Shown piece after piece: positions 1 to 64,000 of a stretch of 64,000 bases of DNA (its first letter is position 1; every line of letters begins with the position of its first letter). Below the pieces are notes generated by a model, which saw only the letters and a program-made list of their open reading frames with translations, was not told the DNA's origin and did not search any database. The stretch is from Simplicispira sp. 125 (lineage in GTDB: Bacteria > Pseudomonadota > Gammaproteobacteria > Burkholderiales > Burkholderiaceae_C), in the NCBI RefSeq assembly GCF_003096555.1, contig NZ_QEKM01000001.1:434001-498000 (forward strand), written 5' to 3'. The position numbers and the translations under genes are program-made.

Positions 1-1
1 G

Positions 2-418
2 CGCGGCGGGGGCCTTCTCTCCCGGCGCAGGCACGAAAGGGATTACGGCCCGGAATATTGGATGGATGCCGGCCTCATCCCGGACGCGCAAGCGTGGATG
101 ACGTCCTCTGCGAACCTGGTGTCGCTGACCACCATTCCGGGGAGCTACTTCCGCGACGAACTCGAGCGAATCACCACGAACAAGGAGCTTGCAGGCTGAG
201 CCCCTTGGGCGCTCGTACAAAAAATGCACGTGCTCCTCTCCTCGCTGAAGGACGAAGCGGAGCATGGCCTGCTTCGGCGACTTGAGGATGTTGTAGTGGC
301 TACCACTTTCGACGACTTCTTGGACCATGCGGAAGCTTTCCACAGGGCGAACAAAGCGCGCGAGGCCGGAGTGCTCGCGGCTATTGTTCTTGAGGACCTT
401 AAGGAGAGGTTCGTCTGA
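2..418 (+). pseudogene. Decayed fragment of an uncharacterised protein with in-frame stop
   Basis: One frame is open from the window edge to a TGA at 197-199, and the same frame continues to a second stop at 416-418. The first part reads as a C-terminal fragment (contains YWMDAGLIPDAQAWM and IPGSYFRDELERI). The second part, with an ATG at 224 (64 residues), contains TTFDDFLDHAEAFH and EAGVLAAIVLED. From memory this second part resembles the helical end of DUF4145/HEPN-like proteins in which a 'VLEEHLRKL' segment follows, so I infer one gene broken by a stop and truncated at its 3' end. The alternative is that the 64-residue ORF is an independent small gene. No ribosome binding site is obvious before 224. 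The 5' end lies outside the window. The family assignment is weak. Confidence 0.35.
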
Positions 419-611
419 TAGCAAGCTGTGTCTGACTTGGCTGATCAACGGTCAGAACTATTAGAAACGTATTGCTCAGAAATGCCAAGAGGCGTATTGT
501 GATTCGTCGGCCTTGACCGGACCGGCTTCCGCAAATGCAGTCATGGAAATCCGAGCGCCGACAGCCGGCCGGACGATCGCATCGACGTCTCATGTTGAAA
601 GGGGAGTTCGT

Positions 612-1187
612 ATGACGACTACACACAAAGTTGGCTACCTGATCGGCAGCCTCGCCAAGGCCTCCATCAATCGTCAGCTCGCCAAGGCGCTGGTGAAACT
701 GGCTCCGCCCGCGCTGGTTTTTACGGAGATACCGATCAAGGACCTACCGCTCTACAGCTACGACTACGACGCCGACTATCCACCGGTGGCACGCGCCTTC
801 AAGGAGGCCATCGCCGATGTCGATGCGCTGCTGTTCGTCACGCCGGAATACAACCGTTCGATCCCCGGCGGCCTGAAGAATGCCATCGACTGGGCCAGTC
901 GGCCATGGGGGAAAAACTCCTTCACGCACAAGCCCTGCGCCGTGATTGGCACATCGCCCGGCGCCATTGGCACCGCGGTGGCCCAGCAGAGCCTGCGCAG
1001 CGTGCTCGGCTTCTGCAACGCGCCGCAGATGAACGCGCCGGAGGCCTACATCCATTTCACCCCCGGCCTCATCACGGAAGATGGCGACGTCACCAACGCA
1101 AGCACGGCGGAGTTTCTGCGCAACTACATGTCGGATTTCCACCAGTTCATCGCGCGCGTCATGGCGGTGCTGCCGCGCGACGCATGA
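612..1187 (+). CDS. NADPH-dependent FMN reductase / quinone reductase
   Basis: A 191-residue flavodoxin-fold oxidoreductase that would reduce FMN or quinones with NAD(P)H in the cytoplasm. The N-terminal phosphate-binding loop reads GSLAKASINRQLA (about residues 12-24). The family's second conserved stretch, PEYNRSIPGGLKNAIDW, is intact near residues 79-95, and GTSPGAIGTA follows as the next flavin-contact loop. The ATG at 612 is preceded by a GAAAGGGGAG ribosome binding site at 597-606; longer in-frame starts upstream lack one. It lies 95 bp before an MFS transporter gene and may be co-transcribed with it. The family includes chromate and azo reductases, so the physiological substrate cannot be read from sequence. 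Confidence 0.85.
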   Translation: MTTTHKVGYLIGSLAKASINRQLAKALVKLAPPALVFTEIPIKDLPLYSYDYDADYPPVARAFKEAIADVDALLFVTPEYNRSIPGGLKNAIDWASRPWGKNSFTHKPCAVIGTSPGAIGTAVAQQSLRSVLGFCNAPQMNAPEAYIHFTPGLITEDGDVTNASTAEFLRNYMSDFHQFIARVMAVLPRDA

Positions 1188-1282
1188 CCGCCGATGCCGG
1201 TGGCAGTGGCCGATCGGACGCTGCTTCTCAGTAACGCAGCCGTCGAGATAAGCCCAGTTGTCTAGGCGTAATGGAGAACGAG

Positions 1283-2749
1283 ATGAATACCAGCGTTCAA
1301 CCCAAGGTGGCATACAAGGGCAACGATCGGCTGCTATTCGGCATCATCATGGGCGTCATCGCGTTCTGGCTGTTTGCCCAGACGACGCTCAATATCGCGC
1401 CCGACATGGGCCGCGACCTTGGCATGGATGCGAGCATGATGAACGTCGCGGTGGCCATCACCTCGCTGTTTTCGGGCATCTTTATCGTGGTGATGGGCGG
1501 CTTGGCCGACCGTGTTGGTCGGCTGAAGATCACTCGCATTGGCTTTTATCTGAGCATCGCCGGCTCGCTGCTGGTGGCCATCACGCCCCAGGGGCGGTTG
1601 GCCGCACCTGTCATGCTGCTGGGCCGTGCGCTGCAAGGCCTGTCGGCTGCCTGCATCATGCCGGCCAGTCTGGCGCTGGTGAAGGCGTTTTGGGACGGCC
1701 CCGAGCGCCAGCGTGCCATCAGCATGTGGTCGATCGGTTCGTGGGGCGGTTCAGGCCTGTGCGCGCTTTTCGGCGGCTTGATGTCGCAGCACTTCGGCTG
1801 GCGCTCGATCTTCTGGGTGGCCATCGCTGTAAGCGTGCTCGGCCTGTGGATGATGCACGGCACGCCCGAGAGCAAGGCCGAAACCACGGGTGAGTACAAG
1901 TTTGACCTGACCGGCGTGCTGACTTTCATGGTCACCATGGTAGCGTTGCAGGTGCTGGTGACGCAGGGCAACAATTTGGGCTGGGCCAGCCCGGTGGGCT
2001 TGGCGCTGCTGGCGGTAACGGCGGTGTTCGGCTGGCTGTTTTTGCGGATCGAGAACAAGGCGTTGAATGCGTTCTTTGATTTCAGCCTGTTCAAGAACGC
2101 GACCTACACCGGTGCGACGATTTCCAACTTCCTGATCAACGGAACGGCCGGCACGCTGATCGTGTCGCTGCAGCTGGTGCAGATCGGCGGCGGCATGAAC
2201 GCCCAACAGGCGGGCTTTCTGACGCTGGGCTACGCGATTGCCATCATCGCCTTCATTCGCGTGGGCGAGAAGCTGCTACAGCGCTTCGGTCCACGCAAGC
2301 CGATGATCTGGGGCTGCCTGATCACGGGACTGGCGATCCTGATGGTGTCGCCCGCCAACCTGCTGCTGTCGGACTACAAGATCCTCGCAAGCGTCGGCTA
2401 CGCGCTGTTCGGTGTCGGCCTCGCGTTCTACGCCACCCCCTCGACCGATGCGGCGCTCTCGAACCTGCCGGCGGCCCAGACGGGGTCGGGCTCGGGCATC
2501 TACAAGATGGCTTCGTCGCTCGGCGCCGCCTTCGGCGTGGGGATCTCCGCCGCCATTTTCACTGCGCTCAGCGGCGACAGCGCGAGCATGAACTGGCTTG
2601 AGGGGGTGATCACCTTCAGTGGCCGCCAGGACAACCTGGCCGTGCGGGAGGCTGCCATCGTTGCGCTGGGCTTCAACGTGCTGATGGTCGTGATGGCCAT
2701 CCTCTCGATCATGCTCACGGTGCCCAAGGGAGCGAAGGCGCAAGCCTGA
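1283..2749 (+). CDS. MFS drug-resistance-type transporter (DHA2-like)
   Basis: A 488-residue polytopic membrane protein with 12 to 14 predicted hydrophobic segments, the length typical of the DHA2 drug:H+ antiporter group. MFS motif A is visible as GGLADRVGRLK near residues 72-82. The GRALQGLSAACIMPASLALV stretch follows, and the antiporter-type motif C region (SWGGSGLCALFGGLMS, then FGWRSIFW) lies near residues 150-170. An in-frame ATG also lies at 1271, but GGAGA inside the intervening bases (1273-1277) is correctly spaced for 1283, so I prefer 1283. It follows the FMN reductase and precedes an M20 hydrolase on the same strand, suggesting export of a compound handled by the neighbouring enzymes. 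The substrate is unknown. Confidence 0.85.
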   Translation: MNTSVQPKVAYKGNDRLLFGIIMGVIAFWLFAQTTLNIAPDMGRDLGMDASMMNVAVAITSLFSGIFIVVMGGLADRVGRLKITRIGFYLSIAGSLLVAITPQGRLAAPVMLLGRALQGLSAACIMPASLALVKAFWDGPERQRAISMWSIGSWGGSGLCALFGGLMSQHFGWRSIFWVAIAVSVLGLWMMHGTPESKAETTGEYKFDLTGVLTFMVTMVALQVLVTQGNNLGWASPVGLALLAVTAVFGWLFLRIENKALNAFFDFSLFKNATYTGATISNFLINGTAGTLIVSLQLVQIGGGMNAQQAGFLTLGYAIAIIAFIRVGEKLLQRFGPRKPMIWGCLITGLAILMVSPANLLLSDYKILASVGYALFGVGLAFYATPSTDAALSNLPAAQTGSGSGIYKMASSLGAAFGVGISAAIFTALSGDSASMNWLEGVITFSGRQDNLAVREAAIVALGFNVLMVVMAILSIMLTVPKGAKAQA

Positions 2750-2842
2750 ATCCCCAGCCATCATTTCAAGCGCCGACCATTCCCTCAAGCACGCTTTCTG
2801 CCGGACATCTTTCAACCTTGCTTCGTCACTTCTGGAGCTGTC

Positions 2843-4126
2843 ATGAACGTCCTCACCCAAGCTCTCGGCTCCGCCGAACCCGCCCTGATGACTGAACTTG
2901 AAGCACTCTACAAAGACCTTCACCGGCATCCCGAGTTGTCGATGCAGGAAGTCCGCACCGCGAAGATCGCCGCCGACGCGATGCAGGGCCTCGGCTACGA
3001 GGTGACGCGCAACGTCGGCGTGACCGGCGTGGTCTGCGTGATGAAGAACGGCGTCGGCCCGACCGTGATGCTGCGCGCGGACATGGATGCGCTGCCGATG
3101 GCCGAGAACACAGGGCTGCCGTATGCCAGCACCGTGACGGCACGCGATGCGGACGGCGTCGAGGTCGGCGTTGCCCACTCTTGCGGCCACGACATGCACG
3201 TGACCTGGATGATCGGCGCCGCGCGCATCCTGTCCACGCATCGCGCCGCCTGGCAGGGCACGTTGATGATCGTGTTCCAGCCAGGCGAGGAAACGGCCGA
3301 GGGCGCGAACGCCATGGTGCGCGATTGGGGTGAAGACCGCTTTCCAAAGCCTGACATCATCCTCGGCCAGCATGTGATGGTCGGTGCGGCCGGCACCGTG
3401 AACTACCGTCCCGGCGTCACGCTGTCAGCCGGAGACAGCCTGAAAATCAAGCTCTTCGGGCGCGGCTCGCACGGTTCACAGCCGCAAACCTCAATAGATC
3501 CGGTCATCATGGCCGCCGCGACCACGCTGCGCCTGCAGACCATCGTCTCGCGGGAGATCGCGCCAACCGAGCCGGCGGTGCTCACGATCGGCTCGCTGCA
3601 GGCTGGCACCAAGGAAAACATCATCCCGGACGACGCCATCATCAAGCTGAACATGCGCACCTTCAGCGAGGATACGCGCGAGTACATGCTCAAGTCGATC
3701 CACCGCATTTGCTGCGCCGAGTGCGATGCCTCCGGTGCCGAGCGGCCGCCCGAGTTCACCACCATCAACAGCTACCCGCTGACCGAGAACGACCTGGTCG
3801 CGACACAAAAGGTGGCGCAGGCGTTCGGCCACCAGTTTGGCAAGAACGCCTCACTGGCGCCCAGCCCAGCGTCGGCCAGCGAAGATTTCAGCATCTTCGG
3901 CCGCACTTGGGGCGTGCCCTATGTGTTCTGGTTCGTCGGCAGCACCGACCCAGCGGTGTACGCCAAAGCCCAGCAGGAAAAGACCGTCAACAAGATTCCC
4001 AGCAACCACTCGCCGAAGTTCGCGCCGCAGATCCACCCGACGCTCGAGACCGGCTTGCAGGCCATGCTGACCGCCGCTGCCGCGTGGCTGTGCCCCCCGG
4101 CGCCACGGCCTGAAACGAACACATGA
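2843..4126 (+). CDS. M20 family amidohydrolase / metallopeptidase
   Basis: A 427-residue zinc-type hydrolase of the M20D group (HipO / carboxypeptidase Ss1 / IAA-amino acid hydrolase), which cleaves N-acyl amino acids. The metal-binding stretch HSCGHDMH is at residues 112-119 (Cys114, His116 and His119 as likely ligands) and the catalytic glutamate pair is in PGEETAEGA near residue 150. RADMDALPM near residue 79 is the usual strand before the metal site. There is no signal peptide, so it is probably cytoplasmic. Its stop overlaps the next gene's start by 4 bp (ATGA at 4123), implying translational coupling to the channel protein. With the upstream MFS protein it could form a hydrolysis-and-transport unit; that link is inference. 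Confidence 0.9.
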   Translation: MNVLTQALGSAEPALMTELEALYKDLHRHPELSMQEVRTAKIAADAMQGLGYEVTRNVGVTGVVCVMKNGVGPTVMLRADMDALPMAENTGLPYASTVTARDADGVEVGVAHSCGHDMHVTWMIGAARILSTHRAAWQGTLMIVFQPGEETAEGANAMVRDWGEDRFPKPDIILGQHVMVGAAGTVNYRPGVTLSAGDSLKIKLFGRGSHGSQPQTSIDPVIMAAATTLRLQTIVSREIAPTEPAVLTIGSLQAGTKENIIPDDAIIKLNMRTFSEDTREYMLKSIHRICCAECDASGAERPPEFTTINSYPLTENDLVATQKVAQAFGHQFGKNASLAPSPASASEDFSIFGRTWGVPYVFWFVGSTDPAVYAKAQQEKTVNKIPSNHSPKFAPQIHPTLETGLQAMLTAAAAWLCPPAPRPETNT

Positions 4127-4788
4127 ACGTCCACGAATTGGCGCTTGCCGGCCTGAACGACCACCGCCTGTTCACCACTCTTGATCTGACGGGCACGTTC
4201 GCCTTTGCCATCAGCGGTGCCGTCGCTGCCAGAGACCGCGGCCTCGACTGGTTCGGCGTCGTCGCCATAGCGTTCACGGTCGCTTGCGGCGGGGGCGTGC
4301 TGCGCGACCTGTGCATCGGCGCTGTGCCGCCGGCCGGGCTGACCGATTGGCGCTACCTCGCCGTTGCCATGGCAGCGGCATCGATGACGATAACCGCAAA
4401 CACGCTGGTCGTGCGCCTGGCGCACCCGGTGATCCTCTTCGACACCATCGGCCTGGGTCTATTTGCCGTGACCGGCGCGCAGAAGGCCATGATTTTTGGC
4501 CATAACGCGGAGGTGGCGGTTCTGCTGGGCATAGTCACTGCTGTGGGCGGCGGCGTGGTGCGTGACGTGCTGCTCAATCGGGTGCCGGTGATCCTTCAGC
4601 GTGAGATCTATGCGTCGGCTGCGCTGGTGGGTGCCAGCATCGAGGTGTTTGGCGAGCACCTAGGATGGTTGTCGAGCAGTCGAACCTGGGTTGCTTTAGT
4701 GGTGTGCTTTGCGCTTCGTTATCTATCGCTGCACTACAAGTGGAACCTGCCGCACTCTTCCAGACACGACGACAACGGCTCGGAATAG
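4123..4788 (+). CDS. Trimeric intracellular cation channel (TRIC/YadS) family protein
   Basis: A 221-residue inner-membrane protein made of two homologous three-helix halves, the layout of bacterial TRIC channels (UPF0126). The first half carries GTFAFAISGAVAA followed by CGGGVLRDLCIG; the second carries DTIGLGLFAVTGAQKA followed by VGGGVVRDVLLNRVP. The glycine-rich GGG-VxRD segments in both halves are the family's pore-lining kinks. The start codon overlaps the stop of the M20 hydrolase gene. Family members conduct K+ or other monovalent cations; some are proposed amino-acid transporters. The last 15 or so residues are polar and cytoplasmic-looking. Confidence 0.88.
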   Translation: MNVHELALAGLNDHRLFTTLDLTGTFAFAISGAVAARDRGLDWFGVVAIAFTVACGGGVLRDLCIGAVPPAGLTDWRYLAVAMAAASMTITANTLVVRLAHPVILFDTIGLGLFAVTGAQKAMIFGHNAEVAVLLGIVTAVGGGVVRDVLLNRVPVILQREIYASAALVGASIEVFGEHLGWLSSSRTWVALVVCFALRYLSLHYKWNLPHSSRHDDNGSE

Positions 4789-5403
4789 AGCCTGCTAGAC
4801 AGCAGGGTCGTCGTTTCGTGAGGCAGCAGGTCTCCGTTCCGTCTGACCAATGCGTGCAGCATCGGCCTCGCGGCCGATCCCGACTGCGTAGAGAAGCTGC
4901 ACCGAGACGTTCTATTTGACATACCCAATGGATACTAAGACGCTGCGCGCTTGAAAATTGTGCCCGAACAGAGAAGTGGGCATTGCAGAACGACCGCTGA
5001 CTGGCAAGTCAATCGTTGAAATTTAACATCCACAAAGCTGCCACTGGCGAGTACCCGCAACCGCTGCGTAGCAGTCACTCCGGTCGTCTGCGCGAACGGC
5101 TGCAACGGGTCGAGAGCGCCAGTTCGTTCCCGGCGTGAGCCGTCGCTCAAAGGACTTGGTCTAACCGGCATCGATCGAGTGACCGGTCTGGAGGGTCAAG
5201 CGGTAGCTTGAAGTCTTGCTCGCCGAATGACCGGATGCGGCGCTCGCAAACCGTCAGGCTTCAGTTTCGAATGTCTGGACCCAGCCTGAAGCCGATCTAG
5301 TTAAAACAGCAGACGGCTCCACACCGATTGGAGTCGCAGGCGCCAGAAGGGTGAGCGCAAGATTCTAGACCGCTCGTTGGCACGGGGCCTTGACAATGAC
5401 CAC
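4789..5403. other. Gene-poor gap of about 610 bp
   Basis: I see no convincing gene here. Short open frames on both strands lack family motifs and ribosome binding sites. Base composition is less GC-rich and less codon-structured than the flanks. This marks the left border of the accessory block that carries the HEPN, DUF2971 and DUF262 genes. Confidence 0.5.
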
Positions 5404-6147
5404 ATGATGAAACAACCGAAAACTGTCCACCAACTAGAACGTGTGAAGCAGATCAACGAGTTCCTGGACGTGGCCTACAAGGACTACGTAGCAGCGAGGG
5501 TGCTTCTGTTGGCGGACCTCCTGCCGCAGGGAGCGGTGCTGGCCAGCACCGCCATCGAGAAGTACATCAAGGCCATCCTGGCCTTCCGCGGCAATGTTTC
5601 CCATGGACACCTGAAAGCGGCGCAGTTCAACGCCCTGAAGAACTTCGATCCACAGCTCGGGCAGCAGATCAACGCCCAGTTCATCGACCTGCTGCACAAG
5701 AGCTACCGCCTACGGTACCTGGACGACCTGGCTCCGGGTTTCAACCTGGTGATCGCGGACCGGGAGTTCCTGGCCGAACTGGACTGGACGGCGATGACCA
5801 TCCATGCGCGGTTCCACCAAACCGTGAACGGGCAGACCGTGGAATCGACCTTGACGCGGCATATGGCGGCGAAGGACCAACGCCTGCTGGACCTCAACCA
5901 TGTGGCAGCCGGCATCGCCAAGCAAGACTTCATTGCCATGGTTCCGCAGCGCGTCTATGCGATTCGGCGCTTCGCGGATGGAACCCATATGGAATCCAGC
6001 TTCACGATCACGCCACGCCCAAGCGATGGGGCATTCATGCGACCGGGCAACGTCCCCAACGGAGATGGCCGCGGCGTCTTCCTTGGCTTCACAGGCGTCG
6101 AACCGTCGCCGGTCGAGCCGCCCGCGCCCGCTGGCGCGCCCCCGTGA
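5404..6147 (+). CDS. HEPN-domain-like protein
   Basis: A 247-residue protein whose N-terminal 100 residues look like a HEPN helical domain: DYVAARVLLLADLLPQGAVL followed by STAIEKYIKAILAFRGNVSH. The last segment contains R-x4-H (RGNVSH), the spacing of the HEPN ribonuclease motif, although in related non-catalytic HEPNs the histidine sits in a similar HGH context, so activity is uncertain. The C-terminal 100 residues are unrecognised and end in a proline/alanine-rich tail. ATG codons at 5404 and 5407 are alternatives; a TTG at 5377 also extends the frame. No strong ribosome binding site is visible. It converges on a DUF2971 gene with a 13-bp gap. HEPN proteins are common as toxins or defence effectors, but the role here is inference. 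Confidence 0.6.
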   Translation: MMKQPKTVHQLERVKQINEFLDVAYKDYVAARVLLLADLLPQGAVLASTAIEKYIKAILAFRGNVSHGHLKAAQFNALKNFDPQLGQQINAQFIDLLHKSYRLRYLDDLAPGFNLVIADREFLAELDWTAMTIHARFHQTVNGQTVESTLTRHMAAKDQRLLDLNHVAAGIAKQDFIAMVPQRVYAIRRFADGTHMESSFTITPRPSDGAFMRPGNVPNGDGRGVFLGFTGVEPSPVEPPAPAGAPP

Positions 6148-6160
6148 TCGCGGGCAGCAG

Positions 6161-6952
6161 TCACTGGTAGGGACGGATGACCAGCTCGTACGTCGTGGGT
6201 TTCATAGCGGCGACTCGCACGGTGATCTGCTTGGTTCGGGAAGCATTGAGCCCTGCCACGATGCGCGCCAGGGCCTCCCGCTCCGGCCCGGGCATCTTTG
6301 CGCCGCAGATGACGGACAGCAGCCGTCCCGGGAAATCGTGCCGGCCCGCAGTGCTTTCGAGTACTCGCCATTCGCGTTCGTAGCGCCAGCCGCTGTACTT
6401 CATGAAAAAGCGGTTCGGCGGCACTGCCAGTACCGGATCGGGGTCAGGATCGCGCAGCCGGGAATACACCACCGGCAGCGCATCGGTTCCGAGTTTGTTG
6501 GTCGCGGTGCGTTCGAATTCCAGGCAGATGCCCGCATGCTGCGCACCGTAGTGGGACCACATCAGGATGCTTTTGGGCGTGGCACTCAGGGAGAGCACGC
6601 CGAAGGTGTTGATGGATGACTGCAGCGCACCGTGGCCATCGACGAACTTCTGCGCCAGAGCGATGTCCTTTGCGCTGGCTCCGCTCAGGACCCTGTCGTG
6701 CAGACCACGGATCAACCGCGCGATCTCGGCACTCTCGCCTTTACGTGGCCTCGCCGCCGTGGCGCGTTGCTTGGTTGCGCGGCCCTGGAGTCGCTCCAAG
6801 TGAACAACTGCGTGGTTGGGGATCATGCAGTCGAAAGGGTCGTTGAACGTGCTAGGGTTGGCGAACCAGAGTTTCTCTGTGGCGAGCGCTGCTATCGCGC
6901 GCGCGTTTAAGGCCGTGTACTTGTAGAGACGAGTGACGGCGGGATGGTGCAT
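6161..6952 (-). CDS. DUF2971 domain-containing protein
   Basis: A 263-residue soluble protein with the hallmark DUF2971 N-terminus: LYKYTALNARAIAALATEKL followed by WFANPSTFNDPFDCMIP. The mid region contains SATPKSILMWSHYGAQHAGI, the family's second conserved block, followed by CLEFER. The function of DUF2971 is unknown; members are frequent in mobile and defence-rich regions. The gene starts at an ATG (6950-6952, minus strand) and its stop faces the stop of the HEPN gene, so the two are convergent rather than an operon. Nothing shows whether it acts with the HEPN or DUF262 proteins. Confidence 0.75.
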   Translation of the reverse strand: MHHPAVTRLYKYTALNARAIAALATEKLWFANPSTFNDPFDCMIPNHAVVHLERLQGRATKQRATAARPRKGESAEIARLIRGLHDRVLSGASAKDIALAQKFVDGHGALQSSINTFGVLSLSATPKSILMWSHYGAQHAGICLEFERTATNKLGTDALPVVYSRLRDPDPDPVLAVPPNRFFMKYSGWRYEREWRVLESTAGRHDFPGRLLSVICGAKMPGPEREALARIVAGLNASRTKQITVRVAAMKPTTYELVIRPYQ

Positions 6953-7515
6953 GACTGCCGATTATCCTGACTAGCAGAACCACGCTTTGATCGAAGTGGC
7001 GTCTCACTTCCAACGCCAGCGGAACGCCGGGCCATGCGCCATGGTGGCTGCACTATCTGAACTCAAAAAGCTAGCACGGGACGGCTGGACGTCGCGATAC
7101 GATCAACGTCATACGTCTTGACGGATCAGACTTCTTGCGGACGAACGCTTCGAGGTGCCCAGTTAAATGCCCCATATGTCCCTTCAGATTGCGGAGCGCT
7201 CGGTCATTGCTTTGCCCACAGCTGTCTTTGATGCACCAGCGACTGCATCTGGCCGAGCGACCGATTTGGTTCCCACAGCGGGATACTAACTATTGAAATT
7301 ACGTTTGAAGGCTTTCGGACACAGCGGTCGTTGGGCCTCAAAACTCTACCGGCCGCATCCAGCCTGAAGCCGCCACGCCGGAGGTCTGTTCTGCAGCGAG
7401 TGCAGCCGGCGGTTGCCGGCAGGCGTACTCACGCAGCCGGGCATTGAGCAGTCGTTAGACGCGGCGGCAAACGCTTGTCCGAACGGCGGTTCTTCGAGGT
7501 AATGCGGCCATAGAA
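6953..7515. other. Gene-poor gap of about 560 bp
   Basis: This lies between two minus-strand genes and must hold the promoter of the DUF2971 gene near 6953-7050. I find no ORF with a recognisable product and no clear hairpin terminator. The composition is locally more AT-rich than the core genes, consistent with an acquired segment. Confidence 0.45.
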
Positions 7516-9192
7516 CTAGTCAGCCCACTCCAACTTCGCCCATTTGAGCAAGGCATCTTCCCTGGCCGCCACGGCCTTAGTCGACCATTTGCCTGCACCG
7601 ATGGCATCAGCGACCTCCTGAGCGATGAGCAGGCCAGTTTTTCTATAGTCGTCAGCCTTGTCCGCTGGCTCCTTATCCTGCAAGCTGGAGTTCAATCGAG
7701 GTGGCAAGAGCACCAGATTTCCAAGGCGGTGCTTCGATTTCTCCGGAGCCTTGCTCTGGGCCCAAATGTGTTCGATGGAGTCCGAAACACTTGCCATCCA
7801 AATGCGCTCCCACTGCTCATTACTGAATTTCTGACGATTCTTTGCTGACAGGTGCTCCTCATATCGGTACATGAAGTACCTCAACTCCTCACCCCAATCT
7901 TCGTAGCAGTTCCTCGCTTGCATTGCATCAACCGCATCCGAGATCGAGAAGTCACTGCCGATCTCCCCTAGTCCTCGACTAATCTCCTTTGGTGCTAGGT
8001 CCTCATTGATGATTCGCCATGCTAGGCGAACGTAGTCACCTACCCGTGTACGCGCGTCGTTCGAGAGCATTCCGTATATCCGGAAGGTCACGCGCTCCCA
8101 TTTCGCAAGTAGCTCGTCACGTTGCTTCGGGCTGAAGTCACTTCGCAAGTGAATGGCCACGGCTAGCAGCCGTGCTTGGGAAATCCTAGTGACTGCGTTG
8201 ATTCTTGGATTGGCCGCGACGGCATCGCGCGCCGTCACTACCTTTAACAACCAGGCAGAAACGTTTCGAATCCCCTTAGCGTCTGGGGCCTGCTCACGCA
8301 GCAGCTCTACTGAACTTTCTTCACCCAACGGTCTGCTAGGAATGTCTGGCGTACGGAGGGTTGCGGCAAATCGTAGGGCCTCCGTGCTCATGCCCTGTCG
8401 CAGACCTATGGTCACGTAGATGTCGCGCCACTTTGTATGAAGGTCCTTGATCAGGGTCTTATTCGCGGCGGCCTTCAACTCGAATGCTGCGCCCATCAAT
8501 ATGCTCTTCAATCGGTCGATCCAAGACACATCCAACCCACGACTATTCAGCACTTCGAACACCGTGTAGACCGCGTTCTCCTCGTCGATCTCATGAAGTA
8601 GAAAATGGAGCCGATTCTTAAGAAGCGCCAACAGCGACGAAAGGTCCGCCTGACGCCGTCTCCAGCCATCAACGTAAGCCATGCACTCAGATATGGCTTT
8701 GAGCAGTTCTTGGTCCGCTAGAGTCTTTGCCGTGTCGACGTCAGGCCTCGTCCCCTCGCGTAGAAACCTCTCAAAGTGGTGACTGCTGTCGTGGTTTGTC
8801 TGCAAAAGTAGCAACTCGTCGCCGTCCTGCTTGATCAACAATCCTGCGATCTCATCGGCGAGTCTGGCTTCTACTCCAACGGCCCGATCGAGAGCCAGCT
8901 CGATAGCCTTGAACAAGATGATTAGCGTTGTGAGGCGCTGCTGCCCGTCAACTACCTCAAGCACCTGAAACTCATCGGTTCCTAAGACTTGCTTTGCACG
9001 CCGGAGGCAGACTGTCGCGGCCATAAAGTGGCCCGCGTCCTTGCCCTTTGCCTGCGTCTTGTCGATGTCACCGAACAGGTCGGTCCGCTGCTTGCTCGTC
9101 CAGCTGTAAGCACGTTGATACTCTGGAATGCGGAATAAACGTCCAGCGAGCAGCTTGGATAACGTAAGGTATTGCGGATGAATGGCAATCAC
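7516..9192 (-). CDS. DUF262/DUF1524 protein, GmrSD-like nuclease
   Basis: A 558-residue protein joining an N-terminal DUF262 (ParB/Srx-like) domain to a C-terminal DUF1524 (HNH-like) domain. DUF262 signatures: FRIPEYQRAYSW near residues 20-31, VVDGQQRLTTL near 80-90, and FEVLNSRGLDVSWIDRLKSI near 208-227. The nuclease end has IEHIWAQ near 473-479 and LGNLVLLPPRLNSSLQDK near 490-507. Families with this layout (GmrSD, BrxU, SspE) are NTP-dependent nucleases that cut modified or marked phage DNA. The start is a GTG (9190-9192, minus strand) preceded by a strong AAGGGAGG at correct spacing. There is no adjacent methyltransferase or phosphorothioation gene, so a modification-dependent or stand-alone restriction role is inferred. 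Confidence 0.82.
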   Translation of the reverse strand: MIAIHPQYLTLSKLLAGRLFRIPEYQRAYSWTSKQRTDLFGDIDKTQAKGKDAGHFMAATVCLRRAKQVLGTDEFQVLEVVDGQQRLTTLIILFKAIELALDRAVGVEARLADEIAGLLIKQDGDELLLLQTNHDSSHHFERFLREGTRPDVDTAKTLADQELLKAISECMAYVDGWRRRQADLSSLLALLKNRLHFLLHEIDEENAVYTVFEVLNSRGLDVSWIDRLKSILMGAAFELKAAANKTLIKDLHTKWRDIYVTIGLRQGMSTEALRFAATLRTPDIPSRPLGEESSVELLREQAPDAKGIRNVSAWLLKVVTARDAVAANPRINAVTRISQARLLAVAIHLRSDFSPKQRDELLAKWERVTFRIYGMLSNDARTRVGDYVRLAWRIINEDLAPKEISRGLGEIGSDFSISDAVDAMQARNCYEDWGEELRYFMYRYEEHLSAKNRQKFSNEQWERIWMASVSDSIEHIWAQSKAPEKSKHRLGNLVLLPPRLNSSLQDKEPADKADDYRKTGLLIAQEVADAIGAGKWSTKAVAAREDALLKWAKLEWAD

Positions 9193-9927
9193 TTGAGCCT
9201 CCCTTGGCCATCATTTTTTTGCATGTACGAGGTCGCTGATCAATGTCAGAAGACGGATGAGTATCGCCTATGCAACCTTCCATTCGCCGCCTGCCGGTGA
9301 CGCCGAGATCGAGACTGTTGGCGACCTGCGTCAGTCGGTGACATTCGAGTGGCCGGTGATGGAGGTGCTGCGGTCGAGCAAGATTGCGGTCCTCGAATGA
9401 CTGCTTCGCGCGGGGGGGCGCTGTTCGCATAGATAGCCCCAATGTCGCAGCTCAGCCTGAACCAGACGTATCCCCGTGAAATGTGAATAGCTGTATCTGG
9501 CCGATGCAGGTTGTTGCCCCAATCGTGATGTACGGGATAGGACGCCTATTGCGCCTACTTATTTCCCGTGCGGTGCCGGGCCACAGGTATGGGGTCCAAC
9601 CTTACCCGCACACCAATGACTTGCCCGCAATATGGGCGATGGCGCTTTCCCAGAAATGTAGAACTATCAAATCAATAGCTGCTACCGCTTATTGAATAAG
9701 CGCTACAGCCCTATTTGACCCCGATTTTTACCCGTATACCCTGCCACGGCCATTCCGCCCGCAGCGGCGCTCCCTCGGCTACCGCATCGATCCCATAGAA
9801 GCGCTTCAAGCAGGTCTTGCCTGTTCCCGTCTCAATCGGCAGCGTTCGTGCTTCAATGGGCGCAATGGCACCAGCTTTTGCGTCCTCGACGCCAGGGTAT
9901 TGGTGCTGAACGCAGGAGTCTTTCACC
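9193..9927. other. Gap of about 735 bp with one dispersed repeat
   Basis: No gene is recognised. It contains a copy of the window's palindromic repeat at 9671-9711. A minus-strand frame at 9711-9941 (ending in GIRVKIGVK) stops inside the bases next to that repeat and could be a gene remnant, but I cannot name it. The promoter of the DUF262 gene should lie just above 9192 and that of the DUF3185 gene near 9850-9920. Confidence 0.4.
9671..9711 (+). repeat. Dispersed palindromic repeat, copy A
   Basis: Core reads ATAGCTGCTACCGCTTATTG then AATAAGCGCTACAG: a dyad of CGCTTATT and AATAAGCG flanked by the AGCTGCTA and GCTACAG shoulders shared by the other copies. It is followed by TATTTGACC, also seen after copy B. 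Confidence 0.8.
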
Positions 9928-10149
9928 ATGAACTCAATCAAAATCGTAGCGCTCGCGCTGATCGTGGCCGGTATCCTTGGTCTTGCCTATGGGGGCTTTA
10001 GCTATACCAAAGACACCACGGTGGTCAAGATTGGCACGTTCGAGATCTCCGCGAAGGAGAAGGAGACGGTCAATATTCCACTGTGGGCTGGCATCGGGGC
10101 CATTGTGGTGGGAGGGCTCTTGCTGGTGATGGGCGGCAAGAAAGGCTGA
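9928..10149 (+). CDS. DUF3185 family small membrane protein
   Basis: A 73-residue protein with two hydrophobic helices, one at about residues 4-24 (KIVALALIVAGILGLAYGGF) and one at about 50-69 (ending GGLLLVMGGKK). They flank a polar segment with KDTTVVKIGTFEISAKEKE. The sequence matches the DUF3185 pattern found widely in Proteobacteria; function is unknown. GCAGGAG lies 14-20 bp before the ATG, slightly far for a ribosome binding site. The next gene starts 7 bp after its stop. Confidence 0.75.
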   Translation: MNSIKIVALALIVAGILGLAYGGFSYTKDTTVVKIGTFEISAKEKETVNIPLWAGIGAIVVGGLLLVMGGKKG

Positions 10150-10156
10150 GCGCCGC

Positions 10157-10600
10157 ATGCCGACGAAGAAAACCCCTGAGCCTGCGGCAAAGCCCGCAAA
10201 GCCCAAAGCCGTTGGTGCGGTAAAAAGTGCCCGCCCGCCAACGCCGCGCCGTGCCGCGCCCGCCAAACCCGCCCAGCCGTTTCTGCGCTTCTACCATTCT
10301 GCGGATCTGCGCAAAAAGACGCTGGCGGTGCTGGCATTGATCGAAGGCGCGCCCGATGCCACTGCCCACCGGGGCGCTTTGGCGGACGTGGTGATCGAGC
10401 TGATGAAGAGCGGGTTCGACGGCTATTTCGTCGCCTCGCTGAAGAAGGCCAAGGCGGGCTTTCTGATTGAGCAGTCCGCCAATGTGGGCCTGATGGGTGC
10501 GCAGCAGGTGATGGGGGCTGTGGCCCGCAACATCATCGGCCGCATGGATGCGCCGCAACTGCTTTCGGTTTGCGGCTCCATTCGCGCATTGATGGTGTGA
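10157..10600 (+). CDS. Conserved hypothetical protein with Lys/Ala/Pro-rich N-terminus
   Basis: A 147-residue protein. The first 45 residues are low complexity and basic (rich in K, P and A), suggesting a disordered, nucleic-acid- or protein-binding tail. The rest is a compact helical domain beginning FLRFYHSADLRKKTLAVL and ending near MDAPQLLSVCGSIRALMV. I do not recognise a characterised family; the second half looks like a conserved betaproteobacterial hypothetical. It is tightly linked to the DUF3185 gene (7-bp gap), so they are probably co-transcribed. Confidence 0.55.
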   Translation: MPTKKTPEPAAKPAKPKAVGAVKSARPPTPRRAAPAKPAQPFLRFYHSADLRKKTLAVLALIEGAPDATAHRGALADVVIELMKSGFDGYFVASLKKAKAGFLIEQSANVGLMGAQQVMGAVARNIIGRMDAPQLLSVCGSIRALMV

Positions 10601-10664
10601 CCGAAGCGGTTGCGCGTTGCCGTGCCCGCTGCTTGTGCGGTCGGCTTTGAGCTGAAAATTCTAA

Positions 10665-10713
10665 ATTGATAGCTGCTAGCGCTTATGCAGTAAGCGTTAG
10701 CAGATTATTTGAC
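10665..10713 (+). repeat. Dispersed palindromic repeat, copy B
   Basis: ATTGATAGCTGCTAGCGCTT then ATGCAGTAAGCGTTAGCAG: the dyad GCTAGCGCTTA / TAAGCGTTAGC is near perfect with a 4-base loop. Same orientation as copy A and with the same TATTTGACCC tail. Confidence 0.8.
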
Positions 10714-10918
10714 CCATATTTCCCACTGCACTGCGGCTGATGGCCCGCCAGCGGCGGCGCGCCCTGGTGACCGCTGCGTCATCTCCCAGAGTGTTCTTGG
10801 GGTGGGGCTCGTGCGGGGTCTGCCGTGCGCACGGCGCGTAGTGCTGTGGTTGCGGCGCAGGGGGACGAAGGGGAGGGTATTGCGGTGTATCAAAGACAAG
10901 GTTCGGTGCCGTTATTTT

Positions 10919-10942
10919 CGTTATAACCAAGCGTATACTTCG
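10919..10942 (+). promoter_or_regulatory. Candidate ModE box upstream of modA
   Basis: Half-sites CGTTATAAC (10919-10927) and TATACTTCG (10934-10942) are separated by six bases. This 9-6-9 geometry is identical to the stronger site before the TonB receptor. The left half matches the ModE-type CGTTATA well, the right half only partly. It ends 30 bp before the modA start, a position for repression when molybdate is plentiful. Confidence 0.5.
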
Positions 10943-10972
10943 CCTGTTTGTCACACTGCGGAGCACCGTCCC

Positions 10973-11731
10973 ATGCGCCTCTCTTTCCTCCAACGCAGCT
11001 TTGCTGTCTGTCTTTTGGCTGGTTGTGCCGGTACCGTGATGGCGGGAGACTTGGTGGTGTCGGCGGCGTCCAGCCTGACCAATGCTTTCAAGGACATTGC
11101 GCAGAGCTACGAGGCGCAGCACCCCGGCACCAAGGTGCTGCTGAACTTTGGCGCATCGGGCGCCTTGCTGCAGCAGATGGCCAAGGGCGCGCCGGTGGAT
11201 GTGTTTGCCTCGGCCGACCAGGAGACCATGGACAAGGCGCAAAAAGAGGGTTTGGTGCACGCTGCAGACCGCAAGGATTTTGTGCGCAACACGCTGGTGC
11301 TCATCGTGCCGATGGACGCCAAGACCGTGCCCGCCCAGCTGAGCGACCTGGCCCACAGCGGCTTTGCCCGCGTGGCCATCGCCAATCCGGCCAGCGTGCC
11401 GGTGGGCCGCTACGCGCACAGCGCGCTAGAGGCGGCCAAGCTGTGGCCCGCCCTGCAGGCCAAGGCCGTGGGCACGCTCAACGTGCGCCAGTCGCTCGAC
11501 TACGTGGCGCGCGGCGAGGTGGATGCCGGGTTTGTCTACGCGACGGACGCCGCCATCATGAAGGACAAGGTCAAGGTGGCCTTTGAGGTGCCGCTGGCAA
11601 CCGCCATCCTCTACCCCATCGCCAAGACGGCGGCCAGCCGCAACGCGGCGGATGCCACTGCGTTCATCAACTACCTGGCCACGCCAGCGGCCCAAGCCAT
11701 TGTGGGCAAGTACGGCTTTGCCAAGCCCTGA
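10973..11731 (+). CDS. modA: Molybdate ABC transporter, periplasmic binding protein
   Basis: A 252-residue protein with a cleavable signal peptide (residues 1 to about 24, cut after VMA). It binds molybdate or tungstate in the periplasm and delivers it to ModB. ModA hallmarks are in order: VVSAASSLTNAFKDIA, LLNFGASGALLQQM, GAPVDVFASAD, ANPASVPVGRYA and VRQSLDYVARGEVDAGFVY. The ATG at 10973 is chosen because it places the signal peptide correctly. It is the first gene of modABC (38 bp before modB) and follows a candidate ModE operator. Length is normal for the family. Confidence 0.95.
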   Translation: MRLSFLQRSFAVCLLAGCAGTVMAGDLVVSAASSLTNAFKDIAQSYEAQHPGTKVLLNFGASGALLQQMAKGAPVDVFASADQETMDKAQKEGLVHAADRKDFVRNTLVLIVPMDAKTVPAQLSDLAHSGFARVAIANPASVPVGRYAHSALEAAKLWPALQAKAVGTLNVRQSLDYVARGEVDAGFVYATDAAIMKDKVKVAFEVPLATAILYPIAKTAASRNAADATAFINYLATPAAQAIVGKYGFAKP

Positions 11732-11769
11732 CGCGGGTTGTTGGCCTTCTCACTTCTTTGATTTGAACC

Positions 11770-12444
11770 ATGGACGTCGCCTGGTCAGCCCTCAGCCTGT
11801 CGCTGCAAGTGGCGCTCTGGGCCACGCTGCTCAACCTGGTGCTGGGCATTGGCGTGGGCTACCTGCTGGCGCGCAAGCGCTTTGTGGGGCGCGACCTGCT
11901 CGACACCGTGCTGACCCTGCCCATGGTGATGCCGCCCACGGTGCTGGGCTACTACCTGTTGGTGCTGCTGGGGCGCAAGGGCTGGCTGGGCCAATGGCTG
12001 CAGGACACCTGGGGCATCAACCTGATTTTTTCTTTGCAGGGCGCGGTGATTGCGGCCACGGTGGTGGCGTTTCCGCTGGTGTTCAAACCGGCGCGTGCGG
12101 CGTTCGAGGCCATTGACGGCCAGATGGAAGAGGCCGGGCGCGTGCTGGGTGTTTCAGAAATCGGTATCTTTCTGCGCATTACGCTGCCCCTGGCCTGGCG
12201 CGGCATTCTGGCCGGTGTGCTGCTGGGTTTTGCGCGCGCTTTAGGCGAGTTTGGTGCCACGCTGATGGTGGCGGGCAGCATTCCGGGCAAGACGCAAACC
12301 CTGTCGATCGCCGTGTACGAAGCCGTGCAGGCCGGGCAGGATGCCGTGGCCAACACGCTGGTGCTGATTACGTCGCTGGTGTGCATCGTCGTGCTGCTGG
12401 GCGCCGGGCGCCTGGCTCCGGGGCGCATTGCGCACCGCTCCTGA
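11770..12444 (+). CDS. modB: Molybdate ABC transporter permease
   Basis: A 224-residue inner-membrane protein with about five transmembrane helices. The cytoplasmic EAA coupling loop is recognisable as EEAGRVLGVSEIGIFLRITL with G spaced as in other ModB proteins, and the LPMVMPPTVLGYYLLVLLG segment is typical of molybdate permeases. It forms the membrane channel for ModA-delivered molybdate, powered by ModC. The gene ends 9 bp before modC, so the two are translationally close. Confidence 0.95.
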   Translation: MDVAWSALSLSLQVALWATLLNLVLGIGVGYLLARKRFVGRDLLDTVLTLPMVMPPTVLGYYLLVLLGRKGWLGQWLQDTWGINLIFSLQGAVIAATVVAFPLVFKPARAAFEAIDGQMEEAGRVLGVSEIGIFLRITLPLAWRGILAGVLLGFARALGEFGATLMVAGSIPGKTQTLSIAVYEAVQAGQDAVANTLVLITSLVCIVVLLGAGRLAPGRIAHRS

Positions 12445-12453
12445 GGCAAAGCC

Positions 12454-13149
12454 ATGCAGCTCGACATTGACATCCGCAAAACCCTGCGCTCGGGCCAGCG
12501 TGTGTTCCAGTTGAATGCGCGCTTCAGTGCGCAAGGCCAGCGCGTGGTGGTGGTGGGGCCGTCGGGGGCGGGCAAAAGCCTGCTGCTCAAGGCCATTGCC
12601 GGGCTGGTGCGGCCTGACAGCGGCCATGTGCGGCTTGATGGCCAGACCTTGTTTGACGCACGCACCCGTACCCACCTGGCACCGCAGGCGCGCAACGTGG
12701 CCTATCTGTTCCAGGACTACGCGCTGTTTCCGCACCTGAGCGTGCGCCAGAACATTGCCTTTGGCCTGGCGCGCGGCTGGCGCAATCCGCGCCAGGACCA
12801 TGACAGCGCAGCGGTGGACTACTGGGTCGATGCTTTTCACCTGGGCGAGGTGGCGCACCAGGCGCCGCACGAACTCTCGGGCGGCCAGCGCCAGCGCACG
12901 GCCCTGGCCCGCGCGCTGGTGGCGCAGCCGCGTGCGCTGTTGCTCGACGAGCCCTTTGCCGCACTCGATCCGGTCCTGCGCATTACCCTGCGCGCCGAAC
13001 TCGACGCCCTGCAGCGCCGCCTGCAGGTGCCCATGGTGCTCATCACCCACGACCCGCAGGACGTAGAGGTGTTTGGTGGGCAGGTGCTACACATGCGCAA
13101 TGGGGAAATCGAATCGCAAGAGTGCATGCAGGCAACATCCGCAGCGTAA
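12454..13149 (+). CDS. modC: Molybdate ABC transporter ATPase, short form
   Basis: A 231-residue ATPase: Walker A GPSGAGKS at residues 35-42, the Q-loop in YLFQDYALFPHLSV, the signature LSGGQRQRTALARAL, Walker B LLLDEPFAALD and the switch histidine in LITHDPQD. It energises ModAB. Typical ModC proteins are about 350 residues with a C-terminal TOBE/Mop regulatory domain; this one stops soon after the ATPase core. Only 53 bp separate its stop from the next gene, so there is no room for a frameshifted Mop domain. Loss of the domain would remove molybdate-dependent trans-inhibition; similar short ModC proteins exist in related bacteria, as I recall. Confidence 0.92.
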   Translation: MQLDIDIRKTLRSGQRVFQLNARFSAQGQRVVVVGPSGAGKSLLLKAIAGLVRPDSGHVRLDGQTLFDARTRTHLAPQARNVAYLFQDYALFPHLSVRQNIAFGLARGWRNPRQDHDSAAVDYWVDAFHLGEVAHQAPHELSGGQRQRTALARALVAQPRALLLDEPFAALDPVLRITLRAELDALQRRLQVPMVLITHDPQDVEVFGGQVLHMRNGEIESQECMQATSAA

Positions 13150-13164
13150 AAATTTTTTAACTAC

Positions 13165-13188
13165 CGTTGTATAAAAAAATACATAACG
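13165..13188 (+). promoter_or_regulatory. ModE box upstream of the TonB receptor operon
   Basis: Half-sites CGTTGTATA (13165-13173) and TACATAACG (13180-13188) are separated by six A residues. Seven of nine positions pair across the dyad, and the right half equals the ModE-type half-site as I recall it from modA operators. It lies right at the 5' end of the receptor gene, so ModE-molybdate bound here would block transcription or translation initiation. Confidence 0.7.
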
Positions 13189-13202
13189 AAATGGAAACAC
13201 CC

Positions 13203-15275
13203 ATGGAAAACACGAAGCGCGATAGGTATTGCCACCCCTTTGGCGGGAAGAAAGCCGCAACCACAACAACCTGGGCACACACCCCTCCCCGGCTGCGGTT
13301 GCTAACGGCTTTGTTGCTGGCGGCTTTTGCGGCTGCACCTGTCGCCGCGCAAGACGGCAGCTTTCAGTTGGGCACGGTGGTGGTTACGGGCGCGGCGCAA
13401 GGCGCAGAGCAGGGCGCCGAGCAGGTGCTGGGCAAGGATGCCATCCAGACGCGCAACGCCGACACCGTAGGCTCCGCCGTGGTGGCCTTGCCGGGTGCCA
13501 GCCTCTCGCGCAACAGCCGCAACGAGGACACGGTGTACCTGCGCGGTTTTGATGCGCGCCAGGTGCCCATGTTTGTCGATGGCGTGCCGCTCTATGTGCC
13601 CTACGACGGCTATGTGGACTTTGGGCGGTTCACCACGTTTGACCTGGCCGAGATCCGTGTGGCCACCAGTGGCGCATCGCTGCTTTATGGCCCCAACACC
13701 TTGGGCGGCGCCATCAATCTGGTCACGCGCAAGCCGGTGCGCGTTTTTGAAGGCGATGTGCGGCTGGGCGTGGGCTCGGGTTCCGAAAAAATGAGTGCGG
13801 TCAACCTCGGCACCCAGCAGGGTGCTTGGTACGCGCAGCTGGGCCTGTCGTACCTGGATGCCGACGGCTTTCCGCTGCCCAAGGGTTTCAAGGACTACAA
13901 GGCCAAGCCCACCGATACCGGCAGCCAGCGCGAAAACGCCTACCGCACCGACCAGCGCCTGTCGTTCAAAGTGGGCCTCACGCCCAATGCGACCGACGAA
14001 TACGCGCTGGGCTACGTGCGCCAGGACGGCGAAAAAGGCAACCCGGTGTACACCGGCCAGTCCACCAGCGGCATCCGCTACTGGCAGTGGCCTTTCTGGG
14101 ACAAGGACAGTGTGTACTTCATCAGCAGCACCCGCATCGGCCAGAACAATGTGCTCAAGGCCCGGGTGTTCCACGACACCTACAAGAACAGCATTCTTGC
14201 CTTCAGTAACGCCAGCTACGCCACGCAGCTGAACAACACCAGCTTCCCCAGCGTGTACAACGACAGCTCCACCGGCGCATCGCTGGAGCTGGCCAACTAC
14301 GCGGTGGCCAACCACGAGTTGCGCCTGGCCGTGCACATCAAGGAAGACAAGCACAACGACTCCAACCCTTCGTCGCCGACCAAAAACTACCGCGACACCA
14401 CCACGTCGCTGGCGGTCGAAGACAGCATCACGCTCGCCAAAAACTGGCGCTTGCGCGTGGGCCTGTCGCACGACAAGCGCGATGCCAAAGAGGTGTATGA
14501 CTGGCCCACCGGCTCGACCAGCGCCACCAATGGCCTGGTCGAATTGACCCGCTTGCTCGATGACCACGGCAGCGAGGCCTATGCCATTGCCTCGCACAAA
14601 ACGCGCTTTCCCACCATCAAGGACCGCTACTCTGCCCGCATGGGCGCGGCGCTGCCCAACCCCGACCTCAAACCCGAGGTGGCCAACCACCTGGAGCTGG
14701 GCATCAAAGGATCGCCCTGGACCGGTGGCAAGGGCCAGGCGGCGGTGTTCTACAGCCGCATCACCGACCTGATGCAAAACGTCTATGTGGCGGCGCCGGT
14801 GGGCACCTGTGGCGCGGGCAGCAACACCTGCGCACAGGCCCAGAACGTGGGCCGCGCGCGCCACGCGGGGCTGGAGCTGTCGCTCGACCAGGCCCTTGCG
14901 CGCCAGTGGACGCTGACCGGTGCCTACACCTATCTGGCACGCCGCAACCTCAGCGATGCGAGCGTGCAGCTCACCGACACACCGCGCCACCGCCTGTACA
15001 CGGCGTTGACTTGGGCGCCCAGTGACGCCTGGGAGTTGCGCACTACGCTGGAGACCGAGCAAGGCCGCAAGGTCGCTTTTGCCGGATCGGGCAAGACCAT
15101 CTACCGCGACCTGGCTGGCTTTGGGATTGTGGGAGTGAAGGCCACCTGGAAGCCGCGCAAAGACATGGCGCTGGACTTTGGGGTGAGCAACCTCGGCGAC
15201 AAATGGTATGAACTGTCGGATGGCTTCCCGCTGCCCGGACGCACCTGGTTTGTTCGTGGCAGCTACCGTTTCTAA
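13203..15275 (+). CDS. TonB-dependent outer-membrane receptor in molybdenum operon
   Basis: An outer-membrane gated channel of about 690 residues with signal peptide (LLTALLLAAFAAAPVAA then QDG), an N-terminal plug domain (DTVGSAVVALPGASLSRNSR, then RGFDARQVPMFVDGVP, then ASLLYGPNTLGGAINLVTRKP) and a 22-strand-type barrel ending in the terminal aromatic RGSYRF. It takes up a substrate too large or scarce for porins using TonB energy. An ATG at 13191 is an alternative start; a TTG at 13167 falls inside the ModE box and is unlikely. It sits behind modABC and ahead of a second metal-oxyanion importer under a ModE box, so molybdate, tungstate or a molybdate-chelator complex is the likely ligand. 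That substrate is inferred from context, not from the barrel sequence. Confidence 0.9.
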   Translation: MENTKRDRYCHPFGGKKAATTTTWAHTPPRLRLLTALLLAAFAAAPVAAQDGSFQLGTVVVTGAAQGAEQGAEQVLGKDAIQTRNADTVGSAVVALPGASLSRNSRNEDTVYLRGFDARQVPMFVDGVPLYVPYDGYVDFGRFTTFDLAEIRVATSGASLLYGPNTLGGAINLVTRKPVRVFEGDVRLGVGSGSEKMSAVNLGTQQGAWYAQLGLSYLDADGFPLPKGFKDYKAKPTDTGSQRENAYRTDQRLSFKVGLTPNATDEYALGYVRQDGEKGNPVYTGQSTSGIRYWQWPFWDKDSVYFISSTRIGQNNVLKARVFHDTYKNSILAFSNASYATQLNNTSFPSVYNDSSTGASLELANYAVANHELRLAVHIKEDKHNDSNPSSPTKNYRDTTTSLAVEDSITLAKNWRLRVGLSHDKRDAKEVYDWPTGSTSATNGLVELTRLLDDHGSEAYAIASHKTRFPTIKDRYSARMGAALPNPDLKPEVANHLELGIKGSPWTGGKGQAAVFYSRITDLMQNVYVAAPVGTCGAGSNTCAQAQNVGRARHAGLELSLDQALARQWTLTGAYTYLARRNLSDASVQLTDTPRHRLYTALTWAPSDAWELRTTLETEQGRKVAFAGSGKTIYRDLAGFGIVGVKATWKPRKDMALDFGVSNLGDKWYELSDGFPLPGRTWFVRGSYRF

Positions 15276-16137
15276 TCGCTGGCACACCGTTTGCCGCAGG
15301 GCGCTGGCCTGCGTACTGCTGGGCGCGGCCTGCGCACAGGCGCAAACACCTGCGGTGCTGCCCGCCGTGCGCGTGGCTGCGGTGGGTGGGCTGGTGCTCA
15401 GCGGCGTCTGGCCCCGGGTGGCAACGCAGGCGGGCAAAGCCTTGGGGGTGCAGGTGCTCACCGTGGCCGCCAGTCCCAAAGAGGGTGTGGTGCCCGTGTT
15501 TGCACGCGGCGATGTCGATGTGCTCTTGATCCACGCAAGCGACGAGGCCATGGCCCTGGAGGCCAGCGCATTGGCAGCGCCGGTGCGCGTCTGGGCCTGG
15601 AACGAACATGTGCTGGTCGGGCCCGCTGCCGACCCAGCCCAGGTGCGCAACGCACGCGATGGCCAGGACGCATTGCGCCGCATTGCCAACGCCAAGGCGT
15701 CGTTTATCGCATTTCGTGACCCCGGCAGCTACTCCGTGGTGCAGCGCCTGTGGCGCCGCGCAGGCATCCGGCCCGATGCCCGCTGGGCACGCATCGACAC
15801 GGGCAACACACCACAGGACGTGTTGCAGCAGGCGGCCGCCCTGGGTGCGTATGCCGTGGTGGGCCATATCCCCGTGGCGTTCGGCAGGATGGCTGCGCCC
15901 GGTATCGAGGTGCTGCTGCAGGGCGACCCGCTCATGCGCAGACCTTATGTGGTGTTGACCCCCGGCCCACGCCATCCTGCCTCTGCGGAAACACGCCGCC
16001 GTGCCGAGCAACTGGCCGACCATCTGGTGTCTACAGCCGGGCAGGCCGCACTGCTGCAGGCACAGCCGCCTGCCACCGGCACCTGGATTTTTGGCCGCAA
16101 CACGGTTCCCGCAAGTTACGAGGAAACAAAACCATGA
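15208..16137 (+). CDS. TupA/ModA-like periplasmic substrate-binding protein
   Basis: A secreted binding-protein-like product of up to 309 residues. The probable signal peptide is around RRALACVLLGAACAQA, which would better suit an internal start such as GTG 15256; the ATG at 15208 overlaps the receptor gene by 68 bp. TupA-like features are VARGDVDVLLIHAS-type motif (here FARGDVDVLLIHASDEAMAL), FIAFRDPGSYSVVQRLW and AAALGAYAVVGHIPVAF, reminiscent of tungstate-binding proteins (GDNSGTH equivalents replaced by RDPGSY). It may be a second oxyanion binding protein, but no cognate TupB permease is next to it. Its stop overlaps the next start (ATGA, 16134-16137). Confidence 0.7.
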   Translation: MNCRMASRCPDAPGLFVAATVSNRWHTVCRRALACVLLGAACAQAQTPAVLPAVRVAAVGGLVLSGVWPRVATQAGKALGVQVLTVAASPKEGVVPVFARGDVDVLLIHASDEAMALEASALAAPVRVWAWNEHVLVGPAADPAQVRNARDGQDALRRIANAKASFIAFRDPGSYSVVQRLWRRAGIRPDARWARIDTGNTPQDVLQQAAALGAYAVVGHIPVAFGRMAAPGIEVLLQGDPLMRRPYVVLTPGPRHPASAETRRRAEQLADHLVSTAGQAALLQAQPPATGTWIFGRNTVPASYEETKP

Positions 16138-16694
16138 ACGTGATCCAGCCATCCCTTCTGGCCGCCATCGTGCACCCCGACCATCTTGGCGGTGCCGATA
16201 GCTTGCTTGCCGACTTCTGCCGCAGCCTCCAGGCCCAGGGCTGGTGCGTGGGCGGGGTGGTGCAGGCCAACCGGGTGCGCCCCGGGGGCGGCAAATGGAT
16301 GCTGTTGCAGGACCTGCGCACCGGGGAGGAGTTTTCCATCTCGCAAGACCTGGGCGCGCAGTCGCAATCGTGCTGCATCGACCCTGCCGGTGTGGCGCAA
16401 GCCAGCGGTGCGCTGCGCCAGGCGCTGCGCGATCGGGTTGATCTGACCGTGGCCAACCGTTTTGGCGCGCTGGAGGCGGCGGGCGGTGGTTTTGCCGCCG
16501 AGCTGCTGGCGCTGATGGCCGACGAGCGCCCGCTGCTGACGGTGGTCGGTGAAAAACATTTGCCAGCCTGGCGCCGCTTCACCGGCGGGTTGGGCGAAGA
16601 GTTGCCGCCCCGCGTTTCTGCGCTGCAAAGTTGGTTTTCCCTGGCCATCGACATGCAAAAGAGCCAAACGGCGATGGAGTGGGAGGAACGATGA
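16134..16694 (+). CDS. DUF2478 family protein (molybdenum-locus NTPase-like)
   Basis: A 186-residue cytoplasmic protein of the DUF2478 family, which is seen repeatedly next to molybdate transport genes. It has a Rossmann/P-loop-like start (LLAAIVHPDHLGGADSLLAD) but no standard Walker A lysine, then WCVGGVVQANRVRPGGGKWM, RTGEEFSISQDLG, and VDLTVANRFGALEAAGGG, the block in which this family resembles the nucleoside-triphosphatase THEP1/MobB fold. Function is unknown; a role in handling molybdate-related nucleotides or cofactor is a guess. ATGA overlaps at both ends couple it to its neighbours. Confidence 0.78.
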   Translation: MNVIQPSLLAAIVHPDHLGGADSLLADFCRSLQAQGWCVGGVVQANRVRPGGGKWMLLQDLRTGEEFSISQDLGAQSQSCCIDPAGVAQASGALRQALRDRVDLTVANRFGALEAAGGGFAAELLALMADERPLLTVVGEKHLPAWRRFTGGLGEELPPRVSALQSWFSLAIDMQKSQTAMEWEER

Positions 16695-17746
16695 AGCGAC
16701 GCCTCCTTTTGCAATCGGGCCTGCCTTGGCTGGCCGCTGCCTGGTGGGGTGTGCCCGCCTGGGCAGGCCCGGCGGGCAGCACCATCGCGGCCCGTTTTGG
16801 TCAACTGCCACCGCCCGAGCGCGTGCGCCGGGTGTTTGCAGCGGGTGCGCCTGCGGGCGTGCTGCTGGCCGCTCTGGCCCCTGAAAAACTGGTGGGCTGG
16901 CCGCTGCAGTTGAGCGACGCCGCCCGCGGCCTGCTCGGCGCGCCGCTGCGCGATCTTCCGTTTGTGGGGCGCCTGGCCGGGCGGGGCAGCACAGTGCCCA
17001 TGGAAACCCTGGTGCAGTTGCAGCCCCATGTGATCCTCGATTCCGGAACGGCCGACGCCACCTACATCTCGGCCGCCCAGCGCGTGACCGAGCAGACCGG
17101 CCTGCCCTGCGTGCTGGTGCACGGCCGTCTGGCCGACCACCCAGCGCAGCTGCGCGAAGTAGGGCAACTGCTGGGCGTGGCCGAACGCGGCCAACGCCTG
17201 GCCGCCTATGCCGACACGGTGTTGGCGCTGGCGGCCCAGGTGCGTGTCACCGTGCCGCCGGGTGAGCGCCCGCGCGTGTACTTTGGCCGCAGCGCCGACG
17301 GCCTGGAGACAGGGCTGGAAGGCTCCATCAACCTCGAGGTGCTCGACTTTGCCGGGGGCCGCAACGTGGCCGCTGCCGCCGGCAAGGGCTCGCTCACCCG
17401 CGTCTCGATGGAGCAGATCCTGGGCTGGGACCCTGAGGTCATCGTCACCCAAGACCCTGCCTTTGCGCGCCGTGCCTTGAGCGACCCGCTGTGGCAATCG
17501 CTCACCGCCGTGCGCAAGCGCCGCGTGCACTGCGCGCCCAGCATGCCGTTTGGCTGGCTCGATGGCCCGCCCGGCGTGAACCGGCTCATCGGCGTGCACT
17601 GGCTGGTGCAACTGCTGCACCCCGCGCACCCGGCGGTGCGTGCGCTCGAACCTTTGCCCGTGGCTGTGCAGCGCTTTTACCGCCTGTTCTACGGCGCAGA
17701 TCTGTCGCAGAAAGCGGTGGCGGCCTTGCTGGAAGGTACGGCGTGA
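16691..17746 (+). CDS. Class III (BtuF/MolA-like) periplasmic binding protein
   Basis: A 351-residue secreted protein with a signal peptide of about 25 residues (LLLQSGLPWLAAAWWGVPAWA). The BtuF-type fold is suggested by RVRRVFAAGAPAGVLLAALAPEKLVGWP, LVQLQPHVILDSGTADATYI and the late block MEQILGWDPEVIVTQD. MolA of Haemophilus, which binds molybdate and tungstate, belongs to this class. It is followed by matching BtuC-like and BtuD-like genes, so it is the binding protein of that importer. It starts by ATGA overlap with the DUF2478 gene and ends just before repeat copy C. An iron-siderophore or cobalamin substrate is the alternative; genomic context favours molybdenum. Confidence 0.82.
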   Translation: MKRRLLLQSGLPWLAAAWWGVPAWAGPAGSTIAARFGQLPPPERVRRVFAAGAPAGVLLAALAPEKLVGWPLQLSDAARGLLGAPLRDLPFVGRLAGRGSTVPMETLVQLQPHVILDSGTADATYISAAQRVTEQTGLPCVLVHGRLADHPAQLREVGQLLGVAERGQRLAAYADTVLALAAQVRVTVPPGERPRVYFGRSADGLETGLEGSINLEVLDFAGGRNVAAAAGKGSLTRVSMEQILGWDPEVIVTQDPAFARRALSDPLWQSLTAVRKRRVHCAPSMPFGWLDGPPGVNRLIGVHWLVQLLHPAHPAVRALEPLPVAVQRFYRLFYGADLSQKAVAALLEGTA

Positions 17747-17761
17747 AATTGATAATAAATT

Positions 17762-17804
17762 GGCCTCTAGCGCTTATGTATCAAGCGCTATTAGCTATCA
17801 ATTT
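17762..17804 (-). repeat. Dispersed palindromic repeat, copy C (inside an operon)
   Basis: GGCCTCTAGCGCTTATGTAT then CAAGCGCTATTAGCTATCAA: inverted orientation relative to copies A and B. It fills the 73-bp gap between the binding-protein and permease genes, the only sizeable gap in an otherwise overlapping operon, and could form an mRNA hairpin that tunes downstream expression. Confidence 0.8.
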
Positions 17805-17819
17805 GGTAGTCATACGCCT

Positions 17820-18881
17820 ATGACAACCTGCGTGAAAGAGGCTCCGCAGGCGAGCGCCATGCTCTGCCCGCCAGCCCGGGCCATCTGGCTGCCCTGGGCC
17901 GTGGCAGGCGTGCTGTTGGCGGCCGTGGTGGTCGCCGCGTTTGCGCTCGGCAAGTTCCCCATGGCCCCGGCCGACCTGTTGCGCGCCGTGCTGGCGCGCA
18001 TCACGGGGACGGAATCGGGCCTCTCGCCCGCCCAGGAAACCGTGGTCTGGAATATCCGCCTGCCGCGCGTTGCCGCCGGGTTGTTGGTGGGCGCGGGGCT
18101 GGCGGCGGCGGGCGCGGCTTACCAGGGCATGTTTCGCAACCCGCTGGTCTCGCCCGACATCCTGGGCGTGTCGGCCGGTGCCGGGTTGGGCGCGGTGCTG
18201 GGCATCTACCTGAGCCTGCCGCTGGCGGTGGTGCAGGCGCTGGCCTTCGTGGGCGGATTGCTCGCAGTCGGCACGGTGGTGGGCGTGGCGGGGCTGGTGC
18301 GGCGGCACGACCCGGTGCTGGTGCTGGTGCTCGCGGGCATTGCGGTGGGCGCACTGCTGGGCGCGGGCATTTCGCTCATCAAGATATTGGCCGACCCGAC
18401 CACGCAACTGCCTTCCATCACCTTCTGGCTGCTGGGTGGCCTGAACGCCGTGACCACGGCCGACCTCGCGGTGACGGCGCCGGTCATGCTGGTGGGCCTG
18501 GTACCCATGGCGCTCTTGCGCTGGCGCATGAACCTGTTGAGCCTGGCCGACGAAGAAGCGCAGGCGCTGGGCATCTCCGTCGTGCGCCTGCGTCTGCTGC
18601 TGGTGGCGGCTGCCACTTTGAGCACGGCGGCGGCGGTGTCGCTGACCGGCATCATCGGCTGGATTGGCCTGGTGGTTCCCCATGTGGCGCGGCTGTTGGT
18701 GGGGCCCAACTTTGCGCGTCTGCTGCCAGCATCACTCTTGCTGGGCGGCGGTTTCTTGGTAGCTACCGACACACTGGCACGCACCGTCGCCAGCATCGAG
18801 CTGCCGCTGGGCATCCTCACGGCGCTGGTGGGCGCACCGTTCTTTTTGTTCTTGCTGGCGCGGCCGGGGCGGGGCGAATGA
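17820..18881 (+). CDS. FecCD/BtuC-type ABC permease, probable molybdate importer
   Basis: A 353-residue inner-membrane protein with about ten transmembrane helices. Family marks include NIRLPRVAAGLLVGAGLAAA and GMFRNPLVSPDILGVSAGAG near residues 80-125, and the C-terminal SLTGIIGWIGLVVPHVARLL, which is the coupling region for the ATPase. The first 20 residues are polar, then helix one starts at LPWAVAGVLLAAVVVAAFAL. Its ATG at 17820 follows repeat copy C, and its stop overlaps the ATPase gene (ATGA at 18878). Together with the preceding binding protein it matches the MolABC architecture. Confidence 0.88.
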   Translation: MTTCVKEAPQASAMLCPPARAIWLPWAVAGVLLAAVVVAAFALGKFPMAPADLLRAVLARITGTESGLSPAQETVVWNIRLPRVAAGLLVGAGLAAAGAAYQGMFRNPLVSPDILGVSAGAGLGAVLGIYLSLPLAVVQALAFVGGLLAVGTVVGVAGLVRRHDPVLVLVLAGIAVGALLGAGISLIKILADPTTQLPSITFWLLGGLNAVTTADLAVTAPVMLVGLVPMALLRWRMNLLSLADEEAQALGISVVRLRLLLVAAATLSTAAAVSLTGIIGWIGLVVPHVARLLVGPNFARLLPASLLLGGGFLVATDTLARTVASIELPLGILTALVGAPFFLFLLARPGRGE

Positions 18882-19708
18882 GCACCGCGCCGCAATCGAC
18901 GAAAGCCACTGCGCCGGTGCTGCAAGCCTGCGCCCTCACCATCGGCCACGGCCAGCGGCGCGTGGGCAGCGACCTGGATTTTGCAATGGCGCCCGGCGAA
19001 GTGCTGTGCCTGCTCGGCCCCAATGGCAGCGGCAAAACGACACTGTTCCGCACCCTGCTCGGCCTGCTGGCGCCGCTGGCGGGCGAGGTGCTGGTGCTGG
19101 GCGAGCCCGTGGCCGCGTGGCCCCGCAGCGCCTTTGCGCGCCATGTGGGCTATGTGCCGCAGGCGCATGCCGGCATCTTTCCGTACACGGTCGAAGACGT
19201 AGTGCTGATGGGCCGCGCCGCCCGCATCGGCCGTTTTGCAGCGCCTGCGCAGCAGGACCGCGACCATGCCCAGCATTGCCTGCACACCCTCGGCATTGCC
19301 CACCTGCGCCAGCGCATCTACACCGCCATCAGCGGCGGCGAGCGCCAACTGGTGCTGATTGCCCGCGCGCTGGCGCAAGAGCCCGTGCTGCTGGTGATGG
19401 ACGAGCCCACCGCCAGCCTCGACTTTGGCAACCAGATCCGCGTGCTCGAACACATTGCCCAGCTGCGCCAGCAAGGCATGGCCGTGCTGCTCTCCACCCA
19501 CCAGCCCGAACACGCGCTGCGCATTGCCGATCGCATTGCCCTGCTCGGCGGTGGCTGCCTGGTGGCCATCGGCACGCCTGCCAGCACCGCGACACCCGAA
19601 CGCCTGGCCGCCTTGTACGGCGTGAGCGAACGCGCTGTCACCACGAGCCTCGCCGCCAGCCTGGGCACCACCACAGCCATATCCCATCCCCCGGAAACCA
19701 CCCCATGA
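18878..19708 (+). CDS. FecE/BtuD-type ABC ATPase, probable molybdate importer
   Basis: A 276-residue ATPase with Walker A LLGPNGSGKTTLFRTLLG, signature ISGGERQLVLIARAL, Walker B LLVMDEPTASLD and switch VLLSTHQPEHAL. The segment VPQAHAGIFPYTVEDVVLMG is typical of iron/cobalamin-class importers. The C-terminal tail (about 30 residues after GTPASTATPERLAALYGV) is also typical of that class. It powers the permease encoded just upstream, with which it shares a 4-bp overlap, and it overlaps the methyltransferase gene downstream by 4 bp. Confidence 0.9.
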   Translation: MSTAPQSTKATAPVLQACALTIGHGQRRVGSDLDFAMAPGEVLCLLGPNGSGKTTLFRTLLGLLAPLAGEVLVLGEPVAAWPRSAFARHVGYVPQAHAGIFPYTVEDVVLMGRAARIGRFAAPAQQDRDHAQHCLHTLGIAHLRQRIYTAISGGERQLVLIARALAQEPVLLVMDEPTASLDFGNQIRVLEHIAQLRQQGMAVLLSTHQPEHALRIADRIALLGGGCLVAIGTPASTATPERLAALYGVSERAVTTSLAASLGTTTAISHPPETTP

Positions 19709-20499
19709 CCATCGAAGCCATCGACTTTGGCCGCCTCTACCGCGACCACCTGGCCACCACGGCCCGCACCCGCAAAACCGCCAGCGCATGGGACAGCCGC
19801 GCCGCCGGCATGGCCAGCAAGGCCCTGAACAGCCGCTATGCCGAGGAATTTGTGGCGCGCATGGATCTGCAGGGCGCTACCTCGCTGCTGGACGTGGGCT
19901 GCGGCCCCGGCACCATCGGCCTGGCCGTGGCCCACCAGTTGCAGCGCGTGGTGGGCCTGGACTACAGCAGCGCCATGTTGGGCGCCATGCGTGCCAAAGC
20001 GGCGGAGATGCAGCTTGCCAACGTCGAAACCCTGCACCGCGCCTGGGAAGACGACTGGAGCGACGTGCCCGAGTGCGACATCGTCGTGGCATCACGCTCC
20101 ACCACGGTCGAAGACATCGCCACCGCATTGGAGCAGTTGCACGCCAAGGCAAGGCTGCGGGTGTACCTCACGCACCTGGTGGGTGGCCATTTCACCGACC
20201 CGGCCCTCCAGGCCGTCATCGGCCGCCAGGTGCCCAGCGTGCCCGACTACATCTACCTGCTCAACATCCTGCACCGCATGGGCATCCACCCACGGCTGGA
20301 CTACATCGCACACGAAGACCGGCTGGCCGATGCGGTGGACTTTGATGACTTTGCACGCCGTGTCGCGTGGTCCGTCGGTGACCTCGATGGCGACGAACGG
20401 ACGCGCCTGCGCACCTGGTACGAACGCGCTACGCCGCAGGAGCGCAGGGGTACGCCCATGCGTTGGGCGTTTATTGCGTGGGAGAAAGAACCATGCTGA
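19705..20499 (+). CDS. Class I SAM-dependent methyltransferase in molybdenum operon
   Basis: A 264-residue soluble enzyme. The SAM-binding motif I is SLLDVGCGPGTIGLAVAHQL near residues 58-77, followed by VVGLDYSSAMLGAMRAKA (motif II acidic residue) and the CDIVVASRSTTVED strand. The acceptor substrate is unknown. It is wedged between the importer ATPase (4-bp overlap) and the DUF364 gene (7-bp overlap), so it belongs to the same transcript. Methylation of a chelator or of a cofactor intermediate is possible but not shown. Confidence 0.82.
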   Translation: MTIEAIDFGRLYRDHLATTARTRKTASAWDSRAAGMASKALNSRYAEEFVARMDLQGATSLLDVGCGPGTIGLAVAHQLQRVVGLDYSSAMLGAMRAKAAEMQLANVETLHRAWEDDWSDVPECDIVVASRSTTVEDIATALEQLHAKARLRVYLTHLVGGHFTDPALQAVIGRQVPSVPDYIYLLNILHRMGIHPRLDYIAHEDRLADAVDFDDFARRVAWSVGDLDGDERTRLRTWYERATPQERRGTPMRWAFIAWEKEPC

Positions 20500-21368
20500 C
20501 CACGGCCACCCGCCTCGATGCGCCGCCCACCACACAAGGCGAAACCTTGCTGGCCGAGTTGCACGCCGAAGTGGTGGCCGCTTTGGGTCCCGAGTTGGCG
20601 CAAACCCTGCGCATCGAGCGCGCCGTGCTCGGCGTCTTTTTCACGGGCGTCAAGCTGTCCAACGGCGTGGGTGGCCTGTGCGCCACGCCCATCAAAAGTG
20701 TGCCCGAGGCCGTGTGTTGCCCCAGCTCAGCCATGGCCATGCCGGTGCCGGGCAAGATCGCCGGGCGCAATGCGGTGCAATGGCTGCAAGACCTCTACCG
20801 CCCGCAAGACCTGCGCCGTGCGCTGGCCATCGCCACGCTGAACGCATTGGTCGACACCTTGTGGCTGCGGGATGGCCCGCCCCCGGGCGCCCGGGGGCAG
20901 GCTGGCGATGCATTTGATGCGCTCGGCATCGCACCCGGCCAACGCGTGGTGCTGGTGGGCGCATTTGTGCCCTACATGCGCGAGCTGCGCAAACGGGGCC
21001 AGTCGTTTGGTGTGCTGGAGCTCGATCTCTCCACCCTGCGGCCTGACGAGCGGGTGTTTCACATTCCACAAGAGCGCGCAGCGCAAGCCATTGCCGAAGC
21101 CGACGTGCTCATCACCACCGGCACCACGCTCATCAACGGCACGCTCGACGGCCTGCTGCAGCACCTGCGCCCCGGCGCGCAGGCCGCTGTGGTGGGCCCC
21201 ACGGCTACGTTGTGGCCTGCGCCCTTTGCGCGCCGTGGGACCACGGTGGTGGGCGGCACACGCGTGACAGACGCCGATGCGCTGCTGGATCTGTTGTCCG
21301 AGGGGGGCTCGGGTTACCACTTCTTTGGCAAATCGGTGGAGCGCGTCAGCCTGTGTGTGAACCCATGA
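20493..21368 (+). CDS. DUF364 / DUF4213 putative heavy-metal-chelation protein
   Basis: A 291-residue cytoplasmic protein. The N-terminal part (about residues 15-105) looks like DUF4213, with GVFFTGVKLSNGVGGLCATP; the C-terminal part is the Rossmann-like DUF364 domain with GQRVVLVGAFVPYMRELRKR, VLELDLSTLRPDE, EADVLITTGTTLINGTLDGL and AAVVGPTATLWPAPFARRG. DUF364 is annotated only as a putative heavy-metal chelation domain and is found in molybdenum and nitrogenase contexts. It starts inside the end of the methyltransferase gene and ends in an ATGA overlap with modD, so it is co-translated with both. Confidence 0.8.
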   Translation: MLTTATRLDAPPTTQGETLLAELHAEVVAALGPELAQTLRIERAVLGVFFTGVKLSNGVGGLCATPIKSVPEAVCCPSSAMAMPVPGKIAGRNAVQWLQDLYRPQDLRRALAIATLNALVDTLWLRDGPPPGARGQAGDAFDALGIAPGQRVVLVGAFVPYMRELRKRGQSFGVLELDLSTLRPDERVFHIPQERAAQAIAEADVLITTGTTLINGTLDGLLQHLRPGAQAAVVGPTATLWPAPFARRGTTVVGGTRVTDADALLDLLSEGGSGYHFFGKSVERVSLCVNP

Positions 21369-22225
21369 CCAGCCTGCCTTCTGTCTTTTTCGACCACGCC
21401 ACCATCGACGCCTGGATTGCCGAGGACGCGCCGCTGCTCGACCTCACCACGCACCTGCTGGCCATCGGCGGGCAATCTGCGCGCATGACCTTCACCGTGC
21501 GTGGCGATACGGTGGCTGCCTGCACTGAAGAAGCTGCGCGTGTGGTGCAGCACTGCGGTGGGCAAGTGCAAAGCTGCGTGGCCAGTGGGTCGCGCGTGCG
21601 GCCTGGCACGGCGCTGCTGGTGGCCACGGGCGAGGCTGCTGGCCTGCTGCGCGCCTGGAAGGTGGCGCAGAACCTGCTCGAATACGCCTGCGGCGTGGCC
21701 GGCGCCACGGCGCGCATGGTGCAGGCGGTGCAAGCCGCAGCCCCTGGGGTAGCGGTGCTGACCACGCGCAAGCACGCGCCGGGCCTGCGGCGCATTGCGC
21801 TCAAGGCTACGCTCAGTGGCGGCGCTTTTCCGCACCGGCTGGGTGTGGGCGAGACGGTGCTCGTGTTTGCACAGCACCGCGCGTTGGTGGGTGACTGGGA
21901 TGCAGTGCGGGCACGGCTTGCACTTGCTGCGCCCGCGCTGGCCGAGAAAAAATGCGTGGTGGAGGTAACCTCGCTCGAAGACGCTTGTGCCGCCATTGGC
22001 GCGGGAGCTGATGTGCTGCAGTTCGACAAGGTGATGCCAGAGCAATTGCGCGCATGGTGCCCGCAACTGCGTGAACGGCACCCGAAGCTCGGGCTTTTGG
22101 CGGCCGGTGGTGTGAACGGCCAGAACGCCGCCGACTACGCCGCCAGCGGGGTGGATGCGCTGGTGACGAGCAGCCTGCACTACGCGCACCCGGCCGATGT
22201 GGGTGTGCAGATGGAGCCGCAATAA
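21365..22225 (+). CDS. modD: ModD protein, quinolinate-phosphoribosyltransferase homologue
   Basis: A 286-residue homologue of NadC that is associated with molybdate transport in many bacteria. It keeps the fold markers EDAPLLDLTTHLL (residues 20-32), the NLLEYACGVAGATARMVQAV helix, the TTRKHAPGLRRIALKA substrate loop, GGAFPHRLGVGETVLVFAQH and the C-terminal barrel strand LGLLAAGGVNGQNAADYA. NadC itself makes nicotinate mononucleotide; the function of ModD is not settled. It overlaps the DUF364 gene by 4 bp and ends 77 bp before modE, which has its own start region. Confidence 0.9.
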   Translation: MTSLPSVFFDHATIDAWIAEDAPLLDLTTHLLAIGGQSARMTFTVRGDTVAACTEEAARVVQHCGGQVQSCVASGSRVRPGTALLVATGEAAGLLRAWKVAQNLLEYACGVAGATARMVQAVQAAAPGVAVLTTRKHAPGLRRIALKATLSGGAFPHRLGVGETVLVFAQHRALVGDWDAVRARLALAAPALAEKKCVVEVTSLEDACAAIGAGADVLQFDKVMPEQLRAWCPQLRERHPKLGLLAAGGVNGQNAADYAASGVDALVTSSLHYAHPADVGVQMEPQ

Positions 22226-22302
22226 CCGCAATGGCCGCGCTGGCCCAGATGCCCGCCGCGGCTGTTCTACACTGGTGTTTTCACCCTTTGCAGCAAACAA
22301 CG

Positions 22303-23115
22303 ATGCCTTCCAAAGACAAACGCATTGAACTGGGCGGCTCCGTGTGGATGACGGTGGGCGGTGAAAGCCTGGGCGGGCCGGGTCGTATCGCCTTGCTGGC
22401 ACACATTGCCGAGTGCGGCTCCATCACGCACGCCGCCAAGGCCATGAAGATGAGCTACAAGGCCGCGTGGGATGCCATCGACACCATGAACAACCTGGCG
22501 GGCGAGCCCTTGGTTCAGCGCGTGACGGGTGGCAAGGGCGGTGGCGGCACGGTGCTCACGCGCCGGGGTGCGCAACTGGTCGAGAACTTTCACCTGATTG
22601 AGAGCGAACACCGCCGCTTCATTGCGCAGTTGAGCGCGCAGGCCAACGGTATTGCCGATGATTTTTTATTGATTCGGAGAATCAGCATGAGAACCAGCGC
22701 ACGCAACCATTTTGCAGGCCCCGTGACCCACGTTCAGCGCGGCGCCGTCAACGACGAAATTGAAATCCAGGCTGCAGGCGGCCACAAAATTGTGGCCATC
22801 GTGACGCACGAGAGCGCACAAGACCTGGGCCTGGATGTGGGCGCGCAGGCGTTTGCGCTCGTCAAGGCCTCGTCCATCGTGGTGGTGACCGATGCCGAAG
22901 GGGCAAAGTTTTCGGCGCGCAACCGGCTCACCGGTACCATCGCACGCCTGGTGCCCGGTGCGGTGAATACCGAGGTAGTGATCGACCTGGAAGGCGGCGC
23001 CGCTGTGGCGGCCATCATCACCAACGAGAGTTGTCAGTCGCTGGCGTTGGCGGTGGGCGGCACGGCCACCGCTATTTTCAAGGCCTCCAGCGTGATCGTG
23101 GGTGCGCCTGCGTGA
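22303..23115 (+). CDS. modE: Molybdate-responsive transcriptional regulator
   Basis: A 270-residue regulator with the standard ModE layout: a LysR-like winged helix at residues 1 to about 115 (GRIALLAHIAECGSITHAAK then AMKMSYKAAWDAIDTMN), and two tandem Mop/TOBE molybdate-binding domains at about 130-196 (begins RTSARNHFAGPVTHVQRGAV) and 205-268 (begins FSARNRLTGTIARLVPGAV). Molybdate-loaded ModE dimers repress uptake genes. The two 9-6-9 dyads before modA and the receptor gene are its likely operators. I see no ModE box before modE itself. The ATG at 22303 is chosen as it begins just before the conserved helix domain. Confidence 0.93.
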   Translation: MPSKDKRIELGGSVWMTVGGESLGGPGRIALLAHIAECGSITHAAKAMKMSYKAAWDAIDTMNNLAGEPLVQRVTGGKGGGGTVLTRRGAQLVENFHLIESEHRRFIAQLSAQANGIADDFLLIRRISMRTSARNHFAGPVTHVQRGAVNDEIEIQAAGGHKIVAIVTHESAQDLGLDVGAQAFALVKASSIVVVTDAEGAKFSARNRLTGTIARLVPGAVNTEVVIDLEGGAAVAAIITNESCQSLALAVGGTATAIFKASSVIVGAPA

Positions 23116-23213
23116 TTCCATTTCTGAATCACCCGTGCTGTTGTTGCTTCGCCTTGCCTTGCTGCAGCACTGTCTGCGGCTTCGCCTAGACACGAATGAT
23201 TTGGAAATGGAAT
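23115..23213. terminator. Long inverted repeat between convergent modE and folA
   Basis: A 21-base arm at 23115-23135 (starts ATTCCATTTCTGAATCA) pairs with 23193-23213 (ends GGAAATGGAAT) at 17 of 21 positions, with a 57-base interior holding a second GTGCTG/CAGCAC stem. It could end transcription from both sides or be a small relic element. There is no T-run beyond the arms. Confidence 0.45.
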
Positions 23214-23231
23214 GAGATGCAGGGCAGTCGC

Positions 23232-23720
23232 TCAGCGCTGGCGCTCGTAGCGCACAAAGCTGAAGGGCAGGCCACTGGCGCTGGTGTGCGCCTCGCGGGC
23301 TGTCTCTACCCATTCGGGGCCCAGTTCGGGCGCGAAGGCGTCGCCGTCAAAGGGCTGGGCAATCTCGGTGACTTCAATGCCATCGGCCAGGGGCAAGGCC
23401 TGGGCGTAAATTTGCGCGCCGCCAATCACCCACACCGTTTCAGATAACTCACACATTTGTAGCGCTTCGCGCAGGCTGGATGCGCGCTGCACGCCATTTT
23501 CATGCCAATCGGGCTGGCGCGTGATGACGATGTTGCTGCGCCCCGGCAGCGGGCGAAAGCGCGGCGGGAGCGAGTCCCAGGTCTTGCGCCCCATGATGAC
23601 CGGGCAACCGCTGGTCAGCCGCTTGAAATGCGCCAGGTCTTCGGGCAGGTGCCAGGGCATGGTGCCGTCCTTGCCGATCACGCCGTTGGCGGCGCGTGCG
23701 TAGATGAGGGCGATGCGCAT
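23232..23720 (-). CDS. folA: Dihydrofolate reductase
   Basis: A 162-residue enzyme reducing dihydrofolate to tetrahydrofolate with NADPH. Family motifs: IYARAANGVIGKDGTMPWHL, the catalytic acid in PEDLAHFK (Asp28, with Glu27 before it), VIMGRKTWDSLP with the NADPH phosphate-binding arginine, and VWVIGGAQIYAQAL. The ATG at 23720 (minus strand) lies 2 bp after the thyA stop, so the two form an operon; DHFR regenerates the dihydrofolate made by thymidylate synthase. Length is standard. Confidence 0.95.
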   Translation of the reverse strand: MRIALIYARAANGVIGKDGTMPWHLPEDLAHFKRLTSGCPVIMGRKTWDSLPPRFRPLPGRSNIVITRQPDWHENGVQRASSLREALQMCELSETVWVIGGAQIYAQALPLADGIEVTEIAQPFDGDAFAPELGPEWVETAREAHTSASGLPFSFVRYERQR

Positions 23721-23722
23721 GC

Positions 23723-24556
23723 CTACACCGCCACCGGCGCCTTGATGGCCGGGTGGCATTGGTAATCGAGCACCTCGAAGTCTTCGTACTGGTAGTCGAA
23801 GATGCTGTCGGGGCGGCGCTTGATACGCAGCGTGGGGTAGGGGTAGGGTGCGCGCGCCAGCTGCGTTTGCACCTGCTCGTGGTGATTGCTGTAGATGTGG
23901 CAGTCGCCGCCGGTCCAGATGAAGTCGCCCACGTCCAGGTCGCACTGCTGCGCCACCATGTGCGTGAGCAGTGCGTAGCTGGCAATGTTGAAGGGCACGC
24001 CCAAAAAGATGTCGGCGCTGCGCTGGTAGAGCTGGCAGCTCAATGTGCCCTTGCCACCCGGCGCGGTGGCGGGCGCTACGTAAAACTGGAAGAAGGCGTG
24101 GCAGGGCATCAGCGCCATCTTGTCCAGTTCGGCCACGTTCCAGCTGCTGACGATGATGCGGCGCGAGTCGGGGTTGGTCTTGAGCGTGTCGATGACCTGC
24201 TGGATCTGGTCGATGTGGCCACCATCCGGTGTCGGCCAACTGCGCCACTGCACGCCGTACACGGGGCCCAGGTCGCCATCGGCGCGCGCCCATTCGTCCC
24301 AGATGGTGACGCCGCGCTCCTTGAGCCACAGGTTGCTGCTCGACCCGGTGAGGAACCACAGCAGCTCGACGATGATGCTCTTGAGGTGCACCTTCTTGGT
24401 CGTGACCAGCGGGAAGCCTTCGCGCAGGTCAAAGCGCATCTGGTGGCCGAACACGCTTTTTGTGCCCGTGCCGGTGCGGTCGCCTTTGGCTACGCCGTGT
24501 TTAAACACATGGCGCATGAAGTCTTCGTACTGCGAGCGGATGGGGCGGGCGGGCAT
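23723..24556 (-). CDS. thyA: Thymidylate synthase
   Basis: A 277-residue enzyme methylating dUMP to dTMP with methylenetetrahydrofolate. The catalytic cysteine is Cys152 in [11 protein letters not shown]. Other marks are the [19 protein letters not shown] phosphate/folate region at residues 26-44, [29 protein letters not shown] and the C-terminal IKAPVAV, where the terminal aliphatic residue closes the active site. An upstream in-frame extension to 24619 lacks conservation, and the chosen ATG gives the usual N-terminus. It is translated just ahead of folA. Confidence 0.95.
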
Positions 24557-24643
24557 GGGGGTGTCTCTGCGAGGCGATAAGAAACGCCCGGAAAAGGCGC
24601 GGCGGCGTAGGCCGGGCACTATTCTAATAGTTTTGATGAAATA

Positions 24644-24686
24644 GGGCTCTGGCGCTTACTGGGTAAGCGCTGGTAGCTATAAAAAA
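24644..24686 (-). repeat. Dispersed palindromic repeat, copy D
   Basis: GGGCTCTGGCGCTTACTGGG then TAAGCGCTGGTAGCTATAA. It lies between thyA and the flavoprotein gene, both minus-strand, and its hairpin could separate their transcripts. Confidence 0.8.
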
Positions 24687-24694
24687 CAGAGCAC

Positions 24695-26134
24695 TCAAGG
24701 TTGTGGTGGTGTGGCCTGGCTGCCCAGCACCCGACCCGGGTTCATGGTGTTCTGCGGGTCCAGCGCCTGCTTGATGGCGCGCATCATGGTCAGCGCCACG
24801 GGCGACTGGTAGCGCGCGAGCTTGTCGGTCTTGAGCGCGCCCACGCCATGCTCGGCCGAAAACGATCCACCGAAGGCGGCCACGGCCTCGTACACAAGGT
24901 GGTTGACCTGGTCTTCCTGGTCGCGCAGAAAGGCCTTGGCGTCGCTGCCCTCGGGCGCCTGCACGTTGTAGTGCAGGTTGCCGTCGCCCAGGTGGCCGAA
25001 GTTGACCAGGCGCACGCCCGGGATCTCGCGTGTGAGCAGCGCGTCGGCATGCTCCACGAAGGCCGGGATGCGCGAGATAGGCACGGAGATGTCGTGCTTG
25101 ATGTTCAGGCCTTCCTCGGCCTGGGCCAGCGGGATGCTTTCGCGGATATGCCAGAGCTGGTGCGCCTGTGCGATGTTCTCGGCAACGACGGCGTCCTGCA
25201 CGCAGCCGGCCTCGAAGGCGGTCTCCAGCAGGGATTCAAAGCGGGTGCGGGCGTGTTCTTCCGATTCGCTGTCGGAGTTCTCCAGCAGCACGCCCCACTG
25301 CGCTTCTTCCTGGTCGATAAAGGGCACGCGCAGCTGGGGCATGTGCTTGTCCACCAGTTGCAGCGCAAAGCGGCCCATCACCTCAAAGCCCGTCAGCCCT
25401 GCGCCCAGGTGCTGGTGTGCCAGTGCCAAAAGTTGTACAGCCTGCTCCATCGTGGCGACCGCGGCCCAGGCGGTGAGCTGGGCGGCGGGCCGGGGATAGA
25501 GCTTGAGCGTGGCAGCGGTGATGATGCCCAGCGTGCCTTCGCTGCCAATGAACAGGTCGCGCAGGTCGTAGCCGGTGTTGTCCTTGCGCAGGCCGCGCAG
25601 GCCGTCCCACACCTCGCCCTGGGGCGTGACCACTTCCAGGCCCAGGCACAGGTCGCGCGTGTTGCCATAGCGCACCACCTGGGTGCCACCGGCGTTGGTG
25701 CCCAGGTTGCCGCCGATGGTGCAACTGCCTTCGGCGGCGAGCGAGAGCGGAAACAACAGGCCTGCCTGCTCGGCGGCATCCTGCACGTTCTGCAAAATGC
25801 AGCCAGCCTCCACGGTCAGCGTGAGGTTATCCTTGTCCAGTGCGCGCACCGCGTTCATGCGGGTGAGGCTGAGCACCACTTCGCGGCCCGAGGTGTCGGG
25901 GGTGGAGCCCACCGACAGGCCCGTGTTGCCGCCCTGCGGCACGATGGGCACCCCGGCTGCAGCGCAGGCCTTGACCACGGCGGCCACTTCTTGCGTATTG
26001 GCGGGGCGCACCACGGCAAGGGCCTTGCCGTGCACGCGGCGGCGCCAGTCTTGCTCCCAGGCGCTGAGGTCTCCCTCCGTCAGTACATGGGCTTCGCCGA
26101 CGGCAAGGCGCAAGGTTTCAATCAGGTATTGCAT
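24695..26134 (-). CDS. FAD-binding oxidoreductase, GlcD / D-lactate dehydrogenase-like
   Basis: A 479-residue flavoprotein of the 2-hydroxyacid dehydrogenase group (VAO fold). The FAD-binding segment has VPQGGNTGLSVGSTPDTSGR near residues 69-88, SCTIGGNLGTNAGGTQVVRYG near 139-159 and RDLFIGSEGTLGIITAATLK. The C-terminal domain ends with the FAD-contact FSAEHGVGALKTDKLARY. It would oxidise glycolate, D-lactate or D-2-hydroxyglutarate and pass electrons to the respiratory chain. The start at 26134 follows a GGAGAA; a longer ORF to 26326 lacks conserved sequence. No glcE or glcF genes are adjacent, which favours a single-subunit D-2-hydroxyacid dehydrogenase. Confidence 0.87.
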   Translation of the reverse strand: MQYLIETLRLAVGEAHVLTEGDLSAWEQDWRRRVHGKALAVVRPANTQEVAAVVKACAAAGVPIVPQGGNTGLSVGSTPDTSGREVVLSLTRMNAVRALDKDNLTLTVEAGCILQNVQDAAEQAGLLFPLSLAAEGSCTIGGNLGTNAGGTQVVRYGNTRDLCLGLEVVTPQGEVWDGLRGLRKDNTGYDLRDLFIGSEGTLGIITAATLKLYPRPAAQLTAWAAVATMEQAVQLLALAHQHLGAGLTGFEVMGRFALQLVDKHMPQLRVPFIDQEEAQWGVLLENSDSESEEHARTRFESLLETAFEAGCVQDAVVAENIAQAHQLWHIRESIPLAQAEEGLNIKHDISVPISRIPAFVEHADALLTREIPGVRLVNFGHLGDGNLHYNVQAPEGSDAKAFLRDQEDQVNHLVYEAVAAFGGSFSAEHGVGALKTDKLARYQSPVALTMMRAIKQALDPQNTMNPGRVLGSQATPPQP

Positions 26135-26180
26135 GGGGCAGGTTCTCCAGTGGGGCGGCTGCGCACGGCAGTGGCCCGGA

Positions 26181-26600
26181 TCAGGGGGCGGTGGGAGCGG
26201 GCTCTGGCGCCGGGGCGCTGCGCAGGCGCAGGCGGATGTGCGCCGTGCAGGCGGTAAAAAGTACCAGGCACAGCACAACTTCGAGCAACGCCAGCCATTG
26301 CCCTGGAGGGCGGTCGCTCCAGGCACGCACGACGCCTTCGGTGAAATACAGCCACACCAGCAGGCTGACCCAGCGGTAGGTATACATGCGGTTCTTCAAA
26401 AAACCCGCCAGAGGAATGCACAGCGGCAAGGCTTTGAGCGCCAGCCACGAGCCACCGGGGCGCAGCGGCGCCAGGAACAGCTCCCAAGCCAGGCACAGCG
26501 CTATCAAGGCCAGCAAGCTGGCGACAGCGACGCGGCGGGCGTCGTGTACCAGCGGGTGGGTCGTGGTGGGGCGGGCAAGCGGGGGTTCGACTGGGTTCAT
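26181..26600 (-). CDS. DUF2069 family membrane protein
   Basis: A 139-residue inner-membrane protein with four hydrophobic segments. The family block LCIPLAGFLKNRMYTYRWVS followed by LLVWLYFTEGVVRAWSD is clear near residues 58-95. The C-terminus is proline- and alanine-rich. Function is unknown. Its start codon lies only 21 bp from the divergent YihY start, so the two promoters must overlap each other or lie inside the opposite coding region. Confidence 0.82.
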   Translation of the reverse strand: MNPVEPPLARPTTTHPLVHDARRVAVASLLALIALCLAWELFLAPLRPGGSWLALKALPLCIPLAGFLKNRMYTYRWVSLLVWLYFTEGVVRAWSDRPPGQWLALLEVVLCLVLFTACTAHIRLRLRSAPAPEPAPTAP

Positions 26601-26621
26601 GGCGATGGCATCATAGCGAGC

Positions 26622-27878
26622 ATGCCCTTTTCCCTACAGACCGTGGTGCAGCGCCTGGAGTCATTGCCCGCTGATCTTTCGCATTTTCCTTGGGCGAACA
26701 CCGCACTCACCCTGCGCGAGCGCTTTCGCGAAGACCGCCTCGGCTTGACAGCCAGCAGCCTGACTTTCACCACCATTTTGGCCCTGGTGCCTTTTTTTAC
26801 CGTGGTGCTGGCGGTGTTCACGGCCTTTCCCATGTTTGGCAAGCTGCAGGATGTGTTGCAGCGCTGGCTGCTCGATAGTCTGATCCCCGAGAGCATTGCG
26901 CGCCAGGTGCTGGGCTACCTCACGCAGTTTTCGACCAAGGCCAGCCGCCTGGGCCTGCTGGGCTTTAGCGTGCTGCTGGCCACGGCGCTGGCGCTGATCC
27001 TCACGATTGACCGCACGCTCAACAACATCTGGCGCGTGCGCCGTCTGCGCCCGCTGGCCCAGCGGGTGCTGATCTACTGGGCCGCCATGACCCTGGGGCC
27101 GCTGCTGCTCGGGGCCAGCCTGGCGCTGACGTCGTATGCGCTGTCGGAATCGCGTGGCCTGGTGGAAACGCTGCCCGGGATGCTGCGCCTGCTGCTCGAT
27201 TCGATGGAGTTTCTGGTGCTGGCCGCGGGCATGGCCGGTTTGTATCGCTACGTGCCCAATACCCAGGTGCGCTGGCGCCACGCTTGGGCGGGCGGCATCT
27301 TTGTGGCGGTGTGCATGGAGCTGGCCAAGAAAGGCCTGGCCCTGTACCTGGCCAAGGTGCCCACTTATTCGGCGGTCTACGGCACCTTTGCCACGCTGCC
27401 CATTTTGCTGATCTGGATCTATGTGGCCTGGGTCATCGTCCTGCTCGGTGCTGTGGTGGCAGCCTACTTGCCCAGTCTGCTCGCTGGTGTAGCCCGCCGC
27501 TCGGGCCACCAGGGCTGGAGTTTCGAACTGGCGGTGGAGGTGGTTCAGCAACTGCACGCCGCACACCAGGGCAGCGCGCGCGGCCTGCGCACCGATGAAC
27601 TGGCACAGCGCATGCGCGTGCAAGCGCTGCAACTGGAACCCGCCCTGGATGTGCTCACTGGGCTGGACTGGGTGGGGCGCCTGGAAGAGGTGGATGCCGC
27701 TTCTCCCCACCAGGCCGAGCCCCGCTATGTGCTGCTGGCCAACCCGCAGACCACGCCACTGGCGCCGCTGCTGGCGCGCTTGCTGGTCGAGCGCTCACCC
27801 AGCCTGCAGCCACTGTGGGAGCGGGCGGGGCTGGAGAAATTGATGCTGGCCGATGTATTGCAGAAAATTGCGGTCTAA
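26622..27878 (+). CDS. YihY/UPF0761 family inner-membrane protein
   Basis: A 418-residue protein of the YihY (formerly BrkB-like) family. The N-terminal 290 residues have six or so membrane helices with the signature LTASSLTFTTILALVPFFTV near residues 43-62, and the later PTYSAVYGTFATLPILLIWI. The final 110 or so residues are soluble and helical (VVQQLHAAHQGSARGLRTDE, then LAQRMRVQALQLEPALDVL), a predicted winged-helix-like extension found in many betaproteobacterial members. Function is unknown; despite the old name it is not an RNase. It is divergent from DUF2069 and ends near repeat copy E and a bidirectional terminator. Confidence 0.85.
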   Translation: MPFSLQTVVQRLESLPADLSHFPWANTALTLRERFREDRLGLTASSLTFTTILALVPFFTVVLAVFTAFPMFGKLQDVLQRWLLDSLIPESIARQVLGYLTQFSTKASRLGLLGFSVLLATALALILTIDRTLNNIWRVRRLRPLAQRVLIYWAAMTLGPLLLGASLALTSYALSESRGLVETLPGMLRLLLDSMEFLVLAAGMAGLYRYVPNTQVRWRHAWAGGIFVAVCMELAKKGLALYLAKVPTYSAVYGTFATLPILLIWIYVAWVIVLLGAVVAAYLPSLLAGVARRSGHQGWSFELAVEVVQQLHAAHQGSARGLRTDELAQRMRVQALQLEPALDVLTGLDWVGRLEEVDAASPHQAEPRYVLLANPQTTPLAPLLARLLVERSPSLQPLWERAGLEKLMLADVLQKIAV

Positions 27879-27880
27879 AT

Positions 27881-27924
27881 AGCCTCTGGCGCTTATGGAT
27901 ATTGCGGTAGCAGCTATCAATTTT
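27881..27924 (-). repeat. Dispersed palindromic repeat, copy E
   Basis: AGCCTCTGGCGCTTATGGAT then ATTGCGGTAGCAGCTATCAA, directly after the YihY stop. The inner dyad is decayed (GCGCTTATGGATATTGCGG), while the GCCTCTGG and AGCTATCAA shoulders remain. Confidence 0.75.
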
Positions 27925-27988
27925 GAATTTTTAATCCATGTGAAGCCCGCCGATCTGTATCGATGTGCCAGGGCCACGAGCGCCATGC

Positions 27989-28026
27989 AAAAAGCCCCCG
28001 CACCTTAGGAAGGTGCAGGGGCTTTT
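27989..28026. terminator. Bidirectional rho-independent terminator
   Basis: A perfect GC-rich stem CCCCGCACCTT / AAGGTGCAGGGG (one bulge) with a short loop, flanked by AAAAAG on the left and CTTTT on the right. It sits between convergent YihY (+) and the TRAP large permease gene (-) and suits termination from both directions. Confidence 0.85.
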
Positions 28027-28053
28027 GGGGATGGAGCCAGAGGCCCCGCAGGC

Positions 28054-29856
28054 TTACTTCTGCTTGGGCTCTTCGGCCAGCGAATCCTGCATGGCCTTGA
28101 GGGGGTCATCGTTGCCGGAGGCCGGTTCGGCGTCCGAGGCGGCGTCTGGCGCTGGAGCAGCACCCTCCATTCCGCTGGCCGGGTCGGGCGTATTGAAGCC
28201 GCCTGGATCGGGCATCGAGGCCTCCATCTCCAGGCGCACCTTGTCCAGGTCGTAGACCACCTTTTTGTCCAACCCGCTGGAGACGATGCCAGGGAAGATG
28301 ATGACCAGGCTCACCATGACGATCTGGATGAGCACGAACGGTACGGCGCCCCAATAGATCTGCAGGGTCGTAATGGGCTTGACCATTTTCTTTGTGACCT
28401 TGTCCAGGTATTCCACCGTGGGGGCCACGCTGCGCAGATAGAACAGCGCAAAGCCAAAGGGCGGGTGCATGAACGAGGTCTGCATGTTGATGCCCAGCAG
28501 AACGCCGAACCAGATCAGGTCAATGCCCAGCTTCTCTGCCACGGGGGCCAGCAGCGGCACGACGATGAACGACAGCTCGAAAAAGTCCAGGAAGAAAGCC
28601 AGGAAGAAGACCATGACGTTCACCACGATCAGGAAGCCCAACTGCCCCCCAGGCAGGCCCGACAACAGGTGCTCCACCCAGCGCGGGCCATCCACGCCCT
28701 GGAAGGTCAGGCCAAAGACCGTGGCCCCCAGCAGAATGAACAACACGAAGCACGAGAGCTTGGTGGTGGTGGTGAGTGCCTGGCGGAGCAAACTCATCGA
28801 CAGGCGTTTGCGTGCCATGGCCATGACAAAGGCACCCAGTGCACCCATGGCGCCGCCTTCTGTCGGTGTGGCGATGCCCAGAAAAATGGTTCCCAGCACC
28901 AGGAAAATCAGCAGCAACGGCGGGATCAGCACAAACGTGACGCGCTCGGCCATGCGCGAGAGCAGCCCCATGCGGGTGATTTTGTTGATACTGGCGGCCA
29001 TGAAAGCCAGGATCACGCCAAAGCACATGGCTACGACAATGGTTTCGTCCAGTGCCACCTTCTCCACCACCTCGCCCGACCACCAGCTGTGCAGCGCAGG
29101 CATGTTCTTGGCAACGTAGATGGATGCGGCGGTGCAGATGGTTGTCAGGATCAGCAGCGAGGTGATGCCGCTCTTGCCGCTGTCTTCACGCAGGGTGCGC
29201 GCTTCAGGTGGCAAGGCAGGTACCCATTGGGGCTTGAAGATGGCCAGCAAGATCACGTAGGTGGCATAGAAGCCGCACAGCATCAGGCCGGGAATGAAGG
29301 CGCCCTTGTACATGTCGCCCACGCTGCGGCCCAGCTGGTCGGCCAGGATGATCAGCACCAGCGAGGGAGGAATGATCTGTGCCAGCGTTCCCGAGGCCGC
29401 AATCACGCCGGCGGCCAGGCGCCGGTCATAGCCGTAGCGCAGCATGATGGGCAATGAGATCAGGCCCATGGAAATGACCGAGGCAGCGACCACGCCCGTG
29501 GTGGCAGCGAGCAGCGTGCCCACGAAGATCACGGCCAGTGCCAGTCCGCCGCGTATGGGGCCGAAGAGCTGGCCAATGGTCTCCAGCAAATCCTCGGCCA
29601 TGCCACTGCGTTCCAGTATCAGCCCCATCAGGGTGAAGAAGGGAATGGCCAGCAGAGTGTCGTTCTGCATGATGCCGAAAATGCGCAAGGGCAGGGCCTG
29701 CAGCAGGGCTTCGGGCAGGACGCCCAGCTCGATACCGATGAATGCGAAGAACAGACCGCAGGCGCCGAGGCTGAAAGCCACCGGAAAGCCCATGAGCAGA
29801 AACAGGATCAGCCCCCCGAACATGATCGGGGCGAGGTTGGTGGTGAAGAATTCCAT
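28054..29856 (-). CDS. TRAP transporter large permease (DctM-like)
   Basis: A 600-residue inner-membrane protein of the TRAP large subunit family, with about 12-14 helices. Hallmarks: GGLILFLLMGFPVAFSLGAC, NDTLLAIPFFTLMGLILERS, GTLLAATTGVVAASVISMGL and SGTLAQIIPPSLVLIILADQ near residues 140-180, and ATPTEGGAMGALGAFVMAMA later on. It is longer than the usual 430 residues because of a soluble insert after about residue 220 and an acidic, proline-rich C-terminal tail (PDPASGMEGAAPAPDAASDA). It carries Na+-coupled organic acid uptake together with the small subunit encoded upstream (16-bp gap). No DctP binding protein is within reach in this window. Confidence 0.88.
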   Translation of the reverse strand: MEFFTTNLAPIMFGGLILFLLMGFPVAFSLGACGLFFAFIGIELGVLPEALLQALPLRIFGIMQNDTLLAIPFFTLMGLILERSGMAEDLLETIGQLFGPIRGGLALAVIFVGTLLAATTGVVAASVISMGLISLPIMLRYGYDRRLAAGVIAASGTLAQIIPPSLVLIILADQLGRSVGDMYKGAFIPGLMLCGFYATYVILLAIFKPQWVPALPPEARTLREDSGKSGITSLLILTTICTAASIYVAKNMPALHSWWSGEVVEKVALDETIVVAMCFGVILAFMAASINKITRMGLLSRMAERVTFVLIPPLLLIFLVLGTIFLGIATPTEGGAMGALGAFVMAMARKRLSMSLLRQALTTTTKLSCFVLFILLGATVFGLTFQGVDGPRWVEHLLSGLPGGQLGFLIVVNVMVFFLAFFLDFFELSFIVVPLLAPVAEKLGIDLIWFGVLLGINMQTSFMHPPFGFALFYLRSVAPTVEYLDKVTKKMVKPITTLQIYWGAVPFVLIQIVMVSLVIIFPGIVSSGLDKKVVYDLDKVRLEMEASMPDPGGFNTPDPASGMEGAAPAPDAASDAEPASGNDDPLKAMQDSLAEEPKQK

Positions 29857-29872
29857 GGTGTGTGCTCTGCGT

Positions 29873-30484
29873 TCAGATGGCCTTGCCGTTGCTCTTGGCC
29901 GCTTCGGCCAGGCGACGGATGGATTCAGCAAGCTCTTGTTCTGCGGTTTTTTCGTCGCCCTTCTTTAAGGTCGGGTCTTCGATCAGACCCATGAGAAAAG
30001 CGATGCGTTTGATCAGTTCAGACCAGCCTTGCAGCAGCAGCAGTGCAAAGCCGAGCGGCATCATGGCGTACACCGGCCAGCGGATCAGCCCTCCGGCGTT
30101 GTTCGACATCTCGCCCGATTCGAAACCACGCACAAAGAAAGGGATGCCGTACCACAGGATGGCCAGGCACATGGGCGTCAGAAAGGTCGTAAAGCCCACG
30201 ACGTCGATCCAGATCTGGGTGCGCTTGGAGAACCGGCTGGTGATCACGTCCACCTTCACGTGCTCGCCCTGCAGCAGGGTGTAGCCGGCCGCAATCAGGA
30301 AGGAAGCGGCGAACAGGTACCACTGCACTTCCAGAAAAGCATTGGAGCTGAGATTGAACAGCTTGCGAGAGAGGGCGTTCAGACCGCTGATAAGCGTCGA
30401 GGCCAGGATGAGCCAGATGACGTATTTGCCGATCTGGGTACTGAGCCAGTCGATTCCTCTGGATAGTTTCAGTAATGCCTGCAT
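29873..30484 (-). CDS. TRAP transporter small permease (DctQ-like)
   Basis: A 203-residue four-helix inner-membrane subunit. DctQ features: ISGLNALSRKLFNLSSNAFL, EVQWYLFAASFLIAAGYTLL, then GEHVKVDVITSRFSKRTQIW and AGGLIRWPVYAMMPLGFALL. The polar C-terminal 45 residues (DPTLKKGDEKTAEQELAESI) extend beyond the last helix. It is the first gene of the two-gene TRAP unit, with the promoter in the 360-bp divergent region before the AMP-ligase gene. Confidence 0.87.
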   Translation of the reverse strand: MQALLKLSRGIDWLSTQIGKYVIWLILASTLISGLNALSRKLFNLSSNAFLEVQWYLFAASFLIAAGYTLLQGEHVKVDVITSRFSKRTQIWIDVVGFTTFLTPMCLAILWYGIPFFVRGFESGEMSNNAGGLIRWPVYAMMPLGFALLLLQGWSELIKRIAFLMGLIEDPTLKKGDEKTAEQELAESIRRLAEAAKSNGKAI

Positions 30485-30844
30485 GGTGTCTCCAATCAAA
30501 TGTGGGCGCGTCGCGCTGCAGATTTGCCGTAGGTATGGCAAGGGGTACGGCAACTTTTTGCAACGGCGCGATTCTACGGAGCACTCTAATAGGAGTCTGA
30601 CGGCAGCGTGACGGTGTTATCCCGCAGCAATGACTTGATTCTGTGCTATTGATTTTGTAGCTATAAGGGTTATCACCAGGGTGTAAAACGCCTTGTTTCA
30701 TGTCCTGTGGCCCCCTTGGCGGGGGTGGGTAAATCGCTAGCACGGGGGGCGGATAAGGAGGGTTTTCGGCGCCCAAGCACTCCTATACTGCCCCGGGGTG
30801 GGCGCAGACCCGCCTGTAACCCATATGACAGGAGATACGCACTC
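30485..30844. other. Divergent promoter region of 360 bp
   Basis: This separates the TRAP genes (-) from an AMP-ligase gene (+). It contains a degenerate repeat copy at 30646-30677 and a CCCCC-TTGGC-GGGGG hairpin at 30711-30725. No gene is seen, and in particular no DctP-like binding protein. Confidence 0.5.
30646..30677 (-). repeat. Dispersed palindromic repeat, degenerate copy F
   Basis: CTATTGATTTTGTAGCTATAAGGGTTATCACC keeps only the TGTAGCTATAA shoulder and part of the centre. It is listed because its position (intergenic) and flank match the other copies; it may be chance. Confidence 0.35.
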
Positions 30845-32536
30845 ATGAGCTCTGTAGCACCCGATACGCTGGCATTGCAGCGCCTTTACCATTGGGAGCA
30901 GGCAGCACCCAACCGCGTGACGTTGACCCAGCCCATGGGCCAGGGCGTGGTTCAGGATTTCACCTGGGGTCAGCTGGCCGACCAGGTGCGCCGCATGGCC
31001 GCACACCTGCAGTCCCAAGGCTGGGAGCCCGGGTCGCGGGTGGCCATTCTGTCCAAAAACTGTGCCTGGTGGCTGATGAGCGACCTGGCGATCTGGATGG
31101 CGGGGTATGTGTCGGTGCCGCTGTACCCCACACTGGCGCACGACACGGTGAACCAGATTCTCACGCACAGCGAAGCCAAGGCGTGTTTCATTGGCAAGCT
31201 CGATGGCTGGGAAGGCATGAAGCCGGGTGTTCCTGAAGGCATGCCCTGCATCAGCTACGCTTTGTCGCCTGAAGATGCACGCAAGAACTACGAAGGCTGG
31301 GATGCCATCTGCGCACGCACCCCGCCACTGCAGGGTGCGCCGGTACGCGGTGCGGACGAGTTGGCCACGTTGATCTACACCTCGGGCACCACGGGCAAGC
31401 CCAAGGGGGTGATGCACAGTTTCGGCAATTTCGCCTGGGCACTGGGCTCGGGGATCAAGCGCATTCCCATGGGCCAGGAAGACCGCATGCTGTCCTACCT
31501 GCCGCTGGCGCACGTGGTTGAACGTGTGCTGGTGGAGCATGGCTGGCTGCGCACGGGCATGCAGCTGTTTTTTGCGGAAACGCTGGAGACGTTTGCACTG
31601 GACTTGCAGCGGGCCCAGCCCACGATTTTCTTCTCGGTGCCGCGCCTGTGGGTCAAATTCCAGCAGGGCATTCACCACAAGATGCCACCGGCCAAGCTCA
31701 ACCGCCTGCTGTCCATCCCACTGATTGGCGGCCTGGTGCGCAGCAAGGTGAAAAAAGCCCTGGGATTGAACCATTGCCGTATTGCAGCAGGGGGCGCGGC
31801 GCCCATGCCTTTGTCCCTGCTGCAGTGGTACAGCAAGCTGGGCCTGGATATCAATGAAGGCTATGGCATGACGGAAAATCTGGCCGTCTCGCACATTACC
31901 GTGCCGGGCAAAAACCAGCAAGGCAGCGTAGGCCCGGCCTACGACGGTGTGGAACACCGCACCGATCCGCAGACCGGGGAAATCCAGATGCGCAGCCCTG
32001 CCTTGATGCTGGGTTACTACAAGGAGCCGGAACAAAGCCGCGACGCCTTCACTGCTGATGGCTGGCTGCGCACCGGCGACAAGGGGCGCATCGACGCCCA
32101 GGGTTGCCTGCACATCACGGGCCGCGTGAAGGATTTGTTCAAGACCGGCAAGGGCAAATATGTGGCTCCCGCGCCCATTGAAGACAAACTCGGCACGCAC
32201 GAGTCGGTCGAAGCGTGTGTGGTGACGGGTGCCAACCTGGGCCAGCCACTCGGAATCGTGATGCTCAATGCCGATGCTGTGGCCAAGGCAGAACAACCGC
32301 AGGGAAAAGCCGCGCTGGAGGCCTCGCTGACAGCGCACCTCAAGAGTGTCAATGCCACGCTGGACCCGCATGAGCAACTGCAATGCATCGTCCTGGTGAC
32401 CACGCCCTGGACGGTGGACAACGATCTGATTACGCCCACCTTCAAGGTCAAGCGCAACCGCATCGAAGACATTTATTCCGCCAACTATGAGCGCTGGGAA
32501 ACCTCGGGCAAGAAGGTGGTTTGGTACGGCCAGTGA
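30845..32536 (+). CDS. AMP-binding acyl-CoA synthetase (long-chain type)
   Basis: A 563-residue adenylate-forming ligase that would activate a carboxylic acid to its CoA thioester. The phosphate-binding loop LIYTSGTTGKPKG is at residues 177-189. The later motifs are INEGYGMTENLAVSH and TADGWLRTGDKGRIDAQG, with the hinge/A10-type lysine region KGKYVAPAPIEDKL. GGAG lies before the ATG at 30845. It resembles the FAA1-like 'fatty-acid ligase' group rather than short-chain Acs. It is transcribed toward the liv operon and stops at a terminator they share. Confidence 0.88.
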   Translation: MSSVAPDTLALQRLYHWEQAAPNRVTLTQPMGQGVVQDFTWGQLADQVRRMAAHLQSQGWEPGSRVAILSKNCAWWLMSDLAIWMAGYVSVPLYPTLAHDTVNQILTHSEAKACFIGKLDGWEGMKPGVPEGMPCISYALSPEDARKNYEGWDAICARTPPLQGAPVRGADELATLIYTSGTTGKPKGVMHSFGNFAWALGSGIKRIPMGQEDRMLSYLPLAHVVERVLVEHGWLRTGMQLFFAETLETFALDLQRAQPTIFFSVPRLWVKFQQGIHHKMPPAKLNRLLSIPLIGGLVRSKVKKALGLNHCRIAAGGAAPMPLSLLQWYSKLGLDINEGYGMTENLAVSHITVPGKNQQGSVGPAYDGVEHRTDPQTGEIQMRSPALMLGYYKEPEQSRDAFTADGWLRTGDKGRIDAQGCLHITGRVKDLFKTGKGKYVAPAPIEDKLGTHESVEACVVTGANLGQPLGIVMLNADAVAKAEQPQGKAALEASLTAHLKSVNATLDPHEQLQCIVLVTTPWTVDNDLITPTFKVKRNRIEDIYSANYERWETSGKKVVWYGQ

Positions 32537-32554
32537 ATCGCTGTTTGCGTCCAT

Positions 32555-32594
32555 GAAAAAACACCGCCCGGTTCAAGCCGGGCGGTGTTTTTTT
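32555..32594. terminator. Bidirectional rho-independent terminator
   Basis: AAAAAACACCGCCCG, loop GTTCAAGC, CGGGCGGTGTTTTTTT: a strong 10-base GC stem with A- and T-runs on both sides. It separates the convergent AMP-ligase (+) and livK-like (-) genes. Confidence 0.92.
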
Positions 32595-32628
32595 GTGGTG
32601 CGCCCAGCATGGGCGCACACTTGCGAAC

Positions 32629-33807
32629 TTATTCGGTAATGTAGTTCGACACGATGACCCAGCGGCCGTCATGCAGTTGCGACAGGCGCGAGAGGTTGCT
32701 GCCCAGGCGCTTTTGCGGTCCGAACTTCTGCACTGCGCTGCCAAAGATGTCGCGCGGGATTTCCATGGTGTCCATGGCCTTGATGAAGCTGTCGGTGCTC
32801 AGGTTGGTGCCCGCCTTCTGCGCGACGCGGATGAAGCTGTCGATCGCAAGATAGCCATAGACCGAGAACACAGCAGGGTCTTCGTTGAAGGCCGTCTTGT
32901 ATTTGGTGGCCCAGAAACGGATGGGTTGCGATGCGTCGTCCAGGTAGGGGTTCTGCACCGTCATCGTGGCGTAGAGCCCATCCATGGCCTTGCCGCCCAA
33001 CTTGTGGATCAGGTCGGTGTAGGCTGCGCTGGAACCCAGGAAGATCGGGTTGAAACCCAGTTTGCGCGCTGTACCAATGCCGCCAATCGTCTCGCGGATG
33101 ATGGTGCCCAGCACCACCATGTCGCATTCGGCCGCCTTGAGCTTGGACATTTGCGAAGAGAAGTCGGTGGCACCGCGTTTGAACGTGGTTTTTTCGACCA
33201 TGGTCATGCCGATGGCCTTGAGGCCGTCTTCTGCGCCGCGCTGTACTTCCAGGCCGAACTCGTCGTCCTGGTACATGGAGCACACCTTCTGGGCCTTCTT
33301 TTCCTTGACCAGCTTCGGCGTAGCAGCCTTCATCTGGTCATAGTAGGTGGCAGCAAAAGCGTACTTGAGCTTGTGGAAAGGCTCGTACATCTCACGCGCA
33401 GCCGTCACCGGGAAGAAGTTGATGACGTTCTTTTCAAACTGTACGGGCATGGCGGCAAGGTTTTGCGCCGTGCCCAGGTGGCCCACCATCATGAAAATCT
33501 TGTTCTGATTGACCAGCTTTTGGGCCGCCAGAACGGCTTTCTTGGGGTCGTAGCCTGAATCTTCCACGAGCAGGTTGAGCTTGCGTCCGTTGACGCCGCC
33601 TTGCTCGTTAACTTCGTTCACGCGCAGCATCATGCCGTTGCGCAACTGTTTGCCAAAGCCTGCCAGAGGACCAGACAGATCCTGGATGGAACCCAGCGTG
33701 ATCTCGGTTTTGCTCACGCCCTGGCTTTCCTGGGCTTGTACCCCGGACGTGCTCATGGCGGCAGCGCATGCCAGCGCGGCCCAGGCTGCGGTCGATGTCA
33801 TTTTCAT
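32629..33807 (-). CDS. Branched-chain-amino-acid-type ABC binding protein
   Basis: A 392-residue periplasmic protein with a signal peptide (AWAALACAAAMSTSGVQA then QES). It belongs to the LivK-like type I fold group: EITLGSIQDLSGPLAGFGKQ near residues 35-54, AAQKLVNQNKIFMMVGHLGT, NFFPVTAAREMYEPFHKLKY and AAECDMVVLGTIIRETIGGI. AGGAGA precedes the ATG at good spacing. It is the last gene of a livHMGF/acyl-CoA-ligase operon. This subgroup often binds aromatic or other carboxylates rather than leucine, which fits the ligase beside it; the ligand here is unproven. Confidence 0.88.
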   Translation of the reverse strand: MKMTSTAAWAALACAAAMSTSGVQAQESQGVSKTEITLGSIQDLSGPLAGFGKQLRNGMMLRVNEVNEQGGVNGRKLNLLVEDSGYDPKKAVLAAQKLVNQNKIFMMVGHLGTAQNLAAMPVQFEKNVINFFPVTAAREMYEPFHKLKYAFAATYYDQMKAATPKLVKEKKAQKVCSMYQDDEFGLEVQRGAEDGLKAIGMTMVEKTTFKRGATDFSSQMSKLKAAECDMVVLGTIIRETIGGIGTARKLGFNPIFLGSSAAYTDLIHKLGGKAMDGLYATMTVQNPYLDDASQPIRFWATKYKTAFNEDPAVFSVYGYLAIDSFIRVAQKAGTNLSTDSFIKAMDTMEIPRDIFGSAVQKFGPQKRLGSNLSRLSQLHDGRWVIVSNYITE

Positions 33808-33830
33808 GTCCTGTCTCCTTTTGAATTGTG

Positions 33831-35684
33831 TCAATACATGGCATCGATCTGTGCCGCGTACTTCTGTTCTACCAGCTTGCGCTTGAGCTTCATGGTCGGA
33901 GTGAGTTCTTCATCTTCGGCCGTGAGCTGGGTGTCGAGCAGGAAGAATTTCTTGATCTGCTCCACGCGGGCAAACTTCTGGTTCACCCGATTGATCTCGT
34001 TCTGGATCAATTCTTGCACTTCAGGGGCGCGTGTCAAACTGGCGTAATTACTGAAGGGTATGTCCTCATCCTGGGCGAATTTTTCTACGTTCTCTTGGTC
34101 GATCATGACGATGACCGTGAGATATGGGCGCTTGTCGCCGATGACCACGGCATCGGTGATGTAGGGCGAGAACTTGAGTTCGTTCTCCAGTTCACTGGGC
34201 GTGATGTTCTTGCCACCGGCCGTGATGATGATGTCCTTCATGCGGTCGGTGATGCGGAAGAACCCTTCATCGTCCACCACGCCCACATCCCCGGTGTGCA
34301 GCCAGCCGTCTGCATCAATGGTTTCGGCTGTTTTTTCGGGCAGGTTCAGGTAACCCATGAAGACGTTGGTGCCACGCACCAGGATCTCGCCTGTGGCAGG
34401 GTCGAGCCGCACTTCATTGAAACTGGCGGCCGGGCCGATGGAACCAGGCTTCATGCGCGTGGCCGGCACGCCGGTCGAGGCGCCGCAAGTCTCCGTCATG
34501 CCCCACACTTCCAGCATGGGAACGCCCAGGGCCATGTACCACTTGACAAGCTCGGGTGAGATCGGCGCCGCGCCGGTGACGCAAAAACGCGCCCGGTGGA
34601 TGCCGATCAGTTTACGGGTGTTGTTCAGGGCCAGCCAGCGCGCCAGCGTGAAGCGCAGCCGCAGCCCGGTGTTCACCGCTTCGCCGGCCATGACCTTCTC
34701 GGCAATGCGCATGCCTACACCAATGCTCCAAGCGTAGGCGGCACGCTGTAGTGCACTCGACTCCTTGAGCGTGATCATCACGCCCGAATAGAATTTTTCC
34801 CAAACCCGGGGAACGGCGGTAAAAACGGTGGGCGCAATCTCGCGCACGTTTTCGGGAATGGTTTCGGGGTTCTCCACAAAGTTCAGCTTGGCGCCTGTGT
34901 AGAGCGCAAAGTACTCGCCCCCCATGCGCTCTGCAATGTGGCACAGGGGCAGAAAGCACATGCGTTCATCGCGCTCGTCTTGCGCCACCAGGGTGTTGAA
35001 GCCGCGCGTGGTGTAGACCAGTCCGCGGTGGCTGTGCATGGCGCCCTTGGGCTTGCCTGTGGTGCCCGACGTGTAGACCAGAATGGCCAGGTCGTCAGGT
35101 TGGCAGTCGGCCGCACTTTGCTGCACAGCGTCAGGGCGCTTCTCCAGCCATTCGCGGCCCAGGGCCCGCAGGGCGTCGAGCGACATCACGCCGGGGTCGT
35201 CCAGGTCGCGCAGGCCCTTCATGTCAAATACGACCACCTTCTGCAGCAAAGGCAGGCGCTCGCGCACTTCCAAGGCCTTGTCCAGTTGCTCGTCATCTTC
35301 CACAAACAATACGCGCGTCGCCGAGTCCTCGCACAGGTAATGCACCTGGGAAGCCGCGTCGGTGGGGTAAATGCCGTTGGAGACACCACCGCAACTGAGT
35401 ACGGCCACGTCAGCCAGCACCCATTCGACCACGGTGTTGGCGAGGATCGAGGCCGTATGGCCACGCTCAAACCCCAGGGCCATCAGGCCACCCGCAATTT
35501 CGCGCACCGCCACGCCGGTTTCCTGCCAGGTCCAGCTGCGCCAGATGCCCAGTTTTTTCTGCCGCATCCAGATCTGATCGCCGCGCAGGGCCACCGCGTT
35601 CCAGAACACAGCGGAAATGGTCTCGCCCGGCACGACGATATCTTGCCGGGGCTGGATATGGCTTACATCCCACAAATTGCTCAT
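33831..35684 (-). CDS. AMP-dependent long-chain acyl-CoA ligase in liv operon
   Basis: A 617-residue FAA1-type ligase. The A3 loop is ILVYTSGTTGKPKGAMHSHR near residues 200-220, followed by LPLCHIAERMGGEYFAL, the ADP/AMP motif VPMLEVWGMTETCGASTG and IDADGWLHTGDVGVVDDEGF, and ends with KNITPSELENELKFSPYI and late lysine KLKRKLVEQKY. It would form the CoA ester of the imported substrate, trapping it in the cell. It starts 4 bp after livF and is followed 23 bp later by the binding protein gene, so it is an integral part of the uptake operon. Confidence 0.9.
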   Translation of the reverse strand: MSNLWDVSHIQPRQDIVVPGETISAVFWNAVALRGDQIWMRQKKLGIWRSWTWQETGVAVREIAGGLMALGFERGHTASILANTVVEWVLADVAVLSCGGVSNGIYPTDAASQVHYLCEDSATRVLFVEDDEQLDKALEVRERLPLLQKVVVFDMKGLRDLDDPGVMSLDALRALGREWLEKRPDAVQQSAADCQPDDLAILVYTSGTTGKPKGAMHSHRGLVYTTRGFNTLVAQDERDERMCFLPLCHIAERMGGEYFALYTGAKLNFVENPETIPENVREIAPTVFTAVPRVWEKFYSGVMITLKESSALQRAAYAWSIGVGMRIAEKVMAGEAVNTGLRLRFTLARWLALNNTRKLIGIHRARFCVTGAAPISPELVKWYMALGVPMLEVWGMTETCGASTGVPATRMKPGSIGPAASFNEVRLDPATGEILVRGTNVFMGYLNLPEKTAETIDADGWLHTGDVGVVDDEGFFRITDRMKDIIITAGGKNITPSELENELKFSPYITDAVVIGDKRPYLTVIVMIDQENVEKFAQDEDIPFSNYASLTRAPEVQELIQNEINRVNQKFARVEQIKKFFLLDTQLTAEDEELTPTMKLKRKLVEQKYAAQIDAMY

Positions 35685-35688
35685 TGCT

Positions 35689-36488
35689 TCACCGCCATGT
35701 CTTTTTCTTTTTCCAGCGCCGCTCGCCGCGCACGCCTGTTTCCTTCATGCCGAGGTAGAACTCCTTGATGTCGTCCTTCTCACGCAGGCGCTCGCAGGAG
35801 TCCTCCATGACAATGCGGCCGTTCTCCAGCACATAGCCGTAATCCGAGGCGTTGAGGGCCATGTTGGCGTTTTGTTCGACCAGCAGGATGGTGGTGCCAC
35901 GCTCGCGGTTGATGCGCACCACGATCTCGAAAATCTCCTTGGTGAGCTTGGGTGATAGTCCCAGGCTGGGCTCGTCGAGCAGAATCAGATCGGGGTTGGC
36001 CATGAGGGCGCGCGAGATGGCCAGCATCTGTTGCTGCCCGCCCGACAGCAGTCCGGCATCCTGTTGTGAGCGTTCCTTCAGGATGGGAAAGTAGCCGTAC
36101 ACCATCTCCATGTCGCGGGCCATGCCGTCGCGGTCCTTGCGCGTGTAGGCGCCCATGAGCAGGTTGTCGTGCACCGAGAGCAGCGGAAACACTTCGCGCC
36201 CTTCGGGTACGTGCACCAGGCCCTGCTGCACGATGAACGCGGGGTCTTTCGCCGTGATGTCCTGGCTTTTGAATTCGACCGATCCCTTGCGCGGGTCCAG
36301 GATGCCCGAGATGGTCTTGAGAATGGTGGACTTGCCGGCGCCGTTGGAGCCCAGCACGGTGGCAATCTCGCCCCGGCGCACCTTCAGGCTCACGCCCCGG
36401 ATGGCCTTGATGGGGCCATAGGAGCTTTCGACGTTCAGCAGCTTGAGCATGGGCGCCTGGGCGCCGTCGTCGCGGTCGGTCAGCGTAC

Positions 36489-36492
<4 letters not shown>
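35689..36492 (-). CDS. livF: Branched-chain-type ABC transporter ATPase, LivF-like
   Basis: A 267-residue ATPase with Walker A VLGSNGAGKSTILKTISG, VPEGREVFPLLSVHDNLLMG (LivF-type), signature LLSGGQQQMLAISRAL, Walker B DLILLDEPSLGLSP and LLVEQNANMALN. An N-terminal extension of about 15 residues precedes the usual start. The C-terminal segment after EFYLGMKETG is basic (WKKKKTW). It shares a 4-bp overlap with livG. The liv name marks the family; the true substrate is unknown. Confidence 0.92.
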
Positions 36493-37286
<794 letters not shown>

Positions 37287-37451
37287 CTCAAAGATTTCTT
37301 TCGATGCGTGTGCCACGCGCGGCGCAGGAAACCGGCGCGCCCCAGGCCAGTGGCCCCCGCGCAAGGGCTGCCCCGCCGCGCTGGGGGCGTCCCCGAGGGG
37401 CCGCTGCCTCTGGCGGCTGCACGGAGGAGCGAAGCGACATAGGGGAGTGTT
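37287..37451. other. GC-rich palindromic spacer between livM and livG
   Basis: 165 bp with very high GC and several C-run/G-run dyads (for example GGCCCCCGCGCAAGGGC and GGGGGCGTCCCCGAGGGGCC). No coding sense. It resembles the GC-rich intergenic elements common in Comamonadaceae and could form strong mRNA stems that modulate expression of livG and later genes. Confidence 0.45.
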
Positions 37452-38528
37452 TCACTTGAGGCGGTCCGATTTCTGGAAGGACTTCTGCCGCTTGAACATG
37501 CCTTTGCGGTAGAACGGAAAGAGTTGCAGCCAGGTTCGGATCTTCAGCCAGCGGCCATACAGGCCGTTGGGTTCGAACAGCACGAAGGAAACCAGCACCA
37601 TGCCGTAGATGGCGGCCTGCAGACCTGGCGCCTGACCGATGGCATCGGGCAGCAGGTCTTTGACCATGCCAATGGCCTGCGGCATGGTGATCAAAAAGAT
37701 GGCGCCGAGGAATACGCCATGCACCGAACCCAGGCCGCCAATCACGATCATCAGCAGCAGGTCGATCGATTGCAGAATGTTGAACTGGTCGGGCGAAATG
37801 AACTGCAGCTTGTGCGCATACAGCGCACCCGCAATGCCTGCCAGCCCGGCCGACAGGGCAAACGACAGTGTCTTGTAGCGCGCCAGGTGAATACCCATGC
37901 TTTGCGCCGATATTTCCGAGTCGCGGATGGCCACGAACGCTCGTCCTGTGGGCGCGCGCAGCAGGTTGAGCAGGCCCAGCGTGGCCGCCACAGTAATGCC
38001 CAGACAGAGAAAATAAAACGCATCACCGCCCGACAGTGACCATCCCCCGAGCGTTGGCGCCTTCACGTGCATGCCCGCGTTGCCGCCGGTCACCGATTCC
38101 CAGCGGGCAAACACTTCTTCCACGATGAAGCCAAAGGACAGTGTGGCCATGCCCAGGTAGATGCCCTTGACGCGCAGCGCAGGCAACCCCACCACCAGCC
38201 CCACGGCCGCCGACAGTCCGGCGGCGCAAGCCAGCGCCAGGGGAAAGGGCCAGCCCATGCCCACCAACACCGCCTGGGTGTAGGCCCCCACGCCCAAAAA
38301 GGCGGCATGGCCGAGCGAAAACAGCCCGGTGAAGCCCGCCAGCAGCATCAGGCCCAGGCCGGCGATGGCATAGATGAGTACAAAGGTCAGCTGCGCCAGC
38401 CAGTATTCGGCAAACAGCCAGGGCGCGGCCAGCAGCAGCAGCCCCAGGGCGCTGTACCAGAAGACGTGGCCAGGGTGCTTGGCAAGACGGATGTCCTGCC
38501 GGTAATCGGTTTTGAAAATGAAACGCAT
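37452..38528 (-). CDS. livM: Branched-chain-type ABC transporter permease, LivM-like
   Basis: A 358-residue inner-membrane permease with about nine helices. LivM marks: YAIAGLGLMLLAGFTGLFSL followed by GHAAFLGVGAY, LRVKGIYLGMATLSFGFIVE, TGRAFVAIRDSEISAQSMGI (coupling helix) and LLMIVIGGLGSVHGVFLGAI. It pairs with LivH to form the channel. It starts 14 bp after livH. Confidence 0.93.
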   Translation of the reverse strand: MRFIFKTDYRQDIRLAKHPGHVFWYSALGLLLLAAPWLFAEYWLAQLTFVLIYAIAGLGLMLLAGFTGLFSLGHAAFLGVGAYTQAVLVGMGWPFPLALACAAGLSAAVGLVVGLPALRVKGIYLGMATLSFGFIVEEVFARWESVTGGNAGMHVKAPTLGGWSLSGGDAFYFLCLGITVAATLGLLNLLRAPTGRAFVAIRDSEISAQSMGIHLARYKTLSFALSAGLAGIAGALYAHKLQFISPDQFNILQSIDLLLMIVIGGLGSVHGVFLGAIFLITMPQAIGMVKDLLPDAIGQAPGLQAAIYGMVLVSFVLFEPNGLYGRWLKIRTWLQLFPFYRKGMFKRQKSFQKSDRLK

Positions 38529-38542
38529 GTTGTTTGGCCCCG

Positions 38543-39418
38543 TCAGACTTTCTTGCGGAGCTTTTCGCCGAACAGCCCGTTGGGCCGGACCATCAGCATG
38601 ATCAGCACCACCACATAGGCGGCGACATCCTTGAAGCCATCGGGCAAGTAAAAGCCCGAGAACGATTCGACCAGGCCAATCACCAGCCCGCCAACGATGG
38701 CCCCGGGCAGGCTGCTAAAGCCCCCCACCACGGCGGCGGGAAAAGCCTTGAGGCCGATGAAGCCCATGTTGGCATGCACAAAGGTGATGGGCGCCAGCAG
38801 CAGACCGGCAACGGCTGCCACCGCTGCGGCCAGTGCCCACACCAGGCCGTTGAGCCGTTGCACCGGAATGCCCATGTAGTAGGCCGCCAGCTGGTTCTGC
38901 GAAGACGCCTGCATCGCAATGCCCAGCTTGCTGTACTTGAACAAGGCGAACAACAGAATGCACAGCACGGCCGTGGCGGCAATGATGACGAACTGCTCGA
39001 CGTTGACCACCAGTGTGCCAAGGGTCCAGATCTCGTCCTTGTAGGGCACCGGCAGCACATAGGTCTCTGTGCCGATGCCCGGAATCATGGTGATGATGCC
39101 GCGCGCCGTGTAGCCCACACCGATGGTCAGCATCACGATGGAGAACGCGGGCTGGCCCAGAATGGGGCGCACGATGACCCGCTCGATCGCCATGCCAAAG
39201 AGTGCCATGCCCGCAATGGAACTGAGCACGGCAAGCCAAAAGGGAAACCCCATCAGCGTCATGCATGCCAGGCCGCCAAAGGCGCCCAGCATCATGAGTT
39301 CACCCTGGGCGAAGCTCACGGTTTCTGTGCCTTTGTAAATCAGCACGAAACCCAGCGCGATGAGGCCATAAATGCAGCCTTGCGAGACACCGCTGATGAC
39401 CAACTGCAAAAACTGCAC
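38543..39418 (-). CDS. livH: Branched-chain-type ABC transporter permease, LivH-like
   Basis: A 291-residue inner-membrane permease with about eight helices. LivH marks: LVISGVSQGCIYGLIALGFV followed by LIYKGTETVSFAQGELMMLG, YYMGIPVQRLNGLVWALAAA and KAFPAAVVGGFSSLPGAIVG. I choose the GTG at 39418, which has GGGAG 9 bases upstream and starts right before the first helix; the longer ORF to 39613 runs through non-conserved sequence. It is the promoter-proximal gene of the operon livH-livM-livG-livF-ligase-binding protein. Confidence 0.92.
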   Translation of the reverse strand: MQFLQLVISGVSQGCIYGLIALGFVLIYKGTETVSFAQGELMMLGAFGGLACMTLMGFPFWLAVLSSIAGMALFGMAIERVIVRPILGQPAFSIVMLTIGVGYTARGIITMIPGIGTETYVLPVPYKDEIWTLGTLVVNVEQFVIIAATAVLCILLFALFKYSKLGIAMQASSQNQLAAYYMGIPVQRLNGLVWALAAAVAAVAGLLLAPITFVHANMGFIGLKAFPAAVVGGFSSLPGAIVGGLVIGLVESFSGFYLPDGFKDVAAYVVVLIMLMVRPNGLFGEKLRKKV

Positions 39419-39575
39419 GCTGTTGACTCCCTGTTTTGTGAATGCGTCCCGGTTTATAGCGGGGCATCGCAGTCTTGTCGTTAAGGGTTTTCCGTTGGTG
39501 ACGTAAAGCAAAGTCTCGTAAGCGACAGCGGCGTTGCGCATCGCGACCGGGGCGATGCATAGCCAAAAAAATTTG

Positions 39576-39950
39576 TCAGTCGATGGCGAAGCGCGCGCGC
39601 AGCGCAGCGCCAAAAGCAGGCCTTCCGCTGAGCGATAGCGTCACGATATGGCAGCTAGCATGGGCGGGGTCACCCTGCACGGTGATGTGATGTTCGGCTG
39701 CGTCGTAGCCCAAGTGCAAGGGTGTTGTGTCTGCCGCCTCACAGAGGGTTTGCAGGTCATAGTCCCAGTCACCTCCGTCCTCGATGGCGCCGCAGCGTCC
39801 AGGGAAAACCTCGTGGGCCCACGCCAGCACCCACTCGATTTCGGCCAGCAGCGCTGAAAGCTGCTTGGGAGTGACCGATGCCATGGCATCCCAGGTACCT
39901 GTGCCCTCATCGTCTTCGCTGTAGTCAAAATCGAGGTAAAGCAGGGTCAT
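39576..39950 (-). CDS. Small acidic hypothetical protein
   Basis: A 124-residue acidic protein rich in aromatic and acidic residues at its N-terminus (MTLLYLDFDYSEDDEGTGTW), with GGDWDYDLQTLCEA mid-way and HIVTLSLSGRPAFGAALRAR near the end. No known family recognised. The coding character is supported by third-position GC bias and an ATG 84 bp from the divergent ABC ATPase gene. It lies just upstream of the liv operon on the same strand, but a 157-bp gap separates them. Confidence 0.55.
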   Translation of the reverse strand: MTLLYLDFDYSEDDEGTGTWDAMASVTPKQLSALLAEIEWVLAWAHEVFPGRCGAIEDGGDWDYDLQTLCEAADTTPLHLGYDAAEHHITVQGDPAHASCHIVTLSLSGRPAFGAALRARFAID

Positions 39951-40034
39951 GGTGTGCGGCGATGCAAGACAGAAAATGGCATTGTCCGGCAAGCGCATGC
40001 AGGCCCTGAACCATGCCACACGGAAAGTGAAACC

Positions 40035-40664
40035 ATGAACGATACGGTACCGGTCCTGCAGGTCGAGGGCCTTTGTTTTTCTTACCCGCAGCACCCGCTT
40101 TTTGCGGGCTTGTCTGCCCGATTTGGCGCTGGCGTGATACTGGTGCAAGGGGGAGAGAGCAGCGGAAAAACCACGCTGCTGCGCTTGCTCGCAGGTGCTC
40201 TGGCGGCCGATGGTGGTCGTCTGGCGCTGCGCGGCACGGTGCTGGCCGATGCGCCACAAGCCTATCGGCAGCAGGTGTTCTGGGTCGATCCGCGTGCGGA
40301 CGCCATTGATCCGCTCATTGTGCAGGCTTGGCTGGATTCGTTGCCCGCACTGCATCCTGCCTGGGATGCGCAGGCGATGGCCGATCATGTGCGCGGTTTT
40401 GGGTTGGAGCCTCACCTGGACAAGGCTTTTTACATGCTGTCCACGGGCAGTCGGCGCAAGGTGCTGATGGCGGCGGCACTGGCCTCGGGGGCTGCGCTCA
40501 CGCTGATCGACGAACCCGTGGGGGGCCTGGACCGGCCCTCGGTGATCTACCTGCAGCGCGCGCTGACCCGCCATGCACAGCAGCCACGCGCCCTGGTCGT
40601 TGCCCATTACGAGGCTCTGCCGGGCGTTCCCTGGTCCCAGGTTCTGGAGTTGCCTGATGCTTGA
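40035..40664 (+). CDS. Lone ABC-type ATPase
   Basis: A 209-residue ATPase with Walker A VQGGESSGKTTLLRLLAG near residues 38-55, a non-canonical signature MLSTGSRRKVLMAAAL near 133-148 and Walker B ALTLIDEPVGGLDR near 155-168, followed by LVVAHYEAL as switch region. The short length and LSTG-type signature recall ABC-2/CcmA-type ATPases. No permease gene is adjacent; the neighbours are a divergent hypothetical gene and an RND pump operon 175 bp downstream. Function unknown; it may serve a permease elsewhere or act without one. Confidence 0.75.
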   Translation: MNDTVPVLQVEGLCFSYPQHPLFAGLSARFGAGVILVQGGESSGKTTLLRLLAGALAADGGRLALRGTVLADAPQAYRQQVFWVDPRADAIDPLIVQAWLDSLPALHPAWDAQAMADHVRGFGLEPHLDKAFYMLSTGSRRKVLMAAALASGAALTLIDEPVGGLDRPSVIYLQRALTRHAQQPRALVVAHYEALPGVPWSQVLELPDA

Positions 40665-40839
40665 TGCGACCCACGATACTGGACTGCCGTTTGCGGCGTG
40701 CCATTCGCTGCGCACAGAACCCGCGGGAGCCCGCTGGCTGGCGCCTCGGTAAAGCCCAGGTAAACCCGCTGGCGTGCCAAGCGCAGGTGCGGTGCGCTGG
40801 CTACCATACGCCTTGGTTTCACTTTGCCATGCATTTACC

Positions 40840-42261
40840 ATGCGCTCCTCCCGTCTGATCCACCGGCCCCGCAGCCCTGCATTGCGCCAGTCGGGACGCG
40901 CACGCTGGTGGCTCCTGGGCCTGTTCGTGGTGGCGCTGGCCGGTGGTGGTGGGTGGTGGATGCACCGTCAGGCGGGTGAGGGTGCGACTGCCGCCCCTGC
41001 GGGTGCCCCTGGTTCCGACGGACGCAAGGCCGGTGGCCCGGGTCGGTTTGGTGGCAGCCCGGCACAGCCCGTATCGGTCGGCGAGGTGCGGCGTGAGGAC
41101 GTGCGTGTGCAGGTGAGCGCCATTGGCACCCTGAACGCGCGCGCCACGGCGGTGGTGCGTGCACAAGTGACGGGCCAGTTGATCGCGCTGCATTTCAAGG
41201 AAGGCGATGAGGTCAAGGCCGGTGCTTTGCTGGCTGAAATGGACCCGCGCAGCTACCACGCCGCCTTGGGCCAGGTGCAGGGCGCGTTGGCGCGCGACGA
41301 GGCGCTGCTCGCCAACGCACGCATCGATCTCGTGCGCTACCGTGATTTGCAGCAGCAGAACTCCATTGCCAGCCAGCAGGTGGACACGCAGGCTGCCCTG
41401 GTGCGCCAGCTCGAAGGCACTGTAGCCGCAGACCGCGCCGCGCGCGATGCAGCGCAGCTGCAGCTTTCGTACACGCGCATCACAGCACCGATTTCCGGGC
41501 GCCTGGGCCTACGCCAGGCTGACCGCGGAAACGTGGTGTCGCCAGGAGATGTGAACGGCATCGTCACCATTGCCCAGGTGCGGCCCATTGACGCCGTGTT
41601 CTCGGTGCCCGAGGGTCTGCTGTCGCAGATAACCCCTCGTCTGGCGGACAAAACCCCGCTGCCCGTCGAGCTGTGGGACCGTGAGATGCGCCAACGCCTG
41701 GGGACAGGCGTGGTCAGCGCGCTGGACAACGCCATTGACACCACTACGGGCAGCATCCGCGTCAAGGCGGCCTTTCCCAACGAGAACGGTGCGCTGTTTT
41801 CCAACCAGTTCGTCAACATCAAGCTGCAGCTCGATACGCTCAAGAACGCGCTGACCGTGCCTGCCACCGCCCTGCAAAACGGCCATGTGTACTTGGTGAA
41901 GGATGACGGCACCGTCGCTTGGACGGCGGTGCGCGCCGGCCCGCAGGATGGTGATCGCCTGAGCGTGCAGGGCGACTTGTCGGTGGGCGCGCAGGTCGTG
42001 ACCGACGGGCTCGACCGCCTGCGCGATGGCGCCAAGGTGAACGTGATCACGCCCCCCGTGCCAGGTGCTGCGCCGGTAGCGAAGGCGCGCCGGTTTGATC
42101 CGTCCACGCTGCCGCCCGAGGTGCGTGAGAAGCTGGCCAAGATGTCGCCAGAGGAGCGCCGCGCGTTTATTACCGAGCGCCGGGCCAAGGCTGCTGCCTC
42201 GGCGCCTGCGCTGGCCGCAAGTGCCCCGGCCAGCGCCCCCGAGAGCAAGGCCAAGCCCTGA
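40840..42261 (+). CDS. RND efflux periplasmic adaptor (MdtA-like)
   Basis: A 473-residue membrane-fusion protein anchored by one N-terminal helix (WWLLGLFVVALAGGGGWWMH). The lipoyl half-motifs are RAQVTGQLIALHFKEGDEVK and YTRITAPISGRLGLRQADRG, flanking a coiled-coil hairpin (DLQQQNSIASQQVDTQAALV). The barrel domain carries VPEGLLSQITPRLADK. The C-terminal 60 residues are an Ala/Lys/Pro-rich extension (REKLAKMSPEERRAFITERR) beyond the usual MdtA length of about 415. It links the two inner-membrane pumps to the outer-membrane channel encoded downstream. Confidence 0.92.
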   Translation: MRSSRLIHRPRSPALRQSGRARWWLLGLFVVALAGGGGWWMHRQAGEGATAAPAGAPGSDGRKAGGPGRFGGSPAQPVSVGEVRREDVRVQVSAIGTLNARATAVVRAQVTGQLIALHFKEGDEVKAGALLAEMDPRSYHAALGQVQGALARDEALLANARIDLVRYRDLQQQNSIASQQVDTQAALVRQLEGTVAADRAARDAAQLQLSYTRITAPISGRLGLRQADRGNVVSPGDVNGIVTIAQVRPIDAVFSVPEGLLSQITPRLADKTPLPVELWDREMRQRLGTGVVSALDNAIDTTTGSIRVKAAFPNENGALFSNQFVNIKLQLDTLKNALTVPATALQNGHVYLVKDDGTVAWTAVRAGPQDGDRLSVQGDLSVGAQVVTDGLDRLRDGAKVNVITPPVPGAAPVAKARRFDPSTLPPEVREKLAKMSPEERRAFITERRAKAAASAPALAASAPASAPESKAKP

Positions 42262-42294
42262 AGCGCGGCGGCCTCAGTCCAGACGGTTTCGCGC

Positions 42295-45200
42295 ATGAAT
42301 ATCTCGCGCCCCTTCATATTGCGGCCGGTGGCAACCTCGCTGCTCATGCTCGCCTTGCTGCTCAGCGGCTTGCTGGCGATGCGCCTGCTGCCGGTGTCGG
42401 CCCTGCCCGAGGTCGATTACCCGACCATCCAGATCACCACGCTTTACCCTGGCGCCAGCCCGGATGTGATGACCGCCACCGTCACTGCGCCGCTGGAGCG
42501 CCAGTTCGGTCAGATGCAGGGGCTGGCGCAAATGTCGTCCACCAGCTCGGGTGGTGCTTCGGTGATCACGCTGCGTTTTTCACTCGATATCGCCATGGAC
42601 GTGGCCGAGCAGGAGGTGCAGGCGGCCATCAACGCCGGCAGCAACCTGCTGCCCCCAGATTTGCCCATGCCGCCGCTCTACAGCAAGGTCAACCCGGCGG
42701 ACGCGCCCATCATGACGCTGGCGATCACATCGCCTTCGTTGCCGGTCATTCGCGTCAATGATCTGGTGGAAAACCGCCTGGCACCGCGCCTGTCGCAGGT
42801 GCCTGGTGTCGGGTTGGTGGCGGTGGCGGGCGGGCGCCGGCCTGCGGTACGCATCCAGGTCAACCCCGCCACGTTGGCGGGCCTGGGCTTCACGCTGGAC
42901 GACGTGCGCACGGCCATCGCTGCTGCCAATGTGCGCCAGGCCAAGGGCGGGTTCGACGGGCCAGACCGCGCGTCGAGCATCGATGCCAACGATCAGCTCC
43001 AGTCGGCGGCTGAGTACCGCAACCTGGTGCTCGCGTTTCGCAATGGCGCGCCGATCCGCCTCGCCGATATTGCCTCCACCGTGGACGACGCCGAGAACAC
43101 GCGCCTGGCGGCATGGGCTGGTACGCCGGACATGGGCAGCCGCGCCGGTGTCATCCTCAACATCCAGCGCCAGCCTGGCGCCAACGTGATCGACACGGTG
43201 GACCGCATCCAGGCGCTGCTGCCCCAGCTGCGCAGCACGCTGCCGACCTCGCTCGACGTGCAGGTGCTGACCGACCGCACCGTCACCATCCGCGCCTCGG
43301 TGCGCGACATGCAGTACGAACTGTTGCTGGCGATTGCGCTGGTAGTGGCGGTTATTTTCGTTTTCCTGCGCAGCCCCTCGGCCACGCTGATTCCCGCTGT
43401 GGCGGTGCCGTTGTCGCTGGTGGGAACGTTGGGCGTGATGTACCTGGCGGGTTTTTCCATCAACAATCTCACGCTGATGGCGCTGACCATTTCCACGGGC
43501 TTTGTGGTCGATGATGCGATTGTCATGATCGAAAATATTGCCCGGCACCTGGAGGAGCCCGGCGCCGTGCCCCTCACGCCGCTACAGGCTGCGTTGGAGG
43601 GTTCACGCCAGATCGGCTTTACCATCATCTCGTTGACGATCTCGCTGATTGCGGTGCTGATTCCGCTTCTGTTCATGGGCGACGTAGTGGGGCGGCTATT
43701 CCACGAATTTGCCATCACCATGGCCGTGTCCATCGTGATTTCCGCCGTCGTCTCGCTCACCCTCACGCCCATGCTCAGTGCCCGCCTGCTGCGCGCACCA
43801 GAAAATGAACGCCACGGATGGCTGTACCACGCCACCGGCCGTTTCTTTGACCGCACCATCGCCGCCTATGGACGCATGCTCGAAGTGGTGCTGGACCACA
43901 GTGTGTTGACCTGGGTGGTTTTCATGGCCACGCTGGCGCTCACCGTACTGCTGTATTTTTGGGTGCCCAAGGGTTTTTTCCCGACGCAGGACACGGGCCT
44001 GCTGCAGGCCACCACCGAGGCCGATCAGTCCATTTCTTTCGCCGCCATGGCCGAGCGCCAGCAGGCCGTGGCCGCGCGCATATTGCAAGACCCTGCGGTG
44101 CAAAGCGTGTCTTCGTTCATTGGAGTCGATGGCCAGAACACCACGCTCAACAGCGGCCGCCTGCTGATCAACCTGAAGGCGCACAGTACCCGCGACGCCG
44201 CCCCGGTGGTGCAGCAGCGGCTGGTGACCGCCACGCAGAGCCTTGCCGGTATCCGCTTGTTTGTGCAGCCGGTGCAGGATTTGACGATTGAAGACCGCGT
44301 TGCGCGCACCCAGTACCAGTTGCTGCTGTCGTCGCCCGACGCGGCCACGCTCAAGGCGGCCACGCAACGGATGCAAGAGCGCCTGCGCGCGTTGCCAGGG
44401 CTTTCCGATGTGGCCAGCGACCTGCAGGACAAGGGGCTGCAAGCCTATGTGACCATCGACCGTGCGCAGGCCAGCCGGCTCGGTGTCACCGTGGCGGCGA
44501 TAGATACCGCGCTCTACAACGCCTTTGGCCAACGCCTGATTTCCACCATCTTTACGCAGTCCAACCAGTACCGCGTGGTGCTGGAAGTCGCGCCGCGCTT
44601 TGCCGTTGGGCCTGAGGCGCTGGCGGGTATCTATGTGCCGGTGGCCGGTGGTGCGCCGGTACCGCTCTCGGCGGTGGCGCGTGTCCAAGAGCGCAGCATG
44701 CCGCTGGCCGTGAACCATGTGGGCCAGTTGCCGGCCGCCACGCTGTCATTCAACGCTGCGCCGGGCGTAGCGCTGGGCGACGCGGTTGTCCAGGTGCAAA
44801 AGGCGCTGGGGGATGCCCGTGCCAGCGGTGATGTCAGCGCTGCGGTGGATGCCCGCTTTCAGGGGGCCGCACTGGCTTTTCAGGCGTCACTGTCCAATAC
44901 GCTGCTGCTCATTCTGGCGGCGGTGGTCACGATGTACATCGTGTTGGGCGTGCTCTATGAGAGCGTGGTGCACCCGGTGACCATTCTCTCGACCTTGCCC
45001 TCGGCCACGGTGGGGGCGCTGCTGGCGCTCAAGCTGGCGGGCGCCGAGCTTGACATCGTGGCCGTGATCGGCATCGTGCTGCTCATTGGCATCGTCAAGA
45101 AGAACGCCATCATGATGATCGACTTCGCACTCGATGCGCAGCGCGAGCGCGGCCTGCCCGCCCGCGCCGCCATTGTGGAGGCTTGCCGGTTGCGCTTTCG

Positions 45201-45435
45201 GCCCATCCTCATGACCACGCTGGCGGCACTGTTTGGCGCGCTGCCCATGATGCTGGGTGGTGGTGTGGGCAGCGAGTTGCGCTTTCCGCTCGGGGTGACG
45301 GTGGTGGGCGGGCTGATCGTCAGCCAGCTGTTGACCTTGTTCACGACGCCGGTGATTTATCTGACGTTTGAGCATGCCGCCGAGCGTTGGCACGCGCGCC
45401 GGGCGCGTAAGGAATCGGGCCATGCACCTGCCTGA
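42295..45435 (+). CDS. RND multidrug efflux pump subunit (MdtB-like)
   Basis: A 1046-residue HAE1-family inner-membrane transporter with 12 helices and two large periplasmic loops. It begins [20 protein letters not shown]. The proton-relay region is in TM4 ([20 protein letters not shown], with the paired Asp at about residues 406-407), and [20 protein letters not shown] followed by [20 protein letters not shown] lies near 880-950. It sits between adaptor and a second RND gene, the arrangement of mdtABC, where B and C assemble as a heterotrimer. Substrates cannot be told from sequence. Confidence 0.93.
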
Positions 45436-45590
45436 TTTTTTAGGCAAAATCGGCCGCCAGCGCACGTCTTGCCTGCGTGAGGCAGTCAAAAAGCATAGTG
45501 ATTTGGAAGTGGGGGCTGATTCCAATTTCTTGCCTGGTTTGAGGGCGCACACCCCGGCCTCTGCCTTCAGTAAAAACAAACCGTCAAAAA

Positions 45591-45629
45591 ATATAGCTGC
45601 TACCGCAATACCCATAAGCGCTAGAGGCC
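45591..45629 (+). repeat. Dispersed palindromic repeat, copy G
   Basis: ATATAGCTGCTACCGCAATA then CCCATAAGCGCTAGAGGCC, located in the 228-bp gap between the two RND genes. Same orientation as copies A and B. It may form an mRNA hairpin inside the efflux transcript. Confidence 0.8.
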
Positions 45630-45663
45630 AAAAACACTATAAATCTGGAAGAAAGCTCAACCC

Positions 45664-48600
45664 ATGAGCCTCTCCACCCCCTTCATCCACCGCCCGGTAG
45701 GCACCCTGCTGCTGACGTTGGCGTTGGTCCTGGCAGGCAGCGTGGCGTACTTTCAGCTGCCGGTGGCGCCGCTGCCGCAGGTCGATTACCCCACCATTTC
45801 CGTATCTGCCAGCTTGCCCGGCGCCAGCCCCGACACCATGGCCGCCACCGTGGCCACGCCGCTGGAACGCGCATTGGGCGCCATTGCCGGGGTGACGGAG
45901 ATGACGTCAAGCTCGGCCCAGGGCAGCACGCGCGTCACGCTGCAATTCGACCTGAGCCGCACCGTCGACAGCGCGGCGCGTGATGTGCAGGCGGCGATCA
46001 ATGCCTCGCGCACGCTGCTGCCCAGCGGCATGCCCAGCAACCCGAGCTACCGCAAGGTGAACCCGGCGGATTCCCCCATCCTGATGCTGGCGTTGACCTC
46101 GTCCACGCTCACCCGGGGCCAGATGTATGACGCGGCCTCGACCGTGCTGGCGCAAAAGCTCTCGCAGGTGGAGGGCGTGGGCCAGGCCACGGTCAGCGGG
46201 GGCGCGCTGCCGGCCGTGCGCGTCGAGCTTGACCCGGTGCGTCTGGCGGCCAGCGGCATTTCTCTGGAGCAGGTGCGCAACGCCATCAGCAACACCAATG
46301 GCCGCAGGCCGCTGGGGGGCGTAGAGCGCGAAGACCACTACTGGCAGATTGCTGCCAACGACCAGGCGAGCCTTGCTGCCGACTACGCGCCATTGGTGCT
46401 GCGCTGGAACGCCAATGGCAGCGCGGTGCTGCTGCGCGATGTGGCCGAGGTGACCAACGGCGTGCAGGACACGCGCAACTATGGCGTGGCCAATGGCAAA
46501 CCGGCCATCCTGCTGCAGATCTACAAACAGCCGGGTGCCAACATTCTCGATGCCGTGGACCGCGTGCGGGCCTTGTTGCCGCAGCTCAAAGCCTCCATCC
46601 CGGCAGCGATCGACGTGCAGATCGTCTCGGACCGCACGCCCACGCTGCGCGCCTCGGTGCGCGAGGTGCAGCGCGCGCTGGTCATGGCGGTGGCGCTAGT
46701 GGTGATGGTGGTTTTCTTGTTTTTGCGCAGTGCCCGCGCCGCGCTGGTGCCCAGCGTGGCCGTTCCGGCATCGCTCATGGGTGCGTTTGGCGTGATGTAC
46801 CTGGCCGGCTATACGCTGGACAACCTCTCGCTCATGGCGCTCACCATTGCCACGGGTTTTGTCGTGGACGATGCCATTGCGGTGCTGGAGAACATTGCCC
46901 GCCACATGGAGAACGGCAAGAGCGCACTGCAGGCGGCATTGGTGGGTTCGCGCGAGATTGCCTTCACGGTGCTCTCGATGAGCATTTCGCTGGTGGCCGT
47001 GTTCGTGCCCATCATGTTCATGGGCGATGTGGTGGGGCGGTTCTTTCGGGAGTTTGCCGTCGTCATGTCGGCAGCCATCCTGATCTCGCTGGTTATCTCG
47101 CTCACCACTACGCCCACGCTCTGCGCGCTGTTGCTCAAACCCCGCGCGGTGCACGCTCCTACGCGCATCGGTCGCTGGGTGGACGCCCGGGCTGCGCGCG
47201 GCATGCGCGCCTATCGCCGCAGCCTTGCGTGGTGCCTGCGCCGCCAGCCGCTGGTGCTGCTGCTCTTGGGCGGTGTCATCGTGCTCAATGTGTTTCTCTA
47301 CACCACCATCGAAAAGGGCTTCATGCCCGAGCAGGATACGGGCCGCATCATGGGCTTCATTCGCGCCGACCAAGCCAGTTCCTACCAGGCGATGGAGCGG
47401 CGTATCAAGCGTTTTCTGGCCATTGTGGAGGCCGACCCCGCGGTCGAAAATGTGACGGGTTTTACCGGCGGCGGCCAGCGCAACGCGGGCGCCATGTTCA
47501 TGACGCTCAAGACCGATCGAAAAGAGTCTTCCGACGCCGTGATCACGCGCCTGCGCGGCCAGCTCAAGGACGAGCCCGGTGCGCGATTGTTCATGGTGCC
47601 CCAGCGTGACATTCGCATCGGCGGGCGCCAAAGCAGCGGCTCTTATGACTATACGCTGCAGGCCGACGACGTGGCCGACCTGCGCACCTGGGAGCCACGC
47701 ATCCGCGAAGCCTTGGCGGCGCTGGCGCAGCTCGAAGACGTCAACAGCGATGTGCAGGACCACGGCGAGCAGACGACGCTGGACATCGACCGCGATGCTC
47801 TCGTGCGCCTGGGCCTCACGATGGCGCAGGTGGACGCCACGTTGAACGACGCATTCGGCCAGCGCCAGGTGGGCGTGATCTACAACCCGCTGAACCAGTA
47901 CCGCGTGGTGATGGAGGCGGCGCCGCGTTTTCTGCAAGACCCCAAAGTGCTGGACGGTTTCTTCTTTATCTCAAAAACCGGCCAGCGCGTGCCGCTCTCG
48001 GCCTTTGCCAAGCTGCGCAGCACCGTCACGCCGCTGTCCGTGAGCCACGAAGGCGGCTCCCCGGCGAGCACCATCAGCTTTGGCTTGGCGCAAGGCATGT
48101 CGCTGTCGGATGCCACCAGTGCCATCGAGCAGGCGGTGGCCAGCCTGGGCGTACCGGTGTCGGTGCGTGGCAGTTTTGGCGGTAACGCGGGCGCCTTTCA
48201 AAAGACGCTGGCCAACCAGCCGCTGCTCATTCTCGCGGCGCTCGCCACCATTTACCTGGTGCTGGGCATGCTGTACGAGAGCCTGGTGCACCCGCTGACC
48301 ATCCTCTCGACCCTGCCTTCGGCGGGTGTTGGCGCGTTGCTGGCGCTGATGCTGTTTAAAACCGAGTTTTCGCTCATCGCGCTCATTGGCGTCTTCTTGC
48401 TGATCGGTATCGTCAAGAAAAATGCCATTCTCATGATCGACTTTGCCCTGGCACGCCAGCGCGGTGGCCATGCCAGTGCGGCCCAGGCCATTTACCGCGC
48501 GGCCGGGCTGCGCCTGCGCCCCATCCTCATGACCACCATGGCCGCCATTTTTGGCGCGCTGCCGCTGGCGCTGGGGCGGGGCGACGGTGCCGAGCTGCGC

Positions 48601-48765
48601 CAGCCGCTGGGCATTGCCGTGGTGGGGGGGCTGCTGGTGAGCCAGTTGCTCACGCTCTACACCACGCCCGTGGTGTACCTGGTGTTTGAGCGCCTGCGCC
48701 AGCGTGTGCAGATGCGGCGCTTGCCGCGACCGCGGGCTCCCGTGCCCCGTCTGGAGACTCTCTGA
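45664..48765 (+). CDS. RND multidrug efflux pump subunit (MdtC-like)
   Basis: A 1033-residue HAE1-family transporter, paralogous to the preceding gene. It begins [22 protein letters not shown]4 has [20 protein letters not shown] with paired Asp residues, and [20 protein letters not shown] and [20 protein letters not shown] are in the second half. It is expected to form a mixed trimer with the MdtB-like subunit. Its stop overlaps the next gene's ATG by one base (48763-48765). Confidence 0.93.
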
Positions 48766-50207
48766 TGGCTGTCCTGCCCCTGTGGTCTGAATTTTTATCA
48801 TTGCGGTGTGTGCCGGGCGCACTCCCGGCTGCGCTGGCGCTCGCAGGCCTGCTTGCGGGTTGCGCCGCGCCCGTGCAGCACGCGCTGCCCGACGCGCCGG
48901 TGCCCGCCGCATGGAAAGAGGGTGCCGCCGCGCAGCCCGGCTTCTGGCACCCGGCAACGCCGGGGGAGGGCGTGCAGGCCGACTGGTGGATGCGCTATGG
49001 CGACCCGGCGCTGAATGCGCTGCAAGACAGGGCGCAGAGCGGCAACCCGGGCCTGGCGCAAAGTGCAGCGCGCCTGCGGGCGGCACAGGCGGCGGTGGGC
49101 GGTGCGCGTGCACCGCTGCTCCCTCAGCTGGGCATTTCGGCCAGCAGCCAGCGTGCACAGGCGACACCGGGTGCAGGCCCGGTCAACAGCCAGTCGCTGG
49201 GTGTTTCCGCCAGTTGGGAAATCGACCTGTGGGGGCGCGTGGCAGGAATGGTCGATGCGGCCCAGGCCAACGCCCAGGCCAGCAGCGCCGACCTGGCAGC
49301 GGCCCTCTTGTCGCTGCAGGCGCTGGTGGCACAAAGCTACTTCGCACTGCGTACCGCCGAAGCGCAGCAGCAAATGTTGCAAGCCACCCTTGCCGCCTAC
49401 GACGAAAGCCGCACGCTCACGCGCAACCGCGTGCAGGCCGGGGTGGCGTCGCCGTCCGACGCCGACCAGGCAGAGTCCCAGTACCAGAGCACGCGCGCCC
49501 AATGGCTGGAGGCGCAGGCCACCCGCGTCCAGTGGGAGCACGCCCTGGCCGCGCTGCTGGGTGAGGCAGCTTCCACTTTTTCTTTGGAGCCCACGGCGCA
49601 ACTGCCAGTACCGCCCGCCGTTCCGCTGGCGCTGCCCGCAGAACTGCTGCAGCGCCGCCCTGATATCGCAGCCGCTCAACTGAACGTGGCGGCTGCCAAT
49701 GCCCAGCTGGGTGTGGCGCGCAGCGCCTTCTTCCCGGCCCTTACGCTCTCGGCCAGCGCGGGTTACCGTGCCAGCAGCTTCGCGTCGCTCATTTCGGCGC
49801 CGAACCTGGTGTGGTCGCTGGGGCCACAGTTGGCACTGGCGTTGTTCGACAACGGCGCACGCACAGCGGCCGTGGAGGGCGCGATGGCCAATGTGGACCT
49901 GGCTGCGGCCATTTACCGGGGTGTGGTCATCACCGCCTTGCAGGAGGTGGAAGATGCATTGAGCACCGGTGCCTTCGTGCAGCAGCAGGCGCAGGCGCAG
50001 CAGCTTGCCGTGGCGGCTGCGCAGCGTGCGCTTGCCGTGGCGCAAAACCAGTACCGGGCCGGTATCGTCGGCTACCTCAATGTGCTTTCCGCCCAGGCGA
50101 GTTTGCTGGCGGGTCAGCGCAGTCTGATCGAGCTGCAACGCCAGCAGCTGGTGGCGGTGAATACCTTGCTGAAGAATCTGGGCGGCGGCTGGACCGATGC
50201 CCCTTGA
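48765..50207 (+). CDS. Outer-membrane efflux lipoprotein (NodT/OprM family)
   Basis: A 480-residue TolC-like channel with a lipoprotein signal: LALAGLLAGC gives Cys33 as the lipidated residue. Two OEP repeats are visible, each with the long helical stretch (for example GNPGLAQSAARLRAAQAAVG and RNRVQAGVASPSDADQAESQ; later NQYRAGIVGYLNVLSAQASL), and ELLQRRPDIAAAQLNVAAAN marks the middle. It forms the outer-membrane exit duct for the RND pumps encoded upstream, with which it is translationally coupled. It converges on gltS with a 22-bp gap holding a small ACGGG/CCCGT hairpin (50207-50223). Confidence 0.93.
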   Translation: MAVLPLWSEFLSLRCVPGALPAALALAGLLAGCAAPVQHALPDAPVPAAWKEGAAAQPGFWHPATPGEGVQADWWMRYGDPALNALQDRAQSGNPGLAQSAARLRAAQAAVGGARAPLLPQLGISASSQRAQATPGAGPVNSQSLGVSASWEIDLWGRVAGMVDAAQANAQASSADLAAALLSLQALVAQSYFALRTAEAQQQMLQATLAAYDESRTLTRNRVQAGVASPSDADQAESQYQSTRAQWLEAQATRVQWEHALAALLGEAASTFSLEPTAQLPVPPAVPLALPAELLQRRPDIAAAQLNVAAANAQLGVARSAFFPALTLSASAGYRASSFASLISAPNLVWSLGPQLALALFDNGARTAAVEGAMANVDLAAAIYRGVVITALQEVEDALSTGAFVQQQAQAQQLAVAAAQRALAVAQNQYRAGIVGYLNVLSAQASLLAGQRSLIELQRQQLVAVNTLLKNLGGGWTDAP

Positions 50208-50229
50208 CGGGTGTGCTGCCCGTGCGCGG

Positions 50230-51423
50230 TCAGCGCAGGTAGTTCATGTAGCCGGTGATGATCACGGCGTTGAAAAAGTCGATGAACAGGGAGCCCACCA
50301 GCGGAATGACGAAAAACGCCTTGATGGACGGCCCGTTGGCTGCCGCAAAGGCCTGCATGTTGGCCATGGCGTTGGGCGTGGCGCCCATGCCGAAGCCGCA
50401 ATGACCGGCGGCAATCACTGCAGCGTCGTAGTCACTGCCCATGACGCGGAAGGTGACAAAGTAGGCATACGCAAACATCACCACCGTCTGCACCAGCAGG
50501 ATGGCCAGCAGCGGGCCAGCCACCTGGGCCAACTCCCACAGCTTCATCGACATCAGTGCCATGGCCAGGAAGAATGCCAGCGAAACGTTGCCCACCACTT
50601 CGAACTGGCGCAGCGGCAGGTGCCAGTCGCGCCAGTCGATCACGTTGCGCATCAGTGCGGCCACCAGCATGGGGCCGAGGTAGGCGGGCAGCGTGACGCC
50701 CAGGTCCTTGAGCCAGTTGACCAGGAGGGTGCCGGCGCCAATCGACAGTGCCAGCAAAATGGTGGCGTACATCACGGTATCGTGCGAATCGGCTTCGCCG
50801 GTGTCCTTGATCAGCGGTGAAGCGCTTGCAGATGTTGCCGCCACGGTCGGCTGCAGCTTGTTGCGCCGCATCAGCAGCGTGCCCACCGGCCCACCGATCA
50901 GGCAGCCGGCCACCAGCCCGTAGGTGGCGGCGGCAATGGCGGCCGGCAGCGCGCCCACAGCGCCGGCCTGTTCCAGCAGCGGGCCGAAAGCCGCCGAAGT
51001 GCCATGCCCACCGGTCAGCGAGATAGAACCTGCGGCCAGGCCGATGAGCGGGTGCACGCCCATGCTGCTCGCCATGGCCACGCCGACGGTGTTCTGGATC
51101 AGCACCAGCACCACCGCAGCGCCCAGAAACAGCGCTACGCCTACGCCGCCTTTTTTCAGCAGCTCGAAACTGGCAGAAAACCCAATGGTGGTGAAAAACA
51201 CCAGCAGCAAGAAGGCGCGGATGCTGTCGTTGAAGATGAACTCGAAACTGCCGGTTTGGTGGCCGACGAGCGTCAGCACCGAAAACAGCACGCCCCCAAT
51301 GATCGGTCCGGGGATGAAGTAGCGCGCCAGGATGCTGGCGTGCTTTTTGATGAATTCACCGAGCACGAGCAATACGGCAGAAAGCCCTACGGTCTGGGCG
51401 ATGTCGAGCGGGATGGTGACCAT
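50230..51423 (-). CDS. gltS: Sodium/glutamate symporter
   Basis: A 397-residue inner-membrane carrier with about ten to twelve helices. GltS features: ARYFIPGPIIGGVLFSVLTL, FTTIGFSASFELLKKGG, LAAGSISLTGGHGTSAAFGP (the conserved SLTGGHGT re-entrant loop, residues about 146-160) and the second inverted half with HCGFGMGATPNAMANMQAFA. It imports glutamate with Na+. An EAG/AAGGAG-type ribosome binding site precedes the ATG. Length and motifs are canonical. Confidence 0.94.
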   Translation of the reverse strand: MVTIPLDIAQTVGLSAVLLVLGEFIKKHASILARYFIPGPIIGGVLFSVLTLVGHQTGSFEFIFNDSIRAFLLLVFFTTIGFSASFELLKKGGVGVALFLGAAVVLVLIQNTVGVAMASSMGVHPLIGLAAGSISLTGGHGTSAAFGPLLEQAGAVGALPAAIAAATYGLVAGCLIGGPVGTLLMRRNKLQPTVAATSASASPLIKDTGEADSHDTVMYATILLALSIGAGTLLVNWLKDLGVTLPAYLGPMLVAALMRNVIDWRDWHLPLRQFEVVGNVSLAFFLAMALMSMKLWELAQVAGPLLAILLVQTVVMFAYAYFVTFRVMGSDYDAAVIAAGHCGFGMGATPNAMANMQAFAAANGPSIKAFFVIPLVGSLFIDFFNAVIITGYMNYLR

Positions 51424-51696
51424 GAAGGAGCCTTCTAGGGGGTGTCGAAGTCCTGCGGGTATTGCGCTGGTCGCTTCTGAATAAAGAGCTTTAGCCGTAG
51501 GGCGGCTGTGCGTGAGAGGGGCGATTTTACCGTGGTGGGGCCGCCAGGTCGCTCCCGTGCAAGGCCCTTACAGGTGGGTGCATGGCGTGTCTTGGCTGGG
51601 CTGCATCAGCGGGGTGGCGCACGGTGTGCCTTTGGAGGTCGCGCCCTGGGCTGCGCAACGGGTGTTGCCCAATGCGGTGCAAACCCATTCAAAAAA

Positions 51697-51734
51697 GATA
51701 GCTGTCAGCGCTTGATGGTATTGCGCTGGAGGCC
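51697..51734 (+). repeat. Dispersed palindromic repeat, copy H
   Basis: GATAGCTGTCAGCGCTTGAT then GGTATTGCGCTGGAGGCC. Its last base abuts the 8-bp target duplication of the insertion sequence, so the element landed directly at the edge of the repeat. Confidence 0.8.
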
Positions 51735-51741
51735 GAAAAGA
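51734..51741. repeat. Target-site duplication, left copy
   Basis: CGAAAAGA, identical to 52803-52810. An 8-bp duplication is the size expected for IS1595-family insertion. Confidence 0.9.
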
Positions 51742-52802
51742 CCTGATTAGCTACGTACCTCAGACACCCGCAACATTTTCAATGGAAGAGGCCTTGTGGT
51801 TACTAGCGCCCGCAGCAGCCTTGGCAGCATGGCGGGCAGGTCAAAGCGGCGGTTGAAGCGGTAGCAGAACTCCGCCAGGTAGCGTGCAGCATATTTGGCA
51901 TGATCAAACGAGTGGTACGTTCCCGCCACACTGGTCTTGAGATTGCCCAGCAGGGTGTTGACCCAGTGCAGCTGGGGCGTCTGCGCCCCCTGGCGGCCAC
52001 CTCCCGTGACGTGGGGCTCATGAATAGCGCCCACCTGGCGCACCTGGGCAAAGGCAGGTGTGCCATCGCTGACCACATGACAGCCGGGCGCCAGATAGCG
52101 CTGCGCCCACTGCGCCATCTCCTGATTCGTGAAGTCCGCCACTGGCACCAAGCGCAGGTACAGCGGCCTGCCGTTCTCGCTGGTCTGTACGGCAGCTACA
52201 AAGGCGGATTTGTTGGCCGCCTTGCGTCCACCGTTGATACTGCCTGCGCGCTCGCCCCCAAGGTAGGCATCATCGATCTCCACACGCCCGCTCAGCAGAT
52301 AGCGCGCATCGCGCTGGCCCATGGCCTGCATCAGCTTGTGTTTGAGCAGCCACGCTGTCTTGTAGGACACACCCAACTGGCGCTTGAGCGCCAGGGCGCT
52401 GATGGCGTTCTTGTGCTGGGTGAGCAAATACATGGCCAGGAACCACAGCCGCAGGGGCAGATGGGTGTGCTCCATCACGGTGCCCACGATGCTCGAACTC
52501 TGGTAGCCGCAGATAAAGCACTCCCACAGCTGGCGGCCGATGCCATTGCGGGTGAGAAAGAAGCGCTTGCAGCCGCAGTGGGCACACTGCCAGCCGTGGG
52601 GCCAGCGGGCGGCCACCAAGGCGCGCTCGCACTGTTCTTCACAGCCGTAGAGAGCTTGGAACTGGGGCAGCGACAGGCCGCGCTGGAACTGGATGGCATT
52701 CATTGACATTGCCTGCTCCTTGGCCGATGACTCGGCACTGGTTGTTGGAGGGCTGGCAATGGCGGAACGTTCACGACGAACTGAGGTATGTCGCTAATCA
52801 GG
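51742..52802. mobile_element. IS1595-family insertion sequence, 1061 bp, intact
   Basis: Terminal inverted repeats at 51742-51763 (starts CCTGATTAGCTACG) and 52781-52802 (ends CGCTAATCAGG) match at 20 of 22 positions. The element carries one transposase gene covering most of its length and is bounded by a perfect 8-bp duplication. Both ends and the reading frame are intact, so the insertion is probably recent. It lies between gltS and the LytTR regulator gene, 13 bp past the latter's stop (duplication included), so it disrupts no coding region. Confidence 0.93.
51747..52709 (-). CDS. IS1595-family (ISXO2-like) transposase
   Basis: A 320-residue transposase. An N-terminal zinc ribbon is formed by CAHCGCKRFF and CFICGYQSS (residues about 42-75). 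The catalytic DDE/N-type domain has GRVEIDDAYLGGERAGS, CHVVSDGTPAFAQVRQVGA and WVNTLLGNLKTSVAGTYHSF, the order and spacing of ISXO2-like enzymes. The basic C-terminal end lies inside the left inverted repeat, with the stop only 5 bp inside the element. No frameshift or stop is seen. Confidence 0.92.
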   Translation of the reverse strand: MSMNAIQFQRGLSLPQFQALYGCEEQCERALVAARWPHGWQCAHCGCKRFFLTRNGIGRQLWECFICGYQSSSIVGTVMEHTHLPLRLWFLAMYLLTQHKNAISALALKRQLGVSYKTAWLLKHKLMQAMGQRDARYLLSGRVEIDDAYLGGERAGSINGGRKAANKSAFVAAVQTSENGRPLYLRLVPVADFTNQEMAQWAQRYLAPGCHVVSDGTPAFAQVRQVGAIHEPHVTGGGRQGAQTPQLHWVNTLLGNLKTSVAGTYHSFDHAKYAARYLAEFCYRFNRRFDLPAMLPRLLRALVTTRPLPLKMLRVSEVRS

Positions 52803-52810
52803 CGAAAAGA
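52803..52810. repeat. Target-site duplication, right copy
   Basis: CGAAAAGA, identical to 51734-51741; before insertion this was a single 8-base site next to repeat copy H. Confidence 0.9.
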
Positions 52811-52823
52811 TCCAAAGTTTTTA

Positions 52824-53630
52824 CTACATGGCCCGAAACTGCGCCGCATACAGTCGGCTGACGGGAAATGCCTCTGACCGGCCATGCAGCTGCACGCTGA
52901 GCTTGCCGCTCTCGCTGCGCACCGCGCTGGCGATGGCCGACGCGCGCACCAGCGTGCCGCGGTGAATTTGCCAGAACTGCTGCGTGTCCAGCTGCGCCAG
53001 CAACTCGCGCAGCGGCGTGCGGATCAGATGCTCGCGCTGGGCGGTCAATACGCGCACGTATTTGTCGGCGGCCTCGAACACCAGCACATCGTCCATCGGC
53101 ACCATTTCGATACGGCTTCCGTGCCCTGCCTGAATGAAGCGCAGCGGCGCGGCGGCCGCGGGCGTGCCGGCGCTGGCCAGCAGTTTGCGCAATTGCTCCA
53201 GCGCGGGGTCATCGCCCAGCGGCGTGCTGGCGGTGCGCGCGGTGAGGTGCTGCTGCACGCGCGCCACCGTTTTTTGCAGGCGCGCAGCCTGCAGGGGCTT
53301 GAGCAAATAGTCCACCGCCTGCGCCTCAAACGCCTGCACGGCGTACTGGTCGTAGGCGGTGAGGAAGACCAGCGCAGGAAAGGGCTTGTGCTGCGGCCAG
53401 GCGTCCGCCAGTTCGGCGGCTGCGTCCAGACCGCTCTGCCCGGGCATGCGGATGTCGAAAAACAGCACGTCGGGTTCCAGCGCCAATGCTTCGCGCACGG
53501 CGGCCAGGCCATCGCCGACGGTGGCCACCACCTGCAGCGCAGGCCAGGCCAGGGCCAGTTCGTGGCGCAGGCCTGCGGCCAGCAGGGGCTCGTCCTCGGC
53601 GATCAGGGCGCGTGGGGCGGGGGTGTTCAT
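52824..53630 (-). CDS. LytTR-family response regulator
   Basis: A 268-residue regulator. The receiver domain (residues about 7-125) has the acidic pair in LIAEDEP, phospho-acceptor Asp59 in FFDIRMPGQSG, the conserved Thr in FLTAYDQYAVQAF and the Lys in YLLKPL. The C-terminal LytTR DNA-binding domain (about 165-268) includes MDDVLVFEAADKYVRVLTAQ and FWQIHRGTLVRASAIASAVR. It overlaps the kinase gene by 4 bp, so both come from one transcript. An IS element sits just after its stop; this may affect what follows but not the gene itself. Confidence 0.92.
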   Translation of the reverse strand: MNTPAPRALIAEDEPLLAAGLRHELALAWPALQVVATVGDGLAAVREALALEPDVLFFDIRMPGQSGLDAAAELADAWPQHKPFPALVFLTAYDQYAVQAFEAQAVDYLLKPLQAARLQKTVARVQQHLTARTASTPLGDDPALEQLRKLLASAGTPAAAAPLRFIQAGHGSRIEMVPMDDVLVFEAADKYVRVLTAQREHLIRTPLRELLAQLDTQQFWQIHRGTLVRASAIASAVRSESGKLSVQLHGRSEAFPVSRLYAAQFRAM

Positions 53631-54688
53631 GGGGCTGAAAAATTCAAGGGAAAAGTGACTCTGGCGCTTGTCCCGCCAGCGCTGGTAGCTATCAATTCAA
53701 GAGTTCCCTGCGGGCCGTACAAAGTGGCCAGGCGCTCGCGTACCTGCGCCAACCCAAAGTGGCTGGCGGTGCTGTCGGTGTGGTCTGTGTGCAGCGGCGC
53801 CAAGCCTACCCCCGTATCCGCGACTTCGAGGACCAGCAGCGTGCCGGATGGGCCGGGCAAGGTACTGGCACGCACATGGATGTGGCCACCCCCCACCTGG
53901 GGTTCGAGTCCGTGGCGGATGGCGTTTTCTACCAGCGGCTGCAGCAGCAGCGGCGGTACAGGTGTGCTTTGAAGTGCCTCGGGCAGGTCCAGTGTGAAGG
54001 CCAGGCGCGAACCCATGCGCACGGCCATGATCTCCAGATAGTCTGCAAGGCGTGCAAACTCGTCGGCCAGCGGGTGCAACGCAGAGCGCGCGCCGCCCAA
54101 GGTGGCGCGCAGGTAGGCGATCAGGTGGTCCAGCATGGCCTGGGCGCGCGGCGGGTCGGTAGCGATCAGCACGCGCAGGTTGGCCAGGGTGTTGAACATC
54201 ATGTGGGGTTCGAGCTGGGCCTCCAGCAGTTTGAGCCGTGCCTCGGTGGCGTCGCGCTGGGCCTGGGCGATATGGGCCTGCAGGTAGGCGGCCTTGCCCC
54301 GGCTGTAGAAGAAGAACGAAATGGCGGCGCTGGCAGCGACGGTGATGAGCAACGAAGGCACCACATCGCGGCCCTGCAGCAGACCTGCGGTGCTGCCGCT
54401 GTAGGCATCGCCCAGGGCCGTGCCGAGTACGAAGCCAACGCCCATGCCGCAGGCCACCAGCACGATGCCGCGCCAGCCCATGGGCCAGGGTGTGTTGCTG
54501 GGCCCTCGCAGCCCATGGCGGCCCAGCTCGATGACCAGCCAACTGGTCAGGCCGATGCCGAGCGAATACACCAGTTGCACATCCCAGGCACCGTTTTTGG
54601 ACAGCGTGAGTGCCAGCGCGATCAGGCAGCAGAGCACGGCCGTGATCAGGCCGTGGCGCGCAAGCGGGCGAAGGTCAAAGTGCGGCAT
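53627..54688 (-). CDS. LytS-type sensor histidine kinase
   Basis: A 353-residue membrane kinase with four helices in the first 130 residues, then a coiled linker. The phospho-acceptor His162 lies in QLEPHMMFNTLANLRVLI; the ATPase domain shows LLLQPLVENAIRHGLEPQVG and LLVLEVADTGVGL. It signals to the LytTR regulator encoded next. MPHFDL at 54688 is chosen; an ATG at 54718 adds ten residues. Unusually, the last 20 or so codons coincide with repeat copy I: the repeat supplies LELIATSAGG-TSARVTF, which forms the terminal strand of the ATPase domain. Confidence 0.88.
   Translation of the reverse strand: MPHFDLRPLARHGLITAVLCCLIALALTLSKNGAWDVQLVYSLGIGLTSWLVIELGRHGLRGPSNTPWPMGWRGIVLVACGMGVGFVLGTALGDAYSGSTAGLLQGRDVVPSLLITVAASAAISFFFYSRGKAAYLQAHIAQAQRDATEARLKLLEAQLEPHMMFNTLANLRVLIATDPPRAQAMLDHLIAYLRATLGGARSALHPLADEFARLADYLEIMAVRMGSRLAFTLDLPEALQSTPVPPLLLQPLVENAIRHGLEPQVGGGHIHVRASTLPGPSGTLLVLEVADTGVGLAPLHTDHTDSTASHFGLAQVRERLATLYGPQGTLELIATSAGGTSARVTFPLNFSAP
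53657..53700 (-). repeat. Dispersed palindromic repeat, copy I (inside a coding region)
   Basis: GACTCTGGCGCTTGTCCCGC then CAGCGCTGGTAGCTATCAAT. It is in frame within the 3' end of the histidine kinase gene and encodes about 15 residues of its last strand. Sequence and shoulders match the intergenic copies. Confidence 0.8.
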
Positions 54689-54741
54689 GAGGCGTGGTGG
54701 GCGGGTGTGGCTTGCCATTGTGCGGCAGGCCGTCCGCGTTC

Positions 54742-55035
54742 TCATAGCGGTGGCTGGCGGTGCAGCGCAGCGCGTTCGCGCTCCAGCAACTGGGCATAGA
54801 GGCTGCCGCCGGGCATGGCAACCCACACGGCGGCGCCGTGGATCAGCAGGCCCAGGCCCCAGCCCAGCGCCGGGAACACAGCCCAGGGGTAGTTGCTGCG
54901 CGAGGAAAGAAAGGCCAGAAACAGGTTGACCAGCACATACACGCAGGCATGGGCGTACCAGCCCAGCTTGGCACCCGCGCGCTTGCGCGCCAGGCGTTCG
55001 AGATCGTCGCTTTTGGAAGAAGGGGCGTGGGCCAT
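54742..55035 (-). CDS. 2TM domain protein
   Basis: A 97-residue protein with two helices (YAHACVYVLVNLFLAFLSS and VFPALGWGLGLLIHGAAVWV), preceded by a basic LERLARKRAGAKLGW motif, the pattern of the 2TM domain often found next to or fused with LytTR-type kinases. It probably sits in the inner membrane and interacts with the downstream kinase. It lies 11 bp after the DUF6622 gene and about 50 bp before the kinase, suggesting one operon. Confidence 0.8.
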   Translation of the reverse strand: MAHAPSSKSDDLERLARKRAGAKLGWYAHACVYVLVNLFLAFLSSRSNYPWAVFPALGWGLGLLIHGAAVWVAMPGGSLYAQLLERERAALHRQPPL

Positions 55036-55046
55036 GGCTTGTCCTT

Positions 55047-55613
55047 TCAGGCGGCCATAACGCGCTGTGCCGGGGCGCGGTCTTTTGCCAGGCGCAGCAG
55101 GCGCCCGGTGCGGGCGGCAAACACACCGTTGAAGACGCCATAGACCAGTGCGATCTGCAGCGCGAAGCCACTATCGCGTGCCAGTGGCGGCTGCAATGCG
55201 AGCTCCACACCCACCGCCCACTTCACCAGAAAGATGCCGACGATGAGCAGCATAGGCCAGCCACTTCCCGGCAGCGCAAAGCGTTGGTGTGCGGCGTCGT
55301 AGTGGGTGCCTGCGGGCGGTGTACGGAACAGCCATAGTGAAAGCCCGGCCACCGCACAGGCCACAGCCAGCCAGGCGCCCAGCACGCCCGCCAGCTGCGG
55401 CGCTGCCCCAAATGCAGAGCCCAAGCCCCAGGCGGAAAAGACGGCCATGGCGATGGGCATCAACAGCACACGGCGCAGGCCGGCGCTGCGCGCGAAAAAC
55501 TGGCTGGCGCCCAGCCAGACCAGGGCGGCGAGCAGCAGCCACACCCAGGTGGGTGTGTGCTGGACGATGGTGATCAGCATGCGTGGCTGCTGCGTTGCAA
55601 GGGTCAAAAGCAT
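55047..55613 (-). CDS. DUF6622-like membrane protein
   Basis: A 188-residue protein with about five membrane helices, starting with the helix WVWLLLAALVWLGASQFFAR, and a central GTHYDAAHQRFALPGSGWPM segment followed by LVKWAVGVELALQPPLA. This matches a group of uncharacterised membrane proteins common in Proteobacteria (DUF6622 as I recall). AAAGG before the ATG supports the start at 55613; an internal ATG at 55580 is possible. First gene of the set leading to the kinase and regulator. Confidence 0.65.
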   Translation of the reverse strand: MLLTLATQQPRMLITIVQHTPTWVWLLLAALVWLGASQFFARSAGLRRVLLMPIAMAVFSAWGLGSAFGAAPQLAGVLGAWLAVACAVAGLSLWLFRTPPAGTHYDAAHQRFALPGSGWPMLLIVGIFLVKWAVGVELALQPPLARDSGFALQIALVYGVFNGVFAARTGRLLRLAKDRAPAQRVMAA

Positions 55614-55870
55614 GGCAAACCTTTCGAATGGAAGAGCGAAGGCCTGACTGTCGTCGCCAAAGCCGGGCTTGGCTATGCGGCTGCGACGAAATGCGGCTTT
55701 GGCACCGCCAGTTGCGCTGGGCGGCTCGCCAGTGGCGAGGTGCCGTTGCGGCCGTGGTGCTCCTCCATTGACTGCGGCGGCTGCAAATGCACCGGCGGGC
55801 GGCTTCGTCCGTGACGGAGAAGGGATAATCCACGTTTTTGATCCGGCTGTTCAAGCCAAAGGACGCGCGC

Positions 55871-56695
55871 GTGGATATTGTTTTGCTGGTCAAGGCCGCC
55901 ATCATGGGCGTGGTCGAGGGCCTGACCGAGTTTCTCCCCATCTCCTCCACGGGCCACCTCATCTTGGCGGGCGCACTGCTCGGTTTCGATGACGACAAGG
56001 CCAAGGTGTTCGACATTGCCATTCAGACCGGCGCCATCTTCGCCGTCATCCTGGTGTATTGGCAAAAGATTCGCGCCACCGTGGCCGCGTTGCCCAACTC
56101 GCGCCAGGCGCAGCGGTTTGCGCTCAATGTACTCATTGGTTTTTTGCCCGCCGTGGTGTTGGGCCTGGCGTTTGGCAAGGTCATTAAGGCGCACCTTTTC
56201 ACCCCGGTGGTGGTGGCCAGCACCTTCATTCTGGGCGGTTTCATCATTTTGTGGGCCGAGCGGCGCTCACCCGTAGCCACGCGGGTGACGTCGGTGGACG
56301 ACATGTCGCCGCTGGATGCGCTCAAGGTGGGCCTGGTGCAGTGCCTGGCCATGGTGCCGGGCACCAGCCGCAGCGGCGCCACCATCATTGGCGGCATGCT
56401 GCTGGGGCTCTCGCGCAAGGCGGCCACCGATTACTCGTTTTTTCTGGCCATGCCCACCTTGATCGGCGCGGGTGTCTACAGTCTGTACAAAGAGCGTGCG
56501 CTGCTGTCTATGGGGGATGCGCCGCTGTTTGCGGTTGGTTTGCTGTTTTCCTTTTTGAGTGCCTGGATCTGCGTGCGCTGGCTGTTGCGTTACATCAGCA
56601 GCCACAGTTTTGTGCCCTTTGCCTGGTACCGCATCGTGTTTGGGGTGCTTGTTCTTGTGACAGCGGGCATGGGCTGGGTGCGCTGGGAAGGCTGA
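55871..56695 (+). CDS. uppP: Undecaprenyl-diphosphatase
   Basis: A 274-residue inner-membrane phosphatase that recycles undecaprenyl diphosphate for peptidoglycan and polysaccharide export and gives bacitracin tolerance. The two active-site blocks are [19 protein letters not shown] near residues 13-31 and [19 protein letters not shown] near 160-178, including the Glu/Ser/His and Arg residues. The GTG at 55871 gives the canonical [13 protein letters not shown] start; a TTG at 55838 adds non-conserved residues. Single gene with its own upstream region. Confidence 0.94.
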
Positions 56696-56706
56696 TAATC
56701 GTTCGC

Positions 56707-57555
56707 ATGAATCTATTTGCATTTCACCCTGGGCGACCGCTTGCCGTTGCATTGCTGCTGGTGCTGCCCCTGGCTGCCATGGCCCAACTGCGGCCCGTGC
56801 CTGCCCAGGAGACTGAGAAGGGCTACACCTGGGCGCTGGGTGCCTATCTGGCCAACGGCCCCAGCTACCCGGGCAGCACTGAGCGCAGCACCGGTGTGCG
56901 CCCCGTCATTGGCCTGGAGGTGGGGCGCTACACCATCAGTTCGGGTGGCGGCGGTTCGCTGCTTGATTTTGACCTGGATGCCCGCGATTCCGGGCTGACC
57001 GCCCGCCTGTTTGAATGGGACCACTTTCGCCTGAGTGCCGGTCTGCGCCTCGATGGCGGCCGCAAGGGTGAGGGCGATCCCATCCTGAGCGGTCTGCCGG
57101 ATGTGGATCGCACTCTGCGCGGACGCCTGAGCGCCATTTATGAATTTCCAGGGCGCCTGTCGCTGCGCAGTACCCTGAACCAGGACTTGCTGGGCCATGG
57201 GGGCGGGGCCACGCTGCAGACGTCGGCACGCTACGAATTTCGCATCAGCGACCGTACCGAAATCTCGCTCGCGGCGGGCTTCACCATGGCGGATGCCACC
57301 TACATGCGCAGCTATATGGGCGTGCCGGTGGGCGCTGCCGGTGTGACCACCCCGCTGCCCGCGTACCGGCCTGGCAGCGGCATGCACAGCACCGACCTGG
57401 GGCTGGAAATCAAGACCGCCGTGGCGGGCCGCTGGGTGGTGTTTGGCGGCGTGCGTTACCAGCAACTGCGCGGCGACGCGCGGCGCAGTCCGCTGGCCGT
57501 CAAGCCCGACAGTTATGGGGTTTCGTTCGGGCTGGCCTACCGCTGCTGCCGCTGA
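56707..57555 (+). CDS. MipA/OmpV family outer-membrane protein
   Basis: A 282-residue protein with signal peptide (AVALLLVLPLAAMA then QLR), followed by a predicted beta-barrel. MipA/OmpV marks: GYTWALGAYLANGPSYPGST, RPVIGLEVGRYTISSGGG and FRLSAGLRLDGGRKGEGDPI then LSGLPDVDRTLRGRLSAIYE. Such proteins scaffold murein hydrolases or act as porin-like outer-membrane proteins. It starts 11 bp after uppP and may be co-transcribed. The end YRCCR, with two terminal cysteines, is unlike the usual terminal phenylalanine of outer-membrane barrels. Confidence 0.83.
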   Translation: MNLFAFHPGRPLAVALLLVLPLAAMAQLRPVPAQETEKGYTWALGAYLANGPSYPGSTERSTGVRPVIGLEVGRYTISSGGGGSLLDFDLDARDSGLTARLFEWDHFRLSAGLRLDGGRKGEGDPILSGLPDVDRTLRGRLSAIYEFPGRLSLRSTLNQDLLGHGGGATLQTSARYEFRISDRTEISLAAGFTMADATYMRSYMGVPVGAAGVTTPLPAYRPGSGMHSTDLGLEIKTAVAGRWVVFGGVRYQQLRGDARRSPLAVKPDSYGVSFGLAYRCCR

Positions 57556-57557
57556 CA

Positions 57558-57577
57558 GCGTTGCCGGTATTCAACGC
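57558..57577. terminator. Small hairpin between convergent genes
   Basis: GCGTTG-CCGGTATT-CAACGC between the MipA-like and diguanylate cyclase genes, which converge with a 15-bp gap. There is no T-run, so terminator function is uncertain. Confidence 0.3.
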
Positions 57578-59382
57578 GAAGCCAGCGCCAGGTCACCCCG
57601 GTTGCGCTGCACGCAGAACTTGCCGCGTTGTTTGCCCGCGTACATCGCGGCGTCGGCCAGCTTGAGCAGGCCCACAGCGTCCTGGCTGTCCTGCGGGGCC
57701 AGCGCGTAGCCGATCGTCAGCCCGACCTGCACTTGCTGCGCTCCCAGCGAGAATGGCACATGGAATGACTCCAGCAGCTTGTGCCCCAGGTCGTGTGCCT
57801 GCTGCGCACTGGTGATCTGGCTGACCATGATGACGAACTCGTCGCCGCCCAGGCGAGCCACCAGATCGTTCTGGCGCACCTGGCCCTGCAGCCGCTGGGC
57901 CACGGCTACCAGCAGCTCATCACCCGCATCATGGCCGTGCAAGTCGTTGACGGGCTTGAACCCATCCAGGTCCATCACGAAGACCGCCACCATGTGCTCG
58001 GTGCTGCAGTGCGCCAGGGCACTTGACAAGGCCAGGCCCAGGCCACGGCGGTTGGGCAGGCCGGTCAGGGGGTCTGTGTGTGCGAGTGAATGCAAGGTGT
58101 CGCGCTCGGCGCGGGCACTTTCAGCAGCGGTGCGCAGGGCTTTGGAGCGCAGGCCGAGCACGCGCATGAACAGCAGCATGTCGATCGTCGCGCCAAACTG
58201 GAAGGAGTGAAGAGTCCAGAAGTTCACCGGGACCCAGCCCCGGATGACGCCAATCACCGTGGCGGTGGTCGTAAAGTAAATCAACCAGGCCCATAGCAGC
58301 GTGCTCCCCACGGCGTCGCCCTGGCGCATGCGTGCCACCGCACCGGGAATGCCCATGAGCGCGGGCAACAGGCCCAGGATGCTGACGATGGCGGTCAATT
58401 TTCGAGTGTCGTACAGGTTCAGCGCAAAAGCTGCGGCCAGAGCGGCAGTGCATGCAGCGCCTACGCGCATGGCCCGCATGAGTCGGTTGCGTGGGTCGTC
58501 TGCGGCCAGTGCCTGGCCGAAGAACAGAAAGGAGCCACAGGTGGCCAGGAGGGCTGAGAGGCCACTGGCATGCTGTTCCATCCAGAGGTTGCTGCCCCAA
58601 AGGTACTGCGCACCCACACCGAAGAATTGCAGTGAAAAAAGCAGGCTTCCCGAAATCAGCACGGCGTACTGGATGAACAACACATCGCGCAGACTGATCC
58701 ACAGGGCCAGGCTGTAAGCCAGCAGGCACAGTGCCAGACCGGTGAGAACACCTTGCAGCATTTGCTCCTGCAACGCCTGGTGCAGCAATGCCGGGGGTTT
58801 GCTCAGGGTGATGGGCAAAATCATGGCGCCCTGGGCCTGCACGCGCAGCAGCAGTTCGTGCTGTGCGTCCGGCGCCAGGCTCAGCGCCACCGTAGGCACC
58901 CGGCTGGGCAGTGGGCGCAGCGCCGACCCAACGAGGTTGCCCAGAGCCGTTTGCTGGACGATGCGTCCGTCCCGTGCCAGAAACACATCGATGCGGTTGA
59001 GCGGAGCGTAATCGATAGACAGTATCCATTGCCCGTCCGACTGGGGCGCCAGAGCCAGCGGAACGCGCAGCCAGACGGCCTCGGGGCGCACGCCCAGGGT
59101 GCCCTGGGTGGTGGGCATGGGGACAAAATCGGTGTTTTGATCGAGCAGCTCCTGGGCCGTGAAGCGGCGCTCGGGGTCGGGCAACATGGCCAGAGCCGAC
59201 CACAGTGTGATGGATCGCGCGTTGTCGTCCAGCACCACAAGGGCCTGGTCCGCCCGGGCCCAGGGCGCTGTCAGCAGCAGCGCCAGCAGCACCCACAACA
59301 CGGCCATCCCCTGGATGCCCGCCCTGCACCGTGTACCTGCAGTCAAGAGCATCAGGCGCCGCAAGGCAAGAGAGCGGTTCAT
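57571..59382 (-). CDS. 7TMR-DISM sensor diguanylate cyclase
   Basis: A 603-residue inner-membrane enzyme with signal peptide/first helix (AVLWVLLALLLTAPWARA), a periplasmic 7TMR-DISM extracellular domain (about residues 45-190, including AVWLRVPLALAPQSDGQWIL), seven membrane helices (about 205-400) and a C-terminal GGDEF domain (from about 425). The catalytic motif is intact (RLGGDEFVIM) and an RxxD inhibitory site (RQND) lies five residues before GGDEF. It makes cyclic di-GMP in response to an extracytoplasmic signal. DPLTGLPNRRG marks the domain start. Confidence 0.92.
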   Translation of the reverse strand: MNRSLALRRLMLLTAGTRCRAGIQGMAVLWVLLALLLTAPWARADQALVVLDDNARSITLWSALAMLPDPERRFTAQELLDQNTDFVPMPTTQGTLGVRPEAVWLRVPLALAPQSDGQWILSIDYAPLNRIDVFLARDGRIVQQTALGNLVGSALRPLPSRVPTVALSLAPDAQHELLLRVQAQGAMILPITLSKPPALLHQALQEQMLQGVLTGLALCLLAYSLALWISLRDVLFIQYAVLISGSLLFSLQFFGVGAQYLWGSNLWMEQHASGLSALLATCGSFLFFGQALAADDPRNRLMRAMRVGAACTAALAAAFALNLYDTRKLTAIVSILGLLPALMGIPGAVARMRQGDAVGSTLLWAWLIYFTTTATVIGVIRGWVPVNFWTLHSFQFGATIDMLLFMRVLGLRSKALRTAAESARAERDTLHSLAHTDPLTGLPNRRGLGLALSSALAHCSTEHMVAVFVMDLDGFKPVNDLHGHDAGDELLVAVAQRLQGQVRQNDLVARLGGDEFVIMVSQITSAQQAHDLGHKLLESFHVPFSLGAQQVQVGLTIGYALAPQDSQDAVGLLKLADAAMYAGKQRGKFCVQRNRGDLALASR

Positions 59383-59497
59383 GGCGGGTAGGGCGAAGGT
59401 GTGCGGGTCGGGGTTGTGGCAGCGCCAAGGCGGCCAGTGTGAAAAAGTGTAAATTAAAAGCGAAACTCTGGCTGGGCGGCCCCTGCAGTGCAGCGGG

Positions 59498-60316
59498 TCA
59501 GTCCGAACCGTTCAGCGATGCCAGGTTGAGCAGCGAGGCCTCAATGGCGGCGGCAGTCATCTTCGGTTTTTCCATCGGAAAGAGGTGGCTGCCGTCGACC
59601 ATGGAAATACGCCCCTGGGTGATGCGCTGCACCAGTGCCATGCCCACCTGTTTCAGCTCGGCCGATGCGCGCCCGCCAATAAAGGCGGCCGGGCAGCGCA
59701 GCGGGTGCTTGCGCAGCAGGCCGCCCAGGTGGTGCGGCATGGTGTTGTAGATGGCCGTCTCCACGGCGCGGTCGAAGGCCAGCACGCGGCGGTCTTCTTC
59801 ATCGTAGAGGCCGTGGGTCACATAGTCGCGCAGCACCTGCGGGTCCCAGCGGACGAAGGCCTTTTTCTTGTGGAAATGCTCGAAGGCCTCCTCGGTGCTG
59901 GCCCAGCTGTTGCGGCGCAGGCGGCTCACTCGGCCGGGCGACACCGAACCCACCACCTGGGTGCGCTTGGCCATGCCCACCGTGGTGGCACGCCAGCCGC
60001 TGATCAGGGGCGAGTCAACCATTAGCACGCCGCGTGCCAGCTCGGGGTGCATGGCAGCGGCCATCACGCTCAGAATGCCTCCCAGCGAATGGCCCACGAG
60101 GTACACCGGTCCCCCCGAGGCGCGCACCTGCTCGGCGGCGAACTCGGCCAGCTGCTCCACCAGGTTGGGCCAGTTGTTGGTGACAGGAAAGCGCGGGTCG
60201 TGGCCAAAGCGGTCCACCGCGCTGACATCGAAACCGCGCTGGCGCAGGTGGTCAAAAAGTACGCTGTAGGTGCCCGAGGGAAAGCTGTTTCCGTGGGAGA
60301 AAACGATTTTTGTCAT
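59498..60316 (-). CDS. Alpha/beta hydrolase
   Basis: A 272-residue cytoplasmic serine hydrolase. Nucleophile Ser77 lies in VYLVGHSLGGIL; the oxyanion stretch is FSHGNSFPSG near residues 6-15; the catalytic histidine is probably in MVDGSHLFPMEKP near residues 241-253 and the acid near FIGGRASAE. The natural substrate (ester, lactone or amide) is unknown. It begins 24 bp after the Anbu-type gene on the same strand, so the two are likely co-transcribed. Confidence 0.85.
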   Translation of the reverse strand: MTKIVFSHGNSFPSGTYSVLFDHLRQRGFDVSAVDRFGHDPRFPVTNNWPNLVEQLAEFAAEQVRASGGPVYLVGHSLGGILSVMAAAMHPELARGVLMVDSPLISGWRATTVGMAKRTQVVGSVSPGRVSRLRRNSWASTEEAFEHFHKKKAFVRWDPQVLRDYVTHGLYDEEDRRVLAFDRAVETAIYNTMPHHLGGLLRKHPLRCPAAFIGGRASAELKQVGMALVQRITQGRISMVDGSHLFPMEKPKMTAAAIEASLLNLASLNGSD

Positions 60317-60340
60317 ACCTTGTGAATGCAGGGGCCGCGC

Positions 60341-61168
60341 TCAGATGAGCTTGTCGCGCGGCGTAGTGATTTTTTTGAGTGGCTTGCAGCGCACCGGAGC
60401 CACCAAAATGGGCACCTCGGTCGCCTCGCCGCCCCAGTTGGGGCTTTCGATGCTGTCGAACACCTGGCGCAGCTTTTCGCCCCAGCTGTCGTGCAGCATG
60501 CGGAAGTAGGGGTTGTCCTCGGTGATGCAGACGATCTTGTCGGAGCAAAAGCGGTCCGCTTCGTACAGCACCAGGTCCAGCGGCAGGCCCACCGATAGAT
60601 TGGATTTGAGCGTGCTGTCCATCGACACCAGCGCGCACTTGGCCGCATCGTCCAGCGGCGTTTCAGGCGTGAGCACGCGGTCGAGCACGGGTTTGCCGTA
60701 CTTCGATTCGCCCACCTGGAAATACGGCGTCTCGGACGTGGCCTCGATGAAATTGCCGGCCGAATACACCTGGAACAGGCGCATGCCCTCGCCCTGGATT
60801 TGCCCGCCGAGCACCAGCGAAACGTTGAAATCCACCCCCGAGCGCTTGAGCGAGGCGCCGTCGCGCTCGTGCACATGGCGCACCGCTGCGCCCAGCACGC
60901 GCGCGGCGTCGAACATGCTGCGCGCGTTCCAGATGGTGATGGGCTCGCCGTCCACCTCGTCCTTGATCTGCGTGGTTTGCAGAATCTCGCGCACCGACTG
61001 CGAAATGCTCAGGTTGCCCGCCGACAGCAGCACCATGAAGCGCTCGCCCGCTTTCTCGTACACCATCATCTTGCGGAACGAGCTGATCTGGTCGAGCCCG
61101 GCATTGGTGCGCGAATCGGACAGGAAAACCAGCCCGGCGTTGAGTTTGATGGCGACGCAATACGTCAT
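60341..61168 (-). CDS. Anbu-type proteasome homologue (20S beta-like peptidase)
   Basis: A 275-residue Ntn-hydrolase of the Anbu/bacterial proteasome-related family. Thr2 (MTYCVAIKL) would be the catalytic nucleophile after methionine removal, and GLVFLSDSRTNAGLDQISSF near residues 13-32 holds the conserved Asp and Lys/Arg partners; LLSAGNLSISQSVREIL and MSVDSTLKSNLSVG-type block (here VSMDSTLKSNLSVGLPLDLV) also match. It probably self-assembles into a ring-shaped protease. The usual partners (DUF403 alpha-E, ATP-grasp, transglutaminase genes) are not next to it here; only an alpha/beta hydrolase follows. Confidence 0.9.
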   Translation of the reverse strand: MTYCVAIKLNAGLVFLSDSRTNAGLDQISSFRKMMVYEKAGERFMVLLSAGNLSISQSVREILQTTQIKDEVDGEPITIWNARSMFDAARVLGAAVRHVHERDGASLKRSGVDFNVSLVLGGQIQGEGMRLFQVYSAGNFIEATSETPYFQVGESKYGKPVLDRVLTPETPLDDAAKCALVSMDSTLKSNLSVGLPLDLVLYEADRFCSDKIVCITEDNPYFRMLHDSWGEKLRQVFDSIESPNWGGEATEVPILVAPVRCKPLKKITTPRDKLI

Positions 61169-61259
61169 GGGGAAATGCGTGAAAGAGGAAAAACCCTGAG
61201 TGTAGTGCTGCGCCAGAACAAGCCTGCACTGATTCCGTTTTACGGAAGGTTGGTATAAA

Positions 61260-61303
61260 AATAATAGCTGCTAACGCTTATCCAGTAAGCGCCAGAGGTT
61301 TAT
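61260..61303 (+). repeat. Dispersed palindromic repeat, copy J
   Basis: AATAATAGCTGCTAACGCTT then ATCCAGTAAGCGCCAGAGGT. It lies between the Anbu gene and the methyltransferase remnant and borders the remnant's 3' end. Confidence 0.8.
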
Positions 61304-61308
61304 TTCAT

Positions 61309-62530
61309 TCAAAATTCCCAGAACGCCTCGATCAGCTCGCCCTGCGCATCCAGCAGCCACCACTCGATCACCACATCGCGCTGGCCCACACCCAGAATGC
61401 CGAGCTGCCCGCGCGGCGCGGGCAGCGCCACAGGTGGTCGCCCGGTTGGGCCAGGGCCTGCACCTTGGCGCGCACGGCGGCGGGCACCTCGGGGCTGTGC
61501 CCCAGTCCAGCAGCGCATCGCGGCATTCGATGTGTTCCAGGGTGTCGAGCACGGGGTTGGTCTTGAACTCGTAGCCGTGCGCCAGGCGCCATTGCAGCTC
61601 GCCGATCCATACCGTGACGCGGGCGAGTTCGGCGGCGTATTCGTTCAGTTCGATGCCCAGCACGTTGTGCGGGCCGGTCACCAGGTCGGCCTCACGGTCC
61701 AGGCCCAGTTCGGCGGCCTGCAGGTGGCTGTGGTGCTCCACATCTTTGAGGCACTTGAGGGCCAGGAACAGGAAGTTGCCGCTGCCGCAGGCCGGGTCGA
61801 GGGCACGGTAGTTTTTGAGTTCGTCGAGCCAGGTGACGAACAGTGCATGCGCTGCGCGGTAGTGCTTGTCGCTTTTTTTGGTGATTTTGGCTGCAAGCTC
61901 TTTTAGATTAAGCGCTACTAGCTCCTATTTTTGTAGCAATGGGCAGCGGATAACGGGGTCGATCAGGCGCTCAATGGTGGCCGGGTTGGTGTAGTGGGCG
62001 CCGAGCTGGCTGCGCTTGGCGGGGTCGAGCCCGCGCTCGAACAGGGTGCCAAAGATGGAGACGTCGATGGCGCTCCAGTCCAGGTCGGGTGCCGAGAGGG
62101 CGGGCACCGCGATGGCCTGGAACAGGCCGCCGTTGAACCAGGGAATGTCGTCCACGCCATACAGGCCGCCGGTCTGCATGGTGGTGAAAAGCTGCGTGAG
62201 GCCTTGGGTGAGTCGCTCGGGGGTGATTTGTTTGTGGGCTACCAGCCGCTCGAACATGCGGCCCGGCAGCAGTCCCACGTCTTCGGCAAAGAAGCAGAAC
62301 AGGCATTGCGTGAGGAAGTGCGCCTCCTGGTTGGCACGCTGCTGGCGGGCGGCGGCGGTTTCTCCGTCCGTGGCGCCGCGCTGGCGCAGGTTTTCGGCCA
62401 GGGCGGCAAAGCTTTGGGCGGCGGCTTCGGTGATGTCGCGGCTGGTCTGGCGTGGCTTGAAGCTGCCCGGCGCTGTCCAGATGCGGCGCAGCAGGGCGAG
62501 CTTGTCGGGCTGGTCTTCGGCCACATGGGG
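61309..62530 (-). pseudogene. Remnant of a type IIL-like DNA methyltransferase
   Basis: Reading the minus strand, sequence from about 62525 encodes DKLALLRRIWTAPGSFKPRQ, FLTQCLFCFFAEDVGLLPGR and ERGLDPAKRSQLGAHYTNPA, matching the N-terminal half of class I SAM-dependent DNA methyltransferases of the MmeI/type IIL group. An in-frame TAG at 61925-61927, brought in with repeat copy K, interrupts the frame. The same frame then continues with the SAM motif LDPACGSGNFLFLAL and GIELNEYAAELARVTVWIGE to about 61502. After that the frame is lost and an unrelated tail (VVIEWWLLDAQGELIEAFWE) follows in another frame. The N-terminus, the NPPF motif and the specificity domain are missing. A full-length enzyme would be about 900-1000 residues, so this is non-functional. 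Confidence 0.82.
61893..61937 (-). repeat. Dispersed palindromic repeat, copy K (inside pseudogene)
   Basis: GCAAGCTCTTTTAGATTAAG then CGCTACTAGCTCCTATTTTT. The TAAGCGCTA core and the AGCT-rich shoulders match the family. It sits in frame within the methyltransferase remnant and carries the TAG that breaks it. Confidence 0.65.
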
Positions 62531-62543
62531 GCACCGTGGGTGG

Positions 62544-62855
62544 TCAGTAGCCGTGCAGGGCGTAGTCGAGTGCGTCCCAGATGGCCTGGGCATCCTGACC
62601 GAGATTGGCCAGTGGGCTGCAGAGTTCGCCAGGTTCAAAGGAACCGATGGCCAAAGTCTCCAGCACGAAAGCTTGCCCTGCCACTTCCAGCATGGGGTTC
62701 AGCACGGTGGCGTGTTGTGGGGTGTCCAGGGGGGCGAGTGGAACGGCCATGACGGCTACAGGGCGCTTGAGGAAATGGCTTTGCACTTGCACCACGTAGG
62801 GGTGGGTGGCGCGCAATTCCTCCAACGGGTGCGGGTAAACGTCAAACTGCGCCAT
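62544..62855 (-). CDS. ccdB: CcdB-family toxin
   Basis: A 103-residue protein with the CcdB pattern: start MAQFDVYPHP, PYVVQVQSHFLKRPVAVMAV (second and third strands), then ATVLNPMLEVAGQAFVLETL and the C-terminal helix AQAIWDALDYALHGY. In E. coli CcdB the last three residues (Trp-Gly-Ile) bind GyrA; here they are His-Gly-Tyr, keeping the glycine. It would poison DNA gyrase when unopposed. The ATG at 62855 overlaps the antitoxin gene by 14 bp, the usual antitoxin-first order. The length is right for the family. Confidence 0.88.
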   Translation of the reverse strand: MAQFDVYPHPLEELRATHPYVVQVQSHFLKRPVAVMAVPLAPLDTPQHATVLNPMLEVAGQAFVLETLAIGSFEPGELCSPLANLGQDAQAIWDALDYALHGY

Positions 62856-63243
62856 CGATCGCCACTGCCTGCTGCGCTTTGGCCTTGCGCCACTCGTGAA
62901 TGCGGCGCGCCATGGAGCCAATGTTGGCCATGCGCTGGTTCATGGCCTCAATGGCTTCCTTGTTGTCTTCTTCCCATTGGGTGCGTGCTGCTTCCCTTTC
63001 AGCCGGGCTGCGTGCAGCGGCTGCGGCACGGCGGGCCAGGCGTTCGGGGGTGAGCCGGCCGTCTGCAGTGCCCGCCGCTGCTGCGTAGCGGGCGGGCTCT
63101 TCCTGTGCGGGGAGGGGCGCGGGCACTACTTTGACCGGCATCAGGGTGATGGTGCCGTCGGGTGCTGTTTGCACCTCGAACAACTGCCCGGCGTACTTCT
63201 TGCCCAGCGATATCTGGCCGCTGGCCCCGACTTCCTTGAGCAT
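62842..63243 (-). CDS. Composite antitoxin: AbrB-like N-terminus, CcdA-like C-terminus
   Basis: A 133-residue antitoxin partner of the CcdB toxin. The C-terminal part (residues about 90-120) reads W-EEDN-KEAIEAMN-QRM and ends in HEWRK, matching the toxin-neutralising tail of CcdA (W-x-EN-x-EAI-x-A-x-N). The N-terminal part (about 1-40, ISLGKKYAGQLFEVQTAPDG) looks like a SpoVT/AbrB-type DNA-binding fold instead of the usual ribbon-helix-helix of about 40 residues. An Ala/Arg-rich linker joins them. AAGGAG lies 7 bp before the ATG at 63243. CcdA is normally about 72-80 residues, so this one is nearly twice as long. The domain reading rests on pattern recognition. Confidence 0.75.
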   Translation of the reverse strand: MLKEVGASGQISLGKKYAGQLFEVQTAPDGTITLMPVKVVPAPLPAQEEPARYAAAAGTADGRLTPERLARRAAAAARSPAEREAARTQWEEDNKEAIEAMNQRMANIGSMARRIHEWRKAKAQQAVAIDGAV

Positions 63244-63262
63244 GGCGTGCTCCTTCAAATAA

Positions 63263-63287
63263 TTTCATGCCATCATGCGGCATGAAA
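63263..63287. promoter_or_regulatory. 25-bp palindrome upstream of the toxin-antitoxin operon
   Basis: TTTCATGCC-ATCATGC-GGCATGAAA: a perfect 9-base dyad with a 7-base centre, located 20-44 bp before the antitoxin start and just after the mutS stop (both minus strand). It is well placed to be the autoregulatory operator of the antitoxin; as RNA it could also act as the mutS terminator, though no T-run follows. Confidence 0.55.
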
Positions 63288-63296
63288 AAGGGCGGG

Positions 63297-64000
63297 TCAA
63301 GCCGGGGGCGTTTTCCCCATGACTGCCTTCAACTGGTACAGCGCATCCAGCGCCTCGCGGGGGCTGAGCTGGTCGGGGTGGATGGCGGCCAGGGCCGCTT
63401 CGACCGGGCTGGCGCCTGCGGTCTCCAGGGCGGCGGGGGCGGCAAACAGGTCGACCTGCAGTTCGCCTTCGCTGGCGCGTTCTTCCAGTGCCGCCAGCGC
63501 GTGGCGCGCGTGGTGCAGCACGGGGGCGGGCACCCCGGCTAATTTTGCAACCTGGATGCCGTAGCTGCGGCTGGCGGGGCCGGGTTGCAGTTCGTGCAGG
63601 AACACGATGTCGGCCCCTGCCTCGGCGGCGGCAACGTGCATGTTGACCGCGTGGCGCGCCTTGGCAGGCAGCTCGGTCAGCTCGAAGTAGTGCGTGGCAA
63701 ACAGGGTGAAGGCGTGGGTTTTGTCGTGCAGGTGCGTGGCAATGCCGCTGGCCAGCGCCAGGCCGTCGAAGGTGCTGGTGCCGCGGCCGATTTCGTCCAT
63801 CAGCACCAGGCTGTGCGGCGTGGCGGCGTGCAATATTTGCGCGGCCTCCACCATCTCCAGCATGAAAGTCGATTGCGCGTTGGCCAGGTCGTCGGCGGCG
63901 CCAATGCGGGTGTGTATGGCGTCGATGGGGCCCAGGCGGCAACTGGTGGCCGGCACATGGCTGCCCATGCTGGCGAGCAAAACGATGAGCGCTACCTGGC
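63297..64000 (-). CDS. mutS: DNA mismatch repair protein MutS, C-terminal part
   Basis: The 3' portion of mutS, running off the window at its 5' side. It begins inside the ATPase core ([20 protein letters not shown]) and contains [20 protein letters not shown], the Walker B/DE motif [32 protein letters not shown] (switch histidine) and the C-terminal helical domain with [20 protein letters not shown]. The Walker A loop lies outside the window. It ends in [15 protein letters not shown]. It recognises mismatches in DNA and recruits MutL. The toxin-antitoxin operon lies directly downstream. Confidence 0.95.

Follow-up and report, generated by a model that had tools for sequence, protein, structure and literature searches.

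Genes of the locus

Thirteen genes, all on the + strand, occupy positions 10973-23115 of the window, the 64,000-nucleotide stretch of Simplicispira sp. 125 DNA analysed here, and form two probable transcription units, each with a predicted ModE-type operator on its 5' side. The first unit is modABC; the second runs from a TonB-dependent receptor (TBDR) through tupA-like, DUF2478, BtuFCD-like, methyltransferase, DUF364 and modD genes to modE. Pfam and NCBIfam profiles and matches to solved structures recovered all 13 genes in the order given by the initial annotation, whose locus start, 10919, is base 1 of the first ModE-like box.

10919..10942, no strand assigned: ModE-type box of modA, CGTTATAACCAAGCGTATACTTCG; 12/16, ending 30 bases 5' of the modA ATG
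10973..11731, +: modA, molybdate-binding protein; TIGR01256 197 bits, cut-off 62.5; ATG and TGA checked
11770..12444, +: modB, permease; TIGR02141 240 bits, cut-off 183
12454..13149, +: modC, ATPase, short form of 231 aa; TIGR02142 best match
13165..13188, no strand assigned: ModE-type box of the receptor operon, CGTTGTATAAAAAAATACATAACG; 14/16, ending 14 bases 5' of the receptor ATG
13203..15275, +: TonB-dependent receptor, 690 aa; PF07715 and PF00593; AlphaFold2 TBDR fold; separate clade
15208..16137 (start uncertain), +: TupA-like oxyanion-binding protein; solved TupA-type 3lr1 and 5my5
16134..16694, +: DUF2478, predicted THEP1-type NTPase fold lacking the usual P-loop motif
16691..17746, +: BtuF-type substrate-binding protein; PF01497; matches 4pag, 4ovk and MolA 3psa
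17820..18881, +: FecCD-family permease; PF01032 282 bits
18878..19708, +: BtuD-type ATPase; PF00005
19705..20499, +: class I SAM-dependent methyltransferase; PF13649
20493..21368, +: DUF4213-DUF364 protein, putative heavy-metal chelation; PF13938 and PF04016
21365..22225, +: modD, QRPTase-like; TIGR01334 228 bits, cut-off 179
22231..23115 (start may be 22303), +: modE, Mo-responsive regulator; HTH and two TOBE/Mop domains

Overlapping starts, claimed earlier for nearly all of these genes, hold for the receptor unit: of its 9 junctions six overlap by 4-7 bases and a seventh, receptor/tupA-like, overlaps by 68 bases (given an uncertain tupA-like start), and gaps separate BtuF from BtuC (73 bases) and ModD from ModE (5 bases). 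They do not hold for modA/modB, modB/modC and modC/receptor, with gaps of 38, 9 and 53 bases. The gene order is seen again in relatives, so that the arrangement is not due to chance.

ModA and ModB carry the family signatures of the ModABC molybdate importer, both over the curated cut-offs, and the short ModC reaches 189 bits with TIGR02142, under the cut-off of 285 and covering model positions 6-218 of 353. The modE product passes TIGR00637 (104 bits, cut-off 98.5), matches the solved ModE 1o7l (E 2.2e-40) and, aligned with E. coli ModE over 249 columns, shows 38% identity, an identical TGGKGGGG stretch and a close HTH. The locus shares with the E. coli system modABC, a ModE with an HTH and two Mop domains, and an operator equal in length and type, but differs from it in the short ModC and in a presumed regulon that extends to a second importer and an outer-membrane receptor.

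The second importer resembles MolABC (HI1470-1472), the type II molybdate importer of Haemophilus influenzae, in being of the FecCD/BtuF type with a MolA-related binding protein; the match to MolA 3psa (E 2.5e-11) covers residues 179-335 only, and 4pag and 4ovk score better. To our knowledge, MolABC has been studied without any outer-membrane receptor. The TupA-like protein, for which no Pfam or NCBIfam match was found, matches solved TupA-type proteins (3lr1, E 4.5e-14; 5my5, E 2.2e-13), and in this it is like the tungstate-binding protein TupA; it differs from the TupA system in that the thirteen genes hold no tupBC and the gene lies between the receptor and DUF2478. Searched as a profile against PDB sequences, DUF2478 showed chance-level matches only, and comparison of folds points to THEP1. 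Since no Walker A motif of THEP1 (GxxGxGK[ST]) was seen by eye in the 36-row alignment, the protein is assigned a THEP1 fold but is not classed as an active THEP1.

Fold and clade of the receptor

The receptor has an N-terminal plug (PF07715, 62.5 bits) and a C-terminal barrel (PF00593, 126.6 bits), and its AlphaFold2 model (pLDDT 87.4) matches solved TBDRs. Top match of the model among solved structures is the copper receptor OprC (TMq 0.73-0.76, identity 17-19%); OprC, BtuB and CirA share the TBDR fold with it, but are too distant for its ligand to be read from them. In a tree that included 23 of the 80 related loci described below, all 30 rows of the receptor family fell on one branch with 100/100 support, apart from seven characterised E. 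coli receptors; branches outside the family are long and OprC is absent from this tree. Receptors outside the family branch are of iron, cobalamin and PQQ types and include FepA, CirA, Fiu, FecA, FhuA and BtuB, so that CirA and BtuB belong to a different clade. Clustering of homologues with siderophore or cobalamin receptors, lacking a molybdenum neighbourhood elsewhere, had been named in the initial annotation as a result that would speak against its reading; the opposite was found, the clade being separate and molybdenum genes recurrent in it. A BtuB identity was also considered and rejected (TIGR01779 92 bits against a cut-off of 600; not with BtuB in the tree). The top NCBIfam match is a siderophore-receptor model at 124 bits, far under its cut-off of 224. 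Family-specific conserved residues were listed, the loops being assigned by the author from the DSSP string.

No tonB is present among the thirteen genes. TonB-type genes occur in a second cassette of the genome, which holds a ModE-type HTH gene (modEN; TIGR00637 88.9, slightly under the cut-off of 98.5), an 11/16 box, DUF364, a TonB motor (TonB, ExbB/TolQ-type and ExbD/TolR-type genes), modA, modB and modD; its box is weaker than that of modA and is equalled in 5% of 300 shuffles.

ModE-type boxes and related loci

ModE boxes were scored over 16 consensus positions, with the consensus taken from PMC545781. The receptor box at 13165-13188 is the best ModE-type site both in the window and in the whole 3.97-Mb genome, and its 14/16 equals the score of the K-12 modA operator. 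The modA box, with four mismatches, is under the level listed genome-wide and is therefore weak when taken alone. A reversed ModE pattern allowing up to 3 mismatches matched 5 sites per strand in the genome, and so the 3-mismatch level amounts to noise. The second good site of the window, at 44498-44521 (13/16), is internal to an RND-pump coding sequence and was not kept. Features of a ModE regulon are present, namely an operator 5' of the first gene and a modE in the genome with a matching DNA-reading domain; the proposed ModE control is consistent with the boxes that precede both units and with the modE gene that closes the receptor operon.

Of 5426 E. coli genomes, 2094 carry a homologous operon (coverage of at least 80%), between treA and ymgE, in the order ABC importer-methyltransferase-modD-receptor; it corresponds to prrA-modD-yc73-fepC, or ECs_1693-ECs_1699. 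Identity with the window proteins is 59% for the FecCD permease, 47% for the ATPase, 43% for the methyltransferase, 39% for the binding protein, 35% for ModD and 31% (680 columns) for the receptor, and here too a ModE-type box lies ahead of the operon. The E. coli operon lacks modABC, tupA-like, DUF2478, DUF364 and modE, and its receptor comes last. The five copies that were read carry a box of 15-16/16, positioned like the modA operator: the box starts 43 bases upstream of the ATG in K-12 modA, 48 in this operon and 38 at the window receptor. A Proteus operon also has modD, and the E. coli and Proteus boxes together span 14-16/16.

We analysed 80 of 457 related loci, 78 of them with readable upstream DNA (two with less than 250 bases were dropped from the box counts). 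A box of at least 12/16 within 450 bases 5' of the receptor, a threshold fixed after the first loci had been viewed, was found in 46 of 78 loci, and in the control windows in 26 of 2777. The 46 boxes comprise 38 different ones, several of the loci being near-copies from Stenotrophomonas. The molybdenum neighbourhood claimed for the receptor proved to be conserved: modA, modB, modD, modE or tupA-like genes lie nearby in 53 of the 80 related loci and in 8 of 10 family loci, with matches to modC, btuD and btuD2 below 45% identity left uncounted as generic ATPases. No molybdenum genes lie beside the other TBDR loci of the genome (0/6; six receptor genes at 8 places outside the two cassettes, two of the genes being in two pieces). 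The box is still present in 17 of the 27 related loci with no mod or tup gene in view, and in some, such as L040 and L077, both with boxes, BtuFCD lies beside the receptor with no molybdenum gene in view. Next to the receptor, 14 of the 80 loci have a homologue of a molybdopterin-domain gene, with the domain itself checked on one of these. In 9 loci beyond the 46 a molybdopterin-domain homologue precedes the receptor, and a box of 12-14/16, searched for afterwards, precedes that gene in all nine. Ten of the 80 loci have neither a box of at least 12 directly before the receptor nor a molybdenum gene in view, a related Bartonella receptor has neither, and three of the 10 family loci score only 9-11. 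One related receptor adjoins molybdopterin oxidoreductase, moaA and nitrate reductase genes. Among the accessory genes, modD is found in 8 of the 80 loci, the methyltransferase in 23 and the TupA-like gene in 12. Genes, conserved association, boxes and clade are all computed results.

Iron and cobalamin control were also looked for. A Fur-consensus scan, which is a weak instrument since one of its positive controls, fepA/fes, reached just 13/19 (equalled by 12 of 200 shuffles), gave 10/19 at the window operon, equalled by 155 of 200 shuffles. The molybdenum operons scored 10-13 of 19, values that 47-158 of 200 shuffles also reached, and the K-12 iron operons scored 13-15. No Rfam family, a cobalamin riboswitch included, matched at gathering score within the whole window.

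A proposed route for molybdenum across the outer membrane

On these sequence features, the locus is probably a two-unit, ModE-controlled system for the acquisition of molybdenum (or tungsten), in which the receptor, at molybdenum scarcity, would most likely import oxidised molybdenum, either free or as a chelate. By analogy with ModE and modA of E. coli, ModE would leave 10919-10942 and 13165-13188 when molybdate is short, and both units would be transcribed. The receptor would then bind the scarce oxidised species at the surface (more probably a small chelate of molybdenum than free molybdate), with TonB-ExbBD opening it. In the periplasm the cargo would be taken by the TupA-like and BtuF-type proteins, ModABC importing free oxyanion and the FecCD-type importer oxyanion or chelate, and in the cytoplasm ModD, the methyltransferase, DUF364 and DUF2478 may process ligand or metal. 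In this scheme we infer the direction of regulation, the cargo and the division of labour, and also that both ABC importers serve molybdenum. Those parts of the initial annotation that sequence could test all agreed with it. A bolder version, which we regard as possible but doubtful, is that the clade is the first dedicated family of outer-membrane molybdenum receptors, spread over Proteobacteria, found in one Verrucomicrobia bin and present in roughly two-fifths of E. coli genomes, and that its cargo is a molybdophore, a small molybdenum chelate, own or stolen, which the methyltransferase, ModD and DUF364 would make, tag or dismantle. A chelate is disfavoured by the low frequency of modD (just 8 of the 80 loci) and of the methyltransferase (23).

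TBDRs and FecCD importers usually serve iron chelates or B12, and the receptor and its importer might take up a ferric siderophore, their place in a molybdenum operon being incidental. The siderophore-receptor model that tops the NCBIfam matches, though at 124 of 224 bits, agrees with this, as does the E. coli relative, which is described in print as 'proposed' or 'possibly' iron uptake (PMC1890555, PMC12928451); we nevertheless consider it quite unlikely, because the clade is separate from FepA, CirA, Fiu, FecA and FhuA, mod genes and ModE boxes recur across Proteobacteria, and Fur-like sites at the operons are, on that weak scan, no better than chance. That the cargo is tungstate and not molybdate appears unlikely as well: the TupA-like gene adjoining the window receptor is a clue in its favour, and E. 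coli ModE senses tungstate too, but just 12 of the 80 loci show a TupA-like gene anywhere, leaving 68 with none in view, modA, modB, modD or modE are found in the window and many relatives, and one relative adjoins the molybdoenzyme genes named above. ModE also activates some E. coli genes, and if it did so here the receptor would import, at plentiful molybdenum, something that a molybdoenzyme needs, such as a substrate or pterin precursor. The molybdopterin-domain homologue beside 14 of the 80 receptors (domain tested on one) would fit such a role; the operon consists mostly of uptake genes and its box is placed like the modA operator (43, 48 and 38 bases from the ATG), which makes activation very unlikely.

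Accounts of bacterial molybdenum uptake start from the inner membrane. By term search, the words TonB and porin are absent from a review of the subject (PMC7759655), and the sole outer-membrane molybdenum route that we found in print is the ModA-IcmP system described for P. aeruginosa (PMC8602904). The literature searched, chiefly outside subscription journals, describes no TonB receptor for molybdenum and no ModE box before one; such sites may be listed in RegPrecise. Azotobacter vinelandii TonB receptors with ABC components (Avin_30860, 39890 and 47130) are described as activated without Mo and V, and differ in being under VnfA1/VnfA3 (PMC9542535). The design of a TonB receptor coupled to an ABC importer is known; this substrate class is apparently undescribed. 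If the proposed molybdenum system is real, many Gram-negative bacteria would have a regulated, energised outer-membrane step in molybdenum uptake, E. coli genes now assigned to iron uptake would belong to molybdenum, and whether molybdenum is free or chelated in soil, water and gut would become an answerable question.

Gene content and ModE boxes of the locus

The window spans positions 434001-498000 of a genome that is one contig of 3.97 Mb. The initial annotation had read in it a molybdenum gene series running from modABC to modE, and all 13 genes of that series were recovered:

10973-23115, + strand: modA, modB, modC, TonB-dependent receptor (TBDR), TupA-like gene, DUF2478, BtuF-type gene, FecCD permease, ATPase, SAM methyltransferase, DUF4213-DUF364, modD, modE

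Seven of the nine junctions between the receptor and modE overlap. The TupA-like gene resembles solved TupA-type proteins (3lr1, E 4.5e-14; 5my5, E 2.2e-13) and has no Pfam or NCBIfam match, and the BtuF-type protein matches 4pag, 4ovk and, over residues 179-335, Haemophilus MolA (3psa, E 2.5e-11). ModC (12454-13149) is short: its 231 aa cover no more of the ModC model, 353 positions long, than positions 6-218, and the C-terminal domain, the usual oxyanion binder, is lacking. DUF2478 (16134-16694), a family of unknown function according to its Pfam entry, is predicted to adopt a THEP1-type NTPase fold and lacks the P-loop motif. Slightly upstream of the locus, a GmrSD-like restriction protein (PF03235 and PF07510) occupies 7516-9192.

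ModE boxes were scored over the 16 specified positions of the consensus CGNTATATA-N6-TATATANCG, as it appears in the accessible part of PMC545781. The E. coli K-12 modA operator, our positive control, scores 14/16 and begins 43 bases ahead of the ATG. The top-scoring site of the 64-kb window, also 14/16, is 13165-13188, in the 53-base gap between modC and the receptor, whereas ten simulated order-1 windows peak at 10-12/16; a second box of 12/16 (10919-10942) precedes modA. In the whole genome, only 13165-13188 (two mismatches) and window 44498-44521 (three) have at most three mismatches, and the latter was rejected as an operator, lying within an RND pump gene. Since the reversed pattern gives five sites per strand genome-wide at this cut-off, the three-mismatch level is noise, and the weight therefore rests on the two-mismatch site and its position. 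Six other TBDR loci of the same genome, used as a control, contain neither modA, modB, modD or modE nor a TupA-like gene, and their boxes do not exceed 11/16.

The receptor, DUF2478, BtuFCD and methyltransferase genes recur at about 755-773 kb of the same contig, with DNA identities to the window of 98.9% over 13489-15271 and 94.7% over 16129-20508. This second cassette has no TupA-like gene, and the first part of its receptor differs from the window's. The two receptor copies (window 13489-15271 and locus L009 10889-12671) are 98.9% alike in plug and barrel with unlike N-terminal parts, which we read as a possible recent recombination or gene conversion. The cassette continues with one more receptor and a second FecCD importer, followed by DUF364, TonB, ExbB/TolQ-type and ExbD/TolR-type genes, modA, modB and modD. 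The divergent gene ahead of it carries the ModE HTH domain only (TIGR00637, 88.9 bits, just below the cut-off of 98.5), and between the two lies a weaker box of 11/16, equalled by 5% of 300 shuffles.

Receptor relatives and their neighbourhoods

Within the family, receptor homologues at E <= 1e-60 occur in 10 of 150 genomes, the source genome included, and ten loci from the nine others were compared. A modA, modB, modD, modE or TupA-like gene is in view in eight of the ten, and the box upstream of the receptor reaches 12-15/16 in seven and only 9-11 in three. Five loci (L022-L025, L027) share the order receptor-(tupA-like)-DUF2478-BtuFCD-methyltransferase-DUF364-(modAB)-(modD)-modE. At L022 (17426-17721), DUF364 is reduced to a 70-aa match and modE is not preceded by modD, a pattern that we interpret as accessory-gene decay with the receptor and importers retained.

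A wider scan, in which each species was represented by a single genome and a 12-receptor alignment served as query, gave 457 relatives, of which the best 80 were kept; part of these coincides with the ten family loci, and several from Stenotrophomonas are near-copies. Among these best 80 of 457, the fetched flanks contain modA, modB, modD, modE or a TupA-like gene in 53 (40 of 59 when loci shorter than 19 kb are set aside). Counted singly, a BtuF-type gene is present in 51 of the 80, DUF2478 in 45, modE in 41, the methyltransferase in 23 and modD in 8. A box of at least 12/16, a threshold set once the first loci were known, lies within 450 bases before the receptor in 46 of the 78 loci having at least 250 upstream bases, compared with 26 of the 2777 windows, each 460 bases long, that were taken from the same loci as controls; the 46 boxes comprise 38 distinct sequences. 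Molybdenum gene and box occur together in 29 loci, a box without such a gene in 17, the gene without a box in 22, the gene with unreadable upstream sequence in 2, and neither in 10. The 17 box-only loci weigh most, because no mod gene in view accounts for their box.

A molybdopterin-domain gene homologue adjoins the receptor in 14 of the 80 loci; its oxidoreductase domain was tested on one member (PF00174 in L044:9054-9686, 44.5 bits against a cut-off of 24). Where it stands directly upstream of the receptor, a box of 12-14/16 precedes it in nine of nine loci, all outside the 46 and examined after the main counts. In seven loci, Comamonas testosteroni among them (L034, L035, L036, L038, L039, L042, L085), the 24-base box upstream of the receptor is replaced by a perfect 23-base dyad, CGYTATTC-N7-GAATARCG, absent elsewhere in the 1.55 Mb of these loci (14 strand hits, 7 sites); it is either a variant ModE operator or the site of another regulator. 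Homologues of an SBP_bac_6/11-type binding protein occur in 20 of the 80 flanks (18 within 1.5 kb of the receptor) and of a di-haem oxidoreductase (PF06537) in 21 (17 within 1.5 kb), each domain having been tested on one member, and examples are L049:3431-4756, L087:11966-14626 and L116 from Azospirillum. They amount to another set of periplasmic partners within this one receptor clade.

Plasmid relatives and the E. coli operon

Related receptors were also found in 23 plasmid records, with 31-36% identity among the 15 listed, and ten of the 23 were examined in detail.

ModE-type boxes in plasmid records
Pseudomonas aeruginosa: 14/16; receptor adjoins molybdopterin oxidoreductase, moaA and nitrate reductase genes
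Methylorubrum: 14/16, before receptor or presumed operon
Shinella: 14/16, twice
Paracoccus, Azospirillum, Novosphingobium: 12/16 each
Sphingomonas: 11/16
Bartonella: no box before receptor or presumed operon

Of the remaining two records, that of Proteus mirabilis is chromosome-sized, and the flanks of the E. coli one are chromosomal genes in K-12. Both have the order binding protein-FecCD permease-ATPase-methyltransferase-modD-receptor, with P. mirabilis boxes of 14/16 ahead of the operon and 15/16 ahead of the receptor. The operon query matched 2102 of 5426 complete E. coli genomes, 2094 at a coverage of at least 80%. All five copies examined (L113, L118 from Sakai, L119, L141, L142) lie between treA and ymgE, a site from which the operon is absent in K-12 MG1655, and their box (16/16 in Sakai, 15/16 in the other four) ends 24 bases ahead of the first ATG.

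Receptor clade, proposed cargo and regulation

A maximum-likelihood tree was built from 42 receptors, and in it a 100/100 branch sets apart the 30 family members (the window receptor, 23 from the 80 loci and six from E. coli and plasmids). Those outside, mostly on long branches, are FepA, CirA, BtuB, FecA, Fiu, FhuA and PqqU, four other receptors of the source genome and, from the second cassette, its second receptor. The receptor of the uncultured Simplicispira bin L032 is 92% identical to the window receptor, which places the window in or near Comamonadaceae. The predicted model is that of a TBDR (pLDDT 87.4), ranking OprC first among solved structures, then BtuB, FhuE and CirA, at only 15-19% identity, so that the ligand cannot be named from them. 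Twenty-seven positions are shared by 95% or more of the family rows and by no more than 2 of the 12 non-family receptors. Twelve of these, including Y131, P133, D135, R142, K278, W294, W296 and R475, face outward or lie at the plug apex according to our own loop assignment; a few basic and aromatic residues are a mere hint of an anionic, possibly catechol-type ligand.

Among alternatives to molybdenum as cargo, tungstate comes foremost, and the TupA-like gene beside the receptor bears on it. An iron siderophore is the next candidate: for the E. coli operon, known as the prrA-modD-yc73-fepC / ECs1693-1699 cluster, iron uptake is 'proposed' in the accessible part of PMC1890555 and 'possibly' the function in that of PMC12928451 (2026). 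ECs1693-1699 also figure in a strain-by-strain table of systems in PMC2323221. A Fur-like site upstream of the E. coli operon is at chance level (13/19, equalled by 47-56 of 200 shuffles), and FepA, CirA, FecA, Fiu and FhuA lie outside the receptor clade. Uptake of something else under ModE activation comes last; the box placement, like that of modA, suggests repression.

All components are individually of known kind. In the open-access literature, as far as its accessible parts extend, we found no description of their combination, a TBDR clade that is under ModE control and has an importer of its own; the nearest published systems are the Azotobacter receptors of Mo/V starvation under VnfA1/VnfA3 (PMC9542535) and P. 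aeruginosa ModA-IcmP (PMC8602904). We favour molybdenum, or tungsten, uptake under ModE control, with the receptor as the outer-membrane step. Mo-ModE would repress the operon and TonB would drive import of the metal through the receptor, and such an energised step agrees with the TonB motor sited inside the molybdenum cluster of the second cassette.
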